From: Bacteroides ovatus
Lineage (GTDB): Bacteria > Bacteroidota > Bacteroidia > Bacteroidales > Bacteroidaceae
DNA length: 64,000 nt
Reading direction: 5' to 3'
Assembly (NCBI RefSeq): GCF_001314995.1
Contig: NZ_CP012938.1
Span: forward strand, 3,844,001 to 3,908,000
How positions within the stretch are numbered: the first letter of the stretch is position 1; each line of letters begins with the position of its first letter. Below the pieces are notes generated by a model. That model did not search any database. It saw nothing but the letters and a program-made list of their open reading frames with translations, and was not told where the DNA came from. Of this stretch, positions 1 through 64,000 are shown in pieces. Made by a program: the position numbers and the translations under genes.

Positions 1-600
1 CGGATGTTTCTCCTTGATAGTCCTGACCAATTGCCCCAACATACCCGGGCGACCGATACCTGCCATGTCTTTCAAACAAATTTCAGGTGCACCGGCCTCA
101 ATCAGCTGATCGGCAATTCGGGCATAATACTCAACGGTATGCACCGGAGAATACGTGATACAAAGAGTTGCCTGCGGAATCATACCTGCTTCCAAAGCAT
201 ATTTAATAGAAGGAATGATGTTTCTCGTCTCATTCAGTCCACAGAAGATACGGGTGATATCCACTCCTTGCGCATGCTTGACTTTATACATCAGTTTACG
301 CACATCTGCCGGAACCGGGTACATGCGCAACGCATTCAATCCGCGATCGAGCATATGCGTTTGAATACCCGCTTCTTTAAAAGGCGCAGTAAAAGCACGG
401 ACGGCTTTATTAGGATTTTCGCCGTACAACAGATTCACTTGCTCAAAAGCACCGCCATTCGTTTCAACTCTGGCAAAACAGCCCATCTCAATAATCAAAG
501 GAGCGATACGGACAAGCTGATCAACCCGAGGTTGATATTTACCGGAAGATTGCCACATGTCCCGATAAACAAGACTGAATTTAATTTCCTTTTTCATCAT
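1..600 (-). CDS. Carboxyltransferase subunit (oxaloacetate decarboxylase alpha / pyruvate carboxylase B type), 3' end cut off
   Basis: The minus strand is open from an ATG at 600 to the window edge (200 codons). The protein begins MMKKEIKFSLVYRDMWQSSG and contains GCFARVETNGGAFEQ, GLNETRN and LKDMAGIGRPG. The RDxxQ motif near residue 14 and the KDMAG motif belong to the metal-dependent HMGL-like carboxyltransferase barrel that moves CO2 between biotin and pyruvate or oxaloacetate. The family usually runs well past 450 residues, so more than half is missing. A second ATG lies at 597; I kept the first. The gene reads away from the locus to its right and has its own promoter. Whether it belongs to a decarboxylase or a carboxylase complex cannot be told from this half. 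The plus-strand open frame over the same bases is a shadow. Confidence 0.85.
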   Translation of the reverse strand, partial: MMKKEIKFSLVYRDMWQSSGKYQPRVDQLVRIAPLIIEMGCFARVETNGGAFEQVNLLYGENPNKAVRAFTAPFKEAGIQTHMLDRGLNALRMYPVPADVRKLMYKVKHAQGVDITRIFCGLNETRNIIPSIKYALEAGMIPQATLCITYSPVHTVEYYARIADQLIEAGAPEICLKDMAGIGRPGMLGQLVRTIKEKHP

Positions 601-643
601 AGCCAATAATAAGTGATTTTTTCTTCGGTTAACTTCACATATA

Positions 644-677
644 CAAATATAACGGATTATTTTGACATATAGTCAAC
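644..677 (-). promoter_or_regulatory. Promoter of the carboxyltransferase gene with a palindrome over the -33 region
   Basis: TATATTTG on the minus strand (644-651) is a perfect Bacteroides -7 box. GTTGAC on the minus strand (672-677) sits about 22 bases upstream as a possible -33 element. That element is half of the inverted repeat TTGAC-ATATA-GTCAA (662-676), so a repressor could bind there, but no regulator gene is nearby. Confidence 0.5.
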
Positions 678-835
678 AAAACGCCTTAATAAGCCTATTT
701 AAAAAGATGTTTTATATCATAATGACAGAATAAAGCTATACTATGCATGTAACTATCATAAATAACAAATCAAATTGTTTTAATGTTCGCATTTATTCTT
801 TTAAGAAATGCTTTACTGACATATATACAATAAAA
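678..835. other. Intergenic stretch with no recognised feature
   Basis: This AT-rich stretch lies between the carboxyltransferase promoter and the terminator of the HU-like gene. I see no open frame with gene-like composition, no RNA gene and no repeat. Confidence 0.5.
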
Positions 836-876
836 GATGCACAGATCACCGATCATAAATCGATTCTCTGTGCATC
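836..876 (-). terminator. Intrinsic terminator of the HU-like gene
   Basis: GATGCACAGA (836-845) pairs perfectly with TCTGTGCATC (867-876). On the minus strand the hairpin is followed by TTTTATTG. It lies 42 bases past the stop of the HU-like gene. Confidence 0.75.
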
Positions 877-917
877 ACTACTACTCTAAAGCCACTTTTA
901 AGACAAAACTAACTAAA

Positions 918-1415
918 TTATGCAGCCGGATCCGGTGCTTCCCCGTTATCTCCCTTACCATCATCGCCGGAATCAGGATTGCCACCATTATTACCACCGT
1001 TACTACTTCCATCCGTATAATCCGTTTCAATCTCCACACGACGGGTGATACTCATATCTTCCAACGTATCCTTAAAGATTTTTCCCGGATAAAAAATAAT
1101 CTTTCTTTGAACGATTGACTTGGACGAAACATCTTTCTCATCATCCGCACTCTTGGCACGGATAGTAGGACTGAAAATACCGAATTCACCCAACTGAACA
1201 CTCTTTCCGTCGTCAATATCTTCAGCCATCTTATCTACCAGACCACTGACCACCAAATCCACCACCTTACGATGGACACCACAAAGCTGACTCACCTTGC
1301 GACACATCTTTGCAAAATTCACCTTACCGGAACGAACCGATTTTGCTACATACTTTTCGTTTTTGTCCTTGTCAAAACCGAACACACGTTTTGTTACTAC
1401 ATACTGTAAAGCCAT
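918..1415 (-). CDS. HU-like DNA-binding protein (HU-HIG family) with acidic Gly/Asn/Asp tail
   Basis: The 165-residue product has an HU-fold N-terminal part of about 125 residues. Its start MALQYVVTKRVFGFDKD and the stretch VQLGEFGIFSPTIRAK match the Bacteroidetes-specific HU-HIG proteins, which resemble HU and IHF and are presumed nucleoid proteins. The last 30 or so residues are low-complexity (Gly, Asn, Asp, Pro) and acidic, a tail common in this group. The gene stands alone with its own -7 box and terminator. DNA targets cannot be inferred. Its presence beside the glycan locus is probably coincidental, since such genes occur in many copies around Bacteroides genomes. Confidence 0.85.
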   Translation of the reverse strand: MALQYVVTKRVFGFDKDKNEKYVAKSVRSGKVNFAKMCRKVSQLCGVHRKVVDLVVSGLVDKMAEDIDDGKSVQLGEFGIFSPTIRAKSADDEKDVSSKSIVQRKIIFYPGKIFKDTLEDMSITRRVEIETDYTDGSSNGGNNGGNPDSGDDGKGDNGEAPDPAA

Positions 1416-1486
1416 AATTATTAAAGTTTAAATGGTTAAAAAAATAAAGGTTTACTGTTGCCATTCGTTTTGTTTGAATGACTCTG

Positions 1487-1494
1487 CAAAGATA
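1487..1494 (-). promoter_or_regulatory. -7 box of the HU-like gene
   Basis: TATCTTTG on the minus strand fits TAnnTTTG exactly and lies about 70 bases upstream of the start codon. I see no convincing -33 element. Confidence 0.4.
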
Positions 1495-1611
1495 TAACAA
1501 GGCACAAACCGTCCAGTCCCCTTTTGTCTCCTTTACGTCTCCTTTTAATAACAAGAGCTTTACAATTACTTAAATATAAATCACTATTACAAAGCGTATT
1601 ATATGAATTAA

Positions 1612-4497
1612 TTATTTTTTCTGCAAATCAGCGTTCAACAAGATACTGAACCCACCAACAAACGGTACTCCTGTATCAGTCCGCATCTGCGGAACAGATT
1701 CGTCCGCCTGACGTCCTTTTTCAGGGCGTCCAAAAACGTATGACAGAATATGCATAACTTCAGAATGAGAAGCATCATGTTTCATATAGCCATTACTCAT
1801 TATCCGGAATCCACATTTAGAGTTACTACGTTCAATCCAACGGGTTGCCTTCATTCCGGTTACGTCCGTACTTCCTGCCTCCCCTCCCCAAACGCCAAGT
1901 ATTGGGGCTGCTTTTTTATTAGGATAGGCATCGTAAGGGCCAAGACCTAACCAATGCAGCTCTTTAAGCTCTGGGACTGTTTTAATTGTCATTCCAACTA
2001 TAGGTATTTGAGGAATAGCTACATCAGTCAGAATCTCATAATTTACATCCAAACGCCCATCCACACCTATTGAATAACGATAGATAGTGGTAAAATGATT
2101 GGCAGAATCTACATGACAATCCACTTTTGCCCGAATAATAACTTCATCCAGTCTATCTTCTACACTCCATTCCTTGACAGATGTTGTATACTGATTCAAG
2201 TCAACAGCCTTACGGACATTCTCTTTTCCAAATGCAGATTTCTCACACGGATCAAGCGGAGACCATATTATAGGGCGTAAATCTGTAATCAACTGTTTGT
2301 CCTGGGCCTCTGCCGAAATCAATTGACCGGTTTGAGGACTAAAAACATAACGTATATTGCCAGTTTCTATCGTTACTGTTTCAGTTTGGTTTACTGATAT
2401 TTTCCCGCAAGGCAACACTGTTCCAATCTGTTCTACCGACGGGCAAAGTTCCACAGCATCCCGCGTAATCTCTTCGCCATTGACGTTCGTAAAGATAAAC
2501 CAAGCATAGTAAGTCTTTCCTGCACGGACTGTTTTCAAAGCTTCCACCGGCAGTTTGAATGTAGATTCGGCGTGAGGTTGCCCAGTGATAGAGTTAGTAC
2601 CGGATGCCAAAACCCTTTCATCTTCCCTGATAGACCAGTCGATCTTTACAGTAGTAAGATCCGTAAAATCAAAATCATTCTGAATAGGAATTCGCAAGGA
2701 ATCCTGACCGGGAGTAAATGAAATCTTCTCTACAGCAGGATAAACCTGTGCATACACAGCCTTCGTTTCCCAATAATCACGGGTAAAATTACGATAGGAA
2801 TCCACAATACCGTCCCATCCCGCATAATCAATCCGCAGATAATCATCTCCAGCATGTACATCTTCATTCTTTTTCTGAAGATTACGCACCGGAGTCCTTA
2901 TACCCTGATCCGCCCACATCCAGATTGCCGCCCCTGCTCCTGCCGGATGTTTGGTCAATGCTTTCCAACGGGCTTCCAATCCGCCAAATCCTGTATTACC
3001 ATAAGCATGAGTATATTCCGTGGAAATTATAGGACGGTCAGAATGAGCTGCCAACCGGTCATATTCCTGCGGCTTCCAATAATGAGGAGCAAGAATATCA
3101 ATTTCTTCCGGCAACCATTCCTCCGCTCTCCAAGGTAACAAGACAGGACGAGTGGGATCAAGCGCTTTCACCAGCTTCACAGATGCCAGATGTAATGAGG
3201 TCAACGGATCCTCATTGCCGACTGACCAATAAATAATCGACGGATGATTAATGTCCCGGACAACCGTTTCATACGAACGTTGCAGAGCAGCTCCGGAACA
3301 GGAAGGGTCATACATCAAATTTCCGGCGCCTCCTAATGAAACTTCATTACCTACATACATCCCCATCTCATCACACAATTCAATAAACCCTTTCGCCGGA
3401 GTATAATGGGAAAGACGGATATAATTGATATTCGCCGCTTTCATAAGAGTCAGATCCTGCAACCAATGTTCACGGGTAGTGGCACGACCGACATCCGGAT
3501 GTTCATCATGACGGTTCACGCCACGCAATTTGACGGCCTGCCCGTTGATTCTAAAAACACCACCTACCGTTGAAATCTGCCGGAACCCGATTCGTTGCGT
3601 ACGTGTATGTGTCACTTGCCCTTCTTCAACAAGCTCAACACACAGATTATAAAGATAAGGATTCTCCGCATTCCAATGATGAGGTGACTGAATACGGAAT
3701 GTCAGACCTATTTCCCGATCCGTAGAAATATGAGCGGGTACTGTCAGCTGCCGCCGGGCAACTTCCTTCCCTTCTTTATCTGTAAGGGTAAATCTAAGAT
3801 CGTATGATGCACCCGGACTTGGATAATTACCCGGCACTGTACTTTTCTGTTTGTCACCAACCATAACACGCAGTTTCAAATCCGCATCTTCAAACCGATT
3901 ATCGAAAAAGGTCTGTGCGACCATATTGTCTATCCAACGTTTACGCGGCATAGCTTCCAAAGTGACATCCCTGTAAATTCCCCCCAATGTCCAGTCATCA
4001 AAAACATCAAATTTATACTCTTTAGTTATCTGCCTTACACGGACTGCCAACAGATTCGCCCCGTCTGTTTTCAGCTTGCCGCTGACATCAAACGCAAACG
4101 ACGTATAACCGCTGTCATGCCTGCCCAGAAACTTCCCGTTCAGCCAGACTTCCGCCGATGACCACACCCCGCCGAAATGAAGCAATACACGCTTCCCATC
4201 CCAGCCTTCAGGAGTCTCGAATTTATGCAAATAAAAGCCCTCACTAGCCTTGTTTTCCTTGAACCCTCTATATACAGGTTCCTCATATCCCAGAACAGCC
4301 CAATTGGACGGTACAGGGATCTTTGTGAATTTCTGACTACTGAATCCCGGAGAGCTGAAATTCTCCAGACGTTTAGCCTCCTGTTCAGTCTTTGCCAAGG
4401 CAAATTGCCATTCACCGTTCAAGCTAATATACTCTTGAGCATTTACACAGAAGCCTGATAACAGTAAAATAAATAAAATGATGATACGCGGATTCAT
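1612..4497 (-). CDS. GH2 family glycoside hydrolase (beta-galactosidase-like), secreted
   Basis: I place the start at the ATG at 4497, because MNPRIIILFILLLSGFCVNAQ is then a clean signal peptide; an upstream in-frame ATG at 4530 would bury it. The mature protein has the GH2 sugar-binding fold (LNGEWQFALA, VWLNGKFLGRHDSGYTSFAF), the immunoglobulin-like middle domain, and a TIM barrel starting at RGVNRHDEHP. The acid/base Glu lies in WSVGNED (about E429) and the nucleophile in ISTEYTHAYGNTG (about E494). A C-terminal beta-sandwich region (residues 690-960) resembles the LacZ domain 5. At 961 residues it is LacZ-sized. The likely role is removing beta-linked galactose from RG-I side chains in the periplasm. 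It is the last gene of the HTCS-side group, 64 bases after the CE12 gene. Linkage preference is not readable from sequence. Confidence 0.88.
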   Translation of the reverse strand: MNPRIIILFILLLSGFCVNAQEYISLNGEWQFALAKTEQEAKRLENFSSPGFSSQKFTKIPVPSNWAVLGYEEPVYRGFKENKASEGFYLHKFETPEGWDGKRVLLHFGGVWSSAEVWLNGKFLGRHDSGYTSFAFDVSGKLKTDGANLLAVRVRQITKEYKFDVFDDWTLGGIYRDVTLEAMPRKRWIDNMVAQTFFDNRFEDADLKLRVMVGDKQKSTVPGNYPSPGASYDLRFTLTDKEGKEVARRQLTVPAHISTDREIGLTFRIQSPHHWNAENPYLYNLCVELVEEGQVTHTRTQRIGFRQISTVGGVFRINGQAVKLRGVNRHDEHPDVGRATTREHWLQDLTLMKAANINYIRLSHYTPAKGFIELCDEMGMYVGNEVSLGGAGNLMYDPSCSGAALQRSYETVVRDINHPSIIYWSVGNEDPLTSLHLASVKLVKALDPTRPVLLPWRAEEWLPEEIDILAPHYWKPQEYDRLAAHSDRPIISTEYTHAYGNTGFGGLEARWKALTKHPAGAGAAIWMWADQGIRTPVRNLQKKNEDVHAGDDYLRIDYAGWDGIVDSYRNFTRDYWETKAVYAQVYPAVEKISFTPGQDSLRIPIQNDFDFTDLTTVKIDWSIREDERVLASGTNSITGQPHAESTFKLPVEALKTVRAGKTYYAWFIFTNVNGEEITRDAVELCPSVEQIGTVLPCGKISVNQTETVTIETGNIRYVFSPQTGQLISAEAQDKQLITDLRPIIWSPLDPCEKSAFGKENVRKAVDLNQYTTSVKEWSVEDRLDEVIIRAKVDCHVDSANHFTTIYRYSIGVDGRLDVNYEILTDVAIPQIPIVGMTIKTVPELKELHWLGLGPYDAYPNKKAAPILGVWGGEAGSTDVTGMKATRWIERSNSKCGFRIMSNGYMKHDASHSEVMHILSYVFGRPEKGRQADESVPQMRTDTGVPFVGGFSILLNADLQKK

Positions 4498-4561
4498 AAT
4501 ATAATTTTTGTAGAAACAATTAGAACTCAATTCATTTTAGAAACTTTATACACAACCTATA

Positions 4562-6229
4562 TTATATCCCCGTCAAACAATCCTTCAACGGGCAATCCGT
4601 ATCTTTCAATCCCTCAATAATACTTTCCGCATTCAGGCGCGCACCTTTCAGAGAAGTATGGGTATGATCATTTTTGAAGAGTCCGTTCACTTTCTTTCTA
4701 CCTTCCTTCTCCATTTTATCAGCTGATAATTTATTCAAGTCGATAAAACAGGCCCCCTTTGCTTCAGCCGCTTCACGCGCCCATCCTGCATAAGTATCAG
4801 TTCTTCTTTCTATCTTCCCTTCCTTCCAGATATTACGTGGAGTAGGACTTAAAATAACCGGAACAGCCCCCTTCTCCTGTACATCCATAATAAATTTCTT
4901 CAAATACCAGCCATAAGTATACACAGCCTCATAAATCCCAGTCTTTTCCACCATGACAACTTTGCTTTCGTCACCCGTTCCTTTCAGTTCACCACGCGCC
5001 TTTCCTTTTTGTATATCCCCGCCGTCATTATGTCCAAATTGAATCAACACAAAGTCGCCCGGCTGCAAAGCATTATATATCCTATCCCAACGTCCGGTAT
5101 TCATAAAACTCCGGGCACTGCTTCCCGGTTTCCCCCAATTCTCCACTGATACTTTCTTCGGGTCAAAGAACTTAGCAATAACACTTCCCCATCCCCACAA
5201 ACCATCCTCATCTTTATCCTGATTCTTTACCGTACTATCTCCTACCACAAAAACTACCGGTCTTCCTTCCTTACGTGTGGCACCCGTTTTCACATCTTTC
5301 CGGACAGGCTTCAAATACTCCGCCAACTCCAAACCCGGACAATTCCGGATGCCTTCCACAGCAGATTCAGCATTAATGCGGGCTCCCAATGCTCCCGTGT
5401 GAGTACGTTCCTTCAGCGGGGGATAGAACAGATAATTCACCTTATCCCTCCCGAACTTCTCATATTTACCTGCCGTTATATCATTCAAGTCTATAAAAGG
5501 AACCTTCTCGGCTTCTGCCACCTGTTTCGCCCATAAACCGAAAGTTTTGTTTACACGTCCGACTTTGGTACCGTTTTCTTTCCATGAATTACGGGGAGTT
5601 AGAGAACAAAGGATAGGATGAGCTCCTTTCGCTCTCGTTTCACGAATAAAACGGCGCATATATTCACCATAAGTATAAACTGTTTCTTTTACACCTGTTT
5701 CCTTGATAGTGACTTTCAAACTGTCATACCCTATACCGGGTATGGAAGCACGCGCACGAATACTGTCATAAGGGCCGTTATCATTATGCCCAAGTTCAAC
5801 AATCACCCAATCGCCTTTGCGTATCCCTTTCAATACATCCGGCCAAAAACGATTATAAAAGGTACGGCTACTCGTACCACCTAAAGCATGATTCTCGACT
5901 GTAATTTTATTCTCATCAAAATATTCAGGGGCAAAATATCCCCATCCCCACTGACCATTGCCGCCATTTCCTTTGGTTCCGGTACGCATCGTAGAGTTTC
6001 CTACCAGAAACAGTACGGGATTATCCCCCTTCCGGCTTTTCCCCGGAACCGGACGTGCCATGCGAACAATTTTCATACTATCCAACGTATTATCAACGGT
6101 ATGAAATACATCTTCCACCGGAGGCGGAACCTGATTCTGTGCACTGCTATTTCCAACAAATACAAATAAACAGAGCAGACTTATACAGCCATTTACGAAT
6201 ACTTTTTTAAAACAATATACATCTTTCAT
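4562..6229 (-). CDS. Tandem CE12-type rhamnogalacturonan acetylesterase (two SGNH domains)
   Basis: A signal peptide (to about residue 30) precedes two SGNH hydrolase domains, roughly residues 70-305 and 322-550. Both have the CE12 signatures WGWG, a GHND block (GHND at 147-150 and 399-402) and HT(G/S)xxGARxNAES. These enzymes remove O-acetyl groups from galacturonic acid of RG-I, exposing the backbone. The second domain has the standard GDS (D331-S332) and DHTH (D521, H524). The first reads GNS (N78-S79) and ERTH (E274, H277), so Asp is changed at two conserved places while Ser and His remain. Single-domain CE12 enzymes are about 230-260 residues, so this is a fused duplicate. It lies 168 bases after the HTCS gene and 64 before the GH2 gene, all in the same direction. 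Confidence 0.88.
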   Translation of the reverse strand: MKDVYCFKKVFVNGCISLLCLFVFVGNSSAQNQVPPPVEDVFHTVDNTLDSMKIVRMARPVPGKSRKGDNPVLFLVGNSTMRTGTKGNGGNGQWGWGYFAPEYFDENKITVENHALGGTSSRTFYNRFWPDVLKGIRKGDWVIVELGHNDNGPYDSIRARASIPGIGYDSLKVTIKETGVKETVYTYGEYMRRFIRETRAKGAHPILCSLTPRNSWKENGTKVGRVNKTFGLWAKQVAEAEKVPFIDLNDITAGKYEKFGRDKVNYLFYPPLKERTHTGALGARINAESAVEGIRNCPGLELAEYLKPVRKDVKTGATRKEGRPVVFVVGDSTVKNQDKDEDGLWGWGSVIAKFFDPKKVSVENWGKPGSSARSFMNTGRWDRIYNALQPGDFVLIQFGHNDGGDIQKGKARGELKGTGDESKVVMVEKTGIYEAVYTYGWYLKKFIMDVQEKGAVPVILSPTPRNIWKEGKIERRTDTYAGWAREAAEAKGACFIDLNKLSADKMEKEGRKKVNGLFKNDHTHTSLKGARLNAESIIEGLKDTDCPLKDCLTGI

Positions 6230-6397
6230 TATCTAACATAATTAATAGTTTGTCAATCATGCTACAAATGAATCCACTTTCAGATAAAAAGACATGTAAC
6301 CCCGTTCGTATAACTGTAAAACTATACAAAATCAAGTGATAAAGCCCCACCAATGCAAATTAACTTCAATTCTTCCGCGTCACCGATACCGATTTTT

Positions 6398-9300
6398 TTA
6401 CTCTTCTCCCGCACTTTCTTCCATATCGGATTTTCCCGCACTCTTTCTGTATTGCGAAGGCGATTTCCCGAATGTATTCTTAAAGCATTTACTAAAATAG
6501 AAAGGATCATTGATACCGACCTGATAACCGGCTTCAGATATATTTATATCGGAAGTAATCAACAGTTCCGCCGCCCTCTTCATACGGAGCAGCCTCACAT
6601 ACTCATTGGGAGAGCAGCCGACAATACTCTTCAATTTACTGTAGAAAGTAGTACGTCCCAATCCCAATGCCGGAGCGTAAGTGTCCAGTTTGAACTCCGC
6701 ATCTCCCATATTTCTTTCAATAATGGCATTTATCTTATCCAGGAATATTTTATCCCTGTCGGTAGTACTAATCAACGGTTGCAAGTTACCCGGTTCCGTT
6801 GCAAACTTCCGTTGCAACTTCTCCCGCTGCTCGATAAGCTTTACTACACGAGCCAAGAGATATTGCACACTGAAAGGCTTGGTGATATAAGAATCAGCCC
6901 CCAACTGGATGCCCTTCAACTGGTGTTCTTCCGAAGAATAAGCAGTCAACAGAATGACAGGAATATGGCTGATATTGAAATCATTTTTCAACCGTTTCGT
7001 AAACTCGAACCCATCCATTTCGGGCATCATCACATCGCAGACAACAATATCCGGCTGGTCTTCCGCCAACTTTTCCAGTCCTTCCGCTCCATTGGAAGCT
7101 GTAGAAACCGTGAAATATTTCCCTAACTGGCTTTCTATAAGCGTGCGGACATCATCATCGTCATCAATCACCATCACCTTATATTCTTTGAATGGTTTGT
7201 TGACAGAAGTGCCCAGGATTTCCACCGCCTTTTCATCAGGCAAAGTCGCTCCGGTTGTTATTTCCTTAACCGCAACGTCCGGTTCGGATGCTGAAGACTG
7301 TACGATATCTGCCGGATCATAATTCTTATCCGACAATGGTATAGTCAGTGAAAAACAAGCTCCCCCCAAAGAAGAATCCGAATAAGCTACATTACCTTTA
7401 TGAACTTTGGCGAGTTCGGCAGTCAGGTGCAACCCGACACCCGTGCCGTCGGAAGCATAGTTAATCTGTTCGAATCTGACAAACAACATCTTACGCTTCT
7501 CTGCGGGAACTCCGGGGCCACTGTCTGATACACTTAATGTAAACGTATCATTTTCGGCAGAAGAGTCAAGTCTCATCACAATCTTTCCGCCTGCCGGAGT
7601 ATTCTTGAAAGCATTGGACAAAAGATTATATGCAATCTTATCCATCTTGCTCCGGTCGAGCAGCATCCTTCCCGTAGAATCGTTCGATTCAAAAAGATAT
7701 TCTATCCGTTTCTTGGCCGCCATGTCTTTGAAAGTAAGATAAATGTCATAAAAGAAACGTTCGGCCACCGTCTCTTCCAATTTCAACTCCATCTTGTTGT
7801 TCTGCAAACGGCGGAATTCCAGCAACTGGTCAATCAGACGCAACAGCCGGTTAGAACTTTTTGTCAGTAATCCCAACTGTTTATTGGCAGCAGGCGGCAA
7901 ATCCTTCTGGTTAGACAAGTCCTCTATCGCGCCACGGATAATAGTCAATGGAGTACGGAACTCATGAGATATATTGGTGAAGAAACGTAGCTTATATTCT
8001 GTCAGTTGTTTCTCAACCTCAACAGCCATATTCAACCGGTGCATCTTCAAGGCAAGCCTGACTGCAAAATAAATAAGTATTCCTCCCACCAAAATATATA
8101 AAAGTACCGCTATCCACGATTTCCACCAAGGTGGAAGAATAATGACTTCCAGAGTAGTCTCCTCACTGCTCCACACACCGAAGCTATTACAACCTTTTAC
8201 TTTGAACATATACCTTCCCGGGGGAACATTCCGATAAGTCGCCATGTTATTGCGCGAACCGAGATTCCAGTCTTTTTCAAATCCTTCCAGATAATACGCA
8301 TATTGGTTGAGTTCCGCGGCATGAAAATTCAGCATCGTACATTCAAGGTTAAAAGAGTTCTGATTATGCTCCAAAACAATCTTCTTCGTATTCGTAATAC
8401 TTTCCATCAAAGGAGAGTCCTGTCCTTGCGGACGCATCGGATTTCCGTTAATCCACAAACCCGTTACAAGTACGCGGGGAGCATACGTATCAAATTTAAT
8501 CCCTGAAGGATTGAAAATATAGACACCATTGTAACTGCCGAACATCAACTCTCCGTTTTTCTTCTTCCAGCACGATAATTCGTTGAAAATAGCGGCATGA
8601 CGGTTATTCGAGAAAATAAAATTCTCAAAACGTTCCGTCTGCAAGTTGAATTTGGAGATACCGCTCTCCGTACTTACCCATATATATCCTTCATTATCCT
8701 CCAGTATGGCCTGTACAGTCTCGTTAGCCAGACCATTATCTGCATTATAGTGCTTGAACCATGATTTTTCCAGTTGCTTCTCCCTGACCAGCAGATTCAA
8801 TCCGCCACCGGTGGTGCCCAGCCAGATATTTCCCTTGCTATCCTCAAATACAACCTTTACCTCATTATGGCTCAACGATTGCTGATCCTCTTTGTGAAGA
8901 TGCAGGGAGATATATTTATTCTTATCCTGAATCAATTCATCCGGATGAAAAACAATGACTCCATCGTTAGTTCCCACCCATATCAATCCTGTCCGATCCT
9001 GAATCATCGCCCGCATCATACACTGATGCTTGTTTTCCGTCACAAACTGGCGGAAAGTCAGCTTCCCCTGATGCCTTTCTCCCAAATGCAATCCTCCCCC
9101 AAAAGTGGCTATCCACATGCGATCTTTATTATCACGCATAATAGTAAATATATTGTTGCTTGATGAAGACTGCCACACCCAGTCATCCAAGGTGTGTTTT
9201 TCCACTATGGCATCTCCTTTGGGAGAAAGAAGCACCAATCCTCCCCCTTTCGTTCCCAGCCACTTATATCCAAGAGTATCTTCCGCAATCGAAAACGGTA

Positions 9301-10699
9301 GACCACCCTCAATCCGGAGATCATAAATCTGACGCAATGTAGAATCGCATACATGCAGGTTTCCATCCCGCGTCCCAAACCAGTACCGTCCGTCTTCATC
9401 TTCATAAATAAGCCGCACCGCATTGTCCCTGTCCGCATTTCCTCCCGGAGAGGGATAGAAGATATCAAACGGATAATTAGTCAGCGATATTTTACTGATC
9501 CCCCCTAATTCGGTTCCCACCCATATTTCGCCCGACCTGTCTTCCGTTACACAAAGCAGATAATTGGTCGTCAGGTCTTTATCAGCCGTATAATGAAAAG
9601 TCTTTCCGTTATTCTCGTCAATGGCAAACAGCCCGTTACCGAAAGTAGTAATCCAGATGATATTCCGCGAATCATGATAAATCTGATAACGTTCCTGACT
9701 GATCAGGGAAAGTATATCGGAAGGTATCAAATGCAACGGTTCGAAAGTATTGCCGGGACGATGCCGCCATAACGTACCGGACATATTGTACACCCATACA
9801 TCCCCTTTGTTGTCGACACTAAAATTAGCATTACGCAAATCGTTCCCTTGAAAGAACTTTGCCGACGGAATCCAGACCCGCTTATTCGTGTCAAAAGTAT
9901 ATGTTTTCTCATTGGTGGCAATCATCAGAATCCCTTCATTCAGCATATATGAGCGGGAATGAGCCGTGGGATTTTCTTTATCGTAATAAATAACCGGTGA
10001 GAAAGAAAGGCGGGCACGGTCGAATATTACAATTCCTCCTCCACCTATAAAGTATAAGTCACTTCCCTCCTGCGCATTGAGAAAAGTCACCCCTTTCAGC
10101 ATCGAGTCCACTTTACCGTCAGCAATCCTGAACAGTTCTTCATGAGCACCTATCCATACCTTATGCTCCGAATCCTCAAATACAAAGGATATTTTCTGGC
10201 TGCGCAGTTTTTCATCTTCCGGCTTCCATACTTCCATTTTTCCGTTGACATACCGGACACGGCAGCATCCCCTGTTTCCCCACATCCACACGTCACCATT
10301 GGAGAAGACTTCAATCTGCGTGAATATCTTCGCCTTATTCTGCGGGTCATAGTCAATCATCTTTTCAGTTCCCGGATCATAGCAAAACAAGGTATTCGAG
10401 AAAGTACGTATCCAGATAAAACCGTTCTTGTCCTCAACCATATAACGTATCCTGCTGTCGGGCAACAACGATGACCCCGGCAACTCGGGATGTACCACCA
10501 CAAACTCTTTCCCGTTATATCGGTTCAGCCCGTTGATAGTTCCCATCCACATAAATCCGCGGCTGTCCTGCATCATACACCGGATGGTATTCTGTGACAA
10601 ACCGTTACGATCGGTTATCGTACTGATATTCAATATATCAAAAGCAAATGCTTTGCTACAAAACAATAAGAAAAATAAAACTGGATATATCTGCCGCAT
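6398..10699 (-). CDS. Hybrid two-component system regulator (HTCS), predicted sensor-activator of the locus
   Basis: The chosen start at 10699 gives MRQIYPVLFFLLFCSKAFAF, a signal peptide; the in-frame ATG eight codons upstream is less likely. The 1433-residue protein carries periplasmic two-bladed propeller repeats (many copies of WIGTxxGGL-like motifs, residues 25-780), a Y_Y_Y domain, and a transmembrane helix (about 857-879). A HisKA H-box FFTNISHEFRTPLT (about 910), a HATPase, a receiver with CDVMMPEMDG (Asp about 1221) and a C-terminal AraC-type helix-turn-helix follow. Proteins of this build sense an oligosaccharide in the periplasm and activate Sus operons directly. It is the only such regulator in the window. 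Its own promoter lacks the shared operator seen before five other promoters, which fits steady expression ahead of induction. Confidence 0.95.
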   Translation of the reverse strand: MRQIYPVLFFLLFCSKAFAFDILNISTITDRNGLSQNTIRCMMQDSRGFMWMGTINGLNRYNGKEFVVVHPELPGSSLLPDSRIRYMVEDKNGFIWIRTFSNTLFCYDPGTEKMIDYDPQNKAKIFTQIEVFSNGDVWMWGNRGCCRVRYVNGKMEVWKPEDEKLRSQKISFVFEDSEHKVWIGAHEELFRIADGKVDSMLKGVTFLNAQEGSDLYFIGGGGIVIFDRARLSFSPVIYYDKENPTAHSRSYMLNEGILMIATNEKTYTFDTNKRVWIPSAKFFQGNDLRNANFSVDNKGDVWVYNMSGTLWRHRPGNTFEPLHLIPSDILSLISQERYQIYHDSRNIIWITTFGNGLFAIDENNGKTFHYTADKDLTTNYLLCVTEDRSGEIWVGTELGGISKISLTNYPFDIFYPSPGGNADRDNAVRLIYEDEDGRYWFGTRDGNLHVCDSTLRQIYDLRIEGGLPFSIAEDTLGYKWLGTKGGGLVLLSPKGDAIVEKHTLDDWVWQSSSSNNIFTIMRDNKDRMWIATFGGGLHLGERHQGKLTFRQFVTENKHQCMMRAMIQDRTGLIWVGTNDGVIVFHPDELIQDKNKYISLHLHKEDQQSLSHNEVKVVFEDSKGNIWLGTTGGGLNLLVREKQLEKSWFKHYNADNGLANETVQAILEDNEGYIWVSTESGISKFNLQTERFENFIFSNNRHAAIFNELSCWKKKNGELMFGSYNGVYIFNPSGIKFDTYAPRVLVTGLWINGNPMRPQGQDSPLMESITNTKKIVLEHNQNSFNLECTMLNFHAAELNQYAYYLEGFEKDWNLGSRNNMATYRNVPPGRYMFKVKGCNSFGVWSSEETTLEVIILPPWWKSWIAVLLYILVGGILIYFAVRLALKMHRLNMAVEVEKQLTEYKLRFFTNISHEFRTPLTIIRGAIEDLSNQKDLPPAANKQLGLLTKSSNRLLRLIDQLLEFRRLQNNKMELKLEETVAERFFYDIYLTFKDMAAKKRIEYLFESNDSTGRMLLDRSKMDKIAYNLLSNAFKNTPAGGKIVMRLDSSAENDTFTLSVSDSGPGVPAEKRKMLFVRFEQINYASDGTGVGLHLTAELAKVHKGNVAYSDSSLGGACFSLTIPLSDKNYDPADIVQSSASEPDVAVKEITTGATLPDEKAVEILGTSVNKPFKEYKVMVIDDDDDVRTLIESQLGKYFTVSTASNGAEGLEKLAEDQPDIVVCDVMMPEMDGFEFTKRLKNDFNISHIPVILLTAYSSEEHQLKGIQLGADSYITKPFSVQYLLARVVKLIEQREKLQRKFATEPGNLQPLISTTDRDKIFLDKINAIIERNMGDAEFKLDTYAPALGLGRTTFYSKLKSIVGCSPNEYVRLLRMKRAAELLITSDINISEAGYQVGINDPFYFSKCFKNTFGKSPSQYRKSAGKSDMEESAGEE

Positions 10700-10722
10700 G
10701 TGTTTTCGATTTAAAGATGCCA

Positions 10723-10730
10723 CAAATATA
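10723..10730 (-). promoter_or_regulatory. -7 box of the HTCS gene
   Basis: TATATTTG on the minus strand lies 23 bases upstream of the chosen ATG. No clear -33 TTTG is found at the usual distance, and no GTAC-centred operator is present upstream. If real, the box also excludes the ATG at 10723 as start. Confidence 0.45.
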
Positions 10731-11004
10731 AAAGATTAATTCTAAAAATCCTGCCATAGCCCACAAGAATATAGCTGTCTTGAACTGGCAGACATGCATC
10801 TGTACCAGCGTCAAGGTCGCTTTCACAAGAAAATTCCTGAGAAAATATGCATATATGATAAAACGAAGAGTATCTATGTAGCATAGTTTTACTACTCCAC
10901 CTGTGTAATATAACGAAATTTCGATTCGGCACATCCTGTGACACCGAAAATAACTTATCTTTTATTCTAAATCTCCGTCAACGTTTCTAATAAATTCTTG
11001 CATC
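10731..11004. other. Gene-free region upstream of the HTCS gene
   Basis: I see no gene here. Overlapping minus-strand frames of 77-92 codons lack recognisable content and no start signal supports them. The only structure is a short perfect palindrome CGAAATTTCG (10914-10923). The paired palindromes listed next lie at its right edge. Confidence 0.4.
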
Positions 11005-11040
11005 GTTTATTATAAACGGTATCCAAGTTTATTATAAACT
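11004..11040. repeat. Two copies of GTTTATTATAAAC exactly 22 bases apart
   Basis: The 13-mer GTTTATTATAAAC occurs at 11005-11017 and 11027-11039. Each is an imperfect palindrome (GTTTA/TAAAC arms), and the flanking bases also pair (C..G in the first, A..T in the second). The 22-base period is about two helical turns, as expected for a tandem binding site. It lies about 275 bases upstream of the HTCS -7 box. Confidence 0.6.
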
Positions 11041-11088
11041 CTATCTTCCTCTTTTCGTAGAAAACAATCAAATATATGCAACAAAAAA

Positions 11089-11117
11089 GGCTGCAAACCT
11101 CTTAAAAGTTTGCAGCC
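11089..11117 (-). terminator. Intrinsic terminator of the DUF4248 gene
   Basis: GGCTGCAAAC (11089-11098) pairs with GTTTGCAGCC (11108-11117) around a 9-base loop. On the minus strand it is followed by TTTTTTGT. It lies 29 bases past the stop of the small gene and would also stop any read-through from the GH106 gene. Confidence 0.85.
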
Positions 11118-11145
11118 TCAAGCTCATTGGCGGGTCAGTTATACC

Positions 11146-11367
11146 CTAATCCTCATAAGGATCACCTAGATGTTTTGTTATGATCTTATACTGTTTTGCA
11201 GTCAGATACCGATGATTATACGGCAAGTACCCTGTTGGTATAAGTTCTTTGACCAACGGGTTGCAGTCTTTAATCCATCGGCTCAGACAACGCACTGCAT
11301 TTTTACTGGTTGCACATCCGGGGAAGTACATCACAGCGAGTACGGCAAAAGATAAGAATCGTTTCAT
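11146..11367 (-). CDS. Small DUF4248-like protein (73 aa)
   Basis: At first sight the N-terminus (LAVMYFPGC) looks like a lipoprotein signal. The whole pattern fits the DUF4248 family better: LAxxYFP (residues 10-16), a RWI block (30-32), a GY (46-47), RxLTxxQ (53-59) and a final HLGDP (66-70), close to the family's usual order LA.LYFP - RWI - GY - R.LTP.Q - LGEP, which I quote from memory. These proteins are short, Bacteroides-specific and of unknown role, so the cysteine at 18 is probably not lipidated. A good promoter lies at 11410-11440 and a terminator at 11089. It sits between the HTCS gene and the long operon but has its own signals, and I see no link to glycan use. Confidence 0.7.
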   Translation of the reverse strand: MKRFLSFAVLAVMYFPGCATSKNAVRCLSRWIKDCNPLVKELIPTGYLPYNHRYLTAKQYKIITKHLGDPYED

Positions 11368-11409
11368 TCGTTTTTAGTTTTTTATTCGTTGTTTTATGTT
11401 TCACGTCTA

Positions 11410-11440
11410 CAAATATACAACATAAAAAAGCCTTTGTCAA
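11410..11440 (-). promoter_or_regulatory. Promoter of the DUF4248 gene
   Basis: TATATTTG (11410-11417, minus strand) is a perfect -7 box. TTG of CTTGAC (minus strand, 11438-11440) lies 20 bases upstream as the -33 element. The start codon is 42 bases downstream. Confidence 0.6.
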
Positions 11441-11498
11441 GTCCTGAAAGACTATGAACGTGAATAAATGAATGATTCCACGTATAAACTCCTGTGTA

Positions 11499-14400
11499 CT
11501 ATCTCCTTACCAATAAAACTTCGCCTATGATGCCCGAAGGAACCAGCCTGTCTCCCGCTTTCACTATTTCGGGATAAGCATACGTGTAACGTTCCTCTTG
11601 TGGCAGAGAAACATCACCGATCATACGGTTCGTCAACGAATTGACGACACGCAATTCCAGTGCATTATCACCTTCCTGCACGTAAGGAGTCAGATCAGCC
11701 TCCCAAGGCGAACACCAGATAGTCGAAACTTCCTTGCCGTTGATAAAGACTTGTGCCATGGCTCCCAATTGGGGAATACGAAGCACGAGCTCTTCATCTT
11801 TATCCAACTTGTCTAGTGTGATTGTCTTTTTATAGACAGCCGTTCCCGAATAATAGCGGATCCGGTCGTCCGCATTACGCGCCCAATCCGTCAGCTCCTC
11901 AAACACAACTTCCCCCGGGCCTCCCCATTTGGGATCAAAATATACATTCCAACTTCCTTCGACAGGAACAACCGCTTCAGGGCTTCCAATCATCCGTCGG
12001 GAGATACCTTCCGTCAACTGGTCGGACGCTACGATGAAACCGGATTCATTAGCTTGCAAAGTAATCGTTACCGCCAAGCCATCTTTTCCCGGAGTCGCAG
12101 GCAAGCTGAAACGCTTTCCGGTAGCAGGATCCCAGAATTCGGCATATCGGGCATCAGTACGTAAAGTCACTGTACTGTTAAATACATTCTTACTATGATT
12201 ATTCAGGAAGTAAACTTCCGCGTCAGCCAACTGCCGGTGAGCGAAATACACTTTGTCCTTAGGAGTATTGCCGCTCTTCAACGCTATATCCGGACGGATT
12301 CCCGCCTGCGCCAAAGCTTCTTCAAGGGACATACCCCAATAAACCGTTCCTTTACCATAAGCATGAGAACCGGAAGCAGCCATCTCCCCGCCCCACAAGC
12401 TATCTGCCAGTTTTGCATATTCTTCCGCATTTCCGGCATCTTTCAGCGAACCGGAACGAAGAGGTTTCGGGCCATATAGCGGCACTCCCTGTTCCACCAG
12501 TGAAGCAATATGTCGCAACGCTTCCAGAGTGACATCTCCGTTGCGCTGTACTACAAGCATCTGATAACTCATTCCGTCCGGCAATACAATACGTCCGTCA
12601 CGGGCCTTCATGCGTTTTATCAACGCGTCTGCCGTACAGACATCAAAGTCATATCCTTCCGGCATTTCCGGCAGACGGTAAGTGAGCAGTTTCACCGGAG
12701 CGTTATCACCTGCAAAGATACACAAGTCCACAACAGGTATTCCCTTTCTCATCAATCCCGCGCACCGTGCCTGATAATCCCAGAACGGGCGGCTATATTC
12801 CCAAAACGTATTATTACGGTTCAGGCAATAGTGTCTGCCACCTCCCGTACTTCCCGGAATCTTATCAAGCCATGGCTGATAAGCGGATGCACACACCACA
12901 AACTCATTCACTCCGAAAGCATAGGCATAATCAGCCAGGTTCTTCATTTCAGCAAATGACTCGTCATATCTCACATCCGTGAAAGCCTCTGCCGAAGCAA
13001 TCCGCTTTCCATAGATATGTGCAGCAGATGCAGCTTCCTTTATATCATAGCTTCCATGTACATGATGCCCCCAAAACTCGCCCTGCGGTTTCTGCACCCG
13101 TCCTTTAGCCTGAAAGTTGTCAGCCACCAGATTCAATCCGTTACCGGAAGCCTGCGCTGTAAAATCAACTCCCGCCTGCCGGCACAAGCTATCCAGCGTA
13201 CCGTAATATTTCTCTGAAACCAGATCGGCTATCGTGCGACGCATATCATAGAAGAAACCGTCCGTCTCTTCGGGAGAACCGACAATATACCCCATCAGAG
13301 CCGGAAGATAGCGATGTATGTCATATCCTCTTCTCTGAAGGAATTCTTTCTCATAACCGGCAGTCCAGTTCTGCGAACCGGCTTCCTGGCTATCCATAGT
13401 CAAGCCTTTCAGCGGACATCCTGCCGCATTCAAAGTATCCAGAATCAATTTGAAATAATTGTCAAACTGTGCTTTGGCTGCCACGGCAGAAAGTTTGTCA
13501 CATTCCAGTCCTTTCATATTGGCACGCGAATGTTTAGTGACTCCTCCTGTCGGCACATGTCCGAATCTCAAAACCATCCATTCGCCCTCGGGCACATCCC
13601 ATTGCAACTCTCCATCCTTACTCATCCGGGCACTCAAGTCGATTACCTGCTCCGGATTTATCACTTCCTCACCGGAATATTCGGGTGTCTCGTCCGGCAA
13701 AACATACTCGGAGTAAAGTCCGGCCTTTTCTTCCCATTTATCGGCTTTCGCCCGCGAAGAAAGCACCACATCCCCCAGATACATCTGCGGTTTCTTATCT
13801 TTCGGATGACACCAGTCATGCAGGTTAAGACGGAAATATCTGCCCTTCACAGCTGGGAAAGAAACGGTTTTCTGATTCCAGTTGCCGGACGCAGCCGAAT
13901 AAACCGGCTTCAAGTCACATACTTTCTGATAATTTATTCCATCTTCCGAAACTTCCAGTTGTCCCAAATCCGGTTGTTCGATGAATCCTTGAGCAACGAA
14001 TTTCTCCGTCGGTTTTCCCGGTACATTCATGGCGCCGCCACGGCTTTTACCCCGTGTACCTACGCGATAGGTAATACTACGTGCTATGAAATCATCTCCG
14101 AAGTCAAGATTCACGAACACGGAATGCCCCGGTTCCTGTGGGGGGATTGTCGTCAATTTCCTGCTTTTGCCAAACAGGGATTCAACGGGCAGGCCTGCCA
14201 GGTTGGTCGACAGCTTCGGGTTGCGGGTCTGGTTTGTTTCATAAAATCCTTTATGAATAGGGAAAGCCAGCACCGCTACGTCCGAAAAGGACTTGCTGTC
14301 CGGTTTAGGTAATACTCCTTTAAACGAAGACTTTCCTTTTATGATTGTTTCAGTAGCTGTAAGTCTCTGCATACCCAATTCGGGAGTGATCCACGGGCCA

Positions 14401-14783
14401 CCTGCCACATAGCCGTTGGCTATGTTGGCCTCAAAGGACAAGCCGACTCTCTTCGCTTCCGAAGCCGCAAACCGGAGCATGTCCCACCATTCCTGCGACA
14501 TGGCGGGAATGGCATTTTCTCCCTTTCCGTGTGCCTGGTCATAATAGACCACTCCGCCTACTCCACCACGTTTATACGCTTCCAAATCGGCGGTAATTCC
14601 CTCTCTGGTGGTTTCCGTTTCACCGTGAAACCACCACACTTTCGTGCGGGTAGAGTCTTGAGGATTGGCAAATTCTTTCCATGCCTGCTCTTTTGTCGTT
14701 TTATCGGGAGCGCTTCCTGTACAACTCTGCTGGGAGAATAACATTCCCATCCCCAAAAGTCCTATTACAATCTTTTTCACCAT
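11499..14783 (-). CDS. GH106 alpha-L-rhamnosidase, lipoprotein
   Basis: The 1094-residue product starts with a lipoprotein signal (LFSQQSC). It then shows the GH106 pattern: KVWWFHGETETTREGITADLEAYKRGGVGG, the barrel segments WITPELGMQRL and LTMDSQEAGSQNW, GEFWGHHVHGSYDIKEA.. split by conserved His and Glu, and IASAEAFTDV. A galactose-binding-like domain sits inside it, and a C-terminal GH2-like beta-sandwich (AVYKKTITLDKLDKDEELVL) ends it. Size and order match characterised Bacteroides GH106 enzymes, which release alpha-L-rhamnose from RG-I or RG-II with inversion and need calcium. In this locus it would remove rhamnose from RG-I oligosaccharides after GH105 exposes it. It is the last gene of the 11-gene operon, 12 bases after its neighbour. 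No strong terminator follows within 130 bases. Confidence 0.9.
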   Translation of the reverse strand: MVKKIVIGLLGMGMLFSQQSCTGSAPDKTTKEQAWKEFANPQDSTRTKVWWFHGETETTREGITADLEAYKRGGVGGVVYYDQAHGKGENAIPAMSQEWWDMLRFAASEAKRVGLSFEANIANGYVAGGPWITPELGMQRLTATETIIKGKSSFKGVLPKPDSKSFSDVAVLAFPIHKGFYETNQTRNPKLSTNLAGLPVESLFGKSRKLTTIPPQEPGHSVFVNLDFGDDFIARSITYRVGTRGKSRGGAMNVPGKPTEKFVAQGFIEQPDLGQLEVSEDGINYQKVCDLKPVYSAASGNWNQKTVSFPAVKGRYFRLNLHDWCHPKDKKPQMYLGDVVLSSRAKADKWEEKAGLYSEYVLPDETPEYSGEEVINPEQVIDLSARMSKDGELQWDVPEGEWMVLRFGHVPTGGVTKHSRANMKGLECDKLSAVAAKAQFDNYFKLILDTLNAAGCPLKGLTMDSQEAGSQNWTAGYEKEFLQRRGYDIHRYLPALMGYIVGSPEETDGFFYDMRRTIADLVSEKYYGTLDSLCRQAGVDFTAQASGNGLNLVADNFQAKGRVQKPQGEFWGHHVHGSYDIKEAASAAHIYGKRIASAEAFTDVRYDESFAEMKNLADYAYAFGVNEFVVCASAYQPWLDKIPGSTGGGRHYCLNRNNTFWEYSRPFWDYQARCAGLMRKGIPVVDLCIFAGDNAPVKLLTYRLPEMPEGYDFDVCTADALIKRMKARDGRIVLPDGMSYQMLVVQRNGDVTLEALRHIASLVEQGVPLYGPKPLRSGSLKDAGNAEEYAKLADSLWGGEMAASGSHAYGKGTVYWGMSLEEALAQAGIRPDIALKSGNTPKDKVYFAHRQLADAEVYFLNNHSKNVFNSTVTLRTDARYAEFWDPATGKRFSLPATPGKDGLAVTITLQANESGFIVASDQLTEGISRRMIGSPEAVVPVEGSWNVYFDPKWGGPGEVVFEELTDWARNADDRIRYYSGTAVYKKTITLDKLDKDEELVLRIPQLGAMAQVFINGKEVSTIWCSPWEADLTPYVQEGDNALELRVVNSLTNRMIGDVSLPQEERYTYAYPEIVKAGDRLVPSGIIGEVLLVRR

Positions 14784-14795
14784 ATACCTTTACCT

Positions 14796-16382
14796 TTAAA
14801 ACGCTAAAGAGAAGCGGAAAAAGCCCGAGTCTCCTTTGGCATTTGATGCTGAATTCAGACCAAAAGTTTCATTTGTATAAAGAACCCGGTACATTGTTCT
14901 TCCGGTATTCGTAGATGTCTGATACCCTGTACCGGCAAAAGCTTCTATCCACAAAGCCGTTCCCCCGACATTAGCTAATGATGAATTAATGTCGTCTTTA
15001 TTCTCGAAGATAATATCCAATTCCTCCACAGAAGGCAGATACCATCCGGAAGTAAGGCTCGGAGCAGGCATTAATTGCGAGTACGTAGATATATTACTAA
15101 TCATATTCGTTGCTGCATTGCCATTTATCACATGCATTTCTTTCAATGCCTCCGTATTATTATATCCTAAAATACAACCATATTCAGGAACTTTGTTCCC
15201 GTTTCCCCAAAAATATCTGCTATCTAATCCATTATCCGTAAAATACTTAGCATAATCTAATTTTGAATTCGAGGCAACACTTGTCGCAGTGGCATTTGAT
15301 TGGTTTATTGCATAAACCAACCCATGCACACAGTTAGGATAATCACGTTTCAAGGCATCCTTTTCTTCAACTGCTTCAAGAGTTTCTTTATATAATACGG
15401 ACGGTTGCGGATTTCCCACATAATATACAATACCAATACAGTCATCCGGCACTTCTTCCGGCGCGCAATCCCGGCTTACAAGATTTCCATCCGCACAATA
15501 GTAATCACCTACTTTCAATTCATACTCTTTCACTACATTTCCACCGTCAACCATGAATCTTTTATACTTTCCGGCAGCAATAGCAGAATTAACATTATAC
15601 TTGCTGTCACCCAGCACACCTACAATATCGGGAGCCACAGCCGGTTTCACCAACATACGGTACGAACCATCGTCCGCACGATAAGGCTTTATCTCCTTGC
15701 CACTTGCAATTTCTTCCGTATAGAACGCAACGTCTCCGCCCGGCTTTATGGCATAAATTGTTCCTTTCAATTCCGGGTTAGTAAACTTGTACTCCGTTCC
15801 GGGTAAAGAAATTACCGCCAATGACATACGGTGAACCATATTAAACTGAATGAGAAATTCACCTTTATCCCCTCTATATATAGTACTTCCCGAAGAAGTC
15901 ATCAGATCGGAATCCGCAAAGTTTTTTCTAGTCGACTGATCTTTTCCGATATTCCATCCCGCTGCCGTTGAAGCAAAGAAATCGGTTTCCACAGAATTGA
16001 TACTCAAGTTTTCACTATACGGGAAATAGGCATAATAAGTAGCCTCTCTCAATGCTCCGTCATATTGCAGATCCGTAGCCGGCTGCCAGCCTTCCCTCGT
16101 AAGTTGCACTTTCAGATTATTTACATCACTCAAGATAGCATTATCCTTCACGGCAAAAAGTCCGATACAGTCTCCTACTTCAAAAGTCGTATTATAATTC
16201 AAGTCTGTTACAGCCCGTGATGCGGAAGATTCCGCATTTTCCATACCTTTATCACACACATTTATAACAAGCCCCTCCGTGCCGGACATTGCCGGCAGGC
16301 TTTCATCCTCATTCGAGCAACCGCTCCATGCCGCCATTGCAGCCAAAAACAAAGCGGTAGATAAAAACTTATATTGCTTCAT
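14796..16382 (-). CDS. Fimbrillin-like (Mfa-like) lipoprotein with C-terminal Lcl_C/DUF1566-like domain
   Basis: The 528-residue protein has a lipobox (AAWSGC). The N-terminal half (residues 40-300) has the features of Mfa-like fimbrillins: TFEVGDCIGLFAV, YYAYFPYSENLS, and a QFNMVHRMSLAVISL strand. The C-terminal half (about 340-528) contains a Lcl_C/DUF1566-type pattern: GLVYAINQ, SGWYLPSVEELDIIFENKDD and a closing GDSGFFRFSLAF, a lectin-like fold found on surface proteins. Such proteins can form fimbria or act as surface adhesins. Inside this operon, between a fimbrillin-like gene and the rhamnosidase, it may be a surface glycan-binding protein; that is inference. Spacing is 54 bases to the gene upstream and 12 to GH106. 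Confidence 0.7.
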   Translation of the reverse strand: MKQYKFLSTALFLAAMAAWSGCSNEDESLPAMSGTEGLVINVCDKGMENAESSASRAVTDLNYNTTFEVGDCIGLFAVKDNAILSDVNNLKVQLTREGWQPATDLQYDGALREATYYAYFPYSENLSINSVETDFFASTAAGWNIGKDQSTRKNFADSDLMTSSGSTIYRGDKGEFLIQFNMVHRMSLAVISLPGTEYKFTNPELKGTIYAIKPGGDVAFYTEEIASGKEIKPYRADDGSYRMLVKPAVAPDIVGVLGDSKYNVNSAIAAGKYKRFMVDGGNVVKEYELKVGDYYCADGNLVSRDCAPEEVPDDCIGIVYYVGNPQPSVLYKETLEAVEEKDALKRDYPNCVHGLVYAINQSNATATSVASNSKLDYAKYFTDNGLDSRYFWGNGNKVPEYGCILGYNNTEALKEMHVINGNAATNMISNISTYSQLMPAPSLTSGWYLPSVEELDIIFENKDDINSSLANVGGTALWIEAFAGTGYQTSTNTGRTMYRVLYTNETFGLNSASNAKGDSGFFRFSLAF

Positions 16383-16436
16383 AATTAATTCCTTTATTCC
16401 AATTGTTCCTATATATCAATCACTATCAAGGATGAC

Positions 16437-17342
16437 TCACGAAATCGGCGTAGTTTCTATGATTTCCTCTTCTTCACCCCTCCATTGCGTCGAGTTCTTT
16501 TCCACAGTAACAACAATCTTCTGATCGCCTACCGTAATATTGTAGACAGACTTAAACCCACCGGCCAGATTGGCATCTCCTTCTTCCGGGGTATAATAAA
16601 ATGTTCTTCCGCCCATTTGGATCTTAATGAACTTCTTTCCTTTCATATCCTGGGGAATCAACAACGCATGACAAGAATAAACATACCCGTCGGATGAGAT
16701 CACTTTTTTCGGAGTAATCACCTTGCTTTCCCCTTGGGAAACAGACAGGATGCCATCGGATATATTGCCCGAAAGAACCGAATTCTCAATTGTAACGACC
16801 GAGTTCGCCAATTCAGTCTCATTCTTGCCATTCCCTTTCAGGTTCACAATCACTTTGGCCGTCAAATGCTCGAACGGCAGTATCTTATTGCCCTGTAAAG
16901 AAACCTCTGCCATAGTGTACAATAAATCCGAGTACTGGAAACCGGCTCCGGACTGATCCGCCTGTACATTCCATGATGCAGGCAGATTATTCCCTTCGGT
17001 TGCAGGATACCAAGCCGTTACAACCTGTGGTTTTAAAGGCACGGACCAAAGCAAACGGTTTTCTTCATTTATGGGCTCCAACGTACCGGTTACATCCGTA
17101 ACCTTGTAAGTCACCTTCTTTTCTCCCATATTCAGAGAAACCTGCTCGGTACCATCACCTGTCCATGAATTTTCAGAGCTGGCACGTGTTTTCACCTGAT
17201 TCACCTGCGCTGTCAGTTCCATTATAAGATCGTTGCCAAGAATTTGCACTTCGCTCTCATTCGTGCAAGAAGAAAGACCAATTATCCCTAACAAGCATAA
17301 TAACCGGAATCCTTTCTTACTGATAATATATCTCATATTCAT
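16437..17342 (-). CDS. Fimbrillin-like lipoprotein (301 aa)
   Basis: A lipobox (IIGLSSC) is followed by the typical order of Bacteroides fimbrillin-family proteins: KTRASSENSWTGDGTEQVSLNMG, an AWYPATEGN strand, ILPFEHLTAKVIVNLKG and a final GGFKSVYNITVGDQKIVV segment. The K-T-R-A element after the lipid anchor resembles the site where trypsin-like gingipains cut in Porphyromonas fimbrillins, but no such protease is in view. It ends with a W-R-G-E acidic tail. Two in-frame ATGs (codons 1 and 3) are possible starts. The gene lies 33 bases after the PL11 gene in the same operon. Role in pectin capture is inferred only from position. Confidence 0.7.
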   Translation of the reverse strand: MNMRYIISKKGFRLLCLLGIIGLSSCTNESEVQILGNDLIMELTAQVNQVKTRASSENSWTGDGTEQVSLNMGEKKVTYKVTDVTGTLEPINEENRLLWSVPLKPQVVTAWYPATEGNNLPASWNVQADQSGAGFQYSDLLYTMAEVSLQGNKILPFEHLTAKVIVNLKGNGKNETELANSVVTIENSVLSGNISDGILSVSQGESKVITPKKVISSDGYVYSCHALLIPQDMKGKKFIKIQMGGRTFYYTPEEGDANLAGGFKSVYNITVGDQKIVVTVEKNSTQWRGEEEEIIETTPIS

Positions 17343-17375
17343 ATCTTTTTCTCTTAGTGATTATTAATACATTCC

Positions 17376-19475
17376 TCAATCCTCATAAGCAGAGCCGTTA
17401 TGCTCGCCTTCCTCCGGTTTCCAGTCACCGATATTACCGGGACCGACTTCCATACCTTCACCATTTAACAAATCTGAGCCAAGGTAGAATCCGGTATGAG
17501 TAGGCTGGTTATATCCCACATTCTCGTGAACAGCACTCAGCCGATAGATGTGGTCATACATCAGAGGACGGAAACGATACTTAGTTTCAAGGTTGGTAGT
17601 GAAAATACGCAGTTCCGTATAATCCGGAGTCACATAAACCATTTCTTCACGCCAGTCTCCCCAGAAATCTGCATAGAACACCGGATTATTCTTTGTTCCC
17701 TGACCGGTGGTCACATTATAATCACCTTTTGAGAACAGGACATTCGGTTCTCCACCTGTTCCATAATCCACAACAAAACCACGATCCAACAACTGCCGGT
17801 TCAAAGAGCCGCTCCACCAGATTCCCATATTATACGTCCAGTTATCTCCCCATTTATAACGGGGGGCTCTTTTTGCCAGCACTTCCCCTTTACATGAATA
17901 GAGCTTACCCGCTGGTTCTGATGCCCAAATTTCGCATCCCGGCGTTTCCGGATCAATATCAGCCACCATACATCGGCCGACGTCCTGTCCATTACCCGGA
18001 ATGGCAACCAAGACTTCTCCGGTAGCGGCATCCCGCATTTCAGTACCGCAGTCACCATACATATCAGGACCTTCATGGCAAGTGACCACTTGTAATCCTT
18101 CACGGCTAGGATCAAATTTTCCCAAATGTAAAGCATCACCATGTCCCCGTCCTGTAGAATAAAGTCCGGTCCCATCATGGTCTATGGCACATGCTCCATA
18201 CATAATCTCGTCCTTGCCATCATTATCCACATCGCCAACCGCCAAATTATGATTTCCCTGATGTACATACTCCTGATAGTTGGGATAAGTATCGAAATGC
18301 CAACGTTTAGTCAACTTACCATTAGCGTAATCAAGTGCTACAATCTGGAAATTTTTATAATATCCACGACACATTACAATACTGGGTGCACTGTTCGGAG
18401 AATCAAAATGTCCCGTTGCCATCAAGAAACGGTCGATACGGTTTCCATAATTATACCCATCTCCCCAATATCCGGTCCAAAGTAGTTTATCCCCCCGTGA
18501 AATATAATCTGTACGTGCCAATTCGGCTCCTGTGGTTCCATCAATAATAGACAAAAATTCCGGTCCGTCCAAAATCTTTCCATAAGCGCCGCTTTCCGGA
18601 TTAGTATTTACATAATAAGTAATCCCGTCACCATCTACATCGCCAATCACGGTCCCGTCTCCAAATTTTGTCAATTCAGATGTACGGACAGCCAATTCAG
18701 CCTTTCCGTCGCCATCCAAATCATATACTATAAACGAAATATAATGAGTCCCCTGACGGATATTGGGACCTAGCTCCACTCTCCACATAAACGCACCATT
18801 ATCCAACCGATAAGCTTCCAACAAGGCACTGCCCGGTGCAAATCCGGGACTCGCATTATCAATTGACATGGTCTGTCTTTTCACTACAATCTCATATTGC
18901 CCATCTCCGTCCAAATCTCCAATTGCCGCATCAGAAACCTTATATCCCATAACATCTTCACTTCCACTTTCATCTTCATCCTCATTTTCGCCCGGGACGC
19001 CTGTCGCCCCCAAAAGAGGCGGCAAGTTATTCATATTCAGATGAATGGATTTGTAGAAAGTCGCAGCCATTTCAGGAGTGAATTTATAAGAACCAAGAGC
19101 CTCGCCGGAACCGGAAAAACGTAATTCATAGGTATTTGTCTTTGATACGTCTACAGATAAGTCCTTATAATTTGTACTTTTAGAGATCGGCGCAGAATTC
19201 AATTTCTTAAACTCACCTCCATTCACACTCCGATAAATATCATACGATGCATCATTCGGATCGTCCTTCATCCATTTCCAACTGACCAATGCTCCCAGTT
19301 CACCATGAGCAGGATCATAACTCACCATCATCCCCCGGGTATCAAACATAGTGATATCGGGATATTCCACTACCGGAACTTCAGGAGTTACCGGTTCTGA
19401 CGATACCACCTCGTCATCCGAACAAGAAGTCCAGAGAAGTATAGCTCCACAAACAAGAATGAATATTTTTCTCAT
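17376..19475 (-). CDS. PL11 rhamnogalacturonan lyase, lipoprotein
   Basis: The start at 19475 gives MRKIFILVCGAILLWTSC, a lipoprotein signal; the frame opens ten codons earlier. After an Ig-like N-terminal region (residues 45-150) comes the eight-bladed propeller of family PL11 with repeated calcium-binding loops: IGDLDGDGQYEIVVK, YDLDGDGKAELAVR, VGDVDNDGKDEIMYG. Conserved segments GYWGDGYNYGNRIDRFL, QGNHNLAVGD, GHGDALHLG and DFWGDWREEMVYV fit the family. PL11 cleaves the Rha-GalA bond of the RG-I backbone by beta-elimination, leaving an unsaturated GalA. The lipid anchor suggests a surface position, where it would make import-sized fragments for the SusCD genes just upstream (39 bases). At 699 residues it is about 60 longer than the second PL11 here because of its N-terminal region. 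Confidence 0.93.
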   Translation of the reverse strand: MRKIFILVCGAILLWTSCSDDEVVSSEPVTPEVPVVEYPDITMFDTRGMMVSYDPAHGELGALVSWKWMKDDPNDASYDIYRSVNGGEFKKLNSAPISKSTNYKDLSVDVSKTNTYELRFSGSGEALGSYKFTPEMAATFYKSIHLNMNNLPPLLGATGVPGENEDEDESGSEDVMGYKVSDAAIGDLDGDGQYEIVVKRQTMSIDNASPGFAPGSALLEAYRLDNGAFMWRVELGPNIRQGTHYISFIVYDLDGDGKAELAVRTSELTKFGDGTVIGDVDGDGITYYVNTNPESGAYGKILDGPEFLSIIDGTTGAELARTDYISRGDKLLWTGYWGDGYNYGNRIDRFLMATGHFDSPNSAPSIVMCRGYYKNFQIVALDYANGKLTKRWHFDTYPNYQEYVHQGNHNLAVGDVDNDGKDEIMYGACAIDHDGTGLYSTGRGHGDALHLGKFDPSREGLQVVTCHEGPDMYGDCGTEMRDAATGEVLVAIPGNGQDVGRCMVADIDPETPGCEIWASEPAGKLYSCKGEVLAKRAPRYKWGDNWTYNMGIWWSGSLNRQLLDRGFVVDYGTGGEPNVLFSKGDYNVTTGQGTKNNPVFYADFWGDWREEMVYVTPDYTELRIFTTNLETKYRFRPLMYDHIYRLSAVHENVGYNQPTHTGFYLGSDLLNGEGMEVGPGNIGDWKPEEGEHNGSAYED

Positions 19476-19514
19476 ATATATCTTTTTTATTATTAAACCT
19501 AACAAGTTATCATA

Positions 19515-21236
19515 TTAATGGGAAGAAGACGTTTTACTTAAATCCCAAGGAACGAAATAAGCTCCCGCTTCTATTTTGCTCTCCACTTCAGCACGTTTGG
19601 CAGGATCTGTATACTTTTCACCTACATACTTGGAGATAATGCTATAATCATTCCAGCGTCTTGCTATACGGAGCATAATCGGATATGTCTTTCCCTCACA
19701 AGGAAATTCCAACAAGGCTTCTTTCAATATTTCAAGGTCATTATGCCTCTTTATGTCCATATCCGTCTCTCCATCGCCCTCACGCCACATATCACGGTCA
19801 CCAAGATTTAAAATTCCCCGAATCCCTCTATCTTCATAAGTACGGTAACTTCCCTCGTCTGTTAGATTTTTCCCCCAATCGTTAGTGAAACCTGTGTTTT
19901 TCCACACCTTTTTATCCGCATCCGTAACTTTCGCCAATGCACCGTATGTAAGATAGAACCCTTGATTCATCAAGACATCGGCAATCTCATACCGTCCCAA
20001 ATTATTCAATGCTTCAACCAGCATAAAATAAAGATCGGCAGTGTGATAAATATAGATTTGCACATCATCATGAGCTACCGTATGTCCCAGTTTACTACCC
20101 ATACCCCGATATTTCTGGACTGAATATTCTACATCCTTTACAATTTCCTTAAAAGTCTTGGAACGGTTATCTGTCGTAAACTCATCATCCGGTTTTTGAG
20201 ACGGATTATAAACAGGATCTTTAAACCGGTTCACTCCGGCTAATGATGCACGCAACAAATATTCTCCCGTAGTATCAAAATGTCTCAACAAAGAGTTTTT
20301 TTGGTTATATTGATAATTATACATAATGACAGATTCGGTAGATTCGATTTCCGGACTGGCACTAGTAAACCAGCCTCCATATCCATTGCCATAACTACCA
20401 TTACGCATGTATTTAGTTCGTGATTGTTTTTCACGATTCAACGCAAATACACGATTCATCTCCCTTAAAAGCACACTTACTGTATTCTGATAGTTTCCTT
20501 TCCATAAAGAGATTTCTGCTTGTAGGACAAAATAGCCCGGCACCATCATATTCCAATATTCATAAGTACTAATGACTTCACTATCTGTACCCGTAGGATC
20601 CAGCCAGGCTCTCCAGTCCATAGTATAAGTTCCGTTTACACCGTCAAAACCTGTAGACAAGAGATTTTCGCACGCATCCAGTATTCCATCCAAATCCTTT
20701 ATCTCAAACTTGGAAAAATCGACAAAACTTTGCAAAGGATCATCAATCCAGGCTGCCTGTCCATAAATTTTTCCCAATGTGAGGTAAATCCACGTTTTCA
20801 CTCTTAACGCACTACTAATCAACCCTCTATAGTGATCCATATCCACAGTGGTTTCATGGGCATCTTTATAAACCTTTGCCTTCTGCATGAAATCATTGCA
20901 TGAAATAATCACATCATAATATCTAGCCGGATCAGCATAAGAGTTGCCGCTCAAGTCATCATCGTAATTGTATAGGCTATATAATTCTCCCGGCGTGTGT
21001 TCTGTCGGTTCCAAAAGCTCGGCACGGGTATCTGTCAGATAAATGGCCTTGTCACCGACAGCCTGCATTTTGGTCACTATTCCCAAAAATCCTGAATAAA
21101 GTTCGCTGTTCTCACCCATATAGTCATTACCTCTCAAGATAGTATCGTTATTCGGCTCAAAGAAGTCAGTGCAGGAAGCACATGCCATCAATACCAGACC
21201 GAGTATCAGATTTCTCAACATATATATTCTTTTCAT
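19515..21236 (-). CDS. SusD-like surface glycan-binding lipoprotein (pair 2)
   Basis: The 573-residue product has a lipobox (LMACASC) and the RagB/SusD pattern: ALRVKTWIYLTLGKIYGQAAWIDDPL in the TPR part, and RGILNLGDRDMWREGD and PIMLRIARRWNDYSII near the C-terminus. SusD proteins cap a SusC pore and hold glycan at the surface. It starts 5 bases after the second SusC gene, so the two are made as a pair. Divergence from the usual ending (no ERxxELAxEGxRWxDLxR motif; instead an ARRWNDYSII block) sets it apart from the other SusD in this operon and suggests a different ligand. Confidence 0.88.
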   Translation of the reverse strand: MKRIYMLRNLILGLVLMACASCTDFFEPNNDTILRGNDYMGENSELYSGFLGIVTKMQAVGDKAIYLTDTRAELLEPTEHTPGELYSLYNYDDDLSGNSYADPARYYDVIISCNDFMQKAKVYKDAHETTVDMDHYRGLISSALRVKTWIYLTLGKIYGQAAWIDDPLQSFVDFSKFEIKDLDGILDACENLLSTGFDGVNGTYTMDWRAWLDPTGTDSEVISTYEYWNMMVPGYFVLQAEISLWKGNYQNTVSVLLREMNRVFALNREKQSRTKYMRNGSYGNGYGGWFTSASPEIESTESVIMYNYQYNQKNSLLRHFDTTGEYLLRASLAGVNRFKDPVYNPSQKPDDEFTTDNRSKTFKEIVKDVEYSVQKYRGMGSKLGHTVAHDDVQIYIYHTADLYFMLVEALNNLGRYEIADVLMNQGFYLTYGALAKVTDADKKVWKNTGFTNDWGKNLTDEGSYRTYEDRGIRGILNLGDRDMWREGDGETDMDIKRHNDLEILKEALLEFPCEGKTYPIMLRIARRWNDYSIISKYVGEKYTDPAKRAEVESKIEAGAYFVPWDLSKTSSSH

Positions 21237-21241
21237 ACTCT

Positions 21242-24200
21242 TTAGAAATTTAAATTAACACCCACTTTTACAGTCTTCGGCTGCATCAGTTTTGCATTAT
21301 CGAAGCCTTGCATATTCTCTGCATACGAATAAGAAAACTCCGGATCCATGCCTAAATAGTTAGTGACAGTAAATAAATTCTCCCCTGTCACATAGATTGT
21401 TCCTGCACGGAAGAAATTCCAAAGTTTCTTTGTGAACGTATAACTTAAAGTCACATTCCTCATTCTAAGATAAGAAGCGTCTTCAATCCAACGGGATGAG
21501 AAGTAGTTATTACCCACAGGGTCATTCCATACGGCACGGGGAATATCCGTCACCTCTCCTTCCAATCCCCAACGGTTTACAACCGCGAAACTTTGGTTAT
21601 TGGTCGTAGATACCGATTCCAATTGTTGTCTTACAGCATTGTAGGCCATATTGTCTTTTGAATAACTGAATTCCGCAGAAAGCGCAAATCCTTTATATTT
21701 CAATTGAGTATAGAATCCGCCAAAATAACGGGGTGAAGCATTACCTAACAACACACGGTCTTTATCATCAATCCTGTTATCCCCATTCTGATCAACAAAA
21801 CGAACATCACCCGCGTTATATCGCATCCCGGTACGATTAGAGAGATTAGCTGCATCAGCTTCTGCCTGTGTTGAAAATACTCCATCGGCTTGGTAACCAT
21901 AATATTGGTATGGTGATTCTCCTACCCGATGTACCATCTGCACTCCATTGTTATAATCCAGTACGATCTGGTCTTCACCGCCCAAAGATTTTATCTTATT
22001 CATAGCACGGGCAATATTACCTCCTACAATCCACTCAAGGTTACGGGTACGTACCAAAGAGGCCTGTACGGAAAGCTCGATTCCCTTGTTTTCCATCTTA
22101 CCAATATTGGCATAATAGGCGGAAGAGCCATATATGGAAGAAAGTGGCATGGCACTAATCATATCGCTCACCTGATTGTTGTAATAGTCAAAAGATACGT
22201 TCAAACGGTTACGCAAGGCTGACAAATCAATGCCTAAATTTAAAGATGCGTTTCTTTCCGGCTTCAAAGAAGTATTCGGCACATTGGTACGTACAATTGT
22301 GGATAATTGCTGATATGGAGCAGCCGAATAATTGAAACTTCCTAAAGTAGATGCAAAACGGGTATTACCGGTCAGACTATACTCTGCACGTATATTGAAC
22401 TTATTAATCCATGTTGTGTTCTGGAAAGGTTTCCATCCTTTGCCCAACCAAGTCAGCCCAACAGAAGGATACATATAGAAACGGTTTACCTCCGTACCGG
22501 TGGAAGAAGCTCCGTCTACCGCCATGTTTACAGATGCCTGTATCTTATCATTATAAGTGTAATCCGCATGCGCATAAAAGTTCATCCAGTTCCAGTTATT
22601 CGTATAGCCAAGGAAACGGCGTCCGATTGCCTGAACACTCCCCAAAGTCTGATAGAAGTCATTACCTGTGTTACGTCCTTCACCTGCATCGTATTCATTC
22701 TTAGACGTCAGCATCTGCCAGCCGGCAATTGCATTCAGCTTATGGACATAATTGAAAGTTTTTTGATAATTTCCATTCAGGTTCAGAAAAAAGTTCGTAG
22801 TCTCCGCTTCTCCTTCTTTCACCGCATTATTCCTGGTATCATACATATCGACTACAGGCAGGATTGTCGGGTCACTCTGTCCGGGAATAAAAAGATGCTC
22901 ATTATTAAAGTTGTAATACAAGCCGACAATGCCGCTCACTGTAAGTCCCAAGAAAGGTTTGTATGAAATACCGGCTTTCATATTCAGATCATATTGGCGG
23001 TTGTGAGCATCCAACGTATTTATCAATGCCAACGGATTGCTGACTCCATAAGCAGTTGTTCGGCTCTCACCATAACGATAAGAGGAATAAGTGGCAAGGA
23101 CATTGCCATCCCGGTCTTTATCATAAGGGCTTAACAAGGGGGAACGGAAATACGCGGCTAGAATAGGGTTCGTAGCTGCACTCATTCCTTGTTCCTGAAA
23201 ATGCCCGTTCAGATATGCCAAGCCTAAGTTGGCGAAAATATTCACTTTCTGGCTTACCAGGATATTGGTATTCAACTGGGTATGGAAACGCTCCATACTT
23301 GTATTATCCATCAACCCGTTATCACGACTATATCCCAATGAAAGGTCATATTTGGCGATAGCGTCACCACCCTCCACACGGAACAGATGATCGGTGGAAG
23401 TGCTGTTCTTATAGATTAGTTCCTGCCAGTCAGTGTTATTATTATACAAGTAGGCATATCTTTTATCATTCGGATCTTTCATAAACGGAAAATTCTCATA
23501 GAAATCTTTCGGATATTCATAGATGGTCAAACCTACATCTGACAAATAAGACTTATAATCTTCCACTCCTAACAACGGCATCCGTTTGTCATTCCAATTC
23601 ACTCCAAACGAACCGTAATAACTGATTTTGGTTTCCAGGTCATTAGATACAGCACCATCCGTCTGAATCAGAATAACCCCATTCGATCCCAATGAACCAT
23701 ACATTGCAGCCTCCGCACCTTTCAGAACTGTTATATTCTGAATATCCTGCAAGTTATAAGACTGGAAAATGTCCCGTGTAAACCCGCCAATGACTGTTGA
23801 AGAAGTCTTGTCTGGCATATAAGGTATCCCGTTTATTACAATCAAAGGAGCATTATCGCCCGTCAATGAACGAATACCACGTAAATTATAATAACTCCCC
23901 TCACCCGGCATACCACTGCCGCGTTTTATTTCCAATCCGGCAATCTGTCCGGCTAAGGCACGGTCTATTTTAGTTCCTCCCAACAGGAAGTCCTTTTTCG
24001 TTATATTAGTGGCCGATGTACTATTTGAGAGTCTGGTATCTCCTTCTTCGCGGAAAGGCAATACGACCGATTCATTATATTTATACTGTCCCTCCGGAGT
24101 CATCATAATGACTACCTCCGAACGGCTGTTCAATTTCTGCTGTACTGGATAATAACCGGCAGCCCATACTGAAATTTCTTTTGCCTTTGAAGGATCCTTC

Positions 24201-24394
24201 AGTTCAAACTTGAACGCTCCATCTCGCGAAGTAGTCACATTTACCGTATCTAACACCGTAACAATGGCCCCCTCAACCGGCTGATTCTTTGTCGAAAAAA
24301 TCTTACCCGTCAGTTTATGGGCACTCTGTCCCCATATATTTGCTGCTCCCAAGAGCAATACAGACATACTAAGTATAGTTCTTATCTTTTTCAT
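21242..24394 (-). CDS. SusC-like TonB-dependent transporter (pair 2), divergent
   Basis: The 1050-residue protein has a signal peptide (to GQS, about residue 24), a carboxypeptidase-regulatory-like domain (residues 25-95), a plug and a 22-strand barrel ending in VKVGVNLNF. The plug is atypical. The usual VVVxGYG segment is replaced by ESVVLPFREEGD, and the usual VLKDASAxAIYGxRGANGVI is VLKGAEAAMYGSLGSNGVI. The segment NQPVEGAIVTVLDTVNVTTS fits the regulatory-like domain. It would import RG-I oligosaccharides with its SusD partner. It lies 18 bases after a fasciclin gene. The operon therefore encodes two unlike import systems, each next to fasciclin proteins. Confidence 0.9.
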   Translation of the reverse strand: MKKIRTILSMSVLLLGAANIWGQSAHKLTGKIFSTKNQPVEGAIVTVLDTVNVTTSRDGAFKFELKDPSKAKEISVWAAGYYPVQQKLNSRSEVVIMMTPEGQYKYNESVVLPFREEGDTRLSNSTSATNITKKDFLLGGTKIDRALAGQIAGLEIKRGSGMPGEGSYYNLRGIRSLTGDNAPLIVINGIPYMPDKTSSTVIGGFTRDIFQSYNLQDIQNITVLKGAEAAMYGSLGSNGVILIQTDGAVSNDLETKISYYGSFGVNWNDKRMPLLGVEDYKSYLSDVGLTIYEYPKDFYENFPFMKDPNDKRYAYLYNNNTDWQELIYKNSTSTDHLFRVEGGDAIAKYDLSLGYSRDNGLMDNTSMERFHTQLNTNILVSQKVNIFANLGLAYLNGHFQEQGMSAATNPILAAYFRSPLLSPYDKDRDGNVLATYSSYRYGESRTTAYGVSNPLALINTLDAHNRQYDLNMKAGISYKPFLGLTVSGIVGLYYNFNNEHLFIPGQSDPTILPVVDMYDTRNNAVKEGEAETTNFFLNLNGNYQKTFNYVHKLNAIAGWQMLTSKNEYDAGEGRNTGNDFYQTLGSVQAIGRRFLGYTNNWNWMNFYAHADYTYNDKIQASVNMAVDGASSTGTEVNRFYMYPSVGLTWLGKGWKPFQNTTWINKFNIRAEYSLTGNTRFASTLGSFNYSAAPYQQLSTIVRTNVPNTSLKPERNASLNLGIDLSALRNRLNVSFDYYNNQVSDMISAMPLSSIYGSSAYYANIGKMENKGIELSVQASLVRTRNLEWIVGGNIARAMNKIKSLGGEDQIVLDYNNGVQMVHRVGESPYQYYGYQADGVFSTQAEADAANLSNRTGMRYNAGDVRFVDQNGDNRIDDKDRVLLGNASPRYFGGFYTQLKYKGFALSAEFSYSKDNMAYNAVRQQLESVSTTNNQSFAVVNRWGLEGEVTDIPRAVWNDPVGNNYFSSRWIEDASYLRMRNVTLSYTFTKKLWNFFRAGTIYVTGENLFTVTNYLGMDPEFSYSYAENMQGFDNAKLMQPKTVKVGVNLNF

Positions 24395-24412
24395 ATCCTA
24401 TCCTTATCAAGG

Positions 24413-26107
24413 TTAATAACAATTTTCTGTCGGACGGAAACACCAGTGGAATGGAGAGAGATTCTTATTATATCCTGCCGTAAACTCAATCTTGATTGTC
24501 AGTTCCACAGGTACATCACCTCCAATGGTTACAATTCCTATTTCTGCTCCATCACGGTCATAATTTGAGACTGTATTATAAATCTCATTAAAGCCACCAC
24601 CGCCACGATCCCAATTTATACTATACATTTCAACTTCTGATATTTCTCTAACCTTCATGTCGTTCACGTAGAATGTCGCATTCACTCTACTATATTTCCC
24701 GTAGTGTCCCCAATAGAGATAATATTCACCCGGCGGAAGCGTATATGGAATCAAAGTATGAGTACCATCCACATGTTCCTGCATTTTAAAACACTTGAAT
24801 TGCAGCACTCCTTTCTGCGTGTCATCAATCAACTGAAATCTCAATCCGCTATAATCTATCGCCGGCCAATTGGAATTGGGTTGGTTAACTCCTGCATAAT
24901 TCTTCGTACCCGTACAAAGAATATTCATGCTTTCATTCTTATAATTTGTCGACCCTTCTTCCGGATAAAGATTATAATAGGCCAACTTCTCGCTATCTGT
25001 CAAAGGAGCATTCCAAGCAGGACAGAAGAACTCTTTGATTCTCCACAGCAGTACCGCATTGGTAGGAATCTTCAAAGAAGTAACATAATAAGCGATACCG
25101 TTACTCATCTTGACCGGATTGTCCAAATCCACCTTATTAACAGTCGTTCTCCATTGTTGATTAAAAATAGAGATCAAGTCCGGCTTTGCCGGGTTTCCAA
25201 AATCTTCTCTTTTGTATTCCACATCCTTATAAAATGCACTTTGGAATATCCAGTTATCCAGAATAGAATCCGCACGTTCCATATTCCAGGATCTCAATCT
25301 ATCTTTAGCATCAGCCAACGCATTTTCCACTAATGTATTGGAAGGAATAAACATGGTCGCTTTCATATTTTCGGTATATAAGTCCATTCCCTTAGCCTCA
25401 AAATAAGCACTCTTGAAAGTAAATACCGAATCATAAACAGTATTTCCTGTCGGGTCTATCCCTGTCGGTGTACTGGCACTCTTATCAAAAACCCTGTCGA
25501 CTCTTGCCATCACCATCCCCTTAAAGATTGAATAGTCATCGCCCAACCCTTCCACTACTTCCATCAAGGATTTAGGAGTGTTGATGTAATCCTCCAGTTC
25601 ATAAATATAAGCATCGGCAGTTTTAATTACTTTTTTAACCACAGCACCGTTAAAAGCAATTCTATTTTGACCGGTCAACGCATCTTGTGTCGTGACTTCC
25701 ACATTTTTCCCGTTCCACATCAACAGAAGTTGCCCTTCTTTCAAGTTACTTGGTGAAATAGCCGCGTCCGTTATATGGGCCTTGGCAAGGAAAATATCAG
25801 GATCTTCGGCCGTCTCCCCTTCAGTAGCCGTCCGGGTGGTATTTTCATTATTAACCACCATCATGGTATATAATGACTTCTTTTCGTCCAGCGTCTGAAA
25901 GATACCTGCTTTCTCAAACAACCCGTACATGGAACTGTAAGAAGCCTCATCCTTCAAATAGACTGATGCCGGTTTGTCTACAATTACAACATCTACATTA
26001 TTGACTACAGGCTCTTTCCGGGTATAATGAGAATCCCACTCATCCGTACAAGAACATAATCCCGCCAATAGACATACGGACATTAATATATAATTGATTG
26101 TTTTCAT
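24413..26107 (-). CDS. Fasciclin-domain lipoprotein (564 aa)
   Basis: A lipobox (GLCSC) and the short conserved TDEWDSHY after it are typical of Bacteroides fasciclin-type lipoproteins. Fasciclin-like modules follow: SVYLKDEASYSSMYGLFEKAGIFQ and YTMMVVNNENTT (about 45-190), then SLMEVVEGLGDDYSIFKGMVM with ATMFIPSNTLVENAL (about 190-330). The last 200 residues form a beta-rich part without a fasciclin signature (FKCFKMQEHV, LPPGEYYLYWGHYGKYSRVN). It is co-transcribed with two other fasciclin genes and both SusCD pairs, 8 bases after its neighbour. This position is where other PULs encode surface glycan-binding proteins, which is the role I infer. It is not an enzyme as far as I can see. Confidence 0.78.
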   Translation of the reverse strand: MKTINYILMSVCLLAGLCSCTDEWDSHYTRKEPVVNNVDVVIVDKPASVYLKDEASYSSMYGLFEKAGIFQTLDEKKSLYTMMVVNNENTTRTATEGETAEDPDIFLAKAHITDAAISPSNLKEGQLLLMWNGKNVEVTTQDALTGQNRIAFNGAVVKKVIKTADAYIYELEDYINTPKSLMEVVEGLGDDYSIFKGMVMARVDRVFDKSASTPTGIDPTGNTVYDSVFTFKSAYFEAKGMDLYTENMKATMFIPSNTLVENALADAKDRLRSWNMERADSILDNWIFQSAFYKDVEYKREDFGNPAKPDLISIFNQQWRTTVNKVDLDNPVKMSNGIAYYVTSLKIPTNAVLLWRIKEFFCPAWNAPLTDSEKLAYYNLYPEEGSTNYKNESMNILCTGTKNYAGVNQPNSNWPAIDYSGLRFQLIDDTQKGVLQFKCFKMQEHVDGTHTLIPYTLPPGEYYLYWGHYGKYSRVNATFYVNDMKVREISEVEMYSINWDRGGGGFNEIYNTVSNYDRDGAEIGIVTIGGDVPVELTIKIEFTAGYNKNLSPFHWCFRPTENCY

Positions 26108-26115
26108 CGCTTTAC

Positions 26116-27843
26116 TTAATTTATAGGTTCGAACAATAGATAATCCAACTGCAGACGGAAATTCTTGTGTGTACTTGCCGCAGGATCCAAAACAACTAAT
26201 TGTAATTTATGGGAACGGGTAGCAGTAAACTCCAGTTCGCTGAACAACTCTACCTTATAGCAATTCAGTTCATCTACGGGAACAGCCGCATAGATAGCTG
26301 TACTCACCGATTTGCCCAAATCATCATCAAAAGTAAATGATGTGCGCCCGCCATTACTTCCTTCAGACGGGACATCGCCTGCCAACCGCATGAAATTCAT
26401 CGAACTGGCATAAGCAAATCCCAAGGTCACTTTATATCTCCCGGACAAAATTGTGGGAACATTCATTGTCAATGTTCCATTATAGCCAATATTAATACCT
26501 AAGACATCATAATGTAACAAATTCCACCAATTATACTCCGACTTACTATATGCGGTACGGTATTCCAAATATCCCCAACCGGAACTGATAGTGCCGGAAG
26601 GCCCCATTTGCATCTCATAACAAGAAACATACGAACCGGTATTGTTAGCCAACGACGTAACTCCTTCATTATCTCCGGCTTTCTGTTGATACAACTGCCC
26701 GTCCACTCCATAAGAAGTAATATAAGAAGCAACTTCAGGGAAATCACAAAAATCAAAATAATAAGGAATCGGTTTCAATGTTTCACACACAGGCAGATAG
26801 CCATCGATCTGATGAATATACCCATTCCTGGCTTGTTCATTAGATTTATCTTCAATGAATCCGGCCTTGTCATCACCACCATCAAAATTCAAATAATAAT
26901 CACCATTTTCAGATGAAGTCATTATCAATGCATTTTCAGCTTTGGTATTCCATAATTTCCTGGATGTCTCTTCATTATCGAAAGATTTTAAAGCTGCGAT
27001 TTTATAGTTTCCATCCAGAATATGATAAGCAACATATCTGTTCAACGCATTATTCTTGTCTGTATAATCGCTTCCCGCTCCCAAATGAGAGGCTAGTGCT
27101 TCTACTGTAGAAATTCCACAATCATTGTAAACATCATCTGATACAGCCAATACTGTGAAATATCTCCTCACTTCTGATGTGCTGCCCGGTACGGAAGGAT
27201 TAATTCCGGACACAATACTCAATTCATCTTTCCAACCGGTCAACTCAACAGCAGCACGGAATATCCGGTTCTCCTCATGACCACACAGGCGCTCGTAGAC
27301 TGTTTCTATGGCAGGACTCAAAACATCATCCAATACATAAACAAGACCGTTGGCTGTCGAAATCGCAAATTCTTTCACATGTGCCTCCTTATTGATATAA
27401 ACAGAGTTAAATCCTCCCTCTCCGCTTTCGTCAAACGACACTTCCAGTACATCACCGGAAAGGGTCTTGACCGGCAACTCTCCTCCTGCCACAAAATCAT
27501 CCCGCTGAATGGAATCATTCATAATATGATATTCCGCCAGACCGCGTGCATAAGTCTGCCCCAATTCTTCAATTGAAGAAACTCCTTTCTGCGTATAAAA
27601 CTCGTACATAGCATCATTGGTCGGCGCAAGTACAGTGAATACATCAGTAGCCTGGTTTACCGCGTTAAATAAATCAGCATATTTCAAAACTTTAATCCAT
27701 TCTGAAAACTCATCTGACCGACTTTCCAGATAAGATGCCGCCGGTTGTACGTTATAAACCTGAAATGTCTTATCCTTATAAGGGTCATCACAGGAATAAC
27801 AGATTACCAACAACAGAAGACAATATTTTATAATATTTTTCAT
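26116..27843 (-). CDS. Fasciclin-domain lipoprotein (575 aa)
   Basis: The lipobox is VICYSC. Two fasciclin domains follow. The first has WIKVLKYADLFNAVNQATDVFTVLAPTND (about 47-77) and ends with STANGLVYVLDDVLSP (about 160-178). The second covers roughly residues 180-350 with YFTVLAVSDDVYNDCGIS and YIHQIDGYLPVC. The C-terminal 220 residues look like a carbohydrate-binding beta-sandwich: SGRYKVTLGFAYASSMNFMRL, then RSHKLQLVVLDPA and a closing FRLQLDYLLFEPIN. This last part is a good candidate for ligand binding. The gene lies 7 bases after SusD (pair 1) and 8 before the next fasciclin gene. Confidence 0.82.
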   Translation of the reverse strand: MKNIIKYCLLLLVICYSCDDPYKDKTFQVYNVQPAASYLESRSDEFSEWIKVLKYADLFNAVNQATDVFTVLAPTNDAMYEFYTQKGVSSIEELGQTYARGLAEYHIMNDSIQRDDFVAGGELPVKTLSGDVLEVSFDESGEGGFNSVYINKEAHVKEFAISTANGLVYVLDDVLSPAIETVYERLCGHEENRIFRAAVELTGWKDELSIVSGINPSVPGSTSEVRRYFTVLAVSDDVYNDCGISTVEALASHLGAGSDYTDKNNALNRYVAYHILDGNYKIAALKSFDNEETSRKLWNTKAENALIMTSSENGDYYLNFDGGDDKAGFIEDKSNEQARNGYIHQIDGYLPVCETLKPIPYYFDFCDFPEVASYITSYGVDGQLYQQKAGDNEGVTSLANNTGSYVSCYEMQMGPSGTISSGWGYLEYRTAYSKSEYNWWNLLHYDVLGINIGYNGTLTMNVPTILSGRYKVTLGFAYASSMNFMRLAGDVPSEGSNGGRTSFTFDDDLGKSVSTAIYAAVPVDELNCYKVELFSELEFTATRSHKLQLVVLDPAASTHKNFRLQLDYLLFEPIN

Positions 27844-27850
27844 GGCAATA

Positions 27851-29380
27851 TCAATTTGAAGTTATATCATAATAAGGGTTCTGTGTCAGAAGTGAATTCC
27901 GCTCAATATCACTCTGAGGAATCGGCAGATACCAAGCATACGTATTTTTCAATACCGAACGTAGCCATTGTGAACTGGCTGAAGCATTGTTTGCCACAAT
28001 CAAATCAATGAATGCCGTCTGATATTTATAACCTTTCGACTTACCGAAACGAACCAAGTCATACCAGCGTTTCCCTTCCGCAGCCAACTCAATATCACGT
28101 TCTTCCAACACATATCTCAGCATAGATTCTTCCGTCACATCATTTATGTTCACATCCAGCTCTGCAACATTGGCACGGGTACGTACCCGGTTTATCAAAT
28201 CTATGGCAGCCTGAAAATTAGCAGTTCCACCCTTCCACGCCAAAGCTTCCGCTTTCATCAGCAATACGTCCGCCATACGATAAAGAATCCAGTTGGCATC
28301 TTGTTGATCCCTGTAGCCCGTAGACATGTAACCATATCCCTGATATTTCCAGACACAGGAAGCCGCCCCTACTCCTAAGTCGTTATATGCTCCTCCGGAC
28401 GCACGAACCGAACTCTCATTGCTGGTTCTGGTTTCATTCCATAAACGACCGTACATAGCCACTGAATATTGAAATGGTGCAGATGAAGAATGAGTAAAAT
28501 AGGCAGACGGGCTATTATCGACAGGTTGATTATAAGTGAGCACATCAAAATTTATCTCAAAAACGGATTCATTACTATTTCCCGGATTAAAAATCGTGAA
28601 CCATTGTTCAGGGTCAGCCATAAATGCCGGACGATGAGAGGAGTTAGCATTAATCAACAAATCCGTATATTCAATACAGCCTTCATAATCTTCACTCCAA
28701 AGACAAACATCTGCCATTAACGCATATAAAGCCCATTTAGTGATACGCCCTTTTGTAGCGCCCGCCCATGTGTCATCATCATAAAACTCTTTAGCCGCTC
28801 CGGAGTCCAATGCTGTCTTTATATCCTCTTTTATCTGAACGATAAATGTTTCTTCCGAAGACTTGCTCATATTGAACGGATAGGAATCCGTCACATAAGG
28901 TTCCAGTATTAAAGGAGCTTCCTTATAATTACGTACCAGTGTGAAATTAACCCATGCCCGCATAAAATAAGCTTCCGCCATATGTGAGTTCATGGCAGCT
29001 TCCGTATATGTCGCATCATGCCCATGTACTTCCGGTGCATATTTTATAATTGAATTGGCAATATTCAAGAGCTGATAGAAAGCCGACCAATTACACATCT
29101 TGGACGAAGCTGTCAATTGAAAGTTTTGCAATTTTTGTTGTTCCGAACCACTATATGCATAGACAGAGCCACCCCGGAGTTCGCCCCAATAGATCAAGTA
29201 AGGAACAGTGGTGCGCATATACGAGTAGCCTTGCGCAAGGACTTCTTCCACCTGTTCTTTTGTCTTCCAATAGTCAGGTGACACCTGCTCATTCTTAGGC
29301 AGCACATCCAACCAGTCATTACAGCCGGAACTTAACAAACCGACTCCGGCAATAGCCAAACATATTAATATCTTTTTCAT
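27851..29380 (-). CDS. SusD-like surface glycan-binding lipoprotein (pair 1)
   Basis: The 509-residue lipoprotein (lipobox LLSSGC) has the classic SusD layout: DWLDVLPKNEQVSPDYWKT, HMAEAYFMRAWVNFTLVRNYKEAPLI and a MADVLLMKAEALAWKGG block. The C-terminal signature VLEERDIELAAEGKRWYDL-VRFGKS and the ending WYLPIPQSDIERNSLLTQNP follow. It is a standard RagB/SusD protein, unlike the pair 2 SusD. It starts 11 bases after the first SusC gene and would bind RG-I-derived glycan over that pore. Confidence 0.93.
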   Translation of the reverse strand: MKKILICLAIAGVGLLSSGCNDWLDVLPKNEQVSPDYWKTKEQVEEVLAQGYSYMRTTVPYLIYWGELRGGSVYAYSGSEQQKLQNFQLTASSKMCNWSAFYQLLNIANSIIKYAPEVHGHDATYTEAAMNSHMAEAYFMRAWVNFTLVRNYKEAPLILEPYVTDSYPFNMSKSSEETFIVQIKEDIKTALDSGAAKEFYDDDTWAGATKGRITKWALYALMADVCLWSEDYEGCIEYTDLLINANSSHRPAFMADPEQWFTIFNPGNSNESVFEINFDVLTYNQPVDNSPSAYFTHSSSAPFQYSVAMYGRLWNETRTSNESSVRASGGAYNDLGVGAASCVWKYQGYGYMSTGYRDQQDANWILYRMADVLLMKAEALAWKGGTANFQAAIDLINRVRTRANVAELDVNINDVTEESMLRYVLEERDIELAAEGKRWYDLVRFGKSKGYKYQTAFIDLIVANNASASSQWLRSVLKNTYAWYLPIPQSDIERNSLLTQNPYYDITSN

Positions 29381-29391
29381 ATTACCTTGTA

Positions 29392-32300
29392 TTAGAAATT
29401 CAGATTAATACCAAAAGCGAATCTCATAGAAACAGGAGTGGTAGCCTTATCCTCTGCCAAATCTGTAGGTTTAGTAGGAATTTCCACTTCCGGATCTTGT
29501 CCCGTATAATTTGTCCACGTAAATAAGTTATAGCCTGTTACAAAACAACTTAAAGTATTTATTCCCAATCGATTACATATCTTTTTAGGGAACAAATAAT
29601 TCAATGTCAGAGTTTTCAGGCGAATAAATGAAGCATCTTCCACGAAACGGTCAGAACCTAAATAGTTGTATCCTTCCTTATACAAAGCACGTGGAATATC
29701 CGTTACATCCCCCTCATTTCTCCAACGTCTCAAAACAGCCGTACTCTGATTGTCATCACTGTACATTGATTCGTTATTCATACGAGCTGTATTTACAATT
29801 GATTGTCCGAAACGTCCATGGAAGAATGCACTCAAGGACACTTGTTTATACTTGACCGTTAATCCGGCACCACCAGTCAACACCGGATTGTAATTTCCCA
29901 AATACACGATGTCATATTGATTAATTACACCATCATGATTAATATCCTCATATATGGCATCTCCCGGCTGACAAGCCTTAGTCAGATTTTTCATAACGAT
30001 TGGCTTACCGTGTACATCGTTCATTATATTGCCTGATGCGTCACGCGCATAAGTAGCATCCTTATCTTTATATACTCCCAAATAACGGTAACCATAAAAA
30101 GCTCCGACCGGTTGACCTACCTCTACACGTGCAGCATATTTACCATTATTGGCTTCATAAGTTTCCTGCGCCATATTGCCTGGTAATTCAGTAATACGGT
30201 TTTCATTGCGACTAAGGTTCACATAGCCGCTGATCTGCCAGTCTTTATTCTTCCAAAAGATTGCATCCGCACGAAATTCCCAACCTTTATTTTCCATTTT
30301 CCCGGAATTATAATATCTCATCGAACCAAAACCGGTGGATGAAGGGAGTTTATAGTCTTTTTGTAGCAAATCCTTGATGTATTTTTGATAATAGTCAAAT
30401 GTAAACTTTAAACGACCACCGAATAACATGACATCCGCACCATAATTATATTCGGTAGAAGTCTCCCAATGCAAATCATCCAACTGCATACGTTCCGGTT
30501 TCGTACCGGACATATTCATATAGTTATCACCTTTAACATAAGCTCCCAGATAAATAGAAGTACCACTTGGAGCACGACCACTCTGCCCTACACTGACACG
30601 TATTTTAGCTTCATCCAACCAACGATCCCTCAGAGACTCCATAAAAGATTCATTCTGAAGATTCCATGCAATACCTGCGGCTGGAAAATATCCCATACGC
30701 TTATTACGTCCCATGGCAGAGTTGCCTTCGGCATTTAAAGAAGCATGAAATACATAACGATTTAATAATGTATAATTCATCAAACCGATAAATGACACAG
30801 TACGAGTTTCAGCCTCACTGGAATTCATCCCATTTTCTCCCCCCAAAACCGAAGTACCGACAGTAGGATCAGACAAGCCCGAAGAAGCATTACCATATGT
30901 AGCACTCAGATAATTGGTAGTAACTTGTTGAGAAGTACGAACCAACGCATTAGCGATTAAATTATGCTTATCATTCCAATTTTTAATATACATAAATTTA
31001 TTTTCTGTCTGAAGTACTAGTTTATCAGAATAAGAGTCCACACTCTGATTGGCATACTCACTGTTTTGAGCTACTCCGGTTACAACCTGAGGCAAGAAAC
31101 GATGAGCCTTGATCGTACGCATATTTATAGCCGCCCAACCTTTGTATGTAAATCCTGGCAAAATCGTATAATCAGCATTAAACGTAATCTTAGCTTCCCG
31201 CTGCATTGTATTATTCACCGCTTCATTTACCATAGCTACCGGATTAAAGTTTTGTGAATCTTTATTAACAGTACCTTTGAAAGAACCTTCAAAGTCCGGA
31301 TCATGATACACAAAATAATCTCCCGTCATCAGTCCTGTCCTTCTGTCTATTGTATAAGGAGATTTATTCGGCATTTTACTCAATGCTTCCGAACGGACAT
31401 TTTTTGCCCAGTTTGCATCCTGATCAGATTGTGAATAAGAAAAGTTCGCTCCAAATTTCAACTTATTAGAAAACTGGTAAGTTACATTCAATGATGTGTT
31501 CAACCGCTTCAACGATGTTCCGATAGTAGTCCCGTCATCACTCATATAGCCCAAAGAGAGACGATAAGTAGCTTTCTCACCACCACCACTCATAGAAAAG
31601 TTATTATCTGAAGTCAAAGCTGTCTGACGTACATAATCCAACCAGTTTACATCCTGATTATACTCATTAAAATGTTCGAATCCGGGAGTATATCCAATGA
31701 CCGGGGTATTGAATAATAAATCCAAATAATGATTTGACGCGTTATCCAATCCTGTATATTTGGCTGAATTCCAAATCCCTTCCTGCATCAAAGCAGTGTA
31801 TTCATCCCCATTAAGCATAGGGACATTTTTAGGCTCGGTCTTAAGAGTCCATTTAGATGAGAAAGAGAAACGGGTTTTTCCTACCGTACCTTTTTTAGTA
31901 GTAATAACCAAAACACCGTTTGCTCCCTGTGTTCCCCAGATAGCAGTAGCTGAAGCGTCTTTCAAAACTTCGACCGTTGCTATATCATTAGGAGAGATGT
32001 TCAAAAGAGCACCTAAATCTTCTTCATTAGCAGTAGAAAAATCAAAATCATCACTAATATCCGTCGGATAAGGTACACCGTCAATTACAATCAAAGGGTC
32101 GGCTGATGCATTCAATGTACCCGTACCACGGATACGAATGGAACTGCGAGTACCCGGATCACCACCTAACACAATATCAACACCACCCAACTGACCTTGC
32201 AACGCCTCTTCGACAGAGACAATAGGAGCGGCTGCTACCAAATCGTCCATATTCACCTTTTGAGTAGCTGATATCATCTCTTTGCTAGTAATACCCAAAT

Positions 32301-32682
32301 CATTTCTCTCTATACGTTTGGCCGAAACAACCACCTCATCCACTGTTTTTGATTCGGATTCCATACGAATATTCAAGTTCGTCTGACCCGCATATTTAAC
32401 GCGTTGAGTTTTCATCCCAATATAAGAGAATACAATTGTCAGATTACTCTCCCCCTCAGGAATCTTCACATTATACTGACCGTTCAGGTTAGTAATAGCT
32501 CCTCCCAAAGAACGATTCTGCGCATTAACGATATTCACATTTACTCCAACCAACGGTTCTGCCGCTTTTCCTATCAACTCTGTGATCGTACCCGACACAA
32601 CCTTGTGCGTCTGAGCAACAGCCTCTCCCACACCACACAGAAGCAGAGCTATTGATACACATATTAATTTAAATTGTTTCAT
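29392..32682 (-). CDS. SusC-like TonB-dependent transporter (pair 1)
   Basis: The 1096-residue protein has a signal peptide (to AVAQT, about 25), a carboxypeptidase-regulatory-like domain (VVSGTITELIGKAAEPLVGV, about 28-110), the TonB-proximal TVDEVVVSAKR segment and a regular plug with VEVLKDASATAIWGTQGANG. The barrel ends in MRFAFGINLNF. It imports oligosaccharides at the cost of TonB energy, together with the SusD encoded 11 bases downstream. No STN domain is present, which agrees with control by the HTCS rather than by an ECF sigma system. It lies 20 bases after the leading fasciclin gene. Confidence 0.95.
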   Translation of the reverse strand: MKQFKLICVSIALLLCGVGEAVAQTHKVVSGTITELIGKAAEPLVGVNVNIVNAQNRSLGGAITNLNGQYNVKIPEGESNLTIVFSYIGMKTQRVKYAGQTNLNIRMESESKTVDEVVVSAKRIERNDLGITSKEMISATQKVNMDDLVAAAPIVSVEEALQGQLGGVDIVLGGDPGTRSSIRIRGTGTLNASADPLIVIDGVPYPTDISDDFDFSTANEEDLGALLNISPNDIATVEVLKDASATAIWGTQGANGVLVITTKKGTVGKTRFSFSSKWTLKTEPKNVPMLNGDEYTALMQEGIWNSAKYTGLDNASNHYLDLLFNTPVIGYTPGFEHFNEYNQDVNWLDYVRQTALTSDNNFSMSGGGEKATYRLSLGYMSDDGTTIGTSLKRLNTSLNVTYQFSNKLKFGANFSYSQSDQDANWAKNVRSEALSKMPNKSPYTIDRRTGLMTGDYFVYHDPDFEGSFKGTVNKDSQNFNPVAMVNEAVNNTMQREAKITFNADYTILPGFTYKGWAAINMRTIKAHRFLPQVVTGVAQNSEYANQSVDSYSDKLVLQTENKFMYIKNWNDKHNLIANALVRTSQQVTTNYLSATYGNASSGLSDPTVGTSVLGGENGMNSSEAETRTVSFIGLMNYTLLNRYVFHASLNAEGNSAMGRNKRMGYFPAAGIAWNLQNESFMESLRDRWLDEAKIRVSVGQSGRAPSGTSIYLGAYVKGDNYMNMSGTKPERMQLDDLHWETSTEYNYGADVMLFGGRLKFTFDYYQKYIKDLLQKDYKLPSSTGFGSMRYYNSGKMENKGWEFRADAIFWKNKDWQISGYVNLSRNENRITELPGNMAQETYEANNGKYAARVEVGQPVGAFYGYRYLGVYKDKDATYARDASGNIMNDVHGKPIVMKNLTKACQPGDAIYEDINHDGVINQYDIVYLGNYNPVLTGGAGLTVKYKQVSLSAFFHGRFGQSIVNTARMNNESMYSDDNQSTAVLRRWRNEGDVTDIPRALYKEGYNYLGSDRFVEDASFIRLKTLTLNYLFPKKICNRLGINTLSCFVTGYNLFTWTNYTGQDPEVEIPTKPTDLAEDKATTPVSMRFAFGINLNF

Positions 32683-32702
32683 AATTTTAGATATTCAGTT
32701 TA

Positions 32703-35012
32703 TTAAAAAACAGAGTCTATTAAATGGAATCCTCCATCATTGTATGCAAATGGAAAATAATAATAGGTTGGAACCACGGAACATACATGATCTGAGCCAT
32801 CCAACTGGACAGACAAAGACTCTCCATTATCTGTATAGATTATATTCTTATAATTAGAATTGCGATAAGTGCCTGTTTTCCATGTAGGAGAACCAACATA
32901 GGGGCAACTGGTCACTTCCGGAGCATAGGTAGTAATCAAGAAATAATTTTTCAAATATGCCTTTAATACTTCCGGTTCAAATGTACCTTCCAAGGTTGGC
33001 TCCGCTTGAGACAAATCAATAGTTCCTCCCTCTACACCCGGAATCTTACCAGCCTTCATAGCTTCTACCAATGCTTCATTGGTCGGAATAAAGCTTATAA
33101 TCCGGCTCTGAAAATCCGGTAAATCTTGCCCGGTAACCATATTGGCTTTTTTCAATAATTGCGCAAATACAAAATAGGGATATTTGGATTCATTGCAGGT
33201 TGCCAATACAGCTTTTATTCCTTTATAATTAGCATCGCCGGCATCTGCACCGTCTATATCAAATACTCCATACGTGTTTGATTTATACACATATGACTTT
33301 CCATTACTCCAAGCTTCTCCATTATTAGTAACTTCTTCAAAAGGTGAGAAAAGTGAGGAGAAATCATTTCCGGTCATTCCTAATGCCATATTAAAAATTG
33401 CATTGGTAGTAATCTTTCCATCTTTAACAAACCAATACGCTGATGCATTCTGACTGGTATATACCTTAGTACCGTTGAAAGGAAGAGTTTCTTCACCACT
33501 TACTGTATGTACATTGACCAACCGCTGCAATTTAGAAGACCCGACCGGCCCCATACCTGATTCAGTATCTGCGGGTTCCATCAATGCATACGTTCCGGAA
33601 GTTGTTTTCAACACTTCCATTTCACTTGCCTTGAAAGTCGCGTCATCAGGAATTAACAAGGTATATTTAGTAGCCAAAGAACTATAAGTCTTCAATAATC
33701 CTTCTGCACCGTCCAAAGCATACAAGAAACAACGATAATCTCTATGAGAAAAAGCCGGTCCGATTACCGAATTAAAAATAGGGGGAGTATCAATCTCATC
33801 CAATCCATAAAAACTTCCATTAACACAAATACTCTTATCTTTCACTGTATAAGGATCAAAATTATAGGAAGTACCATAATCATTGGTTATATTCTTTATT
33901 TCATCAGGAAAAACAATAGAGCCACCATATACATATTGCAGTAACAGGATCTTAACGACTAAAGGATCGACATTTTCCAAAAAATTATAACCATGTTCTT
34001 TCCAAAAACGAGTAAAGAATGCTTCCAAAGCTTCATTTGTAGGCGCAAATACACTATAAGAAACAGAAGCAAGCGTCGGAATCAGCCTAAAGTTGGAAAC
34101 AGGCCATTCTAATGCGATATTGGGTAAGCCGCTAGCCTCATGCTTAAATAAATAGAGCTTGTCCACCCCCAAGCCTTTCGCAAAATCATTAGTCAACTGC
34201 TCATCATACGTAAAAGTACTATACGAATTATACAAATCCAGGAATTTTGAATATTGTTGTTTATCCTTCATGACCGTATAAATAGTCTCCAGGGGTTCAA
34301 GCACCTGATCTATAGCATAAATATAGCCATTATTAGCAATAATCTGATAATCCTTGACCGTTGCATTGGATACATTAAATCCTGCATCACCCGTCCAAAT
34401 AGAGTTTGGATAAAAATATTCATAGTTCTTTTTGGCATCAATTCCCTTGGACGAAAACATGTAGTGAGAAAAAACAGGGACAAACCGTTCCAAATGATAT
34501 ACTGTCACCAAATCATTAGTAGTAGGATCAACTCCCAATGAAGTCGGGCTGGAACTCCGAGTCCTGAATTTATAATACATGCCGGGCAACACATCAGTAT
34601 CCTCTTCATCGACAACATCACTCTGCGGACGGAAGTTTTCCAAGTCACTTTTATTATAGGAGTAATAAACCAAATGGAAACCAATCAGCTTTTTCAGCTC
34701 GTCCATCGGCATGTCTCTTACCGAAACATATCCTTCTTTCTCCAAATAAGCCATAAAGGCATCATTATCCGGTGCCATAACTGTAGCAAGTGCCTTACCT
34801 TCCAAAACAGGACGAAATCCGGCCAACTCTGCCGCCTCAAGAAAGATAGAGTATTTTCCTTCATACTCATTGGCAAGAACGTCCCATGCGCTCCCTTTCA
34901 ACCACCCTGGCTTTTCATAATGCTCATCCATCTTATTCTCACACGAAAACAGAAAAGACGAAAGGAACAATAATAACAGCAAATACCGCATACTATTCAT
35001 CACATTTCTCAT
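32703..35012 (-). CDS. Multi-domain fasciclin lipoprotein (769 aa), first gene of the long operon
   Basis: The N-terminus (MRNVMNSMRYLLLLLFLSS, then LFSC) is a lipoprotein signal with three possible ATGs; I kept the first. MDEHYEKPGWLKGSAWDVL follows the cysteine. At least four fasciclin units can be followed by their core motif: TVMAPDNDAFMAYL (about 90), YSVFAPTNEALEAFF (about 325), YTLLIPDDATFKASE (about 455) and ISFIPTNEALVEAM (about 650). The link IANNGYIYAIDQVLEPLETI closes the first unit. Eukaryotic fasciclin domains mediate adhesion. In PULs they take the place of surface glycan-binding proteins, and that is the role I infer. As the first gene after the main regulated promoter it is likely the most abundantly expressed of the three. 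Confidence 0.85.
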   Translation of the reverse strand: MRNVMNSMRYLLLLLFLSSFLFSCENKMDEHYEKPGWLKGSAWDVLANEYEGKYSIFLEAAELAGFRPVLEGKALATVMAPDNDAFMAYLEKEGYVSVRDMPMDELKKLIGFHLVYYSYNKSDLENFRPQSDVVDEEDTDVLPGMYYKFRTRSSSPTSLGVDPTTNDLVTVYHLERFVPVFSHYMFSSKGIDAKKNYEYFYPNSIWTGDAGFNVSNATVKDYQIIANNGYIYAIDQVLEPLETIYTVMKDKQQYSKFLDLYNSYSTFTYDEQLTNDFAKGLGVDKLYLFKHEASGLPNIALEWPVSNFRLIPTLASVSYSVFAPTNEALEAFFTRFWKEHGYNFLENVDPLVVKILLLQYVYGGSIVFPDEIKNITNDYGTSYNFDPYTVKDKSICVNGSFYGLDEIDTPPIFNSVIGPAFSHRDYRCFLYALDGAEGLLKTYSSLATKYTLLIPDDATFKASEMEVLKTTSGTYALMEPADTESGMGPVGSSKLQRLVNVHTVSGEETLPFNGTKVYTSQNASAYWFVKDGKITTNAIFNMALGMTGNDFSSLFSPFEEVTNNGEAWSNGKSYVYKSNTYGVFDIDGADAGDANYKGIKAVLATCNESKYPYFVFAQLLKKANMVTGQDLPDFQSRIISFIPTNEALVEAMKAGKIPGVEGGTIDLSQAEPTLEGTFEPEVLKAYLKNYFLITTYAPEVTSCPYVGSPTWKTGTYRNSNYKNIIYTDNGESLSVQLDGSDHVCSVVPTYYYFPFAYNDGGFHLIDSVF

Positions 35013-35102
35013 AATATTAAATATATTAAATTAACCTATTGATAGTACTAAAACAGCACATATTCAATTAACACAATAAATTCACGATCAATTTTACTGG
35101 AA

Positions 35103-35147
35103 CAAAGTTATACGATTGGTATATAAAGAACCTTAATTACTGTACAT
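35103..35147 (-). promoter_or_regulatory. Promoter and operator of the 11-gene operon (promoter C)
   Basis: On the minus strand TGTACAG (35146-35140) is followed by 29 bases and then the perfect -7 box TAACTTTG (35110-35103). No -33 TTTG is present, as expected for an activator-dependent promoter. The start codon lies about 90 bases downstream. The same arrangement precedes four other promoters in the window. Confidence 0.75.
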
Positions 35148-35257
35148 TTACATGTATTCTGATTCAAAAAGTATAATCAGTGATGTACAAACCCGCTTTC
35201 CGTACTACAATACAAATTATTGGCATATAAGTACATACAGGCTTATTTTCAAGAACA

Positions 35258-35287
35258 AAAAACTACGGGAGCCTCCCCGTAGTTTTT
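35258..35287. terminator. Bidirectional intrinsic terminator after the GH2-ending operon
   Basis: AAAAACTACGGG (35258-35269) pairs with CCCGTAGTTTTT (35276-35287) around a 6-base loop. It ends the minus operon whose last stop is at 35303, and insulates it from promoter C. T-runs are present on both strands. Confidence 0.88.
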
Positions 35288-35302
35288 ATTTATACAATTA
35301 AC

Positions 35303-37363
35303 TTATTTAATGCAATACCATTCACAGGTATCCGAAAGAAGTCCTTTCCCATTTTTCCCTTCCACACAAATGATATTACGTCCATCATTTAATCGGATAT
35401 CTTTCCAGATAACACGATTCATTTCATCCGGTTTCATCGTTCCTATTTTCCGGTTGTTGATATAAAGAGTAGCCTCCTTTAGATTTGTAAAGACTTTAAT
35501 ATCCGTCTTCGGATTATCTCTTTTAGTAAAACGGCGGCTTGTAATATAAATCATAGGTTCCGGATTCCAGTTAGCCTTATAAAAGTAAAAAGCATCTTTC
35601 TTCGTTTTTCTATCATGTGTCACCAAACCCTTATCATTATATCCATCCTTCTCTCCTTCCTGACGCATATAAGAAGGAAAATCGGCAAATACCCAGATGA
35701 ATTTTGCCCATAGATAAGGACGTTTTGCAAATGATTCCCAGTTACCTTCGTGGCAGAATGTCTGGGCTTCTTCCGGATGAAAATGACTATCGGAACGGTC
35801 TTCCATAGCAAGCGGCCATTGATGGTGATTGATACTTGCCCCACCACCATATTCAGAAACACCGACCGGTATTCCTTTTGAGCTATCCCTACAATCATCA
35901 AAAAACTTGGATGCCGAAGGGGCGGCATCTTTGTACCAACCGAAATATTTATTCCAGGCAATCAAGTCCGAGCACCCCAGATAGTAAGACTGGTCTACAC
36001 AAGTAGCCAATGCTGTAAGCCGGGAAGAATCAATTGATTTATAAATTCCGTTGAGTTCTTTAATAAAAGGAATAGGATTATCATACTCCACAAATCTTTT
36101 CCCATCACTTACCAGTATCTCATTACATATACCCCAAAAACAGATAGAAGGATGATTAAACTTCTGATAAACCAACTCTTTCACTGCCAACCGTGCATTA
36201 TCCTTATATCCTTCGGTATCAACAAATCCGGTAAATGCCTGTCCACCAGGACCGCACATCGGTATCTCCGTCCAAAGAATAATCCCATTCTCATCCGACA
36301 AATCATACATTGGTTCTGCGTGAGGATAATGAGCAAGACGCATCGCTGTTGCTCCGGACTCTTTTATAAGTTCCATATCCATCCGGTAATCTTCCGGAAG
36401 CAAGGCACTGGCTCTACCTACTGCATCCTCATGACGGCAGAAGCCATAAAGGTTCAGATATTCACCATTCAGGAAGAAACCCTTTTCATGATCCACAGAG
36501 AAATAGCGGAATCCTGTACGCTGCACCATCCTGTCTTTCAATAGATTGCCATCATACAACTCGACAGTCACAGTATATAAATAAGGATTCTTCTTCCCGT
36601 CCCAAAGAATAGGACGATGAATCTTCATCGGCTGTTTTACAATCACATCAGAGACTTCCACCTCATTACTAGCTACGGTTTTATTATCCGCATCCGCCAC
36701 AGTTGTTTTAAGCCTTAGCCCCTGTTTCTTGTTTTTTAATGAAAGATGTGTCTCCACATTCACATCAGCAACCGTTTTCGAGATATTTTCCTGATGGATA
36801 AATACTCCCGGAGAAGCATAAAATAAAGGAGAAATACAATCCTGTCCGGTTACAATCAAATGGCATGGACGATGAATACCTCCATTCACATTAAAATCAC
36901 CGCTAACAGGCAAAATATCTGTACGATATGCATTGCTAGCCCAAACTTCCAGCAAGTTCTCTCCTTCTTTCACCTCGTCTGTAATTTCAATACAAAAAGC
37001 GGTATATCCACCCAAATGCTCACCAACCGTGCGACGATTCATAAACACCTGTGCAGCCGAATTCACTCCTTCAAAATACAGGAAAAGGCGTTTATTTTTC
37101 ATTGCCTTCGTCACTACCAACGGACGCTGATATACCATCATTTTACGCTCATATAATGTAGTCCCTTCAATATAACTCGTATTCCAAGTATGAGGTATAG
37201 TCACTGGAGTGAATGGAGCTTTTCGGTTTACTGTTGTGATAGGCCTACACTCCCAACCCTCATTCAGCGAGAAGATGGTGCGGGGAGAAGTTTCCTGTGC
37301 AAATAGTCCAATATTAACCAGGCACAGACATACCAAGCATAAAATTATAATTCTGTTCTTCAT
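35303..37363 (-). CDS. GH2 family glycoside hydrolase (686 aa), secreted
   Basis: A signal peptide (LVNIGLFAQ) leads to three GH2 domains: the sugar-binding fold with VTIPHTWNTSYIEGTTLYER, the Ig-like domain, and the barrel from GFCRHEDAVGRAS. The acid/base is in WGICNEI (about E415) and the nucleophile in GVSEYGGGA (about E504). A short C-terminal Ig-like domain (TDIKVFTNLKEATLYINNRK) ends it. It is smaller than the two other GH2 enzymes here and likely to have a different bond preference, such as beta-galactosidase or beta-glucuronidase; the sequence does not settle this. It is the last gene of a four-gene operon, 7 bases after GH88. Confidence 0.88.
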   Translation of the reverse strand: MKNRIIILCLVCLCLVNIGLFAQETSPRTIFSLNEGWECRPITTVNRKAPFTPVTIPHTWNTSYIEGTTLYERKMMVYQRPLVVTKAMKNKRLFLYFEGVNSAAQVFMNRRTVGEHLGGYTAFCIEITDEVKEGENLLEVWASNAYRTDILPVSGDFNVNGGIHRPCHLIVTGQDCISPLFYASPGVFIHQENISKTVADVNVETHLSLKNKKQGLRLKTTVADADNKTVASNEVEVSDVIVKQPMKIHRPILWDGKKNPYLYTVTVELYDGNLLKDRMVQRTGFRYFSVDHEKGFFLNGEYLNLYGFCRHEDAVGRASALLPEDYRMDMELIKESGATAMRLAHYPHAEPMYDLSDENGIILWTEIPMCGPGGQAFTGFVDTEGYKDNARLAVKELVYQKFNHPSICFWGICNEILVSDGKRFVEYDNPIPFIKELNGIYKSIDSSRLTALATCVDQSYYLGCSDLIAWNKYFGWYKDAAPSASKFFDDCRDSSKGIPVGVSEYGGGASINHHQWPLAMEDRSDSHFHPEEAQTFCHEGNWESFAKRPYLWAKFIWVFADFPSYMRQEGEKDGYNDKGLVTHDRKTKKDAFYFYKANWNPEPMIYITSRRFTKRDNPKTDIKVFTNLKEATLYINNRKIGTMKPDEMNRVIWKDIRLNDGRNIICVEGKNGKGLLSDTCEWYCIK

Positions 37364-37370
37364 GTGATTC

Positions 37371-38597
37371 TTATTTCTTTATTTCAATACCAATTTTATC
37401 TTTTAAAATATCTTTTTTATAACGAAGCAAAGCTTCCACATAATAGTAATCAGCGTAAGTCAACGGTACATCCACTTCTTTCTTTTTGGGCTTGTTACCT
37501 ACAGAGTGTTTTAATATAAAATCACAGTTTGTCCCCGGTTCTGCCAAATACTTAGAAGACGACAAATTTCTTAGCTGTGTCTCCGCTACGGATAAACATT
37601 CCTTAGAAAAGCGTCCTTTAGTATATTGGCTCAACTCAATCAAAGCGGATGCAATCACCGCTCCGGCAGAAGCATCACGCGGTGTGTCAGGAATATCAGG
37701 ATCATCAAAATCCCAATAAGGAATCTTATCCTCCGGCAATTGCGGATGATTTATGATAAATTTAGCTACTTGTATGGCATGTTCCAAATATTTCTTCTCT
37801 TTTGTTTCACGATACATCATTACATAACCATACAGTGCCCAACCTTGCCCGCGAGACCAGTCCGAATCATCGGCATATCCTTGATAAGTACCTTTGTGAT
37901 CCGGCTTCCCAGTTATTGTATCATAAGATACGACATGATAACAACTATAATCCGGACGGAAATGATTCTTCATTGTAATATCCGCATGAGAACGTGCTAT
38001 GGAAGCAAAATCCGAATGTTCCGAATTTTTAGATGCCCATAATAATAATTCCAGATTCATCATATTATCAATGATAACCGGATACTGCCAAGTTTTTCTA
38101 TTCCAGGATTTAATACAACCAGTTACCGGATTAAAACGTGTACTTAACGACTGCGCCCCTTGTAACATTACCTGCTTATATTCTTCATTACCGGTCAAAC
38201 GCCATCCATTACCATAACTGCAATAAAGAATAAAACCTACATCATGATTACTGGTAGTAAATTGTTGTTTTTCCAGCCGCCTGGTATAATCTTCAGCATA
38301 CATCTTTAATGAGACATCACCATTCGCTTCATACAAATACCATAATACTCCAGGGAAAAAGCCACTTGTCCATGCCCCTGCATTCGATGTTATAAACGCT
38401 CCCCTTTTACCTATGGTACGAGGAAGTTCATCTTTCTGCCCTAGTAATTTCTCCGCCATCTGTTTAGACTGCACAATAGCCGTATTCAATCCTTTATCTA
38501 TAATAGTACGCATTTCTTTTCTATTATCCTTACCCGAAACAGAGCTACACAAAGAAAAGAAAATAGCAAAAGTAACAATCAAAAATCTTATTCTCAT
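37371..38597 (-). CDS. GH88 unsaturated uronyl hydrolase
   Basis: The 408-residue product has a signal peptide and the (alpha/alpha)6 barrel of GH88. The two catalytic Asp motifs are visible: SNHDVGFILYCSYGNGWRLT (about residue 118) and VIIDNMMNLELLLWAS (about 175). DDSDWSRGQGWALYGY is the conserved active-site stretch shared with GH105. These enzymes hydrolyse the unsaturated uronic acid left by a lyase. GH88 members usually favour unsaturated glucuronic acid, while GH105 (also in this locus) takes unsaturated galacturonic acid. A GlcA-decorated side chain, arabinogalactan-like, is the suggested target; that is inference. It is the third gene of the four-gene operon. Confidence 0.87.
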   Translation of the reverse strand: MRIRFLIVTFAIFFSLCSSVSGKDNRKEMRTIIDKGLNTAIVQSKQMAEKLLGQKDELPRTIGKRGAFITSNAGAWTSGFFPGVLWYLYEANGDVSLKMYAEDYTRRLEKQQFTTSNHDVGFILYCSYGNGWRLTGNEEYKQVMLQGAQSLSTRFNPVTGCIKSWNRKTWQYPVIIDNMMNLELLLWASKNSEHSDFASIARSHADITMKNHFRPDYSCYHVVSYDTITGKPDHKGTYQGYADDSDWSRGQGWALYGYVMMYRETKEKKYLEHAIQVAKFIINHPQLPEDKIPYWDFDDPDIPDTPRDASAGAVIASALIELSQYTKGRFSKECLSVAETQLRNLSSSKYLAEPGTNCDFILKHSVGNKPKKKEVDVPLTYADYYYVEALLRYKKDILKDKIGIEIKK

Positions 38598-38632
38598 AGT
38601 TCAATTTATTATTTTTATAGTTTACATAAGAG

Positions 38633-39850
38633 TTAATCTCTCAATGCATGGTCAATAGGAACTTCTGCATCACTACCCCATATTTTTAACGAAGTCCATT
38701 CTTCCGGCCCACTACTCCAGAATTCATCCATAGCATCAAGCCCTAAAGGCAAAAAAACTAAAGTGCACATATACAAACTTCCTGTAGAAACATACTTCTC
38801 CGCCAAACGAGGCTGATGACCACAAAACCCCAATGTAAGCCATCCGTCTTTATCATACGTTCCTTTCACGAGTTGTCGTTTCATTGCTTTTGTCAAAGCA
38901 CAACGCACCTGTGCCGGTTTAATTTCCTTCGGCAATTTCTTCATCAATGAGACTTGTGCCAATGCATGAAATGCCCCTAAACGATAAGCGATAGAACGTC
39001 CGACAGGTGGATAAGTCCCGTCCGGGCCGATCATTCTTTCCTGTTGTTCAGCAAAACGCACAAAACGCCTCAACTGTGTATCATAAAAATCGGCACCTTC
39101 TGCTCCACGACGTTTCAATACATCCAATATATCCATCATCATCGGTTGAATGACAAAACTATTATAATAGTCCATATGCAAACGATGTCCATCACCATAC
39201 CACCCATCACCTTTATACCACTCTTTATGTTTTTGTAAAGCATAGGTAACAGGTTTCATATTACATTCTCCTGTGAACTCTAATAAAGCAACCTCAATCA
39301 TAGCCGAAAACATTAACCAATTCTTGTCCGGTGCCTTAAAATGCCGGGATGCCTTCAGTTCCTTTATCAACCGCTGCTTGGTGATAGTATCCAAGCGAGT
39401 CCAAACCTGATCTTTTGAACGAAGCAATCCTTCCGCTACGTATGCAGCATCAACTAACTTCTGACTGTAAGGTCTATCAAAAGGCATATAATCAGGAGAT
39501 TCCGGATCAACAGCATTAGCCAAAGACTTAACTACCAAATCAATATATTTAAAACGCAACTTTCCCTCTTCCGTTTTATCAACCGGAAGATTAAGCCATG
39601 GTGCAATTCCAGCAAATGAACGTCCTAATGCTTCCAAATGAGTCACATCTTTTCTATCATTACCAGTATTCAACCCGTCACGCGTCTCTACTGGCATATT
39701 CTTTCTTAATGTATTCCGGCTCAGATTCGTATAAATGGGATCCACCATTTTAATCATTGTTTTCACCCAATATTCACGTTCTCCCCCCGGCTTAGAGAAG
39801 ACCAAAAGCGGAAATAACAATAAACACAAAAGAAAAATTCTCCTATTCAT
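38633..39850 (-). CDS. DUF2264 family protein (GH154-type, putative uronic acid hydrolase)
   Basis: The 405-residue product has a signal peptide (LLVFSKPGG) and matches the DUF2264 pattern: REYWVKTMIKMVDPIYTNLS, LEALGRSFAGIAPWL, DKNWLMFSAMIEVALL, WYKGDGWYGDGHRLHMDYYNSFVI and GPDGTYPPVGRSIAYRLGAF. It is an alpha-barrel. From memory, DUF2264 proteins were later placed in CAZy family GH154 with beta-glucuronidase activity; I cannot check this here. Together with GH88 next door it points to glucuronic acid on the target glycan. It lies 47 bases after the double esterase gene and 35 before GH88. Confidence 0.8.
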   Translation of the reverse strand: MNRRIFLLCLLLFPLLVFSKPGGEREYWVKTMIKMVDPIYTNLSRNTLRKNMPVETRDGLNTGNDRKDVTHLEALGRSFAGIAPWLNLPVDKTEEGKLRFKYIDLVVKSLANAVDPESPDYMPFDRPYSQKLVDAAYVAEGLLRSKDQVWTRLDTITKQRLIKELKASRHFKAPDKNWLMFSAMIEVALLEFTGECNMKPVTYALQKHKEWYKGDGWYGDGHRLHMDYYNSFVIQPMMMDILDVLKRRGAEGADFYDTQLRRFVRFAEQQERMIGPDGTYPPVGRSIAYRLGAFHALAQVSLMKKLPKEIKPAQVRCALTKAMKRQLVKGTYDKDGWLTLGFCGHQPRLAEKYVSTGSLYMCTLVFLPLGLDAMDEFWSSGPEEWTSLKIWGSDAEVPIDHALRD

Positions 39851-39897
39851 AGTATAATAATATTTGGGATTACAGTTTCTTTTCTGACTTTCGACAC

Positions 39898-41538
39898 CTA
39901 TCTCTTACTCAAAATATGAGAAAGTATTTTTGACGCCACAATCTCCTGCCCGGGCTCTGCCATGTGTACACCATCTTTAGCATAATAATCAAGTACTCCC
40001 AACAGCGGCTGATGGATATTAACGACATCAAAGCCCTGCTTTAAGGCCATAGTCTCAAGTTCCGGAACCAAACGTGCCAATCTCTTACCTGAATCCTGAT
40101 ATTTGGGACTAACATTTTCATCCCTCAAAGGTGGTGGAGTCACATAAATAAATTTGGTCTTGCCACTCCTACACAACTTATGCTTCTTAATTTTAGCCAA
40201 AAGAACCTTTAGATTTTCTGAAACTTCTCTTTGCCTTGAATCAAACATTTTTTTAGAATCATTTGTACCCAAGCATACGATAATATAATCATAACGTTTC
40301 TTCTCAACCTGTGCCTTATCCAAATATGCATCTATATTTTTGAGTGCATTAAGACGTTCTCTTCCATTATTATCAAACCCAATAGTCCTACCACTCTCAG
40401 AGAGATTAACAATATTTGATTCAGGCATCATCTTTTTCAACTGATCGACCCATCCACCTTTATTTTGACCATTCGAGTCTCCAATAGCCAATATATTACA
40501 TTTCAAATCCGTCACAGTATGATTATAAGGCAGCAAACTTAAAGCTTGAGAAATCTGCTCATGCCTTCCTTCAAAAACCGTCAATTGTATATTTTCATAT
40601 TTACGAAGTAAATGAACTTTACGATCATATAACATCTGATTCTTCTCATATTCAGGATTCATGCGCTTTCCTAAAAGTCCAAGCATTTCTTCAGGGGATA
40701 TCAGATCGGAGTCCGACAAAGATTTCTCCATAATTTCTTTCATATCCGAACTCCCATATTTCAACTCTCCAACCAGTCTATTATACATATTTAAAGAATG
40801 AGTGATGGGAACAGAACCTTTATAACCGTCATGGATACCTGTGTATATATACAATCTCGAATTCTTCCGCTTCTCTATCGGGAAATCTTGTCTCAAAGGC
40901 GAACGAAGAATAGCGGTTTCTTTATTAAAGGTCTTTTTATCAAGAGATACAACACTTAGAATATCTTCCGCATATCTTGATCCTCTTCCTACACATTCCC
41001 AATACCAGGCTTCAATATCTGAAATTGGAACCCATGCAGAGAATGATTTCACAGGGTATTCTATATTCATGAAAGCGGCTAACGTAGCAAAGCCACCTCC
41101 TGATACCCCTATTATATGTACCTCCTCTGGATTAGCATTAGTATGCTTCAATGCATACTGAATGGCATCTTCAATATCCCCCAAAGCCAACGGACTCCCC
41201 ATTGACGAAGGTGTCCTGTTAGCTCCCCTGAAATCAGGATGAATATAATTCCAGTCACGCGCCAATATCTCTTTAGCTAAAGGATCAGTCTGATTGTAAT
41301 AACCGCTCCAGGTATGCAGACTTACGATCAAAGGCTGTGATACCTTGCTAGTCGACTTGTACATAAATGCCTTCTGAACTTCTCCATCTTTAGTGGAAGG
41401 AATCTCTACCTTCTGAAATGCCGGATCCCATTTTCTTTTTGAGGTATTGTCCCAAGCCGGTTCTTTCTGCGCAAAGAGCAGAACAAAGCAACTGGCACAA
41501 AAGAACAATGTAATTGCAATCTTTTTCATGGTTATCAT
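39898..41538 (-). CDS. Two-domain esterase: alpha/beta hydrolase fused to SGNH hydrolase
   Basis: After a signal peptide (to FAQ, about residue 24) the N-terminal part (25-335) is an alpha/beta hydrolase of the prolyl-oligopeptidase-like esterase type: nucleophile GVSGGG (S146), Asp in GIHDGYKGS (D237) and His in FEGRHEQI (H326). The C-terminal part (about 345-546) is an SGNH hydrolase: IGDSNGQNKGGW (S355), LGTNDSKK (N426) and the DGVH motif (D522, H525). All expected catalytic residues appear intact in both. Such a protein could remove two kinds of ester, for example acetyl and feruloyl or methyl, from pectin. The substrates are not readable from sequence. It is the first gene of a four-gene operon behind promoter D. 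An alternative start is the ATG three codons in. Confidence 0.85.
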   Translation of the reverse strand: MITMKKIAITLFFCASCFVLLFAQKEPAWDNTSKRKWDPAFQKVEIPSTKDGEVQKAFMYKSTSKVSQPLIVSLHTWSGYYNQTDPLAKEILARDWNYIHPDFRGANRTPSSMGSPLALGDIEDAIQYALKHTNANPEEVHIIGVSGGGFATLAAFMNIEYPVKSFSAWVPISDIEAWYWECVGRGSRYAEDILSVVSLDKKTFNKETAILRSPLRQDFPIEKRKNSRLYIYTGIHDGYKGSVPITHSLNMYNRLVGELKYGSSDMKEIMEKSLSDSDLISPEEMLGLLGKRMNPEYEKNQMLYDRKVHLLRKYENIQLTVFEGRHEQISQALSLLPYNHTVTDLKCNILAIGDSNGQNKGGWVDQLKKMMPESNIVNLSESGRTIGFDNNGRERLNALKNIDAYLDKAQVEKKRYDYIIVCLGTNDSKKMFDSRQREVSENLKVLLAKIKKHKLCRSGKTKFIYVTPPPLRDENVSPKYQDSGKRLARLVPELETMALKQGFDVVNIHQPLLGVLDYYAKDGVHMAEPGQEIVASKILSHILSKR

Positions 41539-41589
41539 ATCTTTGAGATATTTTTATTTGGTCTATTATCGAATCAATATTCTACATGG

Positions 41590-41634
41590 CAAAAGTAGAG
41601 CTATTGAAGAATCCAAGTATGTAATCCAGTACAA
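41590..41634 (-). promoter_or_regulatory. Promoter and operator of the four-gene esterase-GH2 operon (promoter D)
   Basis: On the minus strand TGTACTG (41633-41627) is followed by 29 bases and the perfect -7 box TACTTTTG (41597-41590). It is divergent from promoter A, whose upstream element begins 36 bases away. Confidence 0.75.
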
Positions 41635-41668
41635 ATAAATAGAATTAAATCCTATCAAGAGCAAAAGC

Positions 41669-41731
41669 GTACAAGAAAATATGTTTTTGTACAGAGCTAC
41701 AAATTTGAATCTATATAAACCTCTTTCTTTG
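41669..41731 (+). promoter_or_regulatory. Promoter and operator of the GH28 gene (promoter A)
   Basis: GTACAA (41669-41674) and TGTACAG (41688-41694) put two GTAC cores 20 bases apart, a spacing expected for a two-site AraC-type target. The -7 box TTTCTTTG (41724-41731) follows after 29 bases. The whole stretch reappears before the GH95 gene. Confidence 0.75.
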
Positions 41732-41763
41732 CAACCAGAAATATTTTTAATTTTAATATCATG
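41669..41763 (+). repeat. Promoter-leader repeat, copy 1 (matches 43550-43644)
   Basis: From the GTACAA element through the -7 box and leader to the ATG, this stretch aligns with the one before GH95 with about four-fifths identity and two single-base gaps. The coding sequences that follow are unrelated (GH28 and GH95), so a promoter was duplicated without its gene. Confidence 0.75.
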
Positions 41764-43395
41764 AGAATTTCGTATAAACCGTATTTACTTCCTACTCTGA
41801 TATTCAGCTTTATGCTTCTATCTTGCCAATCAAATGCAGGATTAGAAACTATTATCACAGTTGAACAAGTCGGAGCAGCAGCCACACCGGACAAAATCGT
41901 ACCTATTGAAGGAGCACCTTTTGAGATTCCACAACTGAAAAGACCCGTTTTCCCGGACTTTACTATTAACATAGAAGAGAAAGGGGCAAAAACAAACATT
42001 CCTATCACTTCTATTGTAAATCAAACAATTGAAGAAATTTCCCAAAAAGGTGGCGGAACCGTTATCATACCTAAAGGAAAATGGAAATCCGGACGCATCG
42101 TTCTAAAAAGTAATGTCAACCTGCACCTCGCAGAAGGTTCTGAAATCGAATTTCCGGGGAATGCAGAAGATTATCTGCCTGCCGTGTTCACCCGTCATGA
42201 AGGAATCGAGATCATGGGCTCCGGTTCATTCATCTATGCCAACGGTGAGGATAATATAGCCATTACAGGAAAAGGAGTTATTTACGGCCCTTCACTGGAT
42301 GCCGAAATCAGACAGCGCCCTAATGGTAATACGGTAGTAGAAAAAGATATTCTGAATAATGCTCCGGTAGAAAAAAGAGTATTCGATGGTATGGACGGAA
42401 GAGGCTTCTATAAGCCTAAAACGATATCTCCGATTAACTGCACCAATGTTTTGATTGAAGGAATTACGATGGAACGCAGTACTTTCTGGAATGTTTGTCC
42501 GATTTATTGTGAAAATGTAATTATACGGGGAATTACCGTAAATTCAATAGGAATCCCCAGTGGTGACGGCATAGACATCGAATCCTGCAAGAATGTTCTT
42601 ATAGAGTATTGCACGCTGAATTGCGGAGACGATTGCTTCACTTTGAAAGCAGGGCGGGCAGAGGATGGATTACGGGTTGGGAAGCCTACAGAAAACGTTG
42701 TAATCCGTTACTCCCTGGCTCAACAAGGGCATGGCGGAGTTACTTGCGGAAGCGAGACAGCCGGTGGTGTTAAGAATGTATATGTCCACGATTGTGTCTT
42801 TGACGGCACTCAAATCGGTATACGCTTTAAAACACGCCGTAACCGTGCAGGTGGAGTTAATGATGCTTTATACGAGAAAATCCGCATGATTAATGTAGGA
42901 GAAGCCTTTAAATGGGATTTACTGGGCAGCAAACGTTATGTAGGGGAACTCGCCGAACGCTATCCGCCAAGAGCTGTCAATAAGCTGACTCCGACTATCA
43001 AAGATATTCATATCAAGAATTTCATTGTAGAATCAGCCGAGAAAATTCTAAGTGTAAACGGGATTCCTGAAATTCCATGCAGTAATGTATTAATAGAAAA
43101 CGGCAAGATTATCAGCAAAAAACTAATTGGCGCTTTAAACGATGTAGACGGATTCACTTTCAGAAATCTGGATATTTACGCAGAAGATAATAAAATCAAT
43201 ATATTGGACGGCCGGAATATTTTATTCGATGACGTAACCTTTGCTGTTCCACACGGGGAAATACTCACAAACATCAAAGGAGACAAATCTCAGAATATTT
43301 TTATTCAAAACGGAGAATCCCGGACAGAGTGTTCTATGGAGAAACCGATTAAAGTGGAAAAACTTAGCCAAGCTCTGCCAAAATCCAGGAAATAG
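41761..43395 (+). CDS. GH28 polygalacturonase-type hydrolase, lipoprotein
   Basis: The start MRISYKPYLLPTLIFSFMLL leads to a lipobox (MLLSC). The rest is a right-handed beta-helix with all GH28 motifs: GDGIDIESC (D269, D272), the catalytic GDDCF (D290, D291), QGHGG and IRFKTRR. The starting DxGAxxxxxxxxT pattern is present as EKGAKTNIPITSIVNQ. GH28 enzymes remove galacturonic acid by inversion, either from homogalacturonan or from the non-reducing end of RG-I fragments. In an RG-I locus the exo-acting role, after GH106 removes rhamnose, is the likelier. It is transcribed alone and ends at a good terminator. Confidence 0.92.
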   Translation: MRISYKPYLLPTLIFSFMLLSCQSNAGLETIITVEQVGAAATPDKIVPIEGAPFEIPQLKRPVFPDFTINIEEKGAKTNIPITSIVNQTIEEISQKGGGTVIIPKGKWKSGRIVLKSNVNLHLAEGSEIEFPGNAEDYLPAVFTRHEGIEIMGSGSFIYANGEDNIAITGKGVIYGPSLDAEIRQRPNGNTVVEKDILNNAPVEKRVFDGMDGRGFYKPKTISPINCTNVLIEGITMERSTFWNVCPIYCENVIIRGITVNSIGIPSGDGIDIESCKNVLIEYCTLNCGDDCFTLKAGRAEDGLRVGKPTENVVIRYSLAQQGHGGVTCGSETAGGVKNVYVHDCVFDGTQIGIRFKTRRNRAGGVNDALYEKIRMINVGEAFKWDLLGSKRYVGELAERYPPRAVNKLTPTIKDIHIKNFIVESAEKILSVNGIPEIPCSNVLIENGKIISKKLIGALNDVDGFTFRNLDIYAEDNKINILDGRNILFDDVTFAVPHGEILTNIKGDKSQNIFIQNGESRTECSMEKPIKVEKLSQALPKSRK

Positions 43396-43445
43396 ATTCA
43401 ATAGGTATTAATAATACAAAGGTTTTTGATTAGTTAGTTAAAAAA

Positions 43446-43485
43446 GGCTGTCTCAACAATGCAGAAAAAAATGAGACAGCCTTTT
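43446..43485 (+). terminator. Intrinsic terminator of the GH28 gene
   Basis: GGCTGTCTCA (43446-43455) pairs with TGAGACAGCC (43472-43481), followed by TTTT. It lies 51 bases after the GH28 stop and separates it from the GH95 promoter. Confidence 0.85.
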
Positions 43486-43549
43486 CTATTATGAGCTTAT
43501 TCAAATTTTGCTCGATTTGAATCCTAAATAATATAAAAGAATAAATAAT

Positions 43550-43613
43550 GTACAAGAAGATATATTTCTGTACTGAACTACATAATTAAATCTATATAAA
43601 ACCACTTTCTTTG
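43550..43613 (+). promoter_or_regulatory. Promoter and operator of the GH95 gene (promoter B)
   Basis: GTACAA (43550-43555) and TGTACTG (43569-43575) have GTAC cores 20 bases apart, as in promoter A. The -7 box TTTCTTTG (43606-43613) follows after 30 bases, one more than in the other promoters. Confidence 0.72.
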
Positions 43614-43644
43614 TAACTGGAAATGTTTTAATTCAAATACCATG
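43550..43644 (+). repeat. Promoter-leader repeat, copy 2 (matches 41669-41763)
   Basis: This is the second copy of the promoter and leader described for GH28. The ATG at 43642 falls at the same place as the GH28 ATG, which decides the start chosen for GH95 over the in-frame ATG at 43669. Confidence 0.75.
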
Positions 43645-46029
43645 AAAATAATCATTATAAAAAACATTATGAAATACCATTTCAGCACCCTGCTATTTTT
43701 ACTCTTTACTTTCAGTATATCGGCACAACAGAAAGTTCCAGCAAATAACATTATTCCTATGGATCATAGTGTAAGGCCACAAGAGAAACTCACACTATGG
43801 TATGACCAGCCATCAGACAACTGGATGGATCTTTCACTTCCTATCGGTAACGGGCAACTGGGAGCTATGATCTTCGGTGGCATCGGATGCGACGAAATAC
43901 AGTTTAATGAAAAAACCGTATGGACCGGACGTCCTAACGGCATTGAGAAAAAAGCCAACTACGGTGAATATCGTAACTTCGGCAACCTCTACATCAGCCA
44001 TCGCGGAATTAAAACAGATACAAAGATCACCGACTACCGTCGCTGGCTGGATATACGTAATGCTGTAGCCGGTATGACTTACTCTATTGACGGAGTCCGA
44101 TATGACCGCGAATACATAGCTTCATCTCCCGACGGAATGATTGCTGTGATGCTACGTGCTTCGGGAAAGGAGAAAATCAATGTAGATCTGCTACTGAAAG
44201 ATGGCAATACCGATTACAACGGAACAGCATCGGGCACAAAAATCGACAAAGGAAACATGACTTTTAAAGGTAAACTAACCTATCTTTCCTATTATTGCCG
44301 GGTAGCAGTCACTCCATACGGCAAGAAAGCCAAAGTGAGTATCAATGATTCGGCACTTACCATAACCAAAGCCGACTCCCTGCTCGTTTTGTTGTCAGGT
44401 GGTACTAACTACAGTACTGAAACTGCCAACTATCGCACCAATGAATCAGTACTCCATCAACGCATTGACGACATCATAAACAAAGCCTTAGCCAAAAACT
44501 ATACCACACTGAAAACACGTCAGCAGAAAAGCCACCGTATGCTTTTCGACCGCTGCCAGTTGTCTATCACACCCGACGACTGTAACACCAAACCGACACC
44601 GCAGCTTGTAGCTGACTATAATAAGACAGATTCATCGTATCTGGATAACCACTTCCTCGAAGAGCTCTATTTCAATTATGGTCGTTACCTGCTTATAAGT
44701 TGCGCCCAAGGCATAGCTTTACCTAGCAATTTACAAGGCATATGGAACTATAGCAACAGCGCTGTATGGCACTGCGACATACATGCTAATATCAATGTAC
44801 AGATGAACTACTGGCCCGCAGAAGTCACCAATCTCAGTGAACTGCACAACAATTTGCTCGACTATATCTATAACGAAGCCCTCATACATACACAATGGCG
44901 CGACAATGTAAATACCGTATTACGTTCAGCTAACAAAAATGAGAATCAGAAGCCGGGTGGATTCTTCTGTTCCACGGCTAACAACATTTTTGGTGGCGGC
45001 ACAGAATGGAAGTTACAGGAATATGCTGTAGTCAACGCCTGGTACTGCCTGCACTTCTACGAGCACTGGCTCTATACGGGGGATAAGACATTCCTTCGTG
45101 AAAAAGCATTACCCGTAATGCTTAGTGCTGTAGAGTTCTGGAAGAACCGTCTTATACGTGATGAAAACGACGGCAAATGGATTTGTCCGCGAGAATTCAG
45201 TCCGGAACAAGGGCCGACGGGCAAGGTGACAGCCCATGCACAACAATTGGTAAAGTCCCTCTTTAGTAACACCTTGAAAGCTTGCAAAGCTTTGGACAAA
45301 GACTGTCCGCTGAGAGCAGAAGAGTTAGAAGTCATCAATGACTATCACAACAATATCGATGACGGCCTTTATACGGAAATCGTCAACAAAGCAGATGGTG
45401 AGTTGTTACTGAAAGAGTGGAAATATGCCGGTCAGGATTCTATCGGCAGTCTGACCCATCGACATGTATCGCACCTCTTTGCCCTCTATCCTTTAAATGA
45501 GATAGATAAGACGAGCAATGACAGTATTTATCAAGCCGCATTACGTTCACTGAAATGGCGCGGTCCGCAAGCTACCGGATGGGCTATCAGCTGGAAAATG
45601 AACTTATGGGCACGTGCACAAGATGGTGGCTATGCTCGCAGACTACTAAAAAGTGCCTTGCACCATAGTACCCATTACCAAATGAAAGCTTCAACAAGTA
45701 GTCCGGGCGGGATATATAACAACTTATTTGACGCCCATCCGCCATTTCAAATAGATGGTAACTTTGGTACTACGGCAGGTATTGCCGAAATGCTCATGCA
45801 AAGCCATGCCGGCTACATACATCTACTCCCCGCATTACCACCCGACTGGACAAAAGGTAGTGTAAAAGGACTGAAAGCACGCGGTGGTTATGAAATCTCA
45901 ATAGACTGGAAAGACGGCAAAGTCACTCATACTACCATAAAGTCTCCAAAAGACGATGAAGTCGACATCCTGATAAACGGACAGCTTCATCACTTAGTTT
46001 TAAAAGCCGGAATTACCACCCAACTCTGA
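43642..46029 (+). CDS. GH95 family enzyme (alpha-L-fucosidase or alpha-L-galactosidase)
   Basis: The 795-residue product has a signal peptide and the GH95 layout: N-terminal beta-sandwich ([29 protein letters not shown]), a linker, then an (alpha/alpha)6 barrel with [27 protein letters not shown] and the acidic stretch [14 protein letters not shown], and the end block [22 protein letters not shown]95 enzymes invert and release L-fucose or L-galactose from glycans such as xyloglucan or pectin side chains. The residue pattern does not let me choose. The short upstream ATG is preferred because the leader aligns with that of GH28. It is monocistronic, with a hairpin 66 bases after the stop. Confidence 0.9.
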
Positions 46030-46094
46030 TAGTTTTTGTCAAAGCATATATTTATCTTTTATAAAAGAGCCAAGAAAGTATCTAGTAATGAAAC

Positions 46095-46130
46095 GCCCTC
46101 TAAAAGTTTATAATCTAACTTTTAGAGGGC
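46095..46130. terminator. Shared hairpin between the convergent GH95 and GH2 genes
   Basis: GCCCTCTAAAAGT (46095-46107) pairs perfectly with ACTTTTAGAGGGC (46118-46130), a 13-bp stem. The T-tract is weak on both sides (ACATTCTTTT on plus), but the position between two convergent stops supports a terminator. Confidence 0.7.
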
Positions 46131-46190
46131 ACATTCTTTTCTCTATCAAATGGATATAAGTAATAAACGATTCTTATCACTAACTCTAAA

Positions 46191-49166
46191 TTAGCGATTT
46201 ATAGTTTCCAAGAACCCAACTTCAACAATTCTCAATTCATTATTCGTTTTTTCTCCATTTTTCGCTCTAAGCAAATCCAAATCACCTGCACTAGGTTCAA
46301 CGACTTCCACAATCTGTTTAAAAGCATCTGCCTCTTTAGCCGCTCCTTTCAATCTAATAGTGATTTTATCACTTCTCACAGGCTTAACCGACAGATGAAT
46401 ATACCCCAGACTTTGTTCCGTATCACCGCTCCAAATCAATTCGTCATCCGCAAAAACTTCTAATGGGTAAGAACGCTTTCTCCATCCGGTTAGTTTAATA
46501 CATATGTCGTCAATCTCCGCTTTCCGTTCCAACCGATACGTAATCCATGCCGTATTTAATCTACCGTCATTTTTCCATTCACTTAACTCATTACCGTCAA
46601 AGCTATTAACAGCCTCTTCACTGTTAACTCCCGCAAAGGCAGACTTAACTCTCACATCTACTTTTGAATTTTTATAAGAAGGAGTCAATGGCGTCTCACC
46701 GCGATCAAACCGACTGGCAAGCTTTTCACTAGGAAAAAATTTGCTTAATCCATTTTCCACTTTTACAGGAATAGAGGTAAGAGACACTTCATCTGAAACT
46801 AATCCGGATGCTTCTGCCTTTATTGTAATCTTTCCCGCCTTGCCTGTTGAACGAACCAATACTCTTGTAATACCACATTCCACAGGTAGCGCTTTTGCCA
46901 AAACATAATTGTCAGCAGCTTGTGCTATTCCACCTCTCCATTCTGCCGGACCTTGTAAATCGAAACTGATCTTATTATTGGCAAGCGGACAACGGTTTCC
47001 ATTGCTATCGACAACTTCTACCTGTATCATTGCCAAATCGGCTCCATCGGCAAATAATCCCTCAGGACCATGTATTAAGGTTAATTTCAGTCTTTCAGGT
47101 TCTCCCACTGTCTTTATGGAATAACGACTTAGTTCCTTACCGAATTCATTATAGCTCACCGCTTCAATCGTACCTTCCTCCCATTGTACCTTCTCAAAGG
47201 TGAACAAGAAACGATAATCTTGTTTACCGAAACCTTTTGATTTACCATTTACAAACAATTCTACCTTATCTCCCGTAGAAACGACATAAACAGGCTTTAC
47301 TACATCAGGGGAATAGTTCCAATGTCCCATAATATAGGTATGTTCCTTCTCAATATCAACCCATCCATCCCACATTACTTTATGGGCAAAAAAGCCATCC
47401 TTAGGTATTCTCAAAGGATCAACCACTCCGCTCCGACGATAATTTTCTTCTCCACGCCGATGGGTTTGAGTATCAGAAAAGATAATTTTTGCCCCACCGG
47501 AACTTACTCTTCTCCCTGTTCCCGGACGTTCCCGCCAGTAATCATACCATCTACGAACCAGTTCTACGGCAAACATATCTTGATTATGATTATATATACT
47601 TGCATCCTGTCCCCTGTACAAAGGTCCGGCCCCTTCTTTATGAAAAGGATAACTATATTCATCCCAATATTTACGTAAGCCTTCATCTCTGCAATATTCT
47701 GTGGCAAACATCGGATGATGTTCACTCTTATTGATATAAAGCATTTCTCCTCCCCACTCGGCTTCACGAATATCCAACATTTCACGAGACCCCATTGCTC
47801 TGCCACCATAAGGGTCATATTTGTCACGAATAGCGATCATTTCAAGCATATGCTCCTTACTGATAGATTCGTTGCCGGATTCATAGAACAAAATACTCGG
47901 ATTATTTCTAAAATAGATAATAGCATCGCGCATCAATTCCAGACGCTGCCCCCACCAACGCCCTACCGCATCCTTTTCTGCATCCCCAGCGGGCATCACT
48001 TGAATCACTCCAACCCTGTCGCAAGACTCTACATCCTGTTTCCACGGCGTCACATGCATCCATCTGAAGAAGTTTGCATTATGATCAAGTAGCAAACCAT
48101 TAGAAAAATCACTCATCCAAGGTGGTACCGATAATCCTACACCCGGCCATTCATTACTTGTACGTTGGGCATATCCTTTCATTTGCAGTACACGGTCATT
48201 CAACCATACTTTTCCTTCCCCGAAACGTGTTTTTCTGAAGCCCGTTTTGGTCACAACTTCGTCAATAACTTTATTGTCTACTATCAATCTGGTTTTTACA
48301 TTATAGAGATAACCATATCCCCAACTCCAAAAATGAAGATTATCTAATTTTTGAGAAGCTTTTACTATTGCCGTTGTTTTAGGATTTACTATCATCGGTT
48401 CACCTCTGAAAGTGCTCACCAGTTTATCATCATAATCGTATACACTGACTTCATAATTCACACTAAGAGGAGCATCATATTCATTACGTATCTCTGATTC
48501 TGCATTTATAATAGCCTCACGGCTCTTGGTACGTATGTCAGTTGCATAGATATAGACTCCAGTGGTCTGCAAGTTGCTATATAAAGGTAAAGTTTGATAT
48601 AACTTGTCTGTAATATGCAACCATACATTTTTAGGTATACCTCCATAATTAACATTGAAGTTTTTATCATTCCACTGATACCTGCTTCCTGTTGCTCTCT
48701 CTTTATAGTTCCAGTCATTGTCAGTCCGTACGGCAATCACGTTTTCACCACCAAAATTCAAATAGGATGTTAAGTCGAAACCTACCGCCATCACCCCATT
48801 CTCATGCAGTCCGATATGATTACCATTCACATAAAAGTCAGCTCCCTGACGCACTCCTTCAAACTCAATAAACACTTTTTTCCCTTTTGCTGTCTTAGGC
48901 AATTTAAAGTGTTTACGATACCAAGATATGGTATCAGTCATGTTTTCAATGCCGACTTTAAAAGCCTCATCTTCATTAAAAGCATGTGGCAACGTTACCT
49001 TTTTCCAATCTTTATCAGAAAAGGAGTTCTTTTCCGCTCCTTGAATATCCCCTACATGTAATAACCATTGGGAGTTAAAATTATATTTCTCCCTGTTATT
49101 CGCCCCTAATGCAGCGGGAACCAATAAAAGGAACAATAACCATTTCATTACTTTTTGTTTTTCCAT
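46191..49166 (-). CDS. GH2 family glycoside hydrolase with C-terminal binding domains (991 aa)
   Basis: A signal peptide (LLLVPAALGAN) precedes the GH2 sugar-binding fold (KVTLPHAFNEDEAFKVG), Ig-like domain and barrel. Acid/base lies in YESGNESI (about E433) and nucleophile in FATEYCRD (about E490). The usual RGxxRHxxHP is replaced by KGYAQRTSNEWPGVG, placing it in a distinct GH2 subgroup. After the barrel come a DUF4982-like Ig domain (VELFVNGKSKGFGKQ) and a bacterial Ig-like domain (about 690-800). A discoidin-like region (VNSFDGNELSEWKNDGRLNT, about 855-960) ends it. A beta-galactosidase or related activity on RG-I side chains is likely. It lies 30 bases after GH105 in the same operon. Confidence 0.87.
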   Translation of the reverse strand: MEKQKVMKWLLFLLLVPAALGANNREKYNFNSQWLLHVGDIQGAEKNSFSDKDWKKVTLPHAFNEDEAFKVGIENMTDTISWYRKHFKLPKTAKGKKVFIEFEGVRQGADFYVNGNHIGLHENGVMAVGFDLTSYLNFGGENVIAVRTDNDWNYKERATGSRYQWNDKNFNVNYGGIPKNVWLHITDKLYQTLPLYSNLQTTGVYIYATDIRTKSREAIINAESEIRNEYDAPLSVNYEVSVYDYDDKLVSTFRGEPMIVNPKTTAIVKASQKLDNLHFWSWGYGYLYNVKTRLIVDNKVIDEVVTKTGFRKTRFGEGKVWLNDRVLQMKGYAQRTSNEWPGVGLSVPPWMSDFSNGLLLDHNANFFRWMHVTPWKQDVESCDRVGVIQVMPAGDAEKDAVGRWWGQRLELMRDAIIYFRNNPSILFYESGNESISKEHMLEMIAIRDKYDPYGGRAMGSREMLDIREAEWGGEMLYINKSEHHPMFATEYCRDEGLRKYWDEYSYPFHKEGAGPLYRGQDASIYNHNQDMFAVELVRRWYDYWRERPGTGRRVSSGGAKIIFSDTQTHRRGEENYRRSGVVDPLRIPKDGFFAHKVMWDGWVDIEKEHTYIMGHWNYSPDVVKPVYVVSTGDKVELFVNGKSKGFGKQDYRFLFTFEKVQWEEGTIEAVSYNEFGKELSRYSIKTVGEPERLKLTLIHGPEGLFADGADLAMIQVEVVDSNGNRCPLANNKISFDLQGPAEWRGGIAQAADNYVLAKALPVECGITRVLVRSTGKAGKITIKAEASGLVSDEVSLTSIPVKVENGLSKFFPSEKLASRFDRGETPLTPSYKNSKVDVRVKSAFAGVNSEEAVNSFDGNELSEWKNDGRLNTAWITYRLERKAEIDDICIKLTGWRKRSYPLEVFADDELIWSGDTEQSLGYIHLSVKPVRSDKITIRLKGAAKEADAFKQIVEVVEPSAGDLDLLRAKNGEKTNNELRIVEVGFLETINR

Positions 49167-49196
49167 GTTATTAAAAACTTAAATGATAACTGACAA

Positions 49197-50321
49197 TTAA
49201 TCTAACTTATACACTTCAGTACCCGCCAACAAAAAGCACCCTACCCCATAATCTTCAAAATCGGGCACGCTCTTATAAGTCACAGGCTGACTGTCTTTAG
49301 GTTCCTTGCCGCTTCCCTGCACATATCCCAAAAAGCCATCGGGATGTATGCACTCTTTGACAATCGCATTCCAAGCTTTGAGGACCACAGGCAAATATTC
49401 CTGTTTATTCAAAATGCCGTTCCGTATTCCCCACGCCATACCATATATAAACAAGGAAGTTCCCGAAGTCTCTTTTCCACCATAGTTGGACTCATCATGC
49501 AAGCTCACATTCCAGAAACCATCTTCACGCTGACAAGCTTTTAAAGCTTTGCTCATTGCCAGAAAATCAGTTAAATAATTCTGCCGATGAGATTCATCAG
49601 CAGGAATCTCATTCAATACCCTTGTCAGGGCGGCATAGACCCATCCGTTTCCTCTGCTCCAAAAGCAATTCTTTCCATTGGGTTCTTTATACGGGGGAAC
49701 AAAATTAGCATCTCTCCACCATAATCCCTCTTTCTGATTAAATAAACCATTACCACCGATATTATTCCGCGAACAGGAATACATCTGCCACATCTTATCA
49801 TAATATTTCTGTTCACCGGTCAGTTTCCCCAATTGTGCAAAAATAGGCATTCCCATCTGAATGGCATCGATCCAAGTCCAGTCATTCACTTGCGGAGTAT
49901 TGACTAACATGTCCATCGCTGCCTTTATATTTTTTATTTTCGCAGGATCGGGAGAAATCTTGTATAATTCGATATATGCCTGTCCGCAACAATGGTCATC
50001 CGCATTACGGGTGATATTACCGCCACGCATTCCCCATTTATGGAAATCGGCCCAGTCATAAGCATAATCATAATAATCCGAACGGGGATAAATAGTATGC
50101 AGAGCCATCAAACCCTCATAATAGACACCGCGTGTCCATATATTGCTGGGCCTGAATTTACTGACATAACTGGGACGGGTATAATCCGCATACTTCTTCA
50201 TGAAATAATCATTTACCTTGATAATGGTTTTCAATGTCTCTTTCCGGTCGGGAAGAGATTGGGCCGGAAGTGAACTCCATCCGGACAAAAGTAACAAAAC
50301 AACCAGTATTTGTTTTCTCAT
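49197..50321 (-). CDS. GH105 unsaturated rhamnogalacturonyl hydrolase
   Basis: The start at 50321 gives MRKQILVVLLLLSGWSSLPAQ, a signal peptide. The frame is open to 50363, but that would overlap the -7 box at 50361. The 374-residue (alpha/alpha)6 barrel has GH105 motifs RNADDHCCGQAYIELY, TWIDAIQMGMPIFAQLG (catalytic Asp), FWSRGNGWVYAALTRVL and DGFWNVSLHDESNYGGKETSGTS with its Gly-rich end. GH105 removes the unsaturated galacturonic acid that PL11 leaves at the non-reducing end of RG-I oligosaccharides. This makes it the direct partner of the two lyases. It is followed 30 bases on by a GH2 gene. Confidence 0.92.
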   Translation of the reverse strand: MRKQILVVLLLLSGWSSLPAQSLPDRKETLKTIIKVNDYFMKKYADYTRPSYVSKFRPSNIWTRGVYYEGLMALHTIYPRSDYYDYAYDWADFHKWGMRGGNITRNADDHCCGQAYIELYKISPDPAKIKNIKAAMDMLVNTPQVNDWTWIDAIQMGMPIFAQLGKLTGEQKYYDKMWQMYSCSRNNIGGNGLFNQKEGLWWRDANFVPPYKEPNGKNCFWSRGNGWVYAALTRVLNEIPADESHRQNYLTDFLAMSKALKACQREDGFWNVSLHDESNYGGKETSGTSLFIYGMAWGIRNGILNKQEYLPVVLKAWNAIVKECIHPDGFLGYVQGSGKEPKDSQPVTYKSVPDFEDYGVGCFLLAGTEVYKLD

Positions 50322-50360
50322 GGATATAAGTTTAATTATTGATAAATTTATTCTTTGATA

Positions 50361-50405
50361 CAAAAGTAGGGGTAAGCTTCCATGTCTAAATAGAGAGCAG
50401 TACTA
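50361..50405 (-). promoter_or_regulatory. Promoter and operator of the GH105-GH2 operon (promoter F)
   Basis: On the minus strand AGTACTG (50404-50398) is followed by 29 bases and the perfect -7 box TACTTTTG (50368-50361). The start codon is 40 bases downstream. Confidence 0.75.
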
Positions 50406-50445
50406 ATCCATTGACTACAATTCAAATATGCCGGAAACAATAATA

Positions 50446-50489
50446 TAGACAGCCCGGAAAGTAATATTTTCCATGTTTTTGTATATTTG
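50446..50489 (+). promoter_or_regulatory. Promoter of the plus-strand PL11 gene with a degenerate operator (promoter G)
   Basis: TATATTTG (50482-50489) is a perfect -7 box. TAGACAG (50446-50452) stands exactly where WGTACWG stands in the other promoters and matches 5 of 7 bases. This may be a weakened operator, or chance. Confidence 0.45.
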
Positions 50490-50521
50490 TCCAGTTAATG
50501 CTAATTATAAATGCCGTCCTT

Positions 50522-50550
50522 TGTATGTCCTTTTATAATCGGGACATACA
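50522..50550 (+). promoter_or_regulatory. Leader hairpin just upstream of the PL11 start
   Basis: TGTATGTCC (50522-50530) pairs perfectly with GGACATACA (50542-50550) around an 11-base AT-rich loop. It lies in the predicted untranslated leader, 21 bases before the ATG. It could be an RNA control element or a protein operator. No T-run follows, so it is not a terminator. Confidence 0.6.
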
Positions 50551-50571
50551 TAAACATTAATAAAAAGGAAA

Positions 50572-52500
50572 ATGAGAAACGCAGTATTTTATTCCATCCT
50601 TATCATAGGATTCCTCACTTCAGGAATGATTTCCGCACAGGGAAAGCAACGCCAGATGGAAGCATTAGACAGAGGGTTAGTAGCTGTAAAAACGGACGGC
50701 GGTGTCTTTATCAGCTGGCGCTTGTCAGGCAATGAAAGAGATGCAGCTTTCAATGTCTACAAAAACGGTAAACTGTTCAAATCCTTATCCGCCAGAGAGG
50801 CGACCAACCTAACTGACAGTTCTGGAAAACCGAGTGATAAATATGTGGTGAGAACCATTGTGAATGGTAAAGAGACTTCTTCTAAAGAAGTGACACCTTG
50901 GGCAGAAGAATTCCTGACCATCCGGATGAATCGCCCGCAAGGCGGAACAACTCCTCCGGGTGTCACTTATGTCAGGGCCAAACACCCACCTGTGGTACAG
51001 GAGTATCCGGAAGGGCAAGCATATACGTATGTTCCGGGTGATTGCAGCGTAGGTGATTTGGACGGAGACGGGGAATATGAAATCATTGTAAAATGGAACC
51101 CTTCCAACCAAGCCGACAACTCCTTCTCCGGTGTGACAGGGCCTGTATATCTGGATGCTTATAAACTAAACGGAAAACAATTATGGAGAATTGATTTAGG
51201 AAAAAATATCCGTGCCGGTTCCCACTACACCCAATTTATGGTATATGACTTTGATGGTGATGGTAAAGCAGAAATGGTTTGTAAAACAGCACCGGGAACA
51301 ATGGACGGAAAAGGAAAAAAAATATTCATCGGTACGGATGACCCGGAAAAAGACTGGAGAAATCTCGAGATGAACCATAAGACTTGCGGTTATATTCTTG
51401 AGGGACCGGAATATCTTACCATTTTCAGCGGTGAGACAGGGGAAGAACTTCACACTATACCTTATGAAGTAGAACGCGGAGAAGTCGGTTCGTGGGGGGA
51501 CAGCTATGGTAATCGTGTTGACCGTTTTCTCGCCTGTGTAGCTTATCTGGACGGAGTGCACCCAAGTGTTGTCATGTGTCGCGGTTATTACGCAAAAACG
51601 ACATTAGTGGCATATGATTTCATCAATGGCAAACTAGTCAAACGCTGGAAGCATATCTCTGACGTGAAAGGTGAAGGAGCATTCGGACAGGGAAATCATA
51701 ATCTGTCGGTAGCCGATGTAGACGGCGACGGTTGTGACGAAATTATTTATGGTTCCTGTGCTATTAACAACGACGGAACATTACTTTACCGCACCGGACT
51801 GGGACATGGTGATGCCATGCATGTAGCCAATCTTGACCCTGACCGTCCGGGATATCAGGTGTGGGAAGTACATGAGGAAAAAGAGGCCTGCCAAACTTAT
51901 GGTTATGAAATGCACGATGCACGAACCGGAGAAATCCTTTGGGGAGGTCCTACTAAAGGAGATAATGGACGTGGGCTGGCAGCAGATATTGATCCCAATC
52001 ATCGTGGATTTGAAATGTGGAGTTCCGGCGCACCGGGGATATATAATTGCAAAGGAGAAAAAATTTCAGATAATAAACCTGGTATCAGTTTCCGTGTATA
52101 TTGGGATGGTGACTTACAGGATGAAATACTGAACGGTACGAATCTTTCCAAATGGAACGGGAATAAAGCAGTAACTATCCATACGTTTCCCGGCGCAATG
52201 CATTGTAACGGTACAAAACGGACTCCTAATGTCAGTGCCGACCTATTCGGTGACTGGCGGGAAGAAGTTGTCTTCTATGATGCTAATGACCCAAGTAAAC
52301 TACGTATATATACCACAACTATTCCTACAGAACACCGACTGTATACATTGATGCACGACCCTGTGTATCGTTTGGGAATTGCCTGGCAAAATACCGGATA
52401 TAACCAACCACCGCATCTGGGGTTCTATATCGGAGACGGATTGGAGAATATTCCGTGGCCGGAGATGTATACACCGAAATCTGGCCGGTTCGGGAAATGA
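50572..52500 (+). CDS. PL11 rhamnogalacturonan lyase, secreted
   Basis: The 642-residue product has a signal peptide (SGMISAQ) without a lipobox, so it is likely periplasmic, unlike the lipoprotein PL11 at 17.4 kb. The mature enzyme begins with a short Ig-like part (LVAVKTDGGVFISWRLSGNE) and then the propeller with calcium loops VGDLDGDGEYEIIVK, YDFDGDGKAEMVCK and VADVDGDGCDEIIYG. The segments GSWGDSYGNRVDRFLA, GQGNHNLSVADV, GHGDAMHV and DLFGDWREEVVFYD match the family. It cuts the Rha-GalA bond of RG-I. Two lyases with different anchors suggest one for surface cutting and one for trimming inside. It is divergent from GH105, its functional partner. Confidence 0.93.
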   Translation: MRNAVFYSILIIGFLTSGMISAQGKQRQMEALDRGLVAVKTDGGVFISWRLSGNERDAAFNVYKNGKLFKSLSAREATNLTDSSGKPSDKYVVRTIVNGKETSSKEVTPWAEEFLTIRMNRPQGGTTPPGVTYVRAKHPPVVQEYPEGQAYTYVPGDCSVGDLDGDGEYEIIVKWNPSNQADNSFSGVTGPVYLDAYKLNGKQLWRIDLGKNIRAGSHYTQFMVYDFDGDGKAEMVCKTAPGTMDGKGKKIFIGTDDPEKDWRNLEMNHKTCGYILEGPEYLTIFSGETGEELHTIPYEVERGEVGSWGDSYGNRVDRFLACVAYLDGVHPSVVMCRGYYAKTTLVAYDFINGKLVKRWKHISDVKGEGAFGQGNHNLSVADVDGDGCDEIIYGSCAINNDGTLLYRTGLGHGDAMHVANLDPDRPGYQVWEVHEEKEACQTYGYEMHDARTGEILWGGPTKGDNGRGLAADIDPNHRGFEMWSSGAPGIYNCKGEKISDNKPGISFRVYWDGDLQDEILNGTNLSKWNGNKAVTIHTFPGAMHCNGTKRTPNVSADLFGDWREEVVFYDANDPSKLRIYTTTIPTEHRLYTLMHDPVYRLGIAWQNTGYNQPPHLGFYIGDGLENIPWPEMYTPKSGRFGK

Positions 52501-52563
52501 ATAATACCCGTAAAAAGTTGAAAATATAAAGTGCAAATACACAGCAACATACAAGTACACATT

Positions 52564-52645
52564 TTCCTTTAAAAGGAACACCTCGTTGGTTTTAAAGGAA
52601 CGATGCCTTGGTTTTAAACCAACGGGGCGTTCCTTTTAAACCAAC
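52564..52645. repeat. Nested palindrome cluster built on TTTAAA
   Basis: TTCCTTTAAAAGGAA (52564-52578) and TTGGTTTTAAACCAA (52608-52622) are near-perfect palindromes. Between and around them, GTTGGTTTTAAAGGAACG (52585-52602) is the inverted copy, 17 of 18 bases, of CGTTCCTTTTAAACCAAC (52628-52645). The four arms share TTCC/GGAA and TTGG/CCAA words around TTTAAA, so several folds are possible. It lies 64 bases after the PL11 stop and may end that transcript. Confidence 0.7.
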
Positions 52646-52834
52646 AAAGCACTTATTTTAAGCCTTATTTCACGAACCCTTCGAATGACCATGAAAACAT
52701 ATTCAAGAAAGCTTGCATTTCTCTCCATTATTTACCATAAATGTGCTAGGCTTTATCCATTAGAAGTGCGTCGTGTCCGATAACAGTGAAAATCAGTGAA
52801 AGAATTTAAAAGAGAAACAAATACAACAGAATTA
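52646..52834. other. Gene-free stretch before the small RNA promoter
   Basis: I see no gene here. The only pattern is a short direct repeat CAGTGAAA at two places 10 bases apart near 52790. Confidence 0.4.
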
Positions 52835-52866
52835 TTTGGAAAGAATCAGTTGAACACTTACATTTG
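52835..52866 (+). promoter_or_regulatory. Complete -33/-7 promoter in intergenic DNA
   Basis: TTTG (52835-52838), 20 bases, then TACATTTG (52859-52866). Both boxes and the spacing fit the Bacteroides housekeeping consensus exactly. No protein gene follows on this strand before a terminator. Confidence 0.65.
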
Positions 52867-52871
52867 TCATG

Positions 52872-52937
52872 TGATTTTTTTCATAGTATTAGATTTAAGG
52901 TTAACAAAGGTTGGAGCAAGGCGTTGCTCCTTTTTTT
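52872..52937 (+). ncRNA. Candidate small RNA of about 66 nt
   Basis: The unit runs from the predicted start, 6 bases after the -7 box, to the T-run of a strong terminator. No start codon with a meaningful frame is present. The body is TTCATAGTATTAGATTTAAG and GTTAACAAAGGTTGG followed by the terminator hairpin. I have the impression that similar bodies occur elsewhere in Bacteroides, but cannot check that here. It lies between the PL11 gene and dprA, which is transcribed the other way. Its function is unknown. Confidence 0.5.
52913..52937 (+). terminator. Terminator of the candidate small RNA
   Basis: GGAGCAA (52913-52919) pairs with TTGCTCC (52924-52930) around GGCG, followed by seven T (52931-52937). 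The T-run is on the plus strand only, so it does not serve dprA. The nearest plus-strand gene ends over 400 bases upstream. Confidence 0.85.
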
Positions 52938-52967
52938 ATGTCTATATGTGAGATTAGTTCATGTGAG

Positions 52968-54092
52968 TTAATTCAATAATTGGTACATTCCTCCTGCCAA
53001 TACACGAATCACCCCTTTCATTTCCAGTTCAAACAGTAGGGCAGTCATCTTATTTACAGGAATATCTGCTTCTACTACAAGAGAATTGATTTGCAGATTT
53101 CCCAGTTTCCCCAAAATAGCGACAATTTTTTGTTCCTCTTCAGACAGTTCAATAAAAAGACTACGCTGCACACTTACCTTTTCTGAAAGAGTCGTCTGCA
53201 TATTCCAGCCCATAGCCTGCACAAAATCTTCGGCAGATAATAACAGGGATGCTTTATTATCCCTTATCAACCGATTGCATCCTTTTGAATATTCATCACT
53301 CATACGACCGGGGAAAGCGAAACAATCGCGATGATAACCTTCAGCAAGTTCGGCTGTAATCAATGAACCTCCCTTTTCTGCCGACTCAATGATGATGGTA
53401 GCATCACACATGCCGGCAACAATACGGTTTCGACTGATAAAGTTATGACGATCGGGATTCGTTCCGGACAGAAATTCGGTCAGTAATCCCCCTTTTTCAA
53501 GCATGTCAACAGCTGTTTTCCGATGGACATAAGGATAAATACGATCCAAGCCATGAGCTAAAACACCTACCGTAGGTAATTCATTAGCCAAAGCTTCACG
53601 ATGCGCATGAATATCGATTCCATAAGCAAGGCCGCTAACTACAAGTACATCAGGACAAACTGCTTTCAGATCCCGCAGAAAAGAGGCGCAGATTTGTGTC
53701 CCATAATCAGTAGCATTACGGGTTCCTACCATATTCAGGATATGAAGGGAATTTAGATCGGTATTTCCTTTAAAGAAAAGAACAATAGGGGCATCTTCAC
53801 ATTCCCGCAAGCGGGAAGGATAAGCCTCATCATGAAAAGTCAGACAGGAGATTCGATTCTTCCGGATAAATTCATATTCTTGCTCGGCGCGAAACACAGC
53901 TTGCGGACAATCCAATGCCTCTATCACCCGTTGACTTACTTCTGGAATACGTTCCGGTATTTCTTTGCGCAGCCGGAAGACATCAACGGCATTACCCATT
54001 CCATCTATCAAATGTTTTGCCCCTATGTGCCCGATACCGGGCACCATTGTCAGAGCAATACTATAAATTTGTTCTTCTTCGGAGCTGTTCAT
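52968..54092 (-). CDS. dprA: DprA, DNA processing protein
   Basis: The 374-residue protein shows an N-terminal helix-hairpin region (ALTMVPGIGHIGAKHLI), the Rossmann-like DprA core with NMVGTRNATDYGTQICASFLRDL, VVSGLAYGIDIHAHREAL, GVLAHGLDRIYPYVH, GLLTEFLSGTNPDRHNF and SAEKGGSLITAELA. A C-terminal winged-helix part of about 60 residues ends it. DprA binds single-stranded DNA and loads RecA during natural transformation or recombination. The gene overlaps the thioesterase gene by 4 bases and is third in an operon with U32. No signal for special regulation is seen. Confidence 0.95.
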   Translation of the reverse strand: MNSSEEEQIYSIALTMVPGIGHIGAKHLIDGMGNAVDVFRLRKEIPERIPEVSQRVIEALDCPQAVFRAEQEYEFIRKNRISCLTFHDEAYPSRLRECEDAPIVLFFKGNTDLNSLHILNMVGTRNATDYGTQICASFLRDLKAVCPDVLVVSGLAYGIDIHAHREALANELPTVGVLAHGLDRIYPYVHRKTAVDMLEKGGLLTEFLSGTNPDRHNFISRNRIVAGMCDATIIIESAEKGGSLITAELAEGYHRDCFAFPGRMSDEYSKGCNRLIRDNKASLLLSAEDFVQAMGWNMQTTLSEKVSVQRSLFIELSEEEQKIVAILGKLGNLQINSLVVEADIPVNKMTALLFELEMKGVIRVLAGGMYQLLN

Positions 54093-54490
54093 TTCAGGTA
54101 GGAAGCAAAGACGTTATCGAACAATTCGCTGTCACTTAAACGTCCGTTTACCACACATACCGTCTCAACAGTGGATTTCACTACTACTTTATTATCATTC
54201 TTTCGGAAGATATCCTGATAAAATACATATTTGATACCTTCCTTTTTCATATATAGTTTCGAGACAAACTCATCTCCGCTTTTCAATGGAGTCTTGAATG
54301 CCATACTAATGCGTGCCACTACCGGATCGACTCCCTGCTCATGAAGTGCAGCAAAACTGACACCCACCGAAGTCAGAAACTCGTGACGGGTATGTTCCAG
54401 ATAGTGCTGATAATTGGCATTATTGACAATACCTTGAAGGTCACATTCGTAATCGCGAACCTTCATTTCCAATTCATAGATATAGTTCAT
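54089..54490 (-). CDS. Acyl-CoA thioesterase (4HBT hotdog family)
   Basis: The 133-residue protein fits the hotdog-fold 4-hydroxybenzoyl-CoA thioesterase family. Its start YELEMKVRDYECDLQGIVNN is followed by ANYQHYLEHTRHEFLTSVGV, the motif that carries the catalytic Asp in this group. The length is normal. Members hydrolyse acyl-CoA thioesters; the substrate here is unknown. It overlaps dprA by 4 bases (ATGA) and follows the U32 gene by 33, a frequent Bacteroides arrangement as far as I recall. Confidence 0.85.
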   Translation of the reverse strand: MNYIYELEMKVRDYECDLQGIVNNANYQHYLEHTRHEFLTSVGVSFAALHEQGVDPVVARISMAFKTPLKSGDEFVSKLYMKKEGIKYVFYQDIFRKNDNKVVVKSTVETVCVVNGRLSDSELFDNVFASYLK

Positions 54491-54523
54491 TTAAATTGAG
54501 AATTAAAAGTTGAGAAATAACAG

Positions 54524-55813
54524 TTAGCCTCTTTTTTGCTCAATATCGAGCCCTTTGAACTTCTTCAATTCTTCGGTCGATACCAGTTTATACAGCTTGT
54601 CACTGGGACGTATCTTATCCGATTTCATGGAGAAATGCTGTCCCTTCTTCACTGTTTGCACAGATTCCAAGTCAACACGGGCTTCTTCCAAAGTCATAAA
54701 TAGTGCACCGGTAGTCGGCCCTGTAATGAGAAGCTTATCGCCTACACTTACTTCAGCAGCTTCTACCAGGAATTCGGAAACTCCGATATTGGAAAAGTAT
54801 TTGATACCTTTACCTACATAAATCTTACGTTCCGTAGCTGCCGAACCATAATTCCTGGTCCATTCGCCCAAACGCTGTCCCAAGTAATATCCATCCCAGA
54901 AGCCACGGTTGAATACGGTTTTCAGGCGTTCATCCCAAGCCGCAATCTTTTCATCGGTGAATGTTCCATCCAAATAAGCCTTGATAGCTTCTTTGTAACA
55001 TTCAACCACCGTACGTACATATTCAGGTCCACGGGCACGGCCTTCAATCTTGAATACACGTACACCAGCATCCAACATTTTATTCATAAAATGGATGGTC
55101 TTCAAGTCTTTCGGTGACATGATATATTCGTTATCAATATCCAGCTCCACATCCGTTTCCTTATCACGAACCGTGTAAGAACGGCGACATACCTGCATAC
55201 AAGCACCGCGATTGGCCGAATGATTCATCTCATGTAAAGAGAGATAGCATTTACCCGATACTGCCATACAAAGCGCGCCGTGGCAGAACATTTCGATACG
55301 AAGTTGTTCGCCGCTCGGACCACAGATATGTTCTTCCTGAATCTGGCGATAGATTTCGGCTACCTGCTCCAGATTCAACTCACGAGCCAATACTACCACA
55401 TCTGCAAATTGTGCGTAGAATTTTAAAGCCTCTGCATTGGAGATATTCAACTGGGTGGAAAGATGCACCTCCTGTCCTATCTGACGGGCATAATTCATCA
55501 CTGCCACATCAGCTGCAATCACCGCAGAAATTCCCGCTTCCTTGGCTGCATCGACAATAGTATGCATCAGAGGGATATCTTTATCATAGATAATCGTATT
55601 GACCGTCAGGTAACTCTTCATCCCGTGCTCATCACACGTACGGGCTATTTCCCGCAAATCATCAATCGTGAATGTATTAGCCGAACGGGCACGCATATTC
55701 AGGTTTTCTATACCGAAATAGATAGAATCGGCACCTGCCTGAATGGCCGCAGCAAGAGATTCGCGCGACCCCACAGGAGCCATTATTTCAAAATCTTTCA
55801 AACTAAGACTCAT
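54524..55813 (-). CDS. U32 peptidase-like protein (probable tRNA U34 hydroxylation enzyme)
   Basis: The 429-residue protein begins with MAPVGSRESLAAAIQAGADS, the opening of the U32 barrel, and has HLSTQLNISNAEALKFY and IEMFCHGALCMAVSGKCYLS. RGACMQVCRRSY and KIEGRARGPEYVRTVVECY follow. The four cysteines in the middle (FC, LC, KC, AC..VC) match the cluster-binding set of the TrhP/YegQ group, which makes 5-hydroxyuridine at tRNA position 34; older annotation calls these collagenases. It is the first gene of the operon with the thioesterase and dprA, and starts about 40 bases after its -7 box. Confidence 0.85.
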   Translation of the reverse strand: MSLSLKDFEIMAPVGSRESLAAAIQAGADSIYFGIENLNMRARSANTFTIDDLREIARTCDEHGMKSYLTVNTIIYDKDIPLMHTIVDAAKEAGISAVIAADVAVMNYARQIGQEVHLSTQLNISNAEALKFYAQFADVVVLARELNLEQVAEIYRQIQEEHICGPSGEQLRIEMFCHGALCMAVSGKCYLSLHEMNHSANRGACMQVCRRSYTVRDKETDVELDIDNEYIMSPKDLKTIHFMNKMLDAGVRVFKIEGRARGPEYVRTVVECYKEAIKAYLDGTFTDEKIAAWDERLKTVFNRGFWDGYYLGQRLGEWTRNYGSAATERKIYVGKGIKYFSNIGVSEFLVEAAEVSVGDKLLITGPTTGALFMTLEEARVDLESVQTVKKGQHFSMKSDKIRPSDKLYKLVSTEELKKFKGLDIEQKRG

Positions 55814-55856
55814 AGAATATATACTTATTTGTATCAGTTAAGCAAATGAATGCGTA

Positions 55857-55884
55857 CAAAGGTAGGCTTTTTTCCGTATTTTTG
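55857..55884. promoter_or_regulatory. Back-to-back -7 boxes of the U32 operon and dusB
   Basis: TACCTTTG on the minus strand (55864-55857) serves the U32 gene and TATTTTTG on the plus strand (55877-55884) serves dusB. Both fit TAnnTTTG; -33 boxes are not clear. The boxes are 12 bases apart, so the two promoters must overlap. Confidence 0.5.
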
Positions 55885-55937
55885 CAGCGAAAACAAGAAG
55901 TTACTTCAATCATAAACAGTAAATAGCAGATTCATAT

Positions 55938-56933
55938 ATGAAGATAGGCCAAATAGATCTAGGTAAATATCCCATCTTACTTGCTCCGATGGAGGACGTA
56001 ACCGATCCGGCTTTCCGCCTAATGTGCAAGAAATTCGGAGCAGACATGGTATACACCGAATTTGTATCGAGTGACGCACTGATACGTGCTGTCAGCAAGA
56101 CTGCACAGAAACTAAGTATCAGCGATGCAGAACGTCCTGTCGCCATCCAGATATACGGGAAAGATACGGAGACAATGGTGGAAGCTGCCAAGATTGTAGA
56201 GCAGGCACAACCTGACATTCTGGATATTAACTTCGGATGCCCGGTGAAAAGAGTAGCTGGAAAAGGCGCTGGAGCAGGTATGTTACAAAATATCCCCAAG
56301 ATGCTGGAGATCACCCGTGCTGTCGTAGATGCGGTGAAAATACCCGTAACAGTGAAGACTCGTTTGGGATGGGATGCAAACAATAAAGTAATTGTAGAAT
56401 TAGCGGAACAATTGCAAGATTGTGGCATAGCCGCATTGACCATACATGGCCGTACCCGCGCACAAATGTATACCGGAGAGGCGGATTGGACACTGATAGG
56501 CGAAGTGAAGAATAATCCGAGAATGCATATTCCCATTATCGGTAATGGAGACGTGACCAGTCCTCAACGCTGTAAGGAGTGTTTTGACCGTTATGGAGTA
56601 GATGCTGTAATGATCGGTCGCGCCAGCTTCGGTCGTCCATGGATATTCAAGGAAATAAAACACTATTTAGAGACAGGTGAAGAATTACCTCCACTTAGTT
56701 TTGAATGGTGTATGGAAGTACTTCGTCAGGAAGTGGTAGACAGCGTTAATCTGCTCGATGAGCGTAGAGGTATTTTGCATGTACGCCGTCATCTGGCCGC
56801 AAGCCCGTTATTCAAAGGAATCCCTAACTTCCGCAACACACGTATTGCGATGTTACGGGCAGAAACAAAAGAAGAGCTTTTCCGGATATTTGATGAAATC
56901 ACTTCCCAACGCAAAGAAAATCCGGAAATTTAA
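55938..56933 (+). CDS. dusB: tRNA-dihydrouridine synthase, DusB type
   Basis: The 331-residue product has the flavin-dependent Dus barrel: APMEDVTDPAFRLMCKKFGA, YTEFVSSDALIRA, the FMN-binding DINFGCPVKRVAGKGAGAG with its catalytic Cys, VTVKTRLGW, LTIHGRTRAQMYTGEADW and IPIIGNGDVTSP. GVDAVMIGRASFGRPWIF completes the barrel, and a small C-terminal helical domain (LRQEVVDSVN...LHVRRHLA) binds tRNA. It reduces uridine to dihydrouridine. It is divergent from the U32 tRNA-modifying enzyme and convergent with the PAP2 gene. Confidence 0.93.
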   Translation: MKIGQIDLGKYPILLAPMEDVTDPAFRLMCKKFGADMVYTEFVSSDALIRAVSKTAQKLSISDAERPVAIQIYGKDTETMVEAAKIVEQAQPDILDINFGCPVKRVAGKGAGAGMLQNIPKMLEITRAVVDAVKIPVTVKTRLGWDANNKVIVELAEQLQDCGIAALTIHGRTRAQMYTGEADWTLIGEVKNNPRMHIPIIGNGDVTSPQRCKECFDRYGVDAVMIGRASFGRPWIFKEIKHYLETGEELPPLSFEWCMEVLRQEVVDSVNLLDERRGILHVRRHLAASPLFKGIPNFRNTRIAMLRAETKEELFRIFDEITSQRKENPEI

Positions 56934-56951
56934 ATCAACACCTATTATATC

Positions 56952-56987
56952 TATTCTTCAGGAGCTTGTACTTGTTCCTGAAGAATA
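56952..56987. terminator. Hairpin between convergent dusB and PAP2 genes
   Basis: TATTCTTCAGGA (56952-56963) pairs perfectly with TCCTGAAGAATA (56976-56987), a 12-bp stem with a 12-base loop. No real T-run follows on either strand, but the place between two convergent stops supports transcript ending. Confidence 0.55.
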
Positions 56988-57022
56988 ACATGATCTAATT
57001 AAAACGTTAAGGTCTTCGGTTT

Positions 57023-57988
57023 CTATTTAAACATCGGCTGCGCAAACCACTTTTTAAACATCCAGGTTACGACCACATACAATAGGAATGCGGAGAAGAA
57101 ACCAACAATGGCATCAATCACATAATGCGCCTGAATATATACGGTAGCCCCACAGAGCAACATATAGAAAGGTATAAGACAGGCAAACAACTTCTTGCTG
57201 CCACGCCAAGCCATAATCATCAGAATAGTAGAAATGCCTACATGCGAACTGGGGAATGCCGCCGTAGGACGTTCACCCACTTGCTGCGAGCCTTCCACCA
57301 AACTATAAAAAAATCCGTGCTGATAGCCCGGTCCGGGAAGTAACTCCTGATTATGATTGAAATAATCACCGATAGCAGGAAAAATACCTTTAGATACATT
57401 ATCAATACCAATGGCAGGAAAATAGAATTGAGGGCCTGCAACAGGAACGAATATATAAATCAGATAGTAAATAAAGAAAGAAGTGACAAGCACAAAAGAC
57501 ATCTTTTCGAACCACTCAAACTTATAAATGAAATAGAATAGAGCCACGATCAGCATCATCGGATAATAAAAGAAATATCCCATATTGAATGCCTCGCTGA
57601 CTATAAGATGCGGAAACGTATGACAGAACCAAATAGCAGGCTGACCATTGAAAATAAACTGTTCGGCAGTTGCAAATACATGATCTAAATTCGGAAAGAA
57701 ACGATTGAACTCGAAAGTATCCGGATACCAGTAAGACAGCAGACTCATCTGAATGACAATACGCACAAATGCCGAAAATTTACAGGGAGCAAGACGATAA
57801 AGATACATTAATAAAAAAGTCATTGCTGCGATCATAGCCCTATCCAGCAACATGTGCCATGGATGATCCATCCGCTGAAACAGGAACAGAATCAATATGG
57901 AAGTCAACAGATTATAAATCAATGTAATCTTTTCCACAGCAAACAACCCTTTCCGGGTTTCTATGCGCTTAAATAAGTCTAAAGCCAT
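57023..57988 (-). CDS. PAP2-superfamily membrane protein (Aur1/Ipt1-like)
   Basis: The 321-residue protein has six to eight membrane segments. Catalytic motifs lie on the outer face: a GPQFYFP stretch (185-191), RPTAAFPSSHVGIS (PSSH 246-249) and YIQAHYVIDAIVG (H288, D292). This is the PAP2_3 group that includes inositol phosphorylceramide synthase (Aur1), so a lipid head-group transferase is as likely as a phosphatase. Bacteroides make sphingolipids with phosphorylated heads. Its start lies inside the last codons of the epimerase gene (10-base overlap), which suggests a linked role. The substrate is not known. Confidence 0.8.
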   Translation of the reverse strand: MALDLFKRIETRKGLFAVEKITLIYNLLTSILILFLFQRMDHPWHMLLDRAMIAAMTFLLMYLYRLAPCKFSAFVRIVIQMSLLSYWYPDTFEFNRFFPNLDHVFATAEQFIFNGQPAIWFCHTFPHLIVSEAFNMGYFFYYPMMLIVALFYFIYKFEWFEKMSFVLVTSFFIYYLIYIFVPVAGPQFYFPAIGIDNVSKGIFPAIGDYFNHNQELLPGPGYQHGFFYSLVEGSQQVGERPTAAFPSSHVGISTILMIMAWRGSKKLFACLIPFYMLLCGATVYIQAHYVIDAIVGFFSAFLLYVVVTWMFKKWFAQPMFK

Positions 57989-58986
57989 CCTTCATTTTTA
58001 TACCAGGCAATGGTTTCTCGAACTCCCTTTTCCAAATCATATTCGGGCACATACCCCAGTTCATCCATTACCGGGGTTATATCGCATTGCCAGTTACGTT
58101 GTTTCATTATCTTATATTTATCCGAATTCAGAGTACTGCTCCTCCCGGAACGTGTAGCAATGAATTCAGCGAACAAAGATATAACTTTTAGCACAATTAA
58201 TGGACATTTCAAGTGAAGAACAAACGGATTACCCAATTCTTTTTGTATCAAATCCGAAAAGGCACGGCTTTTATAAACTTTCCCGTCTGTCAAAAAATAC
58301 GCCTTACGAACTACTTTTTTCTCTATTCCCAGGAAAATAGCCTGCACAATGTCTTTCACATACACAAAAGTCAAATCCTGACGACGGAAACCGACCGAAA
58401 AATCAACGTGTTTCCGGATAGACTTTGCCATCAGATAGTAATCAGCTTCACGAGGTCCATAGACTCCTGTAGGACGATAAATGACATAAGGGAAACCAGG
58501 CATACTCTGAATATACAACTCCGCTTTCAGTTTGCTCAATCCATAAGCAGTATTGGGTACCGGAGGGTCGTCCGCTTTTATCGGAGTATAGTCCTTCTCA
58601 CGTACAGGTCCGAACACACTCAATGTACTGATATAGATAAACTGTTTCGGAACCATATTCAGCTCCTTCAATGTATCGATAAAATATTTGGTCTGAAGAT
58701 AATTCACATAGTCAAAAGAGTGCTTGTCGGGGCACTTTGTAACACCGGCGCAATGAATGATATAATCAAATTTGTTGTAAGTGCCTTTATGCCCGGAGAG
58801 TTGGGCACGAAGTTCATTAGGGTGCGCAAAATCCAGTTCCAGAAAGTGGATTTTCCGGTTTTTCAAATACCGCTTGCTACTCGTAGAACGAATCCCGGCC
58901 CACACACCAAACTTTCGCTTCAACGCTTCCTCCACGATGAAACTGCCGATAAAACCACTCGCGCCTGTAATTAAAATACTCTCCAT
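57979..58986 (-). CDS. NAD-dependent epimerase/dehydratase family protein
   Basis: The 335-residue protein starts with the NAD-binding ILITGASGFIGSFIVEEAL. It has the extended short-chain dehydrogenase features: HCAGVTKCPDKHSFDYVN, catalytic Ser in YISTLSVFG and the Tyr-Lys pair in TAYGLSKLKAE, then VIYRPTGVYGPREADYY. A substrate-binding C-terminal part follows. Substrates may be nucleotide sugars or lipid precursors. It has its own -7 box (TATCTTTG, 59044-59037 on the minus strand) and overlaps the PAP2 gene by 10 bases, so the two are probably co-translated. Confidence 0.85.
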   Translation of the reverse strand: MESILITGASGFIGSFIVEEALKRKFGVWAGIRSTSSKRYLKNRKIHFLELDFAHPNELRAQLSGHKGTYNKFDYIIHCAGVTKCPDKHSFDYVNYLQTKYFIDTLKELNMVPKQFIYISTLSVFGPVREKDYTPIKADDPPVPNTAYGLSKLKAELYIQSMPGFPYVIYRPTGVYGPREADYYLMAKSIRKHVDFSVGFRRQDLTFVYVKDIVQAIFLGIEKKVVRKAYFLTDGKVYKSRAFSDLIQKELGNPFVLHLKCPLIVLKVISLFAEFIATRSGRSSTLNSDKYKIMKQRNWQCDITPVMDELGYVPEYDLEKGVRETIAWYKNEGWL

Positions 58987-59036
58987 TATTACTTTTCAGG
59001 TCCTACATGAATATTAATTGAAAAAATATGATGCCA

Positions 59037-59044
59037 CAAAGATA
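59037..59044 (-). promoter_or_regulatory. -7 box of the epimerase-PAP2 operon
   Basis: TATCTTTG on the minus strand fits TAnnTTTG exactly and lies about 50 bases upstream of the epimerase start. No clear -33 element is seen. It falls inside the overlong N-terminal frame of the sigma factor gene, which argues against that longer start. Confidence 0.45.
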
Positions 59045-59068
59045 CGATAAATATAAAATAAAAGCCAT

Positions 59069-59100
59069 TTTGCTTTTCTCAATTATTATTTGTTTATTTG
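59069..59100 (+). promoter_or_regulatory. Promoter of the ECF sigma factor gene
   Basis: TTTG (59069-59072), 20 bases, then TTTATTTG (59093-59100). The -33 box and spacing are ideal and the -7 box has one mismatch. It lies inside the longest open frame and supports the GTG start at 59139. Confidence 0.6.
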
Positions 59101-59138
59101 CAACGCGATTCATTTACTATTCAACACTTTTAAAGCAC

Positions 59139-59633
59139 GTGGAAGATAAGGCCGATTTTGATTTTCTTTTTAAAGAGTACTATCCTCAACTTTATTATTA
59201 TGCATTTCACCTGATTAATAATATGGAGGCTAGCAAGGATATCGTAAGCGACGCCTTCGAATTTATTTGGGCCAATTATGCAAAAATAGATAAAGCCACG
59301 GCTAAATCTTATCTATACATTTACGTTCGCAACAAAAGCATTGACTTCCTGCGACATCAGAATATACATGAACAATATGTACAAATCTACTCCGAACTGA
59401 CCAAAAGTTATGTTGAAACGGAATATCAGGAGCAGGATGAGAGAATGATGCATATCAGTAAGGCAATGGAAAAACTGACTCCACATACCAAGCATATTTT
59501 AGAAGAATGTTATATCCAACGCAAGAAATATCAGGAAGTGGCAGAAGAGTTAAATATCAGTGTCAGTGCAGTCAGGAAGCATATTGTGAAAGCATTACAG
59601 GTGATACGTGAAGAATGTGCAAAAAAATCATAA
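59139..59633 (+). CDS. ECF sigma factor (SigW/FecI type)
   Basis: I start the gene at GTG 59139, giving 164 residues with the normal ECF beginning VEDKADFDFLFKEYYPQLYY. The open frame extends to an ATG at 59028, but its extra 37 residues are hydrophobic and unlike a sigma factor, and they would contain the -33/-7 promoter above. Region 2 runs to AYEFIWAN-like DAFEFIWANYAK, and region 4 is HTKHILEECYIQRKKYQEVAEEL-type with a helix-turn-helix (ELNISVSAVRKHIVKAL). ECF sigmas with FecR partners are switched on by an STN-bearing SusC when its glycan is bound. The FecR gene follows 59 bases downstream. Confidence 0.85.
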   Translation: MEDKADFDFLFKEYYPQLYYYAFHLINNMEASKDIVSDAFEFIWANYAKIDKATAKSYLYIYVRNKSIDFLRHQNIHEQYVQIYSELTKSYVETEYQEQDERMMHISKAMEKLTPHTKHILEECYIQRKKYQEVAEELNISVSAVRKHIVKALQVIREECAKKS

Positions 59634-59692
59634 AGCAGGTGTCTTTATTTTATGATTAAACGTAATATAAATAAGTATGATACAGTCAAACA

Positions 59693-60859
59693 GTGATGAA
59701 TAAAGATATTGACAATATAGATAATACAGATAAATCTGTAGAGAAGGCACTCGACATTATGGAGAGCTCTTCAGAAATAAACGTCGAACAACTGCAGGAA
59801 ATGCTTAAAGATGAAGAAACCCTACAGGCTTGTCGCGACATCATGGATAGTAGTCTTTTCCTACAACAAAAAAGCGGAATGGAACTACCCAATATAGAGA
59901 TGGAGCTAGAACGATTCAAGAAAAAACAATACACGACAAGAATGCGTTCCAACTTCTGGAAAGTAAGTATGGGAATAGCCGCCATGATTGCCGTTCTATT
60001 TGGAACTTACTATCTTATCAATACCCTGACGACCCCTACTCTTGAACCAATCACTGTATTTACTGCTGATGCTGCCCCTCAACATATCACTCTGCAAAAA
60101 GATAACGGAGAAAAGATTGTATTAGACGAACCACAATCAAGCAACCAAACCTTGCCACAGAAAGTGATCTCAAAGTCCGAGAAAAAAGAACTGGATTACA
60201 GGCAAGTCATTTCAACGACCACTCAAACACATGTACTCACTGTTCCACGCGGTGAAAGTTTCAAGGTAGTGTTATGTGACGGCACGGAGGTCTGGCTCAA
60301 TGCTAATAGTAACTTTGTCTATCCAACGGCCTTTATTGGCGACGAACGTATCGTCACTTTAGAAGGTGAGGCTTATTTTAAAGTGACCAAAGATCCGGAG
60401 CGACCTTTCATCGTAAAAACCAAAACTGTGCAAACCCGTGTTCTCGGTACTGAATTTAATATACGCAGCTATACTCCTGAAGATACTCATGTAGTGCTTA
60501 TTAATGGAAAAGTAGAAGTCAGCAATACCAAAGGAGGATCATATACCAGACTATATCCGGGAGAAGATGCACATCTGCAATCTGATGGCAACTTTATCCT
60601 GGCAGAAGTAGATCTAGACTCCTATGTTTATTGGAAAGACGGCTATTTCTACTTTGACAATGTCACATTGAAAGATATTATGCAAAATTTGGGACGTTGG
60701 TACAATGTAAACATAGAGTTCAGAAACAAAGAAGCGATGGAGTATAAAATGCACTTTATATCCGATCGTACCAAAGACCTGGAACATACGATCTCATTAC
60801 TTAATAGAATGAAAAAAGTGACAGTCACCTTGCAAGGCAATACGCTTACTGTAGACTAG
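59693..60859 (+). CDS. FecR-type anti-sigma factor
   Basis: The 388-residue protein has a cytoplasmic N-terminal part (1-85), one transmembrane helix (about 90-109, VSMGIAAMIAVLFGTYYLI), a periplasmic FecR domain (about 190-290: VPRGESFKVVLCDGTEVWLN, FIGDERIVTLEGEAYFKV, VLGTEFNIRSY) and a C-terminal DUF4974 domain (about 310-388: YFYFDNVTLKDIMQNLGRWY). It holds the sigma factor until the outer-membrane receptor reports ligand. It is placed between the sigma and receptor genes, the usual order. The start could also be the second ATG. Confidence 0.92.
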   Translation: MMNKDIDNIDNTDKSVEKALDIMESSSEINVEQLQEMLKDEETLQACRDIMDSSLFLQQKSGMELPNIEMELERFKKKQYTTRMRSNFWKVSMGIAAMIAVLFGTYYLINTLTTPTLEPITVFTADAAPQHITLQKDNGEKIVLDEPQSSNQTLPQKVISKSEKKELDYRQVISTTTQTHVLTVPRGESFKVVLCDGTEVWLNANSNFVYPTAFIGDERIVTLEGEAYFKVTKDPERPFIVKTKTVQTRVLGTEFNIRSYTPEDTHVVLINGKVEVSNTKGGSYTRLYPGEDAHLQSDGNFILAEVDLDSYVYWKDGYFYFDNVTLKDIMQNLGRWYNVNIEFRNKEAMEYKMHFISDRTKDLEHTISLLNRMKKVTVTLQGNTLTVD

Positions 60860-60866
60860 ATTTTTA

Positions 60867-60893
60867 TTGCATAAGTATAACTAATCTATGCAA
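60867..60893. repeat. Small inverted repeat after the FecR gene
   Basis: TTGCATA (60867-60873) is inverted at TATGCAA (60887-60893) with a 13-base spacer. It may be a weak terminator or a binding site before the SusC gene; I cannot tell. Confidence 0.35.
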
Positions 60894-61010
60894 AATACAA
60901 CAAAATATCACTTTTATTAAAAAATAAATCGCAAAAGGGGTATCCATTTTTTCTTCTCATACGAACTAGTTATATAAACATGTTCAAATAGTGTTATTAA
61001 AGACAAACGT

Positions 61011-64000
61011 ATGAGAAATAATTGGAACCTACTTATTGTGTGTTTTCTATGCGTATTATGTTTCCGACCCTACCAAGTAAATGCTCAGGTGCAATCGCAA
61101 AAGAAAATCACGATTGAAATTAGCAACGAACGGTTGCCGTCCGTACTAAAACGTTTAGAAAAACTATCCGGATATAAGATCCTGTTTACGTATGACGATG
61201 TCAAGAAATTCACCGTTTCTGGCTCCGTCAAGGATAAGAGTATAGAGCAGACTCTCGATATAATCTTAGCCAATAAGCCACTGGAATATCATATTGAAGA
61301 CCAATTTATCACAATTACTATCAAAGGTCCTTCCAAACAGGCGAAAGTATTCAATGTGAAAGGAGTGGTTATTTCCGGTGATGACGGACAGCCGCTCATT
61401 GGTGCAACCGTTGTCATCAAAGGAAGTAAGTCCGGCGTATTAACGGATATAGATGGAAAATTCTCGATAGAAAATGTATCCAATAAATCCCTGTTACAAT
61501 TTTCCTATATAGGAATGAAACCGCAAGACCTGACTCCTGCCCCAAATATGAATGTTACATTAATGCCCGATGTACAAACATTATCTGAAGTAGTAGTAAC
61601 AGGTATGCAGAAAATGGACAAACGTCTGTTTACAGGAGCAACCAAACAATTGTCCGCAGATGAGGTCAAACTAGATGGTTTGCCTGATATCAGCCGGGGA
61701 CTTGAAGGACGTGCCGCAGGCGTATCTGTACAAAATGTTTCCGGTACATTTGGTACTGCCCCAAAAATCCGGGTACGTGGCGCTACATCTATTTTCGGTA
61801 GTTCAAAGCCACTATGGGTGGTAGATGGAGTCATCATGGAAGATGCTATCGACGTAGGTCCGGATGACTTATCCTCAGGAGATGCCGAAACATTGATTAG
61901 TTCAGCTATTGCCGGATTGAATTCAGATGATATTGAAAGCTTTCAAATATTGAAAGACGGATCAGCAACCTCTATCTACGGTGCGCGAGCCATGGCAGGG
62001 GTTATTGTAGTAACCACCAAAAAGGGAAAAGCCGGTGTCAGCAAAATCAGCTACACCGGTGAATTTACAACTCGTATGATTCCCAGTTATAAAGAATTCA
62101 ATATCATGAATTCACAGGAACAAATGGGAATCTATAAAGAAATGGAACAAAAAGGATGGCTCAACAATAGCGATACTTACCGTGCAAAAGATAGCGGAGT
62201 GTATGGACGTATGTATCAGTTAATCAATCAATACAATCCGGTTACAGGACAATTCGGGCTTGCCAACACTCCGGAAGCACGTAACGCTTACCTGCGTGAA
62301 GCGGAAATGAGAAATACCGACTGGTTTGATACTTTATTTTCCAACAATATCACACAAAATCATTCTGTCAGTATCACTTCCGGAACAGAAAAATCTTCAT
62401 TCTATGCTTCATTAAGTGCCATGTCAGACCCGGGGTGGTACAAGCAAAGTGAAGTAAAACGCTATACAGCTAATTTAAATACAACATATAATATATATAA
62501 GAATTTATCTATAAATTTAATATCCAGTGCTTCCTACCGTAAGCAGAAAGCGCCCGGAACACTGAGTTCTGAAGTGAATGCAGCTAGTGGAGAAGTCACC
62601 CGTCAATTTGACATCAATCCATATTCGTATGCACTAAACACATCACGCGCATTGGATCCGGCAGTCAACTATACAGCTAACTACGCACCATTCAATATCC
62701 TTCATGAATTGGATAACAATTATATGGACTTAAACGTAGTTGACGTTAAATTCCAAGGAGAAGTAAAATGGAAAGCACTTCCAGAATTAGAGCTTAGCGC
62801 ATTAGGAGCAGTCAGATATCAAGCTTCTTCGCAAGAACATAATATTAAAGACCACTCGAATCAGGCAACAGCATATCGCACAGGAATGGATGACGCCACT
62901 ATTCGTGACAACAATAATTTACTCTACACCAACCCCGACAATCCTTATGCTTTACCCATCAGCATACTGCCGGAAGGCGGTATTTACCAGCGTAAGGACT
63001 ATCGCATGCTGGGAGTAGACTTTCGTGCCACAGCATCCTGGAATCATTTATTTGCAGAAAAGCATATAACCAATCTTTTCGCTGGTATGGAGGTGAATGA
63101 TTTAAAACGCATGCAGAATTATTTTCAAGGATGGGGAATGCAATATACAATGGGCGAAATTCCATCGTACGTATATGAATTTTTCAAGAAAGGTATTGAG
63201 TCCGGTGAAAATTATTATGGATTAAACCATACCACAACAAGGAGTGTAGCAGGTTTTGCCAATGCAACCTATTCGTATGATGGCCGTTATACAGTAAACG
63301 GAACATTCCGCTATGAAGGCACCAACCGCATGGGAAAAAGCCGTTCTTCCCGCTGGTTACCTACATGGAATATTTCAGGAGCATGGAATGTACATGAAGA
63401 AAATTTCTTCGAAACACTCAGCTCAGTGCTGTCACATTTGACATTCAAAGCATCCTACTCTTTAACTGCCGACAGAGGTCCGGAATATGTAACAAATTCA
63501 CATGCCATAATCACCAGCTATTCACCATTTCGCCCTTTCACCAGCGGACAGGAAACCGGACTTTATGTATCCGACCCCGAAAATAGCGAATTGACTTACG
63601 AAAAGAAGCATGAATTAAACATCGGTGCTGATATGGGATTCTTAGACAACCGGATCAATTTCTCAATCGACTGGTATAAACGCAACAACTATGACCTGAT
63701 TGGTATAACTCCGACACAAGGAGTAGGTGGTTCTATTTATAAATATGCCAATATAGCCTCCATGAAGTCACATGGTATTGAATTCACCATCTCAAGCAAG
63801 AATATCCAATCGAAAGACTTCTCATGGAATACAGATTTCATCTTTTCCAAAGCAAAAAATGAAGTGACCGAGCTTAACGCCCGTTCCAGCGTGATGGATC
63901 TGGTTTCAGGCTATGGTTTTGCGCGTCAGGGCTACCCGGTGCGTGGTTTGTTCTCTATCCCATTTGTCGGCTTAAGTTCAAATGGTATCCCAATGTATAA
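61011..64000 (+). CDS. SusC-like TonB-dependent receptor with N-terminal STN domain, 3' end cut off
   Basis: The frame is open from ATG 61011 to the window end (996 codons). A signal peptide (to VNAQ, about residue 26) leads to an STN domain (about 30-105: KKITIEISNERLPSVLKRLE, VSGSVKDKSIEQTLDIIL), then a carboxypeptidase-regulatory-like domain (VKGVVISGDDGQPLIGATVV, about 115-190), the LSEVVVTGM box, the plug (FQILKDGSATSIYGARAMAG) and most of the barrel. The STN domain contacts FecR, so this receptor signals to the ECF sigma. Its SusD partner presumably lies beyond the window. The ligand is not predictable from this part. Confidence 0.95.
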   Translation, partial: MRNNWNLLIVCFLCVLCFRPYQVNAQVQSQKKITIEISNERLPSVLKRLEKLSGYKILFTYDDVKKFTVSGSVKDKSIEQTLDIILANKPLEYHIEDQFITITIKGPSKQAKVFNVKGVVISGDDGQPLIGATVVIKGSKSGVLTDIDGKFSIENVSNKSLLQFSYIGMKPQDLTPAPNMNVTLMPDVQTLSEVVVTGMQKMDKRLFTGATKQLSADEVKLDGLPDISRGLEGRAAGVSVQNVSGTFGTAPKIRVRGATSIFGSSKPLWVVDGVIMEDAIDVGPDDLSSGDAETLISSAIAGLNSDDIESFQILKDGSATSIYGARAMAGVIVVTTKKGKAGVSKISYTGEFTTRMIPSYKEFNIMNSQEQMGIYKEMEQKGWLNNSDTYRAKDSGVYGRMYQLINQYNPVTGQFGLANTPEARNAYLREAEMRNTDWFDTLFSNNITQNHSVSITSGTEKSSFYASLSAMSDPGWYKQSEVKRYTANLNTTYNIYKNLSINLISSASYRKQKAPGTLSSEVNAASGEVTRQFDINPYSYALNTSRALDPAVNYTANYAPFNILHELDNNYMDLNVVDVKFQGEVKWKALPELELSALGAVRYQASSQEHNIKDHSNQATAYRTGMDDATIRDNNNLLYTNPDNPYALPISILPEGGIYQRKDYRMLGVDFRATASWNHLFAEKHITNLFAGMEVNDLKRMQNYFQGWGMQYTMGEIPSYVYEFFKKGIESGENYYGLNHTTTRSVAGFANATYSYDGRYTVNGTFRYEGTNRMGKSRSSRWLPTWNISGAWNVHEENFFETLSSVLSHLTFKASYSLTADRGPEYVTNSHAIITSYSPFRPFTSGQETGLYVSDPENSELTYEKKHELNIGADMGFLDNRINFSIDWYKRNNYDLIGITPTQGVGGSIYKYANIASMKSHGIEFTISSKNIQSKDFSWNTDFIFSKAKNEVTELNARSSVMDLVSGYGFARQGYPVRGLFSIPFVGLSSNGIPMY

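Follow-up and report, generated by a model that had tools for sequence, protein, structure and literature searches.

An extended probable operator upstream of seven operons

The window analysed here, a stretch of 64,000 nt from Bacteroides ovatus (GCF_001314995.1, NZ_CP012938.1, positions 3,844,001–3,908,000), carries a 34-bp direct repeat in front of seven operons, and its sequence makes it quite probable that this element is the operator through which the hybrid two-component system (HTCS) of the locus activates operons of a rhamnogalacturonan-I (RG-I)-type locus. The repeat consists of two 14-bp half-sites, GNAY-N3-A-N-T-N2-A-K, in the same orientation and separated by a 6-bp spacer (period 20), and its downstream half-site starts 39–40 bp upstream of the −7 box TTTG. 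The sites and the regulator gene are:

Operator A: 41669..41702, + strand; upstream of GH28 (41761–43395, +); −7 box TTTCTTTG at 41724–41731; B. gallinarum orthologue in register
Operator B: 43550..43583, + strand; upstream of GH95 (43642–46029, +); −7 box TTTCTTTG at 43606–43613, one base more distant
Operator C: 35132..35165, − strand; upstream of an 11-gene run (11499–35012, −); −7 box TAACTTTG at 35103–35110
Operator D: 41619..41652, − strand; upstream of a GDSL-esterase/DUF2264/GH105/GH2 run (35303–41538, −); −7 box TACTTTTG at 41590–41597
Operator E: 50390..50423, − strand; upstream of GH105-GH2 (46191–50363, −); −7 box TACTTTTG at 50361–50368
Operator F: 50461..50494, + strand; upstream of PL11 (50572–52500, +); GTAT replaces GTAC in the downstream half; −7 box GTCCTTTG at 50516–50523
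Operator G (new): 6294..6327, − strand; upstream of a GDSL-esterase-GH2 run (1612–6229, −); half-sites GTAT.../GAAC...; −7 box TTCATTTG at 6265–6272
HTCS, 1441 aa: 6398..10723, − strand; Reg_prop/Y_Y_Y sensor, HisKA, HATPase, receiver and AraC-type DNA-binding domain in one chain, as in the HTCS family

The run behind operator C encodes fasciclin-like, SusC/SusD, PL11, fimbrillin-like and GH106 proteins, and the GDSL-esterases of the D and G operons are those called CE12 in the earlier note. The TTG start given in the ORF list (50363) falls within the −7 box of operator E; an in-frame ATG is present at 50321.

In the site alignment, G−19, A−17, A−7, G+1, T+2, A+3, T+10 and A+13 are invariant (14/14), and the period of 20 is visible in all 14 sites as the pairs G−19/G+1, A−17/A+3 and A−7/A+13. 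The columns A−7, T+10 and A+13 were absent from our first model, and were also outside the patterns that retrieved two Bacteroides gallinarum sites and a site upstream of a GH115 gene, yet they proved invariant. Operator G, which was not in the training set, scores 24.5 with the full model and keeps seven of the eight columns that never vary among the other 14 sites, T+2 being replaced by A.

The earlier note had proposed the heptamer WGTACWG as an operator shared by five promoters and a weak sixth. All five heptamers were found at the places claimed (41688 and 43569 on the + strand; 35146, 41633 and 50404 on the − strand), and the gaps of 29 or 30 bp to the −7 box hold, TTTG beginning at +41 in B and, counted likewise from the W, at +40 in the other four. 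A good −33 box is likewise missing, TTTG being absent 25–31 bp upstream of the −7 TTTG in 5/5 sites, and A and B have the second GTAC at 20 bp upstream, where C, D and E have G[AG]AT. The heptamer is thus real and stands at a fixed distance, but it is one part of a larger direct repeat, and its five promoters belong to a set of seven operons with the full operator. The weak sixth site, said to be at exactly the same place before PL11, was misplaced: position 50446 has no G at +1 or −19, and the B. gallinarum alignment points to the better site at 50480, in operator F. The box of the rejected site (TATATTTG) is closer to the consensus than that of 50480. The CE12-GH2 operon does lack WGTACWG, as had been stated, but carries a variant of the full operator at 6308 (− strand). 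The HTCS gene, also described as lacking the element, has no upstream full-model match among the eight best in the window.

In A, B, F and G the −7 box is a poor match to the consensus TAnnTTTG, which weakens the case for these sites. TTTG occurs in the −33 region of 0/13 operator sites, versus 23/200 background promoters and 21/155 promoters near HTCS genes, numbers too small for a conclusion. As judged by eye, A and B resemble each other over about 70 bp and may be duplicates, whereas C, D, E, F and G have little in common once the −7 box and the operator columns are set aside.

Occurrence in the B. ovatus genome

By itself, WGTACWG is common: the two strands of the window together have 33 matches, of which 26 are inside ORFs, and the seven others are the five sites, B on the opposite strand, and 61726–61732. 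The genome search suggested previously, run as GTACWG-N28-31-TAnnTTTG over 6.47 Mb, returned 13 matches, of which the locus accounts for three (C, D and E), against seven in the reversed control, which is barely above chance; A and B were missed because their boxes read TTTCTTTG. On these counts the heptamer was rejected as the entire operator. With the upstream half included, GNAY-N15-WGTAC-N35-TTTG has four genome matches, all of them promoters (A, C, D and E; reversed control, two), and the same pattern with N36 has eight, including B (reversed control, four). Since these patterns were derived from the sites themselves, the information lies in the scarcity of other matches.

The full model was scanned over 1.6 Mb of the genome, about a quarter of it, skipping positions with an operator part below 3; the sample contains 38 of the 39 other HTCS genes listed. 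The operator is rare in this sample, and the six best matches outside the window lie in a second RG-I locus (5.72–5.84 Mb) and upstream of one GH115 gene, a relative of which is located within the B. gallinarum locus. The second locus encodes three HTCSs that are 38–41% identical to the window HTCS, its next closest relatives in the genome, and bears four intergenic sites scoring 17.2–27.7 and one of 15.4. Four of the sites outside the window, three in the second locus and one upstream of GH115, have scores of 25.5–29.6. Operator F reached 18.3 in a leave-one-out test with the full model (10.3 with the first, smaller model), while the sole match of at least 14 in the 1.6 Mb outside the second RG-I locus and GH115 scores 14.5. 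With the first model, 800 kb of the genome yielded 11 matches of at least 16, the best of which (21.8) lies in the second RG-I locus and fails the full motif.

Conservation in other genomes

The HTCS of B. gallinarum is 69% identical to that of the window. In a blind test, a model trained on A–E alone was scanned over the orthologous B. gallinarum locus, and seven promoters ranked first, all 76–215 bp upstream of a same-strand ORF, with scores of 28.1–36.9 versus a maximum of 26.4 in the 1.6 Mb of B. ovatus sequence, the second RG-I locus included. A reverse model built from the B. gallinarum sites only placed A–E first in the window (14.4–26.4) and missed F; its background maximum, 23.2, falls within the range of A–E. 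A pattern search of 26 genomes gave 12 matches in B. gallinarum (reversed control, three), six of them in its 32-kb locus, and 80 versus 67 in the reversed control for the other 25 genomes. In five promoter pairs between the two species (C paired with site 11099), 5/5 anchors align in register; identity is 130/185 (70%) in the operator, 54/95 (57%) in the spacer and 32/40 (80%) in the −7 box, and the contrast of the operator with the flanks (183/300 and 137/230; 61% and 60%) is modest.

In the comparison with orthologous loci that the earlier note had called for, the operator recurs at the seven B. gallinarum promoters, but more distant genomes (coded G044 to G122) retain the operator partially (G122, G113 and G098) or weakly to not at all (G053, a second G122 locus and G044). 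The HTCSs of the latter three loci are 45–55% identical to that of the window; the full model finds a single weak match in G053 (14.4), a single match that falls within an ORF in the second G122 locus (20.2), and nothing of at least 12 in G044. The strict GTAC pattern has no match in the HTCS loci of G122, G113, G053, G098 and G044. In the six more distant loci the first model gave 14 matches, and A−7/A+13 is present in 6/6 intergenic ones before an ORF versus 1/8 inside ORFs; in-ORF matches of 17–21 (G113, 21.3; G098, 17.1; second G122 locus, 18.4; G044, 19.1) are taken as chance. Operator conservation fades fast; this and the in-ORF matches weigh against the HTCS reading.

A search for HTCS orthologues across 399 genomes of the family found none closer than 41% beyond those already mentioned. 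Among 33 GH28-anchored loci in other genomes, including those of B. gallinarum (L044) and B. oleiciplenus (L051), the other 31 had scattered first-model matches that reached 19.5, whereas reversed-sequence controls reached 18.5, and the stretches examined around them contained no full-length HTCS relative; they are little informative.

Candidate regulator and alternative explanations

The window HTCS is the best candidate for the protein that binds the operator. The earlier proposal of an HTCS binding site spaced for contact with RNA polymerase gains good indirect support from the recurrence of the element at locus promoters of a species with an HTCS of 69% identity, from a direct-repeat geometry like that published for HTCS operators and from the rarity of the element in the other B. 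ovatus sequence scanned, although the operator had been taken incompletely. The statement that this HTCS is the only obvious activator does not stand, given the three relatives that serve the second RG-I locus with similar sites. These paralogues probably read a close variant of the operator, and some cross-talk is therefore likely. That one or more of them is the main reader of the window sites, or that all four act jointly, is a less probable arrangement, which we regard as rather unlikely. It would accord with the same-model sites in the second locus and with the GH115 site, which resembles them in its GAACGAA half and its +41 spacing; on the other hand, the B. gallinarum sites belong to a locus holding the orthologue of the window HTCS, and A–F score 32–43.5 versus 15.4–27.7 in the second locus, although A–F trained the model. 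The sequence itself cannot separate the window HTCS from its three paralogues as the binder.

Another regulator, or a general promoter element, is a very improbable source of the motif. The window does encode a candidate, an ECF sigma/FecR pair at 59028–60859, which was rejected because the operator architecture, a direct repeat with a 20-bp period upstream of an ordinary −7 box rather than a −35/−10 pair, does not fit; moreover, such an element is rare in the 1.6 Mb of other B. ovatus sequence, which contains nearly all other HTCS genes listed. A chance resemblance, or the recent copying of a single promoter within the locus, for which the frequency of WGTACWG and the likeness of A and B might speak, is extremely unlikely and was rejected, given the dissimilarity of the remaining promoters by eye and the outcome of the blind cross-species test.

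If the operator is read by the window HTCS, an RG-I oligosaccharide would activate the sensor, and phosphorylation of the receiver would free the AraC-type domain. Two such domains might then occupy the adjacent half-sites from a single face of the DNA, with the two helix-turn-helices of each contacting GNAY and, about a turn away, A-K. The downstream domain would occupy the position of the −33 box and, as an activator of class II type, recruit RNA polymerase. In class II activation by AraC-family proteins the operator lies next to the upstream promoter element or takes its place; the putative operator has a similar position, whereas the window promoters are of the Bacteroides −7/−33 type.

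Comparison with known HTCS operators

HTCS operators had been considered little known, yet 16 were predicted by Ravcheev et al. (2013; PMC3878776), as direct repeats in the same orientation with a mean period of 21 bp, upstream of locus operons. The element described here is likewise a direct repeat of two half-sites with a period of about two helix turns (20, as for HTCS_Rgu-2), located upstream of susC/susD and enzyme operons in a locus with an AraC-type HTCS. HTCS_Rgu-1 is reported as 12+9 bp and HTCS_Man as 16+5 bp, while HTCS_Rgu-2 (BT4178/BT4182; B. thetaiotaomicron RG-I locus BT4145-83) has 14-bp sites and a 6-bp spacer, the same geometry as found in the window, also with RG-I operons and AraC-type HTCSs; the likeness is one of geometry. 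HTCS_Rgu-2 probably belongs to a different HTCS, since the window HTCS is 39–41% identical to its own-genome paralogues, which are assumed here to be the likelier BT4178/BT4182 counterparts. The fixed distance to the −7 box is a feature of the window operator that goes unmentioned in the main-text passages of PMC3878776 on promoters and distances.

HTCSs that bind promoters or DNA of their own loci include BT4124 and BT4663, whose receiver-DNA-binding fragments gave gel shifts with the promoters of bt4114 and bt4662 (PMC11253607), and BT0366, studied by ChIP-seq (PMC3404733); these regulators and sites are other than those of the window, and PMC12125979 concerns a different regulator as well. 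The S/CHIP motif, which has been linked to DNA binding that is inhibited and depends on phosphorylation (PMC11253607), occurs in the window HTCS as SHIP at 1252, which by this motif alone assigns it to the inhibited class. Solved structures and NCBIfam provided no specific name for the protein.

Implications for HTCS regulons

HTCS operators as direct repeats are already known, and the window operator is very probably a new, well-defined example of a described type of switch; the present analysis adds its full extent, its position, one corrected site (F), one extra site (G) and a possible shared regulon. One could tentatively propose that HTCS promoters share one spatial grammar, a repeat with a 20–21-bp period whose downstream half replaces the −33 box, and that RG-I HTCSs of the same genome read interchangeable operators, joining the two RG-I loci and the distant GH115 gene into one regulon. 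When 131 promoters that lie close to other HTCS genes and do not belong to the second RG-I locus were compared with 200 background promoters, period 21 stood out among 20 periods tested (reached in 0/5000 permutations), followed by 17 and 19 (p 0.015). The excess amounts to 0.40–0.56 matches per 8-mer at −30 to −46 and is nil at −18 to −26; the near-equal excess at −62 to −78 (0.35–0.50) counts against a tight position of the signal. If the downstream half does stand in place of the −33 box, sequence alone could reveal HTCS regulons whose motif is not known beforehand.

Much of the regulation of glycan use in gut Bacteroides falls to HTCSs, one of its major regulator classes, and 20 of the 36 in B. 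thetaiotaomicron were left without a predicted operator in 2013 (PMC3878776). A complete, position-fixed predicted operator with its predicted target operons, perhaps including GH115 outside the locus, can be taken directly into gel-shift and promoter-fusion work, and may serve as a model in the search for operators that other HTCSs use.

The RG-I-type locus and the WGTACWG heptamer

The RG-I-type locus spans about 1.6–52.5 kb of the window and encodes GH106, PL11-type lyases, GH28, GH95, GH88/105-type and GH2 enzymes and GDSL esterases (called CE12 in the earlier note), together with two SusC-like proteins, one SusD, a protein without a Pfam match in the second SusD position, and fasciclin and fimbrillin-like proteins. 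Just past the locus end, at 59028-60859 (+), an ECF sigma factor is paired with a FecR-type anti-sigma factor.

Regulator and operator sites in the window
6398-10723, −, HTCS (hybrid two-component system with an AraC-type DNA-binding domain), the sole one in the locus
41688, +, site A
43569, +, site B
35146, −, site C
41633, −, site D
50404, −, site E
50480, +, site F, before PL11
6308, −, site G, before CE12-GH2

The five WGTACWG heptamers (A–E) and their reported distances to the −7 box were confirmed. The heptamer alone is frequent, with 33 matches in the window, 26 of them within ORFs. The combination of heptamer and −7 box, proposed in the earlier note as a genome-wide probe, gave 13 matches in the B. 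ovatus genome (a single contig of 6,472,489 bases), three of them in the locus, versus seven in the reversed sequence, and therefore discriminated weakly. Addition of the upstream half made the search specific: all four matches in 6.47 Mb were promoters A, C, D and E (two in the control), a gap one base longer gave eight matches, including B and a site before a GH115 gene (four in the control), and a pattern with GTAY and a T..YTTTG box gave five, four of them in the locus (none in the control). The patterns with the upstream half were built from the sites themselves.

Structure and placement of the full operator

Alignment of 14 sites (six from the window, seven from B. gallinarum, contig G018:C24, and the one before the GH115 gene) revealed two 14-bp half-sites, GNAY-N3-A-N-T-N2-A-K, in direct repeat and separated by a 6-bp spacer, an arrangement that defines the operator more sharply than in the earlier note. 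With the G of the downstream GTAC numbered +1, positions G-19, A-17, A-7, G+1, T+2, A+3, T+10 and A+13 are invariant in all 14 sites. The TTTG of the −7 box lies at +40 in 11 sites and at +41 in three (B, one B. gallinarum site and GH115). With the −7 box taken as centred at −7, the downstream half spans about −46 to −33, the place that a −33 box would take; TTTG was found there in none of 13 sites. The listed ORF of GH105 (49197-50363, −) starts at a TTG that falls within the −7 box of this gene; translation probably begins at the in-frame ATG at 50321.

A scan of the window with the full matrix, a 13-site model of operator and −7 box, returned A–F (32.0–43.5) and one new site, G (24.5). The PL11 site had been placed at 50446; alignment with its B. 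gallinarum counterpart moves it to 50480 (TGTATAT), where the −7 box, GTCCTTTG, fits the consensus more poorly than TATATTTG of the 50446 site. The CE12-GH2 operon, described as devoid of the element, indeed lacks WGTACWG itself, but the full operator is present with GTAT and GAAC halves, retaining seven of the eight invariant columns, 79 bp upstream of the esterase gene starting at 6229 (−).

Conservation in B. gallinarum and more distant relatives

The HTCS of B. gallinarum is 69% identical to that of the window, the value for GH28 in its locus being 74%. A matrix derived from A–E only was run blind over a 40-kb B. gallinarum stretch, and the seven top matches all lie 76–215 bp before a same-strand ORF.

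Blind matches in B. gallinarum
5057, before GH2
4993, before GH28
2005, before GH105
1928, before PL11
7427, before an operon with fimbrillin-like genes
11099, before the next large ORF
33858, before the second GH106

These sites score 19.5–24.5 with the A–E matrix, compared to a maximum of 18.7 in 400 kb of the B. ovatus genome, and 28.1–36.9 with the full motif, compared to 26.4 in 1.6 Mb. In the reverse test, a B. gallinarum-only matrix ranked A–E top in the window (14.4–26.4; background maximum 23.2) and missed site F. The B. gallinarum stretch (L108) also contains a short-repeat array with TGTACTG-rich units at contig position about 38290-38650.

More distant HTCS relatives are found in genomes G122 (60% identity to the window HTCS), G113 (57%), G053 (55%) and G098 (54%), in a second G122 locus (46%) and in G044 (45%). 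The strict GTAC pattern had no match in these HTCS loci, versus six sites in the B. gallinarum locus. The first, smaller matrix gave 14 matches of at least 12.5 in the six distant loci, six intergenic before a same-strand ORF and eight inside ORFs; no intergenic ones were found in G053, G044 or the second G122 locus. A-7 together with A+13, columns absent from this matrix, was present in 6/6 intergenic matches versus 1/8 of the others. With the full matrix and a cut-off of 12, G098 gave 47.5 before a GH28 relative and 20.7 at 42878 (−), G122 gave 30.4, 24.6, 20.6 and 16.6, G113 16.7 and 16.1, G053 14.4, the second G122 locus 20.2 within an ORF, and G044 no match. The second G122 locus (L120) also carries a strong operator-like repeat inside an ORF at 10509 (+), scoring 24.1 without the −7 box, which is poor.

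Related sites elsewhere in the B. ovatus genome

The 13-site matrix was run over 80 stretches of 20 kb containing 38 of the 39 other listed HTCS genes, and seven matches of at least 14 were obtained: five in a second RG-I locus, one before GH115 and one elsewhere (14.5). The second RG-I locus (G000:C1:5720001-5840000) encodes three HTCSs 38–41% identical to that of the window and many PL11, GH105, GH28 and SusC/D relatives; its five operator-like sites are intergenic, 69–239 bp before same-strand genes, and score 15.4–27.7. The GH115 gene, outside the window (G000:C1:3974048-3976423, −), is preceded by an RG-I-type operator-like site (29.6) resembling those of the second locus (GAACGAA, +41), and its product shares 66% identity with a B. 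gallinarum protein whose gene lies in the orthologous locus, flanked by GH106 and the HTCS.

A motif-free test, an earlier form of which took in all 155 promoters, compared 131 TAnnTTTG promoters, drawn from 34 stretches around other HTCS genes outside the second RG-I locus, with 200 background promoters. The period-21 self-similarity upstream of the −7 box was reached by none of 5000 permutations, while among 19 other periods the lowest p values were 0.015 (17 and 19) and 0.026 (28). The excess amounted to 0.40–0.56 matches per 8-mer at −30 to −46 and 0.35–0.50 at −62 to −78, and vanished at −18 to −26; this profile speaks for repeats located 5′ of the −7 box in promoters close to HTCS genes, a single fixed position being not proven. 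The signal at −62 to −78 from TTTG would fit three or more half-sites in some operators.

Relation to known HTCS operators

Judging from sequence comparison, the operator is real and conserved, and its predicted binder is very probably the HTCS of the locus. Earlier reports describe gel shifts for BT4124 and BT4663 and the S/CHIP motif (PMC11253607), ChIP-seq for BT0366 (PMC3404733) and growth of B. ovatus on RG-I (PMC3243724). No statement of a fixed distance between operator and −7 box for HTCSs was recognised in a literature search that took in a minority of subscription papers. In Ravcheev et al. 2013 (PMC3878776), 16 HTCS operators are predicted as direct repeats with a mean period of 21, among them that of the RG-I pair BT4178/BT4182 with a 14+6 geometry; the window operator, likewise with 14-bp halves and a 6-bp spacer, resembles it in geometry. 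HTCS direct-repeat operators are of a kind already described, to which the window operator adds another case.
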